Below are positions 1-23,728 of a stretch of DNA of 23,728 nucleotides, in pieces. Location: positions 1-23,728 of IMG/VR virus record IMGVR_UViG_3300020726_000019, one strand, 5' to 3'. Under the pieces are notes generated by a model. It ran no database searches. It was not told the DNA's origin and worked only from the letters and a program-made list of their open reading frames with translations. How positions within the stretch are numbered: the first letter of the stretch is position 1; the number at the start of each line of letters is the position of its first letter. The translations under genes were made by a program, and so were the position numbers. Origin of the DNA: a virus.

Positions 1-165
1 GACGGTGACAAGGCTGGTAGTGAGATGGGCAAGAAGGTTGGTAGAGAACTCTCCAACGTGAATGTCATCCCAATGCCCGAGGGAGAAGACGTAAATAGCG
101 TCATACTAAAGTATGGAAAGGACTGGATCGATGAGCGAATCAGAGATTGTATTACCGCTGGATAG
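1..165 (+). CDS. DNA primase, TOPRIM domain C-terminal end (5' truncated by window)
   Basis: The frame is open from the first base and ends at TAG 163-165, giving 54 residues. It starts with DGDKAG, which matches the DxDxxG acidic, metal-binding motif of TOPRIM domains in DnaG-type primases. The following NVIPMPEGEDVNSVILKYG resembles the 'P-x-G-x-D' strand and helix that usually follow it. The protein would make RNA primers at the phage replication fork. It ends only about 48 residues after the motif, so there is no room for a C-terminal helicase; a stand-alone primase is more likely than a T7-type primase-helicase. The 3' end overlaps the next gene by 35 bases. Other TOPRIM proteins such as OLD nucleases or topoisomerases are less likely given the motif context. 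The catalytic N-terminal part is outside the window. Confidence 0.72.
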   Translation, partial: DGDKAGSEMGKKVGRELSNVNVIPMPEGEDVNSVILKYGKDWIDERIRDCITAG

Positions 166-439
166 GAGCATCTGGAAACATGTCAGAACAATGGAAGCAT
201 CGATTGGGATTCCCATCTCGGACGATAAAGTATTGGATCTTTTTGGTTCTCTTTACGACATTTATTTTGCTTATGAGACAGACCGCAAAAAAGGAGAAGA
301 CCTACTGATTGCATTGACGGCGCTGCTTGTTGCAGCACCTCTAGGTCAAGGCAAGGCAGTCTGGGATAAGCTCAATGAACGCAAGGTAGACATGACCAAC
401 TTTGAGTTTAAGGCAGCTGAAGATGCTGATAGGTCTTAG
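131..439 (+). CDS. Hypothetical protein, 102 aa
   Basis: I do not recognise this protein. I chose ATG 131 because GGAAAGGA lies at 115-122, eight bases upstream; the in-frame ATG at 113 has no such site. The product is soluble-looking with mixed charge. It has an amphipathic middle region (DKVLDLFGSLYDIYFAYETD) and a short hydrophobic helix (LLIALTALLVAAP, about residues 61-73) that is too short and too flanked by charge to be a confident membrane segment. It sits between primase and dNMP kinase and overlaps both (35 and 17 bases), so it is co-translated with replication genes. A replication accessory role is a guess from position only. Confidence 0.75.
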   Translation: MSESEIVLPLDRSIWKHVRTMEASIGIPISDDKVLDLFGSLYDIYFAYETDRKKGEDLLIALTALLVAAPLGQGKAVWDKLNERKVDMTNFEFKAAEDADRS

Positions 440-953
440 CGGATACGCACAGTCGGGTAAGGATTCAGTAGCCGAGGTTCTCGTAAGAGACTTCGGCTTT
501 ATCCGTATTGCCTTTGCCGATAAGATCAAAGAACTCCTCTACGAGATTAACCCCTATTTTGGATACCATCTTAAAGATGCGGTAGACATGGGTGGTGGCT
601 GGGATAAAGTCAAACAATATCCTGAAGTGCGAAGATTATTGCAAACTCTAGGCGTAGGTGCTCGCACTGTCTTTGGTGAAGACTTCTGGGTCAAGCAAGC
701 AATGGCTCAAATGGTTGACCCCCTTAGGTACGACTATGTAATTACAGATGTACGCTTTCCTAACGAGATGGAAGCTATCTGGGCATTGAATGGAAAGATC
801 TGGCGTGTAGAGCGTCCGGGTGTTGGTCCGGTCAACGATCACATCTCAGAGCATGCAAGCAAGGAAATCGAAGAAGACTGCTACATCAGCAATTCAGGTA
901 CCTTAAAAACCCTACAAGGAACCGTACGTAATCTCATGCGACAAGTAGGATAA
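423..953 (+). CDS. Deoxynucleoside monophosphate kinase (phage dNMP kinase), 176 aa
   Basis: The protein transfers phosphate from ATP to dNMPs to feed phage DNA synthesis. The N-terminus holds a P-loop, GYAQSGKDS (residues about 7-15), of the P-loop kinase form found in phage dNMP kinases related to T4 gp1. A second diagnostic motif, ITDVRFPNEMEAI (about 107-119), is a strong signature of this family. GARTVFGEDFW (about 80-90) fits the substrate-binding segment. The length of 176 aa is in the usual range for the short form. I start at ATG 423, which places the P-loop at the very N-terminus as in relatives and has AAGG at 410-413; a TTG at 402 would add seven residues inside the previous gene. 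It overlaps the upstream gene by 17 bases. Substrate range among dNMPs cannot be read from the sequence. Confidence 0.9.
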   Translation: MLIGLSGYAQSGKDSVAEVLVRDFGFIRIAFADKIKELLYEINPYFGYHLKDAVDMGGGWDKVKQYPEVRRLLQTLGVGARTVFGEDFWVKQAMAQMVDPLRYDYVITDVRFPNEMEAIWALNGKIWRVERPGVGPVNDHISEHASKEIEEDCYISNSGTLKTLQGTVRNLMRQVG

Positions 954-992
954 ATCTCACAATACGGACATCTGCTGTGTCATACTTCTCAC

Positions 993-1010
993 ACCGACTA
1001 AATGGTCGGT
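993..1010 (+). promoter_or_regulatory. Small inverted repeat just upstream of a ribosome binding site
   Basis: ACCGAC (993-998) and GTCGGT (1005-1010) form a perfect 6-bp stem around the loop TAAATG. The stem abuts GGAGAGG (1011-1017), the ribosome binding site of the phosphoesterase gene at 1026. There is no U-tract, so it is not a typical terminator. It could modulate ribosome access or RNA stability. This is one of only two real intergenic gaps in the rightward cluster (954-1025); I see no convincing promoter in it. Confidence 0.35.
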
Positions 1011-1025
1011 GGAGAGGTAGACCGC

Positions 1026-1766
1026 ATGAAGAAGATCGTAGTACTAAGCGACATCCAATACCCATACCACGACCCTAAAGCGATCAAGACCGTTATTGAC
1101 TTTGTTAAGCATGAGAAGCCAGATGAACTATGGTGCGTAGGAGATGAGCTTGACGCTCCTCAGCCAAGTCGTTGGAACAAAGGAATGCGTGGAGAATACA
1201 ATGACACGCTACAAGATGACATAGATGGCTTGCATGACTTAATGCTCGACTTCCGTATCGCCCTTGGTTGGAATAAGAAGTTTGTAATTCAACGCAGCAA
1301 CCATACGGATCGCATCGAGACGTACATCAACAAGTACGCTCCTGCCCTTAATAGTCTTCGTAGTACTAAAGTCGAAAAGCTTATCGGTTATGATGAGCTT
1401 AAGATCCAATACCTTCACGGGTTCAAGGAGCTTCTCCCCGGATGGGTAATGGCACATGGAGATGAAGGTCGCTCCGTCCAGACTCCCGGCAGCACAGCTA
1501 TGAGCCTTGCGAAGAAACTTGGCAAGAGCGTTGTATGCGGGCACACTCATAAGCTCGGCTTGCAACACGAAACTACCGGACTCAATGGAGATACCAATAC
1601 TATCTTCGGGCTTGAGGTCGGTCACCTTATGGATATTAAGCAGGCATCCTACCTTACAAGTGGTATCGCTAACTGGCAGCAAGGTATCGGTATCTTGGTT
1701 GAACATAACCGAAAGGTTACACCCTATGCAGTACCTATTGTCAAGGGAGAAATCCAACTTCCATGA
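1026..1766 (+). CDS. Calcineurin-like metallophosphoesterase, 246 aa
   Basis: This is a dimetal phosphoesterase of the calcineurin-like fold. The motifs appear in order: SDIQYPYHD (residues 8-16, a variant of the usual DxH, with D9 and a displaced H15), GD (39-40), NH in RSNHTDR (92-93, the GNH motif with Ser for Gly), AHGD (143-146) and GHTH (172-175). The altered first motif is the oddest point. Substrates in this family include phosphodiesters, nucleotides and phosphoproteins, so the target cannot be assigned. ATG 1026 is preferred because GGAGAGG (1011-1017) sits eight bases upstream; a start at 1002 would add eight residues across that site. The stop overlaps the next start as ATGA (1763-1766), which suggests translational coupling. 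Confidence 0.85.
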   Translation: MKKIVVLSDIQYPYHDPKAIKTVIDFVKHEKPDELWCVGDELDAPQPSRWNKGMRGEYNDTLQDDIDGLHDLMLDFRIALGWNKKFVIQRSNHTDRIETYINKYAPALNSLRSTKVEKLIGYDELKIQYLHGFKELLPGWVMAHGDEGRSVQTPGSTAMSLAKKLGKSVVCGHTHKLGLQHETTGLNGDTNTIFGLEVGHLMDIKQASYLTSGIANWQQGIGILVEHNRKVTPYAVPIVKGEIQLP

Positions 1767-2455
1767 AGCAAGACGATAGCTGGGTAGAGGAATACTCCGA
1801 GATGGTCTCAAAACTGGCTCAGGAGTACAAGAGACGCTATTACGTCTTAGAGATCAATGACATTAAGCAAGAGATGTTTATGTGGTTTGTAAGCCATCCT
1901 CGCAAGTTTAAGGAGTGGCAGTCATACCCAGAGAAAGAGCGTGAAAAGCTGATTGCTAAGTCGCTTCGCAACGCTGCGCTCAAGTACTGCGAAAGAGAGA
2001 AAGCCAAGATCATCAAATACGACTTATCTGATCTGTACTACTACGACACCTCGGTAGTCGAGGCATTTTTACCAAGCATTATCCAAGAATCCTATGAGAT
2101 GCCAGCCAAGATCCAAGACCTGAACTCTAAGTTCGGTGGTGGGGGAGAGGTAAGCGATGGCATGAACTGGCTCGTACTACGGGCTGACATTGCCAAGGCG
2201 TTCTACGCACTCTCAGAGGCTAAGCAGAACATCCTACGACTTGCCTTTGGCAAGGAGCATGGGGACTGGAAAGCACTATCAGAGACTCTAGCAACGACAC
2301 CTGACGGTGCTCGCATGAAAGTCCAGCGTTCGCTGGCATCACTTGTACAACACCTAGGAGGATGGAAACCTTACGATGACCAAGACAACCAAGAGCAAGT
2401 CGGAGATGAAGCGAGTGGCAGTGCAGAACCAAGACAAGCCGAAGCCGAAGAATAA
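1763..2455 (+). CDS. Sigma-factor-like DNA-binding protein, 230 aa
   Basis: The layout is like a reduced sigma-70 family protein. Residues about 30-83 contain INDIKQEMFMWF and KSLRNAALKYCEREKAK, resembling region 2 helices with the DxxQE pattern. Residues about 148-196 form a helix-turn-helix block (ALSEAKQNILRLAF, then GDWKALSETL, then PDGARMKVQRSLASL) like region 4, in which the last helix reads promoter DNA. The C-terminal 30 residues are acidic and disordered-looking. Phage sigma-like proteins redirect host RNA polymerase to phage promoters, so late-operon activation is a plausible role, by inference. The -10-melting residues are not clearly conserved, so it might be a non-sigma HTH regulator. 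It is coupled to the upstream gene by ATGA and overlaps the next gene by 80 bases. Confidence 0.6.
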   Translation: MKQDDSWVEEYSEMVSKLAQEYKRRYYVLEINDIKQEMFMWFVSHPRKFKEWQSYPEKEREKLIAKSLRNAALKYCEREKAKIIKYDLSDLYYYDTSVVEAFLPSIIQESYEMPAKIQDLNSKFGGGGEVSDGMNWLVLRADIAKAFYALSEAKQNILRLAFGKEHGDWKALSETLATTPDGARMKVQRSLASLVQHLGGWKPYDDQDNQEQVGDEASGSAEPRQAEAEE

Positions 2456-3146
2456 CAACATCATCGTCGCTTGGTGCGACGGTGGCTCGGTAGACGGCAA
2501 GTTTGCTGAAGGTCTGGTCTATTCGATCCTAGCTGGCAATGTACCTATTCGATCTGCCATGCGTGTGCAGGGTAATCAGATCGGACGTCAGCGTCAGAAC
2601 GCCTTTGATTACTGGTATGATTACACAGACTTTGACTGGATCCTCTGGATCGACTCAGACATCGTGGTAACCCCAGAGGTACTACAGAAGCTCTGGAATG
2701 AGGCAGATCCTGTAGCACGTCCGGTGATCTCCGGTACCTACTTCATCTCCAAGGAGAACGAGCAGGCACTGATGACGCCATTCCCATCTCTCTTCTCATG
2801 GACCGAGGACCCTTACAAGCTTGCCTATGTACATCCACTCCCAGTTAATTCTCTTGTTCGTGTCGGTGCTGCTGGCTTTGGCTTGGTGCTCATGCACCGC
2901 AATGCTGCTAAGCAGATGCGAGAGAAACTTGGCGATACGCCGTTCTTCAATGAGACTGGCGTTGGTGACAAGTTCGTATCTGAAGACATCAACTTCTTCC
3001 GACTCATGCGAGAAGCAGAAGTGCCACTCTACGCACACACCGGTGCAGTAGTACAGCACATGAAGCGCTTTTCCTTTGACGTTGACTTCTACAAGTTGTT
3101 CTGGGACAACGAGGAGCGTAAGAATGCTGATCGACCAGTCGATTGA
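2376..3146 (+). CDS. GT-A glycosyltransferase (family 2-like), 256 aa
   Basis: The protein shows the GT-A pattern. Residues 87-98 read DWILWIDSDIVV, where DSD (93-95) is the DxD motif that binds the divalent metal and nucleotide-sugar phosphates. SED (202-204) fits the catalytic-base position before an INFF helix, and H221/H228 could supply the late metal-ligand histidine. The N-terminus has a basic stretch (KPKPKNNN) before the first strand IIVAWCDGG. It could glycosylate DNA bases, virion proteins or host surface sugars; the sequence does not decide. AGGAGG at 2356-2361 is 14 bases from ATG 2376, rather far; ATG 2409 is an alternative start that would shorten the overlap with the sigma-like gene. 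The 3' end overlaps the next gene by 23 bases. Confidence 0.75.
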   Translation: MTKTTKSKSEMKRVAVQNQDKPKPKNNNIIVAWCDGGSVDGKFAEGLVYSILAGNVPIRSAMRVQGNQIGRQRQNAFDYWYDYTDFDWILWIDSDIVVTPEVLQKLWNEADPVARPVISGTYFISKENEQALMTPFPSLFSWTEDPYKLAYVHPLPVNSLVRVGAAGFGLVLMHRNAAKQMREKLGDTPFFNETGVGDKFVSEDINFFRLMREAEVPLYAHTGAVVQHMKRFSFDVDFYKLFWDNEERKNADRPVD

Positions 3147-3333
3147 TTTCTCCTTTGATGGAGAGATACCTACCTTTGCCTGTATCTGCGGATCGGCAAT
3201 GTTCAAAATTACCGTAATGTGGGACGAAGACACTCGTGCAGTGGGCTGGTATGACCTGCTGCAGGAGTGTGCCATGTGCGGTGCTACATCTACCGCACCC
3301 ACGCCTATAGATGAAGGATTTGATTGTGCCTAA
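3124..3333 (+). CDS. Small Cys-rich, zinc-ribbon-like protein, 69 aa
   Basis: I chose ATG 3124 because GAGGAG (3111-3116) is seven bases upstream; the longer in-frame reading from 3076 lies wholly in the glycosyltransferase gene. The product has two cysteine pairs, C20-x-C22 and C49-xx-C52 (FACICGS and ECAMCGA), separated by a beta-rich stretch (MFKITVMWDED). This spacing suits one bound zinc. Small zinc-ribbon proteins of this kind are common in actinobacteriophages, and most have no known role. It sits between the glycosyltransferase and a second zinc-ribbon gene and overlaps both, so the three are co-translated. Confidence 0.75.
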   Translation: MLIDQSIDFSFDGEIPTFACICGSAMFKITVMWDEDTRAVGWYDLLQECAMCGATSTAPTPIDEGFDCA

Positions 3334-3493
3334 CTACGACTTTAAGTGCGAGAAGTGTGGGTCCACCATTGAGGTGTACATGAACTTCGGCGAGTCTACA
3401 TTGCCGGTTTGTTGCCAAACCTCCATGACCAAAGTATTCTCCGCTGTACCAATCGTGTTCAATGGAACAGGGTTCTACAAGACCGGAGGATGA
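3326..3493 (+). CDS. FmdB-like zinc-ribbon protein, 55 aa, GTG start
   Basis: The sequence from GTG 3326 reads MPNYDFKCEKCGSTIEVYM, matching the N-terminus of the FmdB/CxxC-CxxC putative regulatory family (usually MPxYxYxCxxCG). This decides the start: AAGGA (3314-3318) is seven bases upstream, whereas the ATG at 3311 would add five unrelated residues. C8 and C11 form the first zinc knuckle. The second knuckle is odd: it reads CC (29-30), not CxxC, so metal binding may be altered. The C-terminus (VFSAVPIVFNGTGFYKTGG) carries the family's usual 'I.F.GsGFY.T' ending. The biochemical role of the family is not settled. It overlaps the previous gene by eight bases. Confidence 0.82.
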   Translation: MPNYDFKCEKCGSTIEVYMNFGESTLPVCCQTSMTKVFSAVPIVFNGTGFYKTGG

Positions 3494-3494
3494 C

Positions 3495-3629
3495 ATGTCA
3501 TCAGACTTAATGGGCAGTACAGCAGTAATGAACTCAATTCCAACACCAACTGAAAAAGACTACGTTCTCGCCAAGGCTTACCTTGAGAAGCGTGGACATG
3601 AAGACATCATCGAAATGCTCGGTCTATGA
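3495..3629 (+). CDS. Hypothetical protein, 44 aa
   Basis: ATG 3495 follows GGAGGA (3485-3490), and the frame ends at TGA 3627-3629, overlapping the WhiB start as ATGA. The product begins MSSDLMGSTAVMNSIPTPT and ends in one amphipathic helix (EKDYVLAKAYLEKRGHEDIIEML). It has no cysteines or membrane segment. The strong ribosome site and tight placement between two genes support that it is real. Function is unknown; coupling to WhiB raises the possibility of a partner protein, but that rests on position alone. Confidence 0.75.
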   Translation: MSSDLMGSTAVMNSIPTPTEKDYVLAKAYLEKRGHEDIIEMLGL

Positions 3630-3874
3630 GCCGTCGAGAGAATCTCTGGAGAGATGAAGCGTCTTGCTATAAAGAGGGAATTGATACCGAGGAATTTTTT
3701 CCTGAAGTAGGAGAAACCGTACACAAGACAATCGTCCAGCTCTGCAAGAGCTGTCCGGTTAAAGCAGAATGCTTAGCCTATGCCGTATCTATTCCAGAAC
3801 TGCACGGTTACTGGGCTGGAACGTACTTCCGGGACAGATACAAACTACGTAAGCAGTTACAGACTGTTAAGTAG
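3626..3874 (+). CDS. WhiB-family iron-sulfur transcriptional regulator, 82 aa
   Basis: The four conserved cysteines are present: C14, C40, C43 and C49, in the form C...CxxC-x5-C, which holds a [4Fe-4S] cluster in WhiB-like proteins. The following GYWAGT (61-66) is a variant of the G[VI]WGG turn, and a basic tail follows (RDRYKLRKQ, 69-77). Known family members bind the principal sigma factor's region 4 and alter host promoter use; phage versions (for example WhiB of phage TM4) can repress a host whiB gene. The length of 82 aa is normal for the short phage form. It is the last gene before a terminator and is coupled by ATGA to the 44-aa gene. This is the best host marker in the window and points to an actinobacterium. 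Confidence 0.92.
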   Translation: MSRRENLWRDEASCYKEGIDTEEFFPEVGETVHKTIVQLCKSCPVKAECLAYAVSIPELHGYWAGTYFRDRYKLRKQLQTVK

Positions 3875-3882
3875 CAGAGCAG

Positions 3883-3910
3883 AAAATCGCCCATCAACAT
3901 GGGCGATTTT
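3883..3910 (+). terminator. Rho-independent terminator after whiB
   Basis: A perfect 12-bp stem (AAAATCGCCCAT at 3883-3894 with its complement at 3899-3910) closes a 4-base loop, CAAC. The descending arm ends in TTTT, giving a short U-tract. It lies nine bases after the whiB stop. The A/T-flanked stem could also act on the opposite strand. It separates the regulator cluster from the membrane protein/zincin pair. Confidence 0.85.
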
Positions 3911-3959
3911 ACTGTAGCAGGAAAAAAAATCAAGCCGACACACCGATAAGGAGAAACAA

Positions 3960-4172
3960 ATGCACAACTTTTTAATCTCAGTAGCAGGATCATTCGTAGG
4001 AATCGGTCTGTTGCTAGCCTTCACAGTCATCATCAACCTCTTCCTAGAAGAAGGCGAAGATCTCGAAAACGTTGTAGAGATCAACGAGCTATGGCTCGCT
4101 GTCATCGAGCTAGAAGAAAAACTAGCCGAACTGCAGAATGATTTCAACGACGCCATTGATGCTGCCGAATAA
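3960..4172 (+). CDS. Small membrane protein with acidic coiled tail, 70 aa
   Basis: AAGGAG (3948-3953) is six bases before ATG 3960. The N-terminus (residues about 3-28, including SFVGIGLLLAFTVIINLF) is one transmembrane helix. The remainder is strongly acidic and helical (LEEGEDLENVVE, then VIELEEKLAELQNDF), likely an amphipathic or coiled-coil tail. With no positive residue after the helix, the inside-positive rule does not fix its orientation. The stop overlaps the next ATG (TAATG), so it is coupled to the zincin-like gene. It may be an inner-membrane anchor or holin-like protein; neither is shown. Confidence 0.78.
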   Translation: MHNFLISVAGSFVGIGLLLAFTVIINLFLEEGEDLENVVEINELWLAVIELEEKLAELQNDFNDAIDAAE

Positions 4173-4855
4173 TGCCAGCGATCAACATAGTCGATGAGTC
4201 AGGCACACTCGGGACACAGATCGGTCCCATCACGAACGCCATCGCATCATTCACCCAGCAGGTCTGTACAGCGTGGGGTCTCACGGGCTTTAGCGTTACA
4301 CAGGGACTCGCTAGAGCCACTGCGGATTGGAACGTCTGCTTCGTCAGCAAGTTCCCAAATCTTGCAATGGAATCTACCGCTTACGGATACCATGAAACCG
4401 TCAACGGAATCCCAATCGCGTACATTCGAGTCGATTCTTACGGAAAGAGAAGCCCGCTGGGAACGTATGTCAAAGGCCTTTCAATCTTGGGTAGACAAAT
4501 CACTAAGCCAAGCTACACACCGGGAATCGCAGCAGTAGCCATGCACGAGATCGCAGAGATGCTGGTTGATCCTCAGATCAACAAGACTGCCAAAGATTCC
4601 TTGGGTCGTAACTGGCTCATGGAGATCTGCGATCACACAGTCGGGAACTATCTCATCACAACTGCCCTAGGCACAAACGTGATTTGCCCCGACTTCACCC
4701 ACCCATCCTTCTATAACCTTAAGGGAGTCGCTCCGTACAGCCATCTCAGCGTACCGACCGCCCCATTTACCCTACCTAAGGGCGCCTATGGGTACTACAC
4801 TGGTACCAATGGCTCAGTTATTGCTCTAGCTGCCGGGGTAGCAGACAGGGCATAG
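4172..4855 (+). CDS. Putative zincin-like metalloprotein (HExxE-type), 227 aa
   Basis: The central motif AVAMHEIAEMLVDP (residues 121-134) has H125-E126-I-A-E129 and D133, and MEICD follows at 150-154. This combination (HE..EMLxDP, then E[IL]CD, then a C-terminal 'PxF ... aPFxLpkGaYGYY') occurs in an uncharacterised bacterial and phage family I recall; it looks like a zinc metallopeptidase site in which the third His of HExxH is replaced by Glu. Family membership is from memory and enzymatic activity is inference. The N-terminal half has an Ile/Val-rich strand pattern (WNVCFVSKFPN, IPIAYIRVDSYG). I see no signal peptide. It is coupled to the small membrane protein by TAATG and ends the rightward unit before a bidirectional terminator. 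Confidence 0.7.
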   Translation: MPAINIVDESGTLGTQIGPITNAIASFTQQVCTAWGLTGFSVTQGLARATADWNVCFVSKFPNLAMESTAYGYHETVNGIPIAYIRVDSYGKRSPLGTYVKGLSILGRQITKPSYTPGIAAVAMHEIAEMLVDPQINKTAKDSLGRNWLMEICDHTVGNYLITTALGTNVICPDFTHPSFYNLKGVAPYSHLSVPTAPFTLPKGAYGYYTGTNGSVIALAAGVADRA

Positions 4856-4866
4856 AACGCAAAAAG

Positions 4867-4902
4867 AAGCCCGGTCCTAGTATTTCTACTAAGGCCGGGC
4901 TT
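4867..4902. terminator. Bidirectional terminator between convergent units
   Basis: A 16-base arm (4867-4882) pairs with 4887-4902 around the loop TTTC, with one G-U pair and one mismatch. The core is GCCCGG/CCGGGC. The right side continues into TTTTT (4901-4905), a U-tract for rightward RNA. The left side is preceded by AAAAA (4861-4865), which gives a U-tract for leftward RNA. It lies 11 bases after the zincin stop and 41 bases beyond the last leftward stop, so it serves both operons. Confidence 0.9.
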
Positions 4903-4943
4903 TTTAGTGCTTAAAATCGATCCTCGAACCGATTAAGGGTATC

Positions 4944-5252
4944 CTAGACGGTAGGTGCTGGTGTCTCTGGAAGCGGATTAGCCGCTGCCACAGCCTGTGC
5001 TGCTGCTACAGGAGCAGGAGTAACCGCTGTTGCGAACTGCTTGTACGCCTTCATAAAGGCGATAGCGTCCTTGGTGTCCTTGTACTTATTCCAAAATGTT
5101 CCGAGGATAGGACCGAAGGTAGCAAGGGCTGCTGCCCATGCAATGTGCTTGGCTTCTGATCCGTGACCGTCAACGATTGCTGCTGTCTCGGCTGGGACGA
5201 TTGCCATAAGGTAGTGCTTGACTACCGCTTCTATTTTGCTTACGTTGCTCAT
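4944..5252 (-). CDS. Ala-rich small protein, possible holin-like, 102 aa
   Basis: The start is ATG 5252, with AAAAGGA about 11 bases upstream on the minus strand. Residues about 8-27 (EAVVKHYLMAIVPAETAAIV) and 34-54 (AKHIAWAAALATFGPILGTFW) are Ala-rich and moderately hydrophobic; the second could cross a membrane. The tail (about 72-102) is Ala/Pro/Thr/Val-rich and probably disordered. Similar short proteins in which a hydrophobic pair carries the pattern 'hyLmAivPA..AA' occur beside lysins in aquatic actinophages, from memory. Its place at the end of the lysis cassette suggests a holin or virion decoration role. It has no recognised domain. Confidence 0.72.
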   Translation of the reverse strand: MSNVSKIEAVVKHYLMAIVPAETAAIVDGHGSEAKHIAWAAALATFGPILGTFWNKYKDTKDAIAFMKAYKQFATAVTPAPVAAAQAVAAANPLPETPAPTV

Positions 5253-5400
5253 ATTTTTGTTTGTCCTTTTCTAGCGCTATTGGATAACAGTCTGGACAGT
5301 AAACCATCCAGAGCCTTAATTGTATCGCTCCGGCTACCCCACATCGGAAGCAGTGGGCGTGTGTCAGGACTTTAGTGGGGTTGGGATTGTACCTTGGCAA
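5170..5400 (-). CDS. Candidate zinc-ribbon protein with TTG start, 76 aa
   Basis: This open frame fills the 119-base gap between the amidase stop and the next gene. It encodes a clear treble-clef-like pattern, HCFRCG then YCPDCYP (CxxC-x14-CxxC), with no stops. There is no ATG upstream of the cysteines. TTG 5400-5398 (inside the amidase 3' end, with GGGA about nine bases upstream) or CTG 5367-5365 could start it. The C-terminal 26 residues are polar and overlap the Ala-rich gene by 83 bases. The cysteine pattern exactly in the gap argues for coding; the weak start and long overlap argue against. A +1 frameshift from the amidase is a third option. Confidence 0.42.
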   Translation of the reverse strand: MPRYNPNPTKVLTHAHCFRCGVAGAIQLRLWMVYCPDCYPIALEKDKQKYEQRKQNRSGSQALPYGNRPSRDSSNR

Positions 5401-5914
5401 GATACTCAATCCATGGGAAGTTAGTTCCCGGATCGGTATGCCCACCAGCAATGTGCTTAGCCAAGGTGATGTCGATGTGACCACAGAAGCCAGACTTGCC
5501 AGCAAGGATGTCAGCCGGGGTTAGCTTGACGATAGGAATGCCGTGACGATGAGCGATGTCTGCTGCTAGCTTTGCGCTAAGCGCTAGTTCAGCAAGTGAG
5601 TAATGGTCGTGCCAATCTGCTTCGCTTTGTGCTGCTAGTCCTGCGTGTTCGATAGAGATAGATTCTTGGTTAAGCTCAAAATCATCTACTGCCCAAGCTG
5701 TGTTTTCCTCGAGAACAGACTGGTAGATCTCTGAGTTGTCTACCATGTAGTGAGCAGATGCTTGCGGGCTAGATGGCCCAGCAAACCATTGTGCTACCTG
5801 ATAGGCGCGTCCGTTGCTCTCTGGGGTTTCCATTGTGTGAACGACGATGAGGCGTGGGGTCTTGCCACCACGTCCTGCTGTGAAGTGTTTAGCTCCGATA
5901 AAAGGATAGGTCAC
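5372..5914 (-). CDS. N-acetylmuramoyl-L-alanine amidase endolysin (Amidase_2 fold), 180 aa
   Basis: The protein cleaves the amide bond between N-acetylmuramic acid and L-alanine of peptidoglycan to release phage. It has the Amidase_2/PGRP pattern: IVVHTME with H26, SAHYMVD (53-59), NQESISIEHAG (82-92), and the C-terminal metal site GGHTDPGTNFPW with H159 and D161 (157-168). These fit the His-His-acid/Cys zinc site of the family. It is essentially a single catalytic domain; no cell-wall-binding domain follows. The start is GTG 5914, overlapping the upstream stop as GTGA. It lies directly after a second hydrolase gene, so the two are co-translated lysis functions. It could alternatively act within the virion. 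Confidence 0.9.
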   Translation of the reverse strand: MTYPFIGAKHFTAGRGGKTPRLIVVHTMETPESNGRAYQVAQWFAGPSSPQASAHYMVDNSEIYQSVLEENTAWAVDDFELNQESISIEHAGLAAQSEADWHDHYSLAELALSAKLAADIAHRHGIPIVKLTPADILAGKSGFCGHIDITLAKHIAGGHTDPGTNFPWIEYLAKVQSQPH

Positions 5915-6399
5915 TGGTACACCAGTCTTTCTGCTAGATCACCGGGGGTTGTCAAGTCTGCGTTTTTGTTGCAGAGGTTCTCACCGATTGCTTCGTAGGC
6001 TTCAGCTGTTAGTTCAGAGCAGATGTAGCCCTTGGTAGCCTGAGCCCAGCGGTACATAAGTTTGGTCTTAGCGAGAATCTTGAGTCCTAGGATACGAAGT
6101 GCAATGTTGCCGATGACGATGAAGTTGTAAGGCTGTCCGATCTTGGACATAGCAAAGTCAGCAATGACATAACGCTCTTTGCTATCTAACTCTTCGTGTT
6201 GGTTCCAAGCGATCAGGTTGTACTTAGATACAGGGCTAAGGATTACTCCTTTGGGAGTTGCCTCAACAATGTTCCCATCTCCAACATAGATAAACACATG
6301 GTTCCACCGAGAGACAGTTCCGACTTGGATGAGTCGAGCAAAAAGTCCAGTGCTTCTAATGACACCGTAGTCTCCAATTCTTGGTTTGTAATCATTCAT
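5911..6399 (-). CDS. Permuted papain-like (YiiX/NlpC-P60-type) hydrolase, 162 aa
   Basis: The order of motifs is that of a circularly permuted NlpC/P60 fold. It starts with RIGDYGVIRSTG, then WNHVFIYVGDGNIVEATP with the likely catalytic H34, and only near the end GYICSEL with the likely catalytic C127. In YiiX/LRAT-like enzymes the His precedes the Cys this way. The substrate may be peptidoglycan peptides or amides; its place beside an amidase supports a lysis role. ATG 6399 is preferred over TTG 6411 because GGGGAA sits about six bases upstream. It overlaps the upstream membrane-protein gene by eight bases and the amidase by four. The middle hydrophobic part (FIVIGNIALRILGLKIL) may be a membrane-contacting helix. 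Confidence 0.78.
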   Translation of the reverse strand: MNDYKPRIGDYGVIRSTGLFARLIQVGTVSRWNHVFIYVGDGNIVEATPKGVILSPVSKYNLIAWNQHEELDSKERYVIADFAMSKIGQPYNFIVIGNIALRILGLKILAKTKLMYRWAQATKGYICSELTAEAYEAIGENLCNKNADLTTPGDLAERLVYQ

Positions 6400-6775
6400 G
6401 TAGTTCCCCAATCATGTCGATCTCACGCTCTTCGAGCTTGCGGATATATTCAAGGGCTTGCTGGATTTCAGGTAACATCTTGTACATAGCACGGATGATC
6501 TGGGCATCACGCTTGGTCTGACCAATCATGGCGATACCGATGACCAGTTCTACGGTTACTGCTAGCCATGAAGCTAGGTTCATCCATTTGATGTAGGCAT
6601 GGGTGTCGGTGAACCATGTAGGTTGGCACCACCAGACTAAGGTGACAGTTGACCAAAGGATGACGAAGTACCAGTTACGGATAATGCCTTGGATTTTCCA
6701 TGAAATCTGCTCGCTAAAGGTGAGCACATCTCCAGTAGTCTCGTGGATGTACTTACGCTTGAACGGGTTAGTCAT
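6392..6775 (-). CDS. Two-helix membrane protein in lysis cassette, 127 aa
   Basis: Residues about 36-49 (YFVILWSTVTLVWW) and 66-84 (NLASWLAVTVELVIGIAMI) are hydrophobic helices joined by a short polar loop. After them comes a long charged helix (QTKRDAQIIRAMYK, then EIQQALEYIRKLEERE). The N-terminus is charged and basic (PFKRKYIHE). The helix pair followed by a cytosolic coil recalls DUF1003-like membrane proteins, but I cannot assign it firmly. Beside two cell-wall hydrolases and another membrane protein, holin or antiholin is the leading idea. It overlaps the upstream gene by eight bases. Confidence 0.75.
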   Translation of the reverse strand: MTNPFKRKYIHETTGDVLTFSEQISWKIQGIIRNWYFVILWSTVTLVWWCQPTWFTDTHAYIKWMNLASWLAVTVELVIGIAMIGQTKRDAQIIRAMYKMLPEIQQALEYIRKLEEREIDMIGELHE

Positions 6776-7085
6776 GGTACCTCGCCTTCATTACCTCGAC
6801 GTCGGTACGGATTACTTGCTGGTTTTCGACCAATGCATCTACCTTGTTAATCAAGCCGGTCTTGCCATCGTTGTATAGGGCGTACTCAATACGGCTAGTA
6901 CGTCGATCCATCTCATGGATGATGGTGAAAAGTTTTTCGTTCTCTTCCTTGATGGTCTTGGTAAGGTAGTGTCTAAAGAAGACACCGAGGGCAGTGGCAA
7001 TACCAGCAAAGACGAAAAAGTAGTAGTAGATAGTGCCAGAGAAGTTGACCTGATTGACAAGTGCGTCGCTGGTTGCCTTGAGCAT
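6768..7085 (-). CDS. One-helix membrane protein with coiled tail, 105 aa
   Basis: Residues about 18-37 (TIYYYFFVFAGIATALGVFF) form one transmembrane helix, with a short N-terminal tail and a basic side after it (RHYLTKTIKEENEK). The rest is predicted helical and coiled (FTIIHEMDRRTSRIEYAL, later DALVENQQVIRTDVEVM). One N-terminal helix plus a cytosolic coil occurs in some actinophage holin-like proteins. It is the first gene of the lysis cassette, three bases after the large tail gene, and its ribosome site is weak, so it probably relies on coupling. Confidence 0.72.
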   Translation of the reverse strand: MLKATSDALVNQVNFSGTIYYYFFVFAGIATALGVFFRHYLTKTIKEENEKLFTIIHEMDRRTSRIEYALYNDGKTGLINKVDALVENQQVIRTDVEVMKARYHD

Positions 7086-7088
7086 CTG

Positions 7089-9098
7089 CTATACCGTTCT
7101 GATAGTTGCGATCAACAAGCCACCAAAGTTGGTAAGACGTCGATCTGGGGCTTTTACGTTGATGAAGCTAAGAGACTCGATAAGGCATTGCTGAGTTTCT
7201 CCTGTGCGGAAGTCTTGGAAGGTGACCACGTCACCGGCATCTTCGATCTGCTCAAGGGCAAAGAGCTTGTCTCGAGCTTGACCTTCATAGCCAAGTTCAC
7301 CTGAGTACTTATCCTTCTCGATGTCGTAGCACATCAAAGGAATCTTGATGGTACGAGTACGAGGGGTAGCAGGTACAGCCTTAAGTTGGTATCCCTTGAG
7401 GATAGGAGACAGCCCGGAATCAGTAGCATCTCGGTTCAACTGGAACCGCAGTCCCATGGCAGCTTGCGCTCCTACTGGCTGAGAGATGGTTGCTTCTGGA
7501 GTACCCGTGTTGTTGTCGTAAGTAATAACTGTGTAGTAGTTGCCCATCTCATCAAAGGTCTGGATGGTTACAGAACCCTTGGTAACTCCACCTAGCGTCT
7601 CGCTGGTCTGGGTTACGCCTACATCTGCATGTCCAAGGACACGCTTGAAGTTCTTAGGTTCGAGCATGTTGTAGCGGATGTAACCAGTATCCAGCCAACC
7701 AGATGGGTAAACCTCTGTTGTAGATTGCACCCATAGTCCAAGATTGCCGATGACTGGGGTAGAGGTTGTGGCATCTGTAGCACCGATGAAGCAGAGCTGA
7801 TTGGTGGTACCAAAGAATGCGATGTCTGTAACTACGCCATCTTGAAGCGTTTCAGCGTAAGCATCCTGAGCAATGGCGTACATCAGGTTGTCGATCGAGT
7901 CTGTAAGATCGATCTTCATAGAACCAGAGTAGGAATCCACGCCGTCAGAAACAGTACCAGCAGCCCAAACAAAGCCATCCTGTGCAGCAAAGCCAGTGAC
8001 GCGCATTGGCTGGCTGTTAAGGATCTGACCGTAGGTGATGTCACCTGTCGTAGCATCGAGTGTGCCGATGCGTACGCCCTTGTTGGTACCGATACAGATG
8101 TAGGTTCCTAGGTGTACATACATAGAGAGCACTTGCTCGCCTGCTGGAAGCTGTGCTGCTACCTGTCCTACGGACAAGACAGGCATAGCGCCAGTGTTAT
8201 CAAGGACGAACTTGTAGATTGCTGAGTTAGCACCGGCATAACCAGATGCGTAGATCGCTACGCCACCTTCTGAGATGTCAGTCCACTTCCAGTGAGGGTT
8301 AGGATGTGCGTAGACAGGGGTAGGCAGGGATGCGCCAGTGCCTGTGATCTGATAAACGTTGTTGTTAATAGCGGCCACTAGACGCTGCTTAGCCCATCCA
8401 AGTCTGGATGAGGTAATGCTAGAAGATGCTGGGGCTGGGTAAAGCGCTACAGCAGAGGTAGATAGATCCATGATCTGCTGGTAGATGTGTCCGTTGTCGA
8501 TGTAGTAGACATTGGTACCATCGTTAGCGATGCTTTGGATTGGGTAGGAAGTAGAGGCAGCGGTAACTAAGGTGGACATGGCAGATGTTGTGCCGTCAGT
8601 AACCTTGATGTTGCTGTCCAAGACGAGGAGGCGGTCGTTACCACCGATGACTACCGACTCAAGCTGTATAGCATTGGTCGTAGTCTGAGTCTGGTTCATG
8701 CGGTTGAGGATTGTTACCTGACCAAACTCCATGACGTTGAGTCCTAGAGACTCCTTGAAGCGGTACGAGTTAGATGCCAAGGAAACCGAGAATGGGTTGG
8801 CAAATGGGTCGTAGAATGTGATGCCATTGCCTGCGTGAAATGAAGACTGGCTACGAAGCCACCAGTTAGTAAGTGACTGCTCACCCGGATCACGCTGAGT
8901 GTCATACTGGTTCTTACGGAACTGCGTAGTGTCACGCTCATAAGGATGCTCGGCTGTAGGGTTGACGAGGAATGGAACGCCACCGATAGCTACATCGTAG
9001 TCAATGTCCGTGTTCTGCCATGTCTGACCTAGAACTACACCAATGTCTACCGCAATGGACCGTTCGGCGCGTCCTTCGGTGATGTCAAAACCCGACAT
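7089..9098 (-). CDS. Large tail structural protein, 669 aa (nozzle or hub candidate)
   Basis: AGAGGAGGAACT directly precedes ATG 9098, an excellent ribosome site. The N-terminus (about 1-120) has TNWWLRSQSSFHAGNGITFYDP, a conserved-looking adaptor segment. Residues about 140-440 consist of repeated beta strands with recurring patterns such as DGTNVYYIDNGHIYQQ, SEGGVAIYASG and QDGFVWAAGT, which suggests a beta-propeller. The C-terminus (about 590-669) has a compact domain with DVVTFQDFRTGETQQCLIES. Beta-propellers occur in the short-tail nozzle of T7-like phages, so nozzle is plausible; a minor tail or hub protein of a long tail is the alternative. Position between fibre and lysis genes fits either. 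No enzymatic motif is seen. Confidence 0.7.
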   Translation of the reverse strand: MSGFDITEGRAERSIAVDIGVVLGQTWQNTDIDYDVAIGGVPFLVNPTAEHPYERDTTQFRKNQYDTQRDPGEQSLTNWWLRSQSSFHAGNGITFYDPFANPFSVSLASNSYRFKESLGLNVMEFGQVTILNRMNQTQTTTNAIQLESVVIGGNDRLLVLDSNIKVTDGTTSAMSTLVTAASTSYPIQSIANDGTNVYYIDNGHIYQQIMDLSTSAVALYPAPASSSITSSRLGWAKQRLVAAINNNVYQITGTGASLPTPVYAHPNPHWKWTDISEGGVAIYASGYAGANSAIYKFVLDNTGAMPVLSVGQVAAQLPAGEQVLSMYVHLGTYICIGTNKGVRIGTLDATTGDITYGQILNSQPMRVTGFAAQDGFVWAAGTVSDGVDSYSGSMKIDLTDSIDNLMYAIAQDAYAETLQDGVVTDIAFFGTTNQLCFIGATDATTSTPVIGNLGLWVQSTTEVYPSGWLDTGYIRYNMLEPKNFKRVLGHADVGVTQTSETLGGVTKGSVTIQTFDEMGNYYTVITYDNNTGTPEATISQPVGAQAAMGLRFQLNRDATDSGLSPILKGYQLKAVPATPRTRTIKIPLMCYDIEKDKYSGELGYEGQARDKLFALEQIEDAGDVVTFQDFRTGETQQCLIESLSFINVKAPDRRLTNFGGLLIATIRTV

Positions 9099-9119
9099 AG
9101 TTCCTCCTCTAAAAGAAAA

Positions 9120-9142
9120 AGCCCCGCCAGTTAAGCGGGGCT
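9120..9142 (-). terminator. Rho-independent terminator abutting the 669-aa gene
   Basis: On the minus strand, AGCCCCGC and GCGGGGCT pair in a perfect 8-bp stem (9135-9142 with 9120-9127) around a 7-base loop (9128-9134). A U-rich run (TTTTTCTTTT, 9120-9111) follows. Almost at once comes the AGAGGAGG ribosome site and ATG 9098. No space is left for a promoter between terminator and gene, so the 669-aa gene must depend on read-through, antitermination or RNA processing. Confidence 0.85.
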
Positions 9143-9146
9143 GGTA

Positions 9147-9224
9147 TTACAACCAATCGTTTATCTCAAAAAACTCTACGCCGTCCTCAACGGTACGGCG
9201 TAAAGGGATTATCTCATCAAGCAT
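9147..9224 (-). CDS. 25-aa mini-gene coupled to fibre accessory gene
   Basis: The previous gene's TAA overlaps this ATG as TAATG (9226-9222), and the frame ends at TAA 9149-9147, five bases before the terminator stem. The product reads MLDEIIPLRRTVEDGVEFF followed by EINDWL. The coding-like composition, coupling and exact fit between gene and terminator favour a real small gene. The phrase 'VEDGVEFF' resembles the start of some larger phage proteins, so it could also be a truncated remnant. Function is unknown. Confidence 0.55.
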   Translation of the reverse strand: MLDEIIPLRRTVEDGVEFFEINDWL

Positions 9225-9640
9225 TAAGCAGTTGGAGCCGCAGGATCTGCTGGCAACTCAACAACTTGCCAGTTAAGGTCTGCTTCTACCCATTCATATA
9301 TTCTTCCATCAGTAGGCATAGGGGTAGGTGCCTCCCAGTGACATGTAGTTTCATTAAGTTTCCATGATGGATAAGGAGATGGGTGAATAAATGCATCCCG
9401 CGTTACATCATAAGTCATTCCCGGACCAGCATAATTTTTGCGGAAAGCAACGCCTTCGTCTGGATGCCCGTCTTGACCGTAATGAACTCCACCTTTTGTA
9501 TTGTAAGAAGTTTGAAGCCAAGTACCGCCAAGACCTAAATCTGTAGCAAGGTAATCTTGCCCTCTGTGTTCATGTTCATCGGGAATAACAAGAACGCGTA
9601 TTACTGTATTGTTTGAATCTATTTCAGCAAAATGTGCCAT
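9224..9640 (-). CDS. Phage fibre-associated protein (aquatic-phage family), 138 aa
   Basis: The product begins MAHFAEIDSNNTVIRVLVI and contains DLGLGGTWLQTSYN, AFRKNYAGPGMTYD, RDAFIHPSPYPSWKLNE and PTPMPTDGRIYEWVEADLNW. These blocks match a family I recall in many marine and freshwater phages, often near tail-fibre genes, with no proven role; a fibre assembly or capping role is inferred from position. ATG 9640 is chosen because AGGAGG (9653-9648) lies seven bases upstream; ATG 9646 would leave almost no spacing. Trp and aromatic content is high, suggesting a carbohydrate- or protein-binding surface. It follows the glycine-rich adhesin and is coupled to the 25-aa mini-gene. Confidence 0.78.
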   Translation of the reverse strand: MAHFAEIDSNNTVIRVLVIPDEHEHRGQDYLATDLGLGGTWLQTSYNTKGGVHYGQDGHPDEGVAFRKNYAGPGMTYDVTRDAFIHPSPYPSWKLNETTCHWEAPTPMPTDGRIYEWVEADLNWQVVELPADPAAPTA

Positions 9641-9642
9641 TA

Positions 9643-10827
9643 TCATCCTCCTACTTGTGAACGAGTGTATCGAATAATAACTCCGCCAGAGCCGCCATTG
9701 CCAGCCACATAACTGCCAGAAGAGCCACCACCAAAACCGTTTGTACCGCCACCAGCGCCGTATGAGCCATTACCCCCATTACCAGCTCCTGTATATCCAG
9801 CATTAGAAGTTCCTCCGTAGCCCGAAACAGAACCTCCCGAACTATACCCAGCGCCTGCTCCACCACCAAGAATTGCTCCTAAAGGTAATGTACCCCAAGG
9901 ATTAGAGCCGGAGCCGCCAGAGCCGCCATGACCAGAGTTTGCTGAAGCAGTAGCAGAACCATCTCCACCAGCACCGCCAGCACCACCACCGCCGCCAGTA
10001 CCCATTTGACTGTAGTTACCTGCATATTGATAACCGCGACCGCCGTTGTATCCTTGACCTGAGGTACCTGTACCTCCCGATGCATAAGCAGGTGCAGTGC
10101 TTGGAACTGAGCCACCACCACCAGAGCCACCGTTATCTACAGATGGCGTTCCGCTGTTGTAATAACCACCAACTCCACCACCAGTAGGGCTTGAGTAACC
10201 CGTAGCAAAAGATGAAGAACTTCCGTCTGTTCCCTGAGTAGTAATAGTTCCCGTTCCTCCGCCACCAACGGTTATTACATAACTACCAGTAGTTAATGTT
10301 TGAGTAGAGTATAAGTAGTAACCACCTGCACCGCCTCCGCCACCCGGTCTAGCATTGTTATTAGAACCACCAGCACCACCGCCAGCAAAAATAAATATGT
10401 CACCAACAATGGAACCATTAGTAACGCTAATTGTTTGACTGCTTCCATAATAACTGTAGTAATATGTTGCATCAGAATACCTTGTACCTAATGTAATTGA
10501 TGGCAATGCAATTACTGTTACGCTTCCTGATGAAGTGGAAAGCGGACCAGTACCAGTCGCATTAGCCGCTGCAACTTGAAATGTATAAGAAGCGCCACTA
10601 GTTAAACCGTTAACAACAATAGGACTAGTTCCAGATGTATTGCTAAAAGACCCCGGAGTTGAAATTGCTTTGTAATATGCAACTGGTCCACCAGTTGTTG
10701 ACGAGTTGCCAGTAAAGGCAACACTTACGCCTTGACCAGTTCCATTATCGGTTCCGGTTACAGAAGTTGGAATGTTGTTAGGAATGTCTACGACTTTACC
10801 TATGTTAGGTGATACATGTGATGGCAT
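9643..10827 (-). CDS. FN3 plus glycine-rich tail adhesin, 394 aa
   Basis: Residues about 18-105 form a fibronectin type III domain (FTGNSSTTGGPVAYYKA, then LTSGASYTFQVAAANATGTG). A short aromatic stretch (DATYYYSYYGSSQTI) and FIFAGGGAGG follow. Residues about 145-394 are dominated by glycine runs (GGGGGAGG, GGGGGAGGAGGDG) and end in GGSGGVIIRYTR. This ending and Gly pattern are common in phage tail-tip adhesins, where polyglycine-II helices pack into a sandwich whose loops bind receptors. Host recognition at the particle tip is therefore likely. The start ATG 10827 has no good ribosome site and seems coupled to the gene three bases upstream. Base composition of this gene group is lower in G+C than its neighbours. 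Confidence 0.8.
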   Translation of the reverse strand: MPSHVSPNIGKVVDIPNNIPTSVTGTDNGTGQGVSVAFTGNSSTTGGPVAYYKAISTPGSFSNTSGTSPIVVNGLTSGASYTFQVAAANATGTGPLSTSSGSVTVIALPSITLGTRYSDATYYYSYYGSSQTISVTNGSIVGDIFIFAGGGAGGSNNNARPGGGGGAGGYYLYSTQTLTTGSYVITVGGGGTGTITTQGTDGSSSSFATGYSSPTGGGVGGYYNSGTPSVDNGGSGGGGSVPSTAPAYASGGTGTSGQGYNGGRGYQYAGNYSQMGTGGGGGAGGAGGDGSATASANSGHGGSGGSGSNPWGTLPLGAILGGGAGAGYSSGGSVSGYGGTSNAGYTGAGNGGNGSYGAGGGTNGFGGGSSGSYVAGNGGSGGVIIRYTRSQVGG

Positions 10828-10830
10828 GGG

Positions 10831-11322
10831 TTAAGCCGCGATTCCGTAGAGAGTTACTGTGCCACCCGCGCTAAATGCTGTACCACCTTGGGTGGTAAAA
10901 TTTATACTTGTAATTGCAGAAGTATTATTCCAAAATCCGTAAATTGGACCTGCATAAGTGCTAGTTGCAACCTGACCGTATCCATTGACTGTTTTAGGAA
11001 CGGAAGATAAAACATCATTTATAACAAGATAACCTATATTTGTTTGTCCTGAATAATTATAACTATTTAATATAATTCCATTAGTGGCAGCCAAACTGCC
11101 ACCAATACCGGTAGAAATTGATGAATAACCGCTTGTTACTCCATTAAATTGAATCAATGGGCTATCTGCCGAAGCGTTGAATACACTATTCCAAACTATC
11201 ATTAAAGTTTTGTAACCTGATAAACTAGTAATAACTGTATTAGATGTTGTAGCAGTAACGGTTATTGTCGCAATGGTTTGCCAAGGGTTAATAGTGGTTG
11301 TGCTGACTGTATTAGCTGCCAT
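10831..11322 (-). CDS. Beta-rich tail protein, 163 aa
   Basis: I recognise no named domain. The product is rich in Thr, Ser, Ile and Asn with alternating hydrophobic residues (ATITVTATTSNTVITSL, LYGIAA at the end), typical of phage beta-sandwich or jelly-roll fibre parts. It contains YKTLMIVWNSVFNASAD and YGFWNNTSAITSINFTTQGG, patterns seen in tail-tip proteins that display on a fibre. It starts at ATG 11322, overlapping the upstream stop as TAATG. The sampled DNA within it is only 32% G+C (19 of 60 bases, 11041-11100). A fibre or receptor-binding accessory is the best guess. Confidence 0.7.
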   Translation of the reverse strand: MAANTVSTTTINPWQTIATITVTATTSNTVITSLSGYKTLMIVWNSVFNASADSPLIQFNGVTSGYSSISTGIGGSLAATNGIILNSYNYSGQTNIGYLVINDVLSSVPKTVNGYGQVATSTYAGPIYGFWNNTSAITSINFTTQGGTAFSAGGTVTLYGIAA

Positions 11323-11651
11323 TATGATAACTCGCTTCCGAATGCGTTGAATGACAAAGTAGCAGATGATGCATAAATGCTGAGAACATCTGTATTGGCT
11401 AAAGTAATACCTAGCGTAAGAGTTGTAGTATCAGATGCTGGTACCGTTGCTCCATACACTATGTAGTGCTTAGCCACTAGGCTTGCGCCTGCTGGTTGAA
11501 CAGCAATACGATATGTGGCTGCAGAAGATGCTTGATTGCAAATGGTGATAGTTGATACAACTGCACCGCTGGCTGCACCACAAGTGTAAAGTGTGGTCTG
11601 TGTTGTGGCTGACGGATTGTTTTGTGCCAGCACCTTGTATGTTGTTGTCAT
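11322..11651 (-). CDS. Small beta-rich tail/virion protein, 109 aa
   Basis: The product has repeated beta patterns (TTLYTCGAASGAVVSTITICNQ, TTTLTLGITLANTDVLSIYAS). This 'vlaq..P......LYT......vvSti.icN.s' layout is frequent in small virion proteins of tailed phages that form single jelly-roll or Ig-like folds; that match is from memory. It starts three bases after the fibre gene stop and is coupled by TAATG to the next gene. The role is probably fibre-tip or baseplate decoration. Confidence 0.75.
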   Translation of the reverse strand: MTTTYKVLAQNNPSATTQTTLYTCGAASGAVVSTITICNQASSAATYRIAVQPAGASLVAKHYIVYGATVPASDTTTLTLGITLANTDVLSIYASSATLSFNAFGSELS

Positions 11652-11654
11652 TAC

Positions 11655-14513
11655 TTATGCTCCCATCAGCATGAAGATTTGAGGGTTAGGGTCGGATGAC
11701 ACTGATGCCCATTGTACACCAGTACCAGTAGATTGTAAGACTTGACCACTCGTACCAGAGGTAGAAGAGGCTGTAAAAGTTCCAGTAAGGGTTGAATTGT
11801 TTAGAGTTGGTGCAGTAAGAGATCCACCCATTTGAGCAAGATCAGTAGTGCCAAAGCAATACCAAATGCTGCCAGAGTAAACAAACGAGTAGTAAGTATT
11901 TACAGGAACTGTGTAAGAAGTTGAAGCAGAGTAAACAGTTCCTGAGATTGAGACTGAGTTAGTTCCACCCTTGATGTTTACTGGATAAGGGGAGATGTTC
12001 TTGATTTGATAGATGCTGCCGTTAAGTGCTGTGGCAGGCAGGGTAATGGTTTGGCTAGCAGTACCAGAAGTACCGTAGATTGTAAACTCGCCTGTGCCAG
12101 CAGTAGCCGTAGCCGAACGAACAGTAAGGCTAGCTGAGATTTCAGGTACCCATGTACCCGGTGTACCTGCTGTAGTGCAGATCCATAGTGTTCCAGTGTC
12201 ATCGATAACAAGATCGCCTACTGCAAAGGTGCCCGATGTAGGAGCGCCTGCTGAGGTAGCGCCAACCAAACGAACCGTGTTGGTAGTAGCACCTGTAAGA
12301 CCAGTAGCAGCGACAGCATTACCTGTTACTGTTCCAGTAGCAGTTAATGATGTACCAGTTGCTGCACCAATGTTAGGTGTTACAAGGGTAGGGCTAATAG
12401 AGAATACTGCTGCGCTTGTACCAGTAGCGGTAGAAGAACCATCATAGAACAGGTTCCAAGCACCAGAGGTGTTGGAGCTGGTAGAAAGCACTGTAGCCAC
12501 AACAGATTGTGATGGGTACAAGGTTGCAAGGTTTGTGCCACCATAAAGGTTGACAGTCACGTTGGCATTGGTGCCAAGGTGCGTGATGTTGGTAAGGTCG
12601 AAATACTCACCGACAGCAAGGGTAGCCGTGTTAGGCAAGACTACTGTGTGGCTGCTATTAGAACCGTTGGCACTAAAGTAGATCTGCTGGTTATCTGAAG
12701 ACGATAGGTTGGTTGTACCGCCAGATACAGATACGTTAGTTAGACCAAAGACTGCATTGCCAATAGTAGGCAAAGTCAAAGTTGGGTTAGTCTGAAGGAC
12801 ATAGTTACCAGTACCTGTGACAGTGCCCGCTGTGACGCTAGTTACACGCCCATAGGCATCCGTTGTCATTGTGCTTGGATGTCCGTAGGTACCGGCTGTA
12901 CCTGCAGTAGCAAGGTTGATGGTAGGAGCAGAACCACCTGTGCTGGTGATGTTACCTGTTGTACCAAGAACGTTAGTTACCGCAGAGGTAGAAGAAATAG
13001 CCGACCATGAGGTTGTGCCAGTGCTGTACACAAACATTGTGTTGTTTGCGCTATTGAAGTATGTAGCACCATTGATAAGGGCATTGCCTTGGTTATCCAA
13101 AGTAGGCGCTGAAGCAAACGATCCTAGGTAATAGGTCTTGTACGTGTTGTAAGTAGCAAGGGAACTAGAAGCAGAAGTTGCAGCGTTTGTGGCTGAGTTA
13201 GAAGCAGCGGTAGCCGAAGCAGCAGCTGAAGTAGCCGATGTTGCAGCAGCCGTAGCAGATGCAGCAGCGCTAGTCGCTGATGTAGCAGCGGCAGTCTGAG
13301 ACAGGGATGCTGAGTTAGCAGATGTCAAAGCAGCTGATGCTGAAGTAGCAGAACTGGTAGCGCTAGTAGCAGCAGACGATGCCGATGTAGCTGCAGAACT
13401 GGCTGAGGTAGCAGCGTTAGCAGCCTGAGTAGTTGCTGTGCCGGCAGAAGTAGCAGCAGTGGTTGCACTAGCAGCAGCGCTTGTGGCGCTGGTTGCTGCA
13501 GCAGTTGCTGAGGCAGCAGCAGATGTTGCTGAAGTTGCAGCAGCAGTTTGGCTAGCAGCAGCAGATGTAGCAGAGGTAGCTGCAGAAGCGGCGCTTGTAG
13601 AAGCGGCTGTAGCAGATCCCAAGATGCTATCTACGTAACCCTTGGTAGTAGCATCGGTAGATGCTGAAGGCGTAGCAAGGTTATTAATCTGATGGGTACC
13701 CATGTTGATAGCACCGGTCATGGTACCGCCAGCCAAAGGAAGTTTGGTTCCTAGGGCAGTGGTAAGAGTGGTGTTGAAGTTAGGGTCATTGTTGATAGCA
13801 GAAGCCAACTCGTTAAGTTGGTTCAGGCTAACTGGAGCACCGTTAACAAGGTTAGTAATCTGAGCGTCTACATAGTTCTTGGTAGCAGCATCTTGTGCAG
13901 ATGCTGGGTCAGCCATGTTATGGATCTGATAACCACCGGCTGCAAGAGCAGATCCCAAGGTACCAGATGCGATAGTAGCGCTAGTCACAGTGGCAGAACT
14001 GACAGTACCGCCATTGATGGTAGGCGATGTCAAAGTTTTGTTGGTCAGAGTCTGGGTACCTGTAAGGGTAACCACAGATGTCGACAATGTATTGGTAGAG
14101 CTGGACAGATCCTTGTTGGTAAGTACCTGTGTGTCGCTATCGCCTACTACGTTACCTGTAAGCCCATGAACTCCTGATGTAGCCACCTCGTGGGTATTGG
14201 CTTCACGAAGGTCACGACCGATAACCATGTGACGGACAACGGCACCAGCTGAGTGATCCTGTGCTGTAGATCCATCCACTGCACGAGTGATTGTGATGTT
14301 ATTGCCAGAGACGGCAGTAATATCTACAATTTCTTCAAGTGATGTATCTGGATCAATAACAATGGTAAAGGTTTGACCCGCTGAGATTGTTACTCCACCA
14401 AGCAAGGTAGTCGCTGAGTTAACAGAGGCTACCGTAGCTGTATCGATAAGAGTAGATGAAAGAGTGGTCTGTTGGGACCGCGAGGAGTACTTACGAGGTG
14501 TCTGGGCTGTCAT
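11655..14513 (-). CDS. Tail fibre with Ala/Ser/Thr repeat stalk, 952 aa
   Basis: The N-terminus (about 22-98) is a small beta domain ending DGSTAQDHSAGAVVRHMV. Next come fibre-type motifs LTNKDLSSSTNT and LTNKTLTSPTINGG (130-169), and two ATKNYVD/TTKGYVD units (about 210-216 and 289-295). Residues about 302-453 are an Ala/Ser/Thr heptad-like stalk. The rest is a long series of beta modules (LATAGTAGTYGHPSTMTTDAYGRVTS, repeated TGT and GAW phrases) ending PNPQIFMLMGA. Trimeric phage fibres often show this order: adaptor, coiled stalk, beta shaft, tip. It would mediate host attachment; the receptor is unknown. AAGG lies upstream of ATG 14513. It is the longest complete gene here and begins nine bases after the adaptor-like gene. 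Confidence 0.88.
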   Translation of the reverse strand: MTAQTPRKYSSRSQQTTLSSTLIDTATVASVNSATTLLGGVTISAGQTFTIVIDPDTSLEEIVDITAVSGNNITITRAVDGSTAQDHSAGAVVRHMVIGRDLREANTHEVATSGVHGLTGNVVGDSDTQVLTNKDLSSSTNTLSTSVVTLTGTQTLTNKTLTSPTINGGTVSSATVTSATIASGTLGSALAAGGYQIHNMADPASAQDAATKNYVDAQITNLVNGAPVSLNQLNELASAINNDPNFNTTLTTALGTKLPLAGGTMTGAINMGTHQINNLATPSASTDATTKGYVDSILGSATAASTSAASAATSATSAAASQTAAATSATSAAASATAAATSATSAAASATTAATSAGTATTQAANAATSASSAATSASSAATSATSSATSASAALTSANSASLSQTAAATSATSAAASATAAATSATSAAASATAASNSATNAATSASSSLATYNTYKTYYLGSFASAPTLDNQGNALINGATYFNSANNTMFVYSTGTTSWSAISSTSAVTNVLGTTGNITSTGGSAPTINLATAGTAGTYGHPSTMTTDAYGRVTSVTAGTVTGTGNYVLQTNPTLTLPTIGNAVFGLTNVSVSGGTTNLSSSDNQQIYFSANGSNSSHTVVLPNTATLAVGEYFDLTNITHLGTNANVTVNLYGGTNLATLYPSQSVVATVLSTSSNTSGAWNLFYDGSSTATGTSAAVFSISPTLVTPNIGAATGTSLTATGTVTGNAVAATGLTGATTNTVRLVGATSAGAPTSGTFAVGDLVIDDTGTLWICTTAGTPGTWVPEISASLTVRSATATAGTGEFTIYGTSGTASQTITLPATALNGSIYQIKNISPYPVNIKGGTNSVSISGTVYSASTSYTVPVNTYYSFVYSGSIWYCFGTTDLAQMGGSLTAPTLNNSTLTGTFTASSTSGTSGQVLQSTGTGVQWASVSSDPNPQIFMLMGA
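13209..13553 (-). repeat. Two identical 31-residue repeats with different codons in fibre stalk
   Basis: Residues 321-351 (13461-13553) and 405-435 (13209-13301) are identical, both starting SQTAAATSATSAAASAT. At DNA level 20 of 31 codons differ, including five Ser positions that switch between AGC/AGT and TCN. Between the copies lie further Ala/Ser/Thr units. The arrangement is a protein-level repeat, not a recent DNA duplication. Confidence 0.85.
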
Positions 14514-14521
14514 CGTCTACC

Positions 14522-15445
14522 TTATCGAGAGTAGTGGGTACGGGTAGGGTAATTAAGCTTCTGCTTCAAGGACTCGTCCTCAAGGCGTTGCTGGTACATC
14601 ATTTGTAGCTGCTTGGTCACATTGATACCTGTGCCATAAGGACGCTTGGAATCGTATTCATCGGCAGCAGCAGAGGTAATAGACATACGTGCTGGATCGA
14701 TAAAGGATGACAAGCGGTAAGTAGCACCGTAGATGATGACATCTCGCATAGAAGATGGAAGGGTGGTTACAGCCTCAAAGTTGTCTGTCTCGTTGACAAG
14801 GAGCGATGGCTGCTTGGCATAGACGCAGTGAACTGTACGACCCGGAAGGATGTTGTCATAAAGTGAGACAGTCTTGGCATAGCCCGGGGTGAATCCATCA
14901 GGGGATTCAACTGACCAAGTAGCCTGATCTGCTAGCGGATCCCAACGCCATTGGCGAATAGGTAGCCATTCCTTTGTAGGACCAACAGTCTGCCATGACA
15001 TGTGCAAGATCTGGGTTGCCTCTGAAGGGATCTGGTAGGTAGTACGAGATGCCAAGAAGCTGAAGTCTGTAGAGCCAACTCCGAATACCTTTGGGTATAC
15101 AGCGGAGATGGTGTCGTTGATCGCACGGGTAACTGCTACGCGTGGGAAGGTCGGGGTAACAATAACCTGAGCATTGGCTGAGTGTGCAGCAGCGGTTGTA
15201 CCGTTGTAGCCACGTCCGAAAGGAGCGATGGTCACGGTGTTAGCCTGACGATCGTAAGCATCTACCCACATCAGTTCGTCATCGATCTCGATGATTCCTG
15301 TGCCGATGTTCTGAGTATCGCCTACATAAATGAGTAGGTCTCCAGAGGTGCAAGCCTGAGTCAGGTAAGTAGAGCGATCCTGACGATAGGTGAAGCCTTG
15401 GATGTTAAGTTTAGTATCGTTGATTAGGTCAGCAAGAGTTGTCAT
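14522..15445 (-). CDS. Adaptor or tail-tube-like structural protein, 307 aa
   Basis: Residues about 24-97 form a small beta domain (DLLIYVGDTQNIGTG, IEIDDELMWVDAYD, RGYNGTTAAAHSANAQVIV). A helix follows (RVAVTRAINDTISAVYPKVF, 102-121), and the rest mixes beta segments and helices (LPSSMRDVIIYGATYRLSSF) with a long charged C-terminal helix (QLQMMYQQRLEDESLKQKL). A helical core with a beta insert and a flexible tail suits a head-to-tail adaptor (T7 gp11-like or gp6-like), which fits its place before the fibre gene. I cannot name the family firmly. It is coupled to the upstream gene by TAATG. Confidence 0.7.
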   Translation of the reverse strand: MTTLADLINDTKLNIQGFTYRQDRSTYLTQACTSGDLLIYVGDTQNIGTGIIEIDDELMWVDAYDRQANTVTIAPFGRGYNGTTAAAHSANAQVIVTPTFPRVAVTRAINDTISAVYPKVFGVGSTDFSFLASRTTYQIPSEATQILHMSWQTVGPTKEWLPIRQWRWDPLADQATWSVESPDGFTPGYAKTVSLYDNILPGRTVHCVYAKQPSLLVNETDNFEAVTTLPSSMRDVIIYGATYRLSSFIDPARMSITSAAADEYDSKRPYGTGINVTKQLQMMYQQRLEDESLKQKLNYPTRTHYSR

Positions 15446-15786
15446 TAGGAGGCAATAGTCCTTAATGCGGTGACCGCTTCGACGTAAGTTGATGGGGAAC
15501 CAATGGTTCCAATTCCAGAAATCTCAGCAAGTACTGAGTTCATTTCACGATAATCTTTAGGAGGGCGGGTAGCGCTGACCTTGTAGTTCAGGGAAGCGAT
15601 TACGCCTGTGCCTGCTGGGGCACCTGTCCAGTTGTTGCAAGCACCTTGGACATCTAGGTATGCAGCGGGACTTGGGTAAGTACCACCATTAGCTAGGCGG
15701 TTAAATTCATCTCGGATAGAAGAGCCGGGGAAACCGTAGAGCGTATAGGTTGTGCCGTTATAGACGGCTGTACCATAGGTAGCCAT
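15445..15786 (-). CDS. Small structural protein, 113 aa
   Basis: ATG 15786 is preceded by AAAGG about seven bases upstream. The N-terminus is beta-rich (YGTAVYNGTTYTLYGFPGSS), followed by FNRLANGGTYPSPAAYLDVQ and a middle SLNYKVSATRPPKDYREMN; the C-terminal third is one helix (AVTALRTIAS). In aquatic actinophages, proteins with the 'YPSP..YLDvqGACN.W.G..' pattern lie beside head-tail genes; I recall this but no role is known. It is probably a connector accessory. Confidence 0.72.
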   Translation of the reverse strand: MATYGTAVYNGTTYTLYGFPGSSIRDEFNRLANGGTYPSPAAYLDVQGACNNWTGAPAGTGVIASLNYKVSATRPPKDYREMNSVLAEISGIGTIGSPSTYVEAVTALRTIAS

Positions 15787-15809
15787 TACTTACCTTTCTT
15801 GTTAAGAAG

Positions 15810-15834
15810 CCCTGCCCCCGAATAGGAAGCAGGG
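15810..15834 (-). promoter_or_regulatory. 10-bp hairpin in intergenic gap, possible weak terminator or processing site
   Basis: On the minus strand a 10-bp stem (15825-15834 with 15810-15819, two G-U pairs) closes a 5-base loop. The following RNA is only mildly U-rich (CTTCTT), so full termination is unlikely. The gap is flanked by a 13-base direct repeat, ATTACTTACCTTT on the plus strand, at 15785-15797 and 15840-15852. The first copy covers the ribosome site of the 113-aa gene; the second covers the stop of the 60-aa gene. Confidence 0.5.
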
Positions 15835-15840
15835 ATTCGA

Positions 15841-16023
15841 TTACTTACCTTTTTTAGCAGGAAGAACGTTCTTGAGATTAGGGTTCTTCTTCTTTGCTGC
15901 AGGTGATGCCTTACGAGCACCGGCTGCGAGGATCGCGCCAGCATTCTCCATAGGGATTCCTTGCTTCTTAGCGATGGACTTTTGCGCTGCCGCAAAACCC
16001 ATGCCTTTTTTAGCAGCAGCCAT
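15841..16023 (-). CDS. Lys/Ala-rich basic small protein, 60 aa
   Basis: The product starts MAAAKKGMGFAAAQKSIAKK, has a small hydrophobic middle (ENAGAILAAGARKA), and ends with a basic tail (PAAKKKNPNLKNVLPAKKGK). With about 14 Lys/Arg and few acidic residues it should bind nucleic acid or a negative surface. Similar short basic proteins occur next to connector genes in aquatic actinophages, from memory. It starts by TAATG overlap with the 44-aa gene. Role in genome packing is a guess. Confidence 0.72.
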   Translation of the reverse strand: MAAAKKGMGFAAAQKSIAKKQGIPMENAGAILAAGARKASPAAKKKNPNLKNVLPAKKGK

Positions 16024-16157
16024 TAACGCTTACCTGCTACATGACCGAAGTCTTTTGTGTTAACTTTCTTGTTGTCCGCGGCTTTAACGCGAACTGTCAC
16101 TGCAGGAGTACCAGCAGTGCTGAGCATCATTTTGCCCATGTTGCTAGCTTTTGCCAT
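16023..16157 (-). CDS. Small basic protein, 44 aa
   Basis: ATG 16157 overlaps the upstream TAA as TAATG, and its own TAA overlaps the next ATG the same way. The product begins MAKASNMGKMMLSTAGTPAV, then VRVKAADNKKVNTKDFGHV and ends AGKR, so it is basic. Full coupling on both sides strongly supports translation. I do not recognise a domain. Confidence 0.7.
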   Translation of the reverse strand: MAKASNMGKMMLSTAGTPAVTVRVKAADNKKVNTKDFGHVAGKR

Positions 16158-16354
16158 TAGTGTTGGCGTCCTGCTTCAGGCTGTACGTATACGCCTTCTA
16201 CAACTTCTCCACCCATAACAGAGCCTTTAACTCCATCAAATGGTTGTGCTACTGGTGCTGATGCTGGTGCAACCCCACCTTTGAAGTCTGCTGTGTTAGC
16301 TGCAGAGAAATCGCTGTAAGCACTACGTGTGCTTGGGTTCATCATGTCTGCCAT
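16157..16354 (-). CDS. Hypothetical small protein, 65 aa
   Basis: AAAGGAAA lies just upstream of ATG 16354, which begins MADMMNPSTRSAYSDFSAAN; a longer reading from 16426 runs through the preceding gene and was not chosen. It is a low-complexity Ala/Gly/Val/Pro-rich protein (GGVAPASAPVAQPFDGVKG) with no cysteine and an acidic tendency. It lies one base from the 42-aa gene's stop. Probably disordered; possible minor virion protein. Confidence 0.68.
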   Translation of the reverse strand: MADMMNPSTRSAYSDFSAANTADFKGGVAPASAPVAQPFDGVKGSVMGGEVVEGVYVQPEAGRQH

Positions 16355-16355
16355 G

Positions 16356-16484
16356 TTATTTTCCTTTTCCGTATGGGGGTGGTACATCGAAACCTTTGAT
16401 GATTGAAACATCTTGGCCCGGTGCAACTCTGACTGGTGCTGTGATTGTTACTGGTTGCTCACCGCAACCGCATGTCATACACAT
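16356..16484 (-). CDS. Cys-rich mini-protein MCMTCGCG..., 42 aa
   Basis: The frame starts at ATG 16484, immediately after the previous stop (TAA 16487-16485), with AGGAG about ten bases upstream. It begins MCMTCGCGEQPVTITAPVRV and ends in PPPYGKGK. Cysteines 2, 5 and 7 (CMTCGC) could bind a metal or form disulphides; one more ligand would be needed for a zinc site. Coupling on both sides and a good ribosome site make it likely real. I recall similar openings in other aquatic actinophage proteins but know no function. Confidence 0.68.
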   Translation of the reverse strand: MCMTCGCGEQPVTITAPVRVAPGQDVSIIKGFDVPPPYGKGK

Positions 16485-17003
16485 TTATACTGCTCCTACT
16501 TCCTTAAAGACTTCTACTGATTTTTCATTGATGTAAGCTGCTTTAGGCATAGTTTCGCCGTCATAAGGTTTATTGAGAACCTCCGACGCTTGGATAGCCT
16601 TCTCGATAGCAGCGGTGCTGGTACCTTCGGGCTTAATACCTTGACGTCTAGCGTCTCGGTATTTATCCAATTCTTTGTCCCACTTCTTTTGAGTGGTGCC
16701 AGATTCGATGATGTGACCTGCAGCATCACCTGTGGCTAGTTCAAGTGTCTTGATCTTGCAACCAAAGCATCCATCCACAAAGGACTTATGACCGTCATGC
16801 TCGGTAACTTGATCTGGTTCCCTAAAAGGAACCAATGATGTTTCATCGCATTTTGTGCATCCGTAAAGGGATACCTTCTGCTTCATGTCTCCGTCTATAA
16901 GGTCGTACTGCCATTTCAAGACCTTGCTAACGTGACTATGAGGTGTAAGGCCATTCGTTGATTGGAATGATGTAGTCCCCGTACCCCGCTGCTGTGAGCT
17001 CAT
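16485..17003 (-). CDS. Virion-associated protein with zinc-ribbon motif, 172 aa
   Basis: The N-terminal third has CTKCDETS (Cys 49 and 52) and later GCFGCKIKTLELATGDAAGH (Cys 79 and 82), a CxxC-x26-CxxC pattern. The following region is helical and charged (KKWDKELDKYRDARRQGIKPEG, then AIEKAIQASEVLN). This combination recurs in actinophage head regions, from memory. It overlaps the 93-aa gene by 68 bases; GGAG sits before ATG 17003. It could be a head protein or a DNA-binding accessory; no enzymatic motif is visible. Confidence 0.72.
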   Translation of the reverse strand: MSSQQRGTGTTSFQSTNGLTPHSHVSKVLKWQYDLIDGDMKQKVSLYGCTKCDETSLVPFREPDQVTEHDGHKSFVDGCFGCKIKTLELATGDAAGHIIESGTTQKKWDKELDKYRDARRQGIKPEGTSTAAIEKAIQASEVLNKPYDGETMPKAAYINEKSVEVFKEVGAV

Positions 17004-17217
17004 TTGCTATCTCCTGATTGATGACGTTCTTATATCCGCCCCAAAGGACGTAATCGGCTGCGCCAGTCTGATCTTCGGTGGGGTAACGAATCTCAGTCCA
17101 GACGTTATTCATGCGTAAAAGTGTGATACCGCGGTCTAGGCGAAAGCGGATAAACAAGCGTCCGCCACCGGCTGGACCTTCGGAGGTCGTAGGACCAGTG
17201 AAGTAATACTGAGTCAT
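16936..17217 (-). CDS. Small head protein, 93 aa
   Basis: AAGGAG lies just upstream of ATG 17217. The product starts MTQYYFTGPTTSEGPAGGGR and has RFRLDRGITLLRMNNVW and YPTEDQTGAADYVLWGG, a beta-rich small fold. The opening 'QYyFTGP.TSEGPAGGGRL' is one I recall from aquatic actinophages directly after the capsid gene. It is the first gene after the capsid terminator, so it may be a capsid decoration or head-closure protein. No assignment is firm. Confidence 0.72.
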   Translation of the reverse strand: MTQYYFTGPTTSEGPAGGGRLFIRFRLDRGITLLRMNNVWTEIRYPTEDQTGAADYVLWGGYKNVINQEIANELTAAGYGDYIIPINEWPYTS

Positions 17218-17229
17218 GGCACTCCTTGG

Positions 17230-17258
17230 TTAATAGTCTGTTAATTAAAAGGCCACAA
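17230..17258 (-). promoter_or_regulatory. Weak promoter candidate after capsid terminator
   Basis: On the minus strand TTGTGG (17258-17253) and TATTAA (17235-17230) are 17 bases apart, matching 3 of 6 and 4 of 6 positions of the -35/-10 consensus. It is the only sensible position for a restart after the terminator at 17259-17278. The match is weak and could be chance. Confidence 0.22.
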
Positions 17259-17278
17259 GGCTGGGGGTTTACCCAGCC
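17259..17278 (-). terminator. Terminator after major capsid gene
   Basis: GGCTGGG and CCCAGCC pair in a perfect 7-bp stem around a 6-base loop (17266-17271). On the minus strand the stem is followed by TTGTGGCCTTTTAATT, a broken U-tract. It lies 24 bases after the capsid stop, the usual place for a terminator that keeps capsid mRNA above that of downstream genes. Confidence 0.72.
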
Positions 17279-17302
17279 CTGCAGTCAATCAATTACTAGT
17301 GG

Positions 17303-18493
17303 TTACACGTAGTCAATGCTTGATGATGATTCGACACGGTATAGTGACTCTTGACGATAGATCGCCCAGCCGCCTACTCCGTACCAACCAAGTGGACGCT
17401 GACGCATCAACTTATCAACGACCGGACCGATCACAACGTGGAATTCTTCGGCTACGGCTTCAGACAGAGCTTGCTGTCCAGCGAAGTAGGTGTTGAATAC
17501 CTTTGTGATTGGAGTCACGGTAACTGTTGCACCTGATGTGACACCAGCTGATGTAACAGCAGCTGAGAGTGTCCAGATAAGGCCAGTTGAATCGATAGCT
17601 GTAACAGTTGTGTTAGCAGCGATACCTGTAGCAGCAACCTGATCTCCGACGTTGATTGACAACGCACCTGAAGTAGCAGATGTTACTGCGATTGTTGTAG
17701 CACCTGAAGCAGCAGAAGTTGAAGTTGCTGTTGTCCATGTAGACTGAGCAGCACCTGTCTTAGCTGAGAACATACGAGGTGACTCAATGTAGTACGCACC
17801 TTCGTACGAACCAATCTCGCCAGCCCAGATCTCATCTGCAGCTTGGTACTCGTGTGGCTGACGCCAAGATCCGACGCCTGTTTCGGCACGGAGATCAAGA
17901 GCAACCTCTGGGTGGATGTACGCAGCGTACATGTTACCCTTGCGAGGAATAGCCTTGTTTGTACGTAGCTTAGCTGTGACCTTACGGGCAGTAGCTGAGT
18001 TAAATGTTGAAGAAGAAGTCAATGTAGCAGTTGATGTAACTGTTCCCGGACGAAGTACGTTTGTACCTGCAGAGAGAACGTTCTGAGCAACTGTATCGAT
18101 CGAGTCTGCCATGTTGAACGCGATGATGTTAGCGATAGCTGGATCTACGTCAGCAAGGCTGAAGAGTTCCAACGCACGTGTTACGAGCACTGCGTTACCA
18201 TACTCGGCAAGAGTAATGGTTGTGTATGTTGGTGTAGCGAGCGCTACTGCATCCGGATCAACTGTCTCTGTAAGAGAGTTGGTCTGTTGTGTCAAGTCAA
18301 CGTAACGTTGCAATACAACAGATGAACCCGGGATGCTTTGACGTGCTGGTGTCTTATCCGCGATGTTACGGATAAGAGGTTGAGCACGAAGCTGGAATTC
18401 GATAAGGCGATCGTACGCCTTCTGAACTAAACCAGCACTTCCGACTGTACCGCCAAGACTGGTCGAGCCAGTATTTGTATAAGCGTTAGCCAT
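17303..18493 (-). CDS. Major capsid protein, N4-gp56-like family, 396 aa
   Basis: The protein forms the icosahedral shell. Diagnostic blocks are GLVQKAYDRLIEFQLRAQPL (21-40), IPGSSVVLQRYVDL (54-67), TVDPDAVALATPTYTTITLAEYGN (77-100), DVDPAIANIIAFNMADSID (115-133), AYIHPEVALDLR (191-202) and the end RPLGWYGVGGWAIYRQESL (366-384), which match the HK97-fold N4-gp56 family of actinophages. Residues about 255-330 are an extra beta domain (INVGDQVAATGIAANTTVTA, then LSAAVTSAGVTSG) inside the shell protein. AGGAGG precedes ATG 18493. It sits right after scaffold and before a terminator, in line with a highly expressed capsid gene. Confidence 0.9.
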   Translation of the reverse strand: MANAYTNTGSTSLGGTVGSAGLVQKAYDRLIEFQLRAQPLIRNIADKTPARQSIPGSSVVLQRYVDLTQQTNSLTETVDPDAVALATPTYTTITLAEYGNAVLVTRALELFSLADVDPAIANIIAFNMADSIDTVAQNVLSAGTNVLRPGTVTSTATLTSSSTFNSATARKVTAKLRTNKAIPRKGNMYAAYIHPEVALDLRAETGVGSWRQPHEYQAADEIWAGEIGSYEGAYYIESPRMFSAKTGAAQSTWTTATSTSAASGATTIAVTSATSGALSINVGDQVAATGIAANTTVTAIDSTGLIWTLSAAVTSAGVTSGATVTVTPITKVFNTYFAGQQALSEAVAEEFHVVIGPVVDKLMRQRPLGWYGVGGWAIYRQESLYRVESSSSIDYV

Positions 18494-18528
18494 GTTGCAC
18501 CTCCTATAAGGTTAGAGTTGGGTTGTTA

Positions 18529-19020
18529 TTAAAAGTTTCCGCTGCGAATCATTTCGAGCAGTTCGGACTCGCTAGCATTAGCGACCCTTGCTGCAATATC
18601 TTCGTCACGGCCGGGTGTTACTGCACCCTGCGTCGCAATGTCCTGCTGGCGTAATGCCGCACGGTCAATTTGCTGTTGAGGGTCTGCCTGCTTTTGCACA
18701 GTCAACCCAAAAAGATCCGCATTATCATCGAGCCAGTTATTGACTGACTCCTCGTTAACGCTGTCTAAATCTTTTAGGATAAGTCGTGCCGCTTTAGGAC
18801 TGACACCCTGTTGATCAAGGACTTTATGAACGATTTGCTCGCGCTGTACTTTGGATACTGACTCAAAGCGCTCAGCGAGGTCTTTGTTCTCTTTCTCTTT
18901 TGCTCGAAGTGCTTTACGCAACTTCTTAACAAGGTCATCACCGCTAGATGAATTGTTGTTATTCAAGCTCTGATCTTCGAGATCAAAGTCATCTTCATCG
19001 TCCCAATCGTTTGTTGCCAT
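18529..19020 (-). CDS. Scaffolding protein, 163 aa
   Basis: This protein shapes the procapsid and is then lost. It has the typical make-up: acidic N-terminus (DWDDEDDFDLEDQ), Asn/Ser linker, charged coiled coil (LVKKLRKALRAKEKENKDL, about 30-48), the middle QGVSPKAARLILKDLDSVNE with WLDDNADLFGL (about 71-105), and a helical C-terminus (ESELLEMIRSG) that would bind capsid protein. Actinophage scaffolds show the same 'G..PkaA.Li..D....e.v..Wl.e..dlFGl' pattern. It is directly upstream of the capsid gene. No protease triad is seen, so a separate protease, if any, is elsewhere. Confidence 0.85.
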   Translation of the reverse strand: MATNDWDDEDDFDLEDQSLNNNNSSSGDDLVKKLRKALRAKEKENKDLAERFESVSKVQREQIVHKVLDQQGVSPKAARLILKDLDSVNEESVNNWLDDNADLFGLTVQKQADPQQQIDRAALRQQDIATQGAVTPGRDEDIAARVANASESELLEMIRSGNF

Positions 19021-19143
19021 AGCAACCGTTCTCCCATTCTGTTATGTGTATCGCAGACCGCACGGACCATTCGGGGAAATGACGTGGCTTCTACTACCGG
19101 TCTATGTACGCTATCTCTGCCGGTGTGTGAGATAGGATTCTGT
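19021..19143 (-). promoter_or_regulatory. Non-coding gap upstream of scaffold with inverted repeat
   Basis: This is the largest gap in the leftward unit (123 bases). It contains CTATCTC (19111-19117) and GAGATAG (19129-19135), a 7-bp perfect inverted repeat with an 11-base spacer and no U-tract. I see no ORF and no convincing -35/-10 pair. It is a candidate for a late promoter or operator that boosts scaffold and capsid transcription, or an RNA processing hairpin. Confidence 0.35.
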
Positions 19144-20364
19144 TTAGAACTTACCTTGCATTGACTTTCTCAAGGTTTGGACGTTAGGGTTAATGCCTGA
19201 TTGACCTTGGAAGTTAGCGGTTTCATAGGCGCTAAGCTTTTGTTGGGTTAGGGCTGCCTGTCCGTTGTTCAGTAGGTATTGCTGTTCGGCACTCTGCTGG
19301 TTGTAATTCAAGCCAGTCTGATTGCCGTAGATGTTAGAAATGTTGGTAGCTGCAGGAAGCACATTGGCTACTTTGCCAAAGCCTGTCTGGGCTGTGGCTT
19401 GGGTAACGCCAGCTCCATAAAGAGCTTGGCTGTTAGCCACTGTGTTAGCCAGTCCTTGACGAGCAGCCTCAGCACCGATCTGTGAAGATCCGACTTGCTC
19501 TTGAAGCAAGGTGCTTGAGATCGTAGGATCCAATACATGGGCTACCATCTGCTGTGAGCTGATGCCGTAGTACTGCTGCAAAGCTGCGGTATAGTACGGG
19601 TCAGCGTTAGCTACGCTAGCCTGTGCTAGGTTGATACGAGATTGAACCTCAGAGGTGCTAAGGTCAGAACCGATAAGGTTACCGATAGCAGCTTGTGTGT
19701 AGTACTGAGGTGGAAGTCCAGCATCCTTCATCATACCTGTGATCTGGTTTTCGTAATCGAGATAATCAGCAGGAGACAAAACGTTAAGTCCAGCTTTAAG
19801 ACGCTGAGTGTTTCCTGAGAAACGAGTCATGTACGCTTGGCTGGTCTGAAGATCAAGGCTGATAGCATCGGAACTCATGCCACCCATGGCATCGTTCTTA
19901 ATGATATTTTGCAGGGCAGCTGATGATGAATCAAGCTGACCAGTCACAGGATCTGTTTTGTAGATACCGTAAGAAGTGAAAAGAGCGTTAACCGTGTCGT
20001 AGACACTTTGACGCTGTGTCTGCACACCAGCATCTAAGCCTGAAGAAGTAGTGACGTTAGTCGTACCGTTTGAGTATGTAATGGTGGTTACATCTTGTCC
20101 TTGAGCGTTAACCGATGTGCTACTGCCAACCACTGTCTTGCCACCTGCAGGAGCAGAAGAACCGCCACCTGTATTAACAGGAACTACTTGGCTTTTGACT
20201 CCACTTGAGCTGGTAATCGTTGTAAAAGGGTTAAGCCCTGCTGCAATGTCAGCTTGAACAATGGCTTTAGATGCAGCCGCTTTAGCAGCTGACGCTGCTG
20301 CTTTAACTTTGGCTGCTGCTTCTTTAGCAAATGCTGCTTGTAAAGCAGCTGATTGTGTTGCCAT
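19144..20364 (-). CDS. Internal virion/structural protein, 406 aa
   Basis: Residues about 5-45 are an Ala/Lys-rich helix (FAKEAAAKVKAAASAAKA). A Ser/Thr/Gly linker follows (about 46-110), then a mostly helical Gln/Ala/Tyr-rich region with PQYYTQAAIGNLIGSD, LQQYYGISSQQMVAHVLDP and SAEQQYLLNNGQAALTQQKL. The composition suits proteins carried inside the head or ejected with DNA in short-tailed phages. It is coupled to the upstream gene by TGATG. I find no catalytic motif; a tail or minor head protein is an alternative. Confidence 0.7.
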   Translation of the reverse strand: MATQSAALQAAFAKEAAAKVKAAASAAKAAASKAIVQADIAAGLNPFTTITSSSGVKSQVVPVNTGGGSSAPAGGKTVVGSSTSVNAQGQDVTTITYSNGTTNVTTSSGLDAGVQTQRQSVYDTVNALFTSYGIYKTDPVTGQLDSSSAALQNIIKNDAMGGMSSDAISLDLQTSQAYMTRFSGNTQRLKAGLNVLSPADYLDYENQITGMMKDAGLPPQYYTQAAIGNLIGSDLSTSEVQSRINLAQASVANADPYYTAALQQYYGISSQQMVAHVLDPTISSTLLQEQVGSSQIGAEAARQGLANTVANSQALYGAGVTQATAQTGFGKVANVLPAATNISNIYGNQTGLNYNQQSAEQQYLLNNGQAALTQQKLSAYETANFQGQSGINPNVQTLRKSMQGKF

Positions 20365-21404
20365 CAGGTTGCCACTCCAAAGTCTTTAAGAATGCCATGT
20401 GCGATACCAGTAACTGTGTCACGGGCATTGTTCGTGTACTGCCAACGAGGATCAGAACGAAGGTTCTGCTGGAACTGCCACATAGATGTGGGAGTCGCAG
20501 TACCGTCTGGTCCGATAGTCGTACCTAAGGCTTTTTGAATTGTTGGATTTTTTGAGAAATCAATAGATGCAGGATCTAATTCAAGGATGCTGCCCATTTG
20601 CTGAACATAAGGATCAGCGATCTGCTTCATGGTCATGCCTTTGTCGATCAGCCCAGCGAATCCTGAGTATTGGCTTTTAGCCATATCACGAAGATGTTGC
20701 TGATAAGTCTCAATGGTTGCACCAGAGCTAGGATCATTGACCGCATTGGCAGCCGAAGTAACATAATCATCGCCTACATTGACACCCATATCTTGAGCAT
20801 AGCTACGAAGGCTTTGCTCAGTGGTGATGCCAGCACCAGCAGTAATAGGGATCTTGGAGTTAACTGCAGTCTGAGTGATCTTAGACTGGAGCTTGGTCTG
20901 GTAATCAGATGATCCATAGACGCTTGCATCAAAGGCTTGGTACATCGAACCAGTGACAAGATCATTAAGATTCTTGTCATCAGGAAGGGTATAACCTAGC
21001 TTGATAGCCTCTGCTTGAATGGCTTGCTTGCGGATTTCAAAGGCAGCTTGATAGTTAGCAGGGTTTGTAAACTGGGCTTCAGCGGCTAGAAGTCCTTGAC
21101 CACCATTGGCTTTGTACCAGTCGCTAGACTTGAACAGGTTGTCAAAGTTGGTCGGATCAGAAGCCTGAAGGTAGCCCTTGTCAATGGCTGTCTGAAGTAC
21201 CCAGCCAAGAGATCCTTTAGGAGAATACTTCTTGCCAGTGTTAGGGTCTTTTACATCGTCTTGATGCCAGAAAGAATAAGCTCCAGAATACTGGTTGGAT
21301 AAGATATTTTGAGTAGCGTTGATGCCTTGAAGTAAACCGCCTACTACATTTTCTGCAGATGTTGAAGCAGAAGTGCTTACTGGTTTTTTATTCTTGTCAA
21401 CCAT
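20364..21404 (-). CDS. Internal virion/structural protein, 346 aa
   Basis: The product has a Ser/Thr-rich N-terminus, then YSGAYSFWHQDDVKDPNTGK, LGWVLQTAIDKGYLQASDP and SSDWYKANGGQGLLAAEAQF. The C-terminus has MWQFQQNLRSDPRWQYTNNA followed by a short helix ending LKDFGVAT; a 'W.fq..lr.DpRW..T.nA' ending is one I recall from phage ejection or internal proteins. The whole is helical and Ala/Gln-rich like its neighbours. It overlaps genes on both sides by one base, so the three genes form one translational block. Confidence 0.68.
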   Translation of the reverse strand: MVDKNKKPVSTSASTSAENVVGGLLQGINATQNILSNQYSGAYSFWHQDDVKDPNTGKKYSPKGSLGWVLQTAIDKGYLQASDPTNFDNLFKSSDWYKANGGQGLLAAEAQFTNPANYQAAFEIRKQAIQAEAIKLGYTLPDDKNLNDLVTGSMYQAFDASVYGSSDYQTKLQSKITQTAVNSKIPITAGAGITTEQSLRSYAQDMGVNVGDDYVTSAANAVNDPSSGATIETYQQHLRDMAKSQYSGFAGLIDKGMTMKQIADPYVQQMGSILELDPASIDFSKNPTIQKALGTTIGPDGTATPTSMWQFQQNLRSDPRWQYTNNARDTVTGIAHGILKDFGVAT

Positions 21405-22372
21405 TATACTCCTGCCATATTAGATGTGGCTAGCTTCTGCATCATGTCGAATGCAGTACCAGCTGCGGTGTAGGCGTTGTATTCACCTGATTGGCGAATC
21501 GAATTCTCTACGAATTGGTTCTCGGTAAGGTCATTGCTTGTTGAGTTGTAGGTCTGACCAGACTTAACACGGGATACTGTTCCGCTAGTTGGGTTAGTAG
21601 CCGGGGTATAGCTGGTAGAACCTGTCTCATTCATGGTTGGGTTAGCAGCGGCATACTTGAGGTATGCGTTGCCATAGGCAGCCAGTTCTTGATCACTAGC
21701 CTTGCGTCCCATGAACTGAAGGAATAGATCGTTAACCACGTTATTGCTAGCCACGACGTTAGGTTGGTCACGGCTGATACGGCTGTAAGTGCTGTTAGCG
21801 AAGTAAGGGCTAGAAGCAATGGAATCTTGCTGTCCCATAAATGCTCTAATGTCTACAGGAGCACCTTGGCTAAGACCAGATGTAGGGTTGCTAGCCTGTT
21901 GCATAGCACCTTGAAGGGCTGTTGCATCGGCTGTAGTGAACTTAGAACCTAGCTTGAGTTGGTAGTTCTTAATGCCAGCAGCATCGTAGTAACCGCCAGC
22001 TGCTGCGTTCGTACGCAGAGTATCAGCCATGTTCTGGTTAGCTGACAAGAATAAAGAAGCCATGTAGGTAAGACCGTCAACTGTAGATGGCAAAGGCTTA
22101 CCATCTGATCCAACCATTGTCTTGCCGTTAGGCATCTTGGTTGGGTATTGAGCTGTCTTCCAAGCATTGGTAGCTGAAGTCGTTGTACCTGTGGTGATAA
22201 CACCACCAGTATCTGCAGCAAGACCTGCAGGAGCAGTGCCTGTTGTAGTTGTCTGGGTGTTTCCTGTGGTAGTGGTTTGGCTACTGCCACCCATAGTACC
22301 GGGACCAATACCTAACGCTCCAGCAGCTTTGGTATCTGTAGTAGCTGAACTACGAGCAAATGTTTTAGCCAT
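21404..22372 (-). CDS. Structural protein with GR-x-A-type repeat motif, 322 aa
   Basis: The first about 70 residues are a Thr/Gly/Gln-rich linker (GGSSQTTTTGNTQTTTTGTA). Residues about 210-245 contain VVNDLFLQFMGRKASDQELA, like the 'LF...lGR.as..E' helix pair I recall in actinophage virion proteins and DUF4214-like repeats. The C-terminus has NQFVENSIRQSGEYNAYTAAG. It is probably a minor head or internal protein. Start ATG 22372 overlaps the upstream TAA (TAATG), and GAGGAAG lies upstream. Confidence 0.65.
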   Translation of the reverse strand: MAKTFARSSATTDTKAAGALGIGPGTMGGSSQTTTTGNTQTTTTGTAPAGLAADTGGVITTGTTTSATNAWKTAQYPTKMPNGKTMVGSDGKPLPSTVDGLTYMASLFLSANQNMADTLRTNAAAGGYYDAAGIKNYQLKLGSKFTTADATALQGAMQQASNPTSGLSQGAPVDIRAFMGQQDSIASSPYFANSTYSRISRDQPNVVASNNVVNDLFLQFMGRKASDQELAAYGNAYLKYAAANPTMNETGSTSYTPATNPTSGTVSRVKSGQTYNSTSNDLTENQFVENSIRQSGEYNAYTAAGTAFDMMQKLATSNMAGV

Positions 22373-23728
22373 TACTTCACTTCCTCAATAGGTCCAAAAG
22401 TAGATTGATAGAACTTCTTGTAGAAGCCCAAGAAACGCGGATCGGCTTTAGATGTAGGCGTTCCCATGGCAATCGCCACTGCCTTATCACGCATCTTCTG
22501 AGTATCAGCAGCCACTGTGTTGATGTCCTTGGTTGTATTGATCTTATTTAGGACTACGGTTGCTTGATCAAAGAATGATTGATAGTTGGCATAGTTCCAG
22601 TCGTTAGACTGATCCAAGCGGTTCATTGTCTTGGTAAGAGCATCATTCTTTAGTTCATAAGCAGCTGTGCTTCCGCCAGCTTCATAAGCTGGATAAAGCA
22701 AACCAGCGTACTTCTCAATACTTGAAGCATTGATTTTAAGGTTTTCGATTGTACGTGGAATGTAGGTTCCAGCTGGAAGTGCTTGAGCCCATGTCAACTT
22801 ACGGCTAATAGCCGGAGCCAAGTAAGACTTAGCCAAGGTGACAAAGTCAAGACCTTGCTGAACTTGTCCTAGATCGCTAGTCGTGTTTGAGTAGTTAATA
22901 GCACGACGAGGAGGATTCTTGAAGATGTCAGAGTTAACAAAGTTGGCGAAATGCTGTGCTTCGTTAAGGATCTTAAGCCATCCGGCTTGTGCCGTTTCTG
23001 GCAAAGTTCCCTGACCCCATACGTTCTGACCAGTCTCTGGGTTGTAACCCACAAGCAAAGCGTTCAACTCTGACCATGCTGGAATCAAGCCCTTAAGGAG
23101 CTTGGTAGCCTGTGAAGCGTTATCAGAGGTAATAGCCTGCGGCGCGAACATGTTCAAGATGGTGTTGATGTACTGAGAGTTAATACCACCAAACTGTCCT
23201 AGACCAATTCCATGGTCAAGGGCGTTCAGTTGCTTAAGCTCTGTAATCAAAGCAAAGTTCTTATCTAGCCAGTTACCGATAGCGTTGTTCTTATTGAAGG
23301 CAAATTCATGCCCATCAATCTTGACGCCATGCTGATATACCTGTAAAGCCTGATTAAGGATTGCTGCTTTACCTGTGTTATCTAGGATGTAACCACCGAT
23401 GTTGCGGTAGAGAGTCTTGTTAAATGAGAATGGATAAAAGACTGTAGCGATGCTCTTCTCAAAGGCGGTACGATCTCCGTAGCCGTTGATTTTCTCAAGC
23501 TTGCCAGCAATCTCTTCGTCGCTAAGACCCATCTCTTTGAGATGTTGGGCTTGCCACATCATGCTGTGCAAAGGATTGTAGAAGTTGAAAATGTCGCTTT
23601 TAGCCAATGTGCCGTCAAGCTCACTAGCGCCAGACATCTTGCTACCAAATTCCTCTGGGATCAAGCGCTTGGTAAGATCAAATGCATCCTGCAAGCGACC
23701 TGTACGCATCAAAGATAGGTAAGGGTTA
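22372..23728 (-). CDS. C-terminal part of a long virion protein (5' end beyond window)
   Basis: The frame is open to the window edge, with no stop or convincing start before it (residues NPYLSLMRTGRL continue through 23709), so it is truncated. At least 450 residues are present. They are helical, with NFYNPLHSMMWQAQHLKEMG, KSIATVFYPFSFNKTLYRNI and GKAAILNQALQVYQHGV; the 'FYPFSFNKTLYRNIGGYIL' phrase recalls C-terminal regions of very large phage polyvalent or internal virion proteins. The last 100 residues are Asp/Asn/Lys-rich helices. It heads the block of coupled structural genes. It could be a portal-linked protein, an ejection protein or a polyvalent toxin-like protein. Confidence 0.65.
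   Translation of the reverse strand, partial: NPYLSLMRTGRLQDAFDLTKRLIPEEFGSKMSGASELDGTLAKSDIFNFYNPLHSMMWQAQHLKEMGLSDEEIAGKLEKINGYGDRTAFEKSIATVFYPFSFNKTLYRNIGGYILDNTGKAAILNQALQVYQHGVKIDGHEFAFNKNNAIGNWLDKNFALITELKQLNALDHGIGLGQFGGINSQYINTILNMFAPQAITSDNASQATKLLKGLIPAWSELNALLVGYNPETGQNVWGQGTLPETAQAGWLKILNEAQHFANFVNSDIFKNPPRRAINYSNTTSDLGQVQQGLDFVTLAKSYLAPAISRKLTWAQALPAGTYIPRTIENLKINASSIEKYAGLLYPAYEAGGSTAAYELKNDALTKTMNRLDQSNDWNYANYQSFFDQATVVLNKINTTKDINTVAADTQKMRDKAVAIAMGTPTSKADPRFLGFYKKFYQSTFGPIEEVK

Follow-up and report, generated by a model that had tools for sequence, protein, structure and literature searches.

To our knowledge, how late genes are switched on in these actinophages is not settled. 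Phages such as SPO1 and T4 encode sigma factors (gp28 and gp55) that redirect the host core RNA polymerase to middle or late genes. We asked whether a comparable regulator is encoded in a 23,728-nucleotide stretch of DNA from a freshwater phage (IMG/VR record IMGVR_UViG_3300020726_000019; hereafter the window), in which a rightward operon carries genes for a 230-aa sigma-like and an 82-aa WhiB-like protein. A preliminary description, made from the sequence alone, had proposed that the two proteins together take over the host RNA polymerase and possibly switch on the leftward late unit. The combination itself is not new. Both genes were published for the cultured Planktophila (Nanopelagicales) phages LanE43AprE7 (E7) and LanE43AprF5 (F5) (ISME J 2023, PMC10202952). 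New here are the fixed order of the gene cassette, the link to the mycobacteriophage 'sigma-K' proteins and a candidate late promoter.

Results

Sigma-70-like protein with regions 2 and 4

A Pfam search with the window's 230-aa protein alone returned no family match, and single-sequence Pfam and PDB sequence searches with the sigma protein gave nothing usable. Homology at the single-sequence level is thus weak, and the sigma assignment depends on the family evidence. Residues 8-199 match PHROG 354 'sigma-K factor' (E 9.9e-12), and residues 7-197 match the NCBIfam sigma70-ECF model TIGR02937 with an E-value of 1e-7, which is below the curated cut-off of that model. TIGR02937 is matched by 50 of the 51 aligned relatives, at best with E 2e-9. 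The same 51-sequence alignment served as input for an AlphaFold model (pLDDT 72.7), in which helices at residues 12-84 resemble region 2 and a four-helix domain at residues 135-197 resembles region 4. The best 50 matches listed in a PDB fold search all belong to sigma factors or to initiation complexes of RNA polymerase. Their E-values are weak (best 0.013), which probably reflects a flexible connection between the two domains; the domain order, 2 then 4, is that of a sigma fold. The region-2-like and region-4-like segments named in the preliminary description are borne out by PHROG, TIGR02937 and the model, and the structure comparison led to sigma-type proteins and not to another fold.

The region 2.2-like motif and the region 4 HTH are kept across the 51 relatives. 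In the presumed core-binding helix D33 and Q36 are invariant and I34 and E37 nearly so; S67-L68-R69-N70 and E77/K80 are likewise invariant in the region-2-like part. Sigma70_r4 is matched by seven of the 51 family members, and by the E7 homologue with E 5e-7. A profile-profile comparison (hhalign) of the window's family with the mycobacteriophage sigma-K family gave E 1.4e-10. We assign the protein to the sigma-70 superfamily as an ECF-like member with regions 2 and 4, and predict from sequence and model that it binds core polymerase and initiates transcription. A search of 84,980 genomes of bacteria and archaea, in which the sigma alignment and the terminase served as queries, found no prophage or host copy.

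Table 1. Features of the window and the candidate late promoter (positions in the window except where G003 is given).
Feature	Position	Strand	Basis or remark
Calcineurin-like metallophosphoesterase (MPE)	1002..1766	+	PHROG 221, E 9.6e-70; 4-bp overlap with the start of sigma
Sigma-70-like protein, 230 aa, two-domain (region 2 + region 4)	1763..2455	+	PHROG 354, TIGR02937, AlphaFold model, PDB fold search, hhalign
Region-2-like helices, residues 12-84	1796..2014	+	Conservation over 51 sequences, model
Linker, residues 85-123, family signature DLYYY..VVEaFLP	2015..2131	+	Alignments
Region-4-like four-helix HTH domain, residues 135-197	2165..2353	+	Model, DGARMKVQR motif, Sigma70_r4 matches
LGGWKPY tail, where SigA has WhiB-docking LRHPS	2354..2374	+	Sequence comparison
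Glycosyltransferase between sigma and zinc-ribbon genes (optional insert)	2376..3146	+	PHROG 34859, E 9.5e-93
Short ORF carrying CxC and CxxC, possibly a zinc ribbon	3124..3333	+	ORF list; start (ATG 3124) inferred
FmdB-type zinc ribbon, 60 aa	3311..3493	+	Zn_ribbon_8, E 3e-7, just under cut-off
55-aa ORF	3462..3629	+	ORF list; overlaps WhiB start by 4 bp
WhiB-like protein, 82 aa (C14, C40, C43, C49; F24, F25, W63)	3626..3874	+	Pfam, PDB relatives, family conservation
Leftward late unit (endolysin, tail, head genes)	4944..23712	-	PHROGs
Candidate late promoter	G003 about 34714-34752	-	Conserved motif

WhiB-like protein and its probable partner

The 82-aa protein matches Pfam WhiB with E 7.7e-14, and its closest solved relatives are S. 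venezuelae WhiB and Mtb WhiB1/3/7. The four cysteines reported earlier are present with the CxxC spacing of the family, and the turn G[IV]W[GA]G occurs as GYWAG. All four cysteines are kept in 49 of 50 aligned rows; the remaining row resembles a wrong-frame ORF. Conservation extends to the aromatics that bind SigA region 4 (F24 88%, F25 96%, W63 92%), as compared with F31, F32 and W76 of WhiB3 (PMC10245118). The protein is thus a member of the WhiB-like (Wbl) family, with a predicted Fe-S cluster and predicted SigA binding. Another phage WhiB, that of mycobacteriophage TM4 (Rybniker 2010), is described, as cited in PMC10202952, as a transcriptional inhibitor of host WhiB2.

In SigA, His516 of the LRHPS motif is required for WhiB3 binding (PMC10245118). 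The phage region 4 ends in LGGW[RK]PY in its place and has no invariant histidine. Since the phage sigma is without this docking motif, WhiB more likely acts on host SigA. The two-part takeover of the preliminary description could also mean that WhiB and the phage sigma act on each other, which would yield a phage-specific holoenzyme, and the two genes do remain close in three layouts (on one strand, converging in E7, divergent in the Streptomyces phages Manuel and FlowerPower). However, the HPS dock is absent, and 15 of 17 other phage records tested carry the sigma family without any WhiB. We regard mutual binding as very improbable, and our results do not support it.

An invariant gene cassette

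MPE, sigma, glycosyltransferase, CxC ORF, zinc ribbon, 55-aa ORF and WhiB form an end-to-end overlapping chain from 1002 to 3874, so that sigma and WhiB indeed lie in one overlapping gene set. The glycosyltransferase, the zinc-ribbon genes and the phosphoesterase had no place in the preliminary description. Pfam and PHROG searches gave no family match for the CxC/CxxC ORF, and the glycosyltransferase is missing at its position in several loci (for example L061, L083 and L095). In related contigs the order is fixed: MPE lies directly upstream of sigma in 82 of 82, a zinc-ribbon gene lies between sigma and WhiB in 68 of 68, and WhiB follows sigma on the same strand in all 59 long enough to tell. 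Within this phage group the earlier pairing of sigma and WhiB is thus constant.

Outside the group the constant neighbour of sigma is the MPE: in every Mycobacterium, Gordonia, Rhodococcus and Streptomyces phage locus fetched it lies upstream, either directly or separated by one small ORF. Because this pair mostly occurs without WhiB in those phages, partnership with WhiB is not obligatory. In cluster A mycobacteriophages the protein named 'sigma-K factor' or 'Gene 53 protein' (PHROG 354 / PF25684) is of the same length class and likewise has the MPE upstream; these phages differ from the window in having no WhiB in the genomes tested and a poorly conserved region 4. Mycobacteriophage homologues are often annotated merely as DNA-binding, and our literature searches found no paper on gp53/sigma-K in mycobacteriophages or on MPE and sigma.

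These neighbourhoods bear on the idea that the 230-aa protein is a sigma-derived regulator that binds DNA or RNA polymerase (a decoy, an anti-SigA factor or a partner of the phosphoesterase) and no longer initiates transcription. The sigma gene stays beside the metallophosphoesterase even where no WhiB exists, and related phage phosphoesterases have other roles: one of them, Bxb1 gp47, acts as a recombination directionality factor, and another, A10ZJ24 gp48, causes damage to the DNA of the host (PMC12287305). The linker, with the mycobacteriophage counterpart YKGSYxYSVxEVKxLL, is also among the most conserved segments, more in keeping with such a regulator, as is the weak region 4 of the mycobacteriophages. 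However, within the group to which the window belongs both the region-2 motif and the region-4 HTH show strong conservation, and we consider a non-initiating role unlikely.

Closer relatives vary the arrangement. E7 and F5 share with the window a sigma protein that is 33% identical and a terminase that is 60% identical; in E7 the zinc ribbon and WhiB lie on the strand opposite sigma and converge with it, and a search for the MPE in E7 did not find one. The Streptomyces Beephvirinae phages Manuel and FlowerPower have the MPE-sigma pair with WhiB beside it, a terminase 43-48% identical and a similar terminase-upstream layout, but their WhiB is divergent and lies on the far side of the MPE.

A candidate late promoter upstream of the terminase

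The window corresponds to G003 1239-24966 at 99.96% identity, and the candidate late promoter, which lies beyond the window, was seen in G003. There the rightward and leftward units start from one divergent region. The phrog_2 model missed the terminase of this group, which was located by tblastn from G003. A near-invariant motif, GTTCGTTT-N6-TTTGAACGGATTA with a TATATAG-like sequence after it, is present upstream of the terminase, and a single time per genome, in 15 of 15 genomes, including the distant E7, where it is nearly the same; its most conserved part is a GTTC...GAAC dyad. In all 115 motif contigs with enough sequence it lies 115-400 bp (median 141) upstream of the terminase and on its strand, although the terminases of those contigs share 48-100% identity with the query. 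The motif is followed by a hairpin that shows compensatory changes; a column-shuffle control for the hairpin gave zero for every shuffle, and we do not count that control as evidence. Both sigma and WhiB are found in 15 of 17 motif-selected contigs. G036, which has the motif without sigma or WhiB, was dismissed as a counter-example, as the contig ends inside the MPE gene just before the expected sigma start; the other contig without the pair is a 25.6-kb contig.

The terminase-upstream motif is the best candidate for the late promoter, and its use by the phage sigma is a proposal. The motif could instead be an operator dyad, a packaging site or a replication element. A packaging (cos/pac) site was considered because contig ends cluster near the motif, about 200 bp upstream, and a packaging or replication site unrelated to either regulator would also suit an element that is unique, oriented, dyad-like and adjoining the terminase. 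However, the clustered ends do not coincide at one base and lie close to the margin of the conserved region, the pattern expected from an assembly effect, and the TATA-like stretch and hairpin come after the element when it is read in the late unit's sense direction. This reading seems to us possible, if rather unlikely.

A scan for sigma70-type promoters in the divergent region of G003 gave a single match, which faces the early unit, and none facing the late unit; the count is at chance level (1 found versus 0.8 expected). The late element itself has the TATATA-like sequence and no match to a SigA -35. WhiB could drive the late genes itself by docking on SigA region 4 and recruiting the SigA holoenzyme to a promoter with a TATA-type -10 and no -35 hexamer, with the sigma-like protein doing something else. 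The retained SigA-binding residues of WhiB fit this, as does a TATATATAATG element at the apparently corresponding terminase-upstream place in related Streptomyces phages, an element that SigA could recognise with the help of an activator; the GTTCGTTT...TTTGAACGG motif was looked for in that region of Manuel and FlowerPower and not found. Against it, the sigma protein is present in more phages than its WhiB neighbour, and we know of no WhiB site type that resembles the GTTC...GAAC dyad. We think late transcription by WhiB and SigA quite improbable.

Discussion

We propose that a two-domain, ECF-like phage sigma is made from the rightward early or middle operon, would bind the host core RNA polymerase and would direct it to the one late promoter ahead of the terminase gene, the firing of which would turn on the leftward head-tail-lysis unit. 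By proposed function it would work like SPO1 gp28 and T4 gp55. The WhiB encoded downstream would most probably bind region 4 of host SigA and lower or redirect transcription that depends on SigA, working alongside the phage sigma and not as a partner attached to it. We hold this scheme as a whole tentatively, with somewhat less than even confidence. The family membership of both proteins, the invariant cassette order and the conservation of the candidate promoter are established, and from these we infer core binding, promoter recognition, the target of WhiB and the timing. Caution is needed as motif, sigma and WhiB are co-inherited within one phage group. The weak fold E-values, the failure of single-sequence Pfam matching, the TATATATAATG element of the Streptomyces phages, and the poorly conserved region 4 and frequent DNA-binding annotation of the mycobacteriophage homologues also speak against the scheme.

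Of the two-part takeover proposed earlier, the sigma-like fold, the WhiB identity and the gene linkage stand, mutual action of the pair is not supported, and a joint takeover is at most suggested by these features. The switching of the late unit is made plausible by the conserved single motif upstream of it. In a wider reading MPE, sigma, zinc ribbon and WhiB would be a compact module with which freshwater actinophages take over RNA polymerase: WhiB would disarm SigA, and the phage sigma would activate a single late promoter of dyad type that has a 5' hairpin. In cluster A mycobacteriophages and their Gordonia, Rhodococcus and Streptomyces relatives, the MPE-sigma pair would then be the late regulator, so far unrecognised. 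We regard this extension as doubtful.

As the combination of sigma and WhiB is already in print, its discovery here is modest. The late-gene question has nevertheless become testable, with a named candidate factor and a nearly invariant candidate promoter, and E7/F5, the cluster A mycobacteriophages and the Streptomyces phages are cultured phages in which these candidates can be tested.

Results and discussion

The group to which the phage belongs has relatives in culture, the Nanopelagicales phages LanE43AprE7 (E7) and LanE43AprF5 (F5), and the host is therefore very probably a freshwater actinobacterium, judging from these relatives and from the WhiB protein. A longer contig of the same phage (G003, 37.7 kb) matches the 23.7-kb window at its positions 1239-24966 with 99.96% identity. 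The rightward, early unit occupies 0-4.9 kb of the window, the leftward, late unit carries endolysin, tail and head genes, and in the longer contig both diverge from a single intergenic region that lies beyond the window. E7 and F5 have been described as carrying WhiB together with a glycosyltransferase and a sigma-70 factor, for which a part in the control of host transcription was proposed (Kavagutti et al., ISME J 2023; PMC10202952). The combination of sigma and WhiB in a phage is thus not new. A limited search of the open-access literature found no publication that describes the fixed order of the cassette, the late motif or the linkage of metallophosphoesterase (MPE) and sigma genes in different actinophages.

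The preliminary description had seen region-2-like and region-4-like parts in the 230-aa protein, and this assignment is borne out. Residues 8-199 match PHROG 354 'sigma-K factor' (E 9.9e-12) and residues 7-197 match TIGR02937 sigma70-ECF, a match found in 50 of 51 relatives; a single-sequence Pfam search gave no match. The predicted structure, built on 51 sequences (pLDDT 72.7), has region-2-like helices (12-84) that a linker joins to a region-4-like domain of four helices (135-197), and when it was compared with the PDB by Foldseek sigma factors filled the top 50 listed (best E 0.013). In the region 2.2-like motif D33 and Q36 are invariant and I34 and E37 nearly so, and an LRN...EREKAK helix and a DGARMKVQR HTH are strongly conserved. 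The unusual linker signature DLYYY..VVEaFLP has a counterpart in mycobacteriophages.

Features of the sigma-WhiB cassette and of the terminase-upstream region
Feature	Position	Strand	Remarks
MPE (calcineurin-like)	window 1002-1766		upstream neighbour of sigma-like gene
Sigma-like protein, 230 aa	window 1763-2455		
Small ORF with CxC and CxxC	window 3124-3333		bridges glycosyltransferase and zinc ribbon
FmdB-type zinc ribbon	window 3311-3493		invariably between sigma and WhiB
WhiB, 82 aa	window 3626-3874		Pfam E 7.7e-14; PDB relatives
Near-invariant GTTCGTTT-N6-TTTGAACGGATTA element	locus L124, about 16714-16752	-	14 other genomes have it as well, upstream of terminase
MPE-sigma island, FlowerPower	locus L280, 4710-6194		opposite to flanking genes
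MPE-sigma island, Manuel	locus L111, 3001-4462		opposite to flanking genes

The MPE gene lies directly upstream of sigma in 82/82 sigma-bearing contigs, and all 59 contigs that offer at least 1.9 kb of sequence have WhiB downstream in the same orientation. The zinc-ribbon gene stands between them wherever both are visible (68/68) and could belong to the regulatory set as its third member; the glycosyltransferase insert is optional. Beyond this group the MPE-sigma pair is retained in Mycobacterium, Gordonia, Rhodococcus and Streptomyces phages (loci L096, L098-L112, L280), in two of these loci with a small ORF in between, and the sigma families are homologous (hhalign E 1.4e-10; Manuel against the window sigma, E 1e-9). 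Among related phage phosphoesterases are the Bxb1 RDF gp47 and A10ZJ24 gp48, an anti-defence protein (PMC12287305). As a rival to the late-sigma role proposed below, the sigma-like protein may be a regulator that is linked to the phosphoesterase and does not initiate transcription.

WhiB was not found in 15 of 17 further records, the exceptions being F5 and Manuel. In the Streptomyces phages Manuel and FlowerPower (Beephvirinae), where MPE-sigma forms a two-gene island opposite in strand to the genes on either side, WhiB adjoins the pair but is divergent, unlike in the window group. In E7 WhiB and the zinc ribbon are on the other strand, facing sigma, and no MPE was found. WhiB thus tends to stay near sigma, but sigma does not require it.

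In each of the 15 genomes in the comparison a single GTTCGTTT-N6-TTTGAACGGATTA element, exact or nearly so, lies upstream of terminase on the terminase strand, and a TATATAG-like sequence comes after it. In E7 (terminase identity 60%) the corresponding sequences are GTTCGGTTT and TTTGAACGGGTTA. When IMG/VR was scanned for the pattern, the motif turned up in at least 120 contigs, and wherever enough sequence follows (115/115) it precedes terminase by 115-400 bp (median 141); since these contigs were chosen by exact pattern, invariance is partly built in, position is not. Sigma and WhiB are both present in 15 of 17 motif-selected contigs. A hairpin with compensatory changes lies 3' of the motif; Streptomyces relatives have a similar layout, with TATATATAATG and a GC-rich hairpin. 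The motif is a candidate late promoter, with a packaging or replication element as the rival interpretation. Freshwater and Streptomyces phages share a second conserved element, GACCCCAGGGTTRTTAA, which lies upstream of terminase between the divergent units and in some cases forms a long inverted repeat (locus L213: TTAAACAGTCT...GGGTC...GACCC...AGACTGTTTAA).

The 82-aa protein is indeed WhiB, as the preliminary description had it. Its aromatic F24, F25 and W63, kept across 50 aligned WhiB sequences, are counterparts of WhiB3 F31, F32 and W76, each of which is required to bind SigA region 4 (PMC10245118), which makes binding of SigA by the phage WhiB plausible. In place of the SigA motif LRHPS, which includes the essential His516, region 4 of the phage sigma ends in LGGW[RK]PY and so lacks the known WhiB dock. 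In the terminase-upstream region of G003 the only sigma70-type promoter match, one being the chance expectation, is directed at the early unit. A rival reading is that the candidate late promoter is used by SigA with WhiB as activator. Of the two-part takeover of host RNA polymerase suggested earlier, the most likely form, judging from gene family, conservation and layout, is that the sigma-like protein would serve as late sigma and that WhiB would act on host SigA, apart from the phage sigma.
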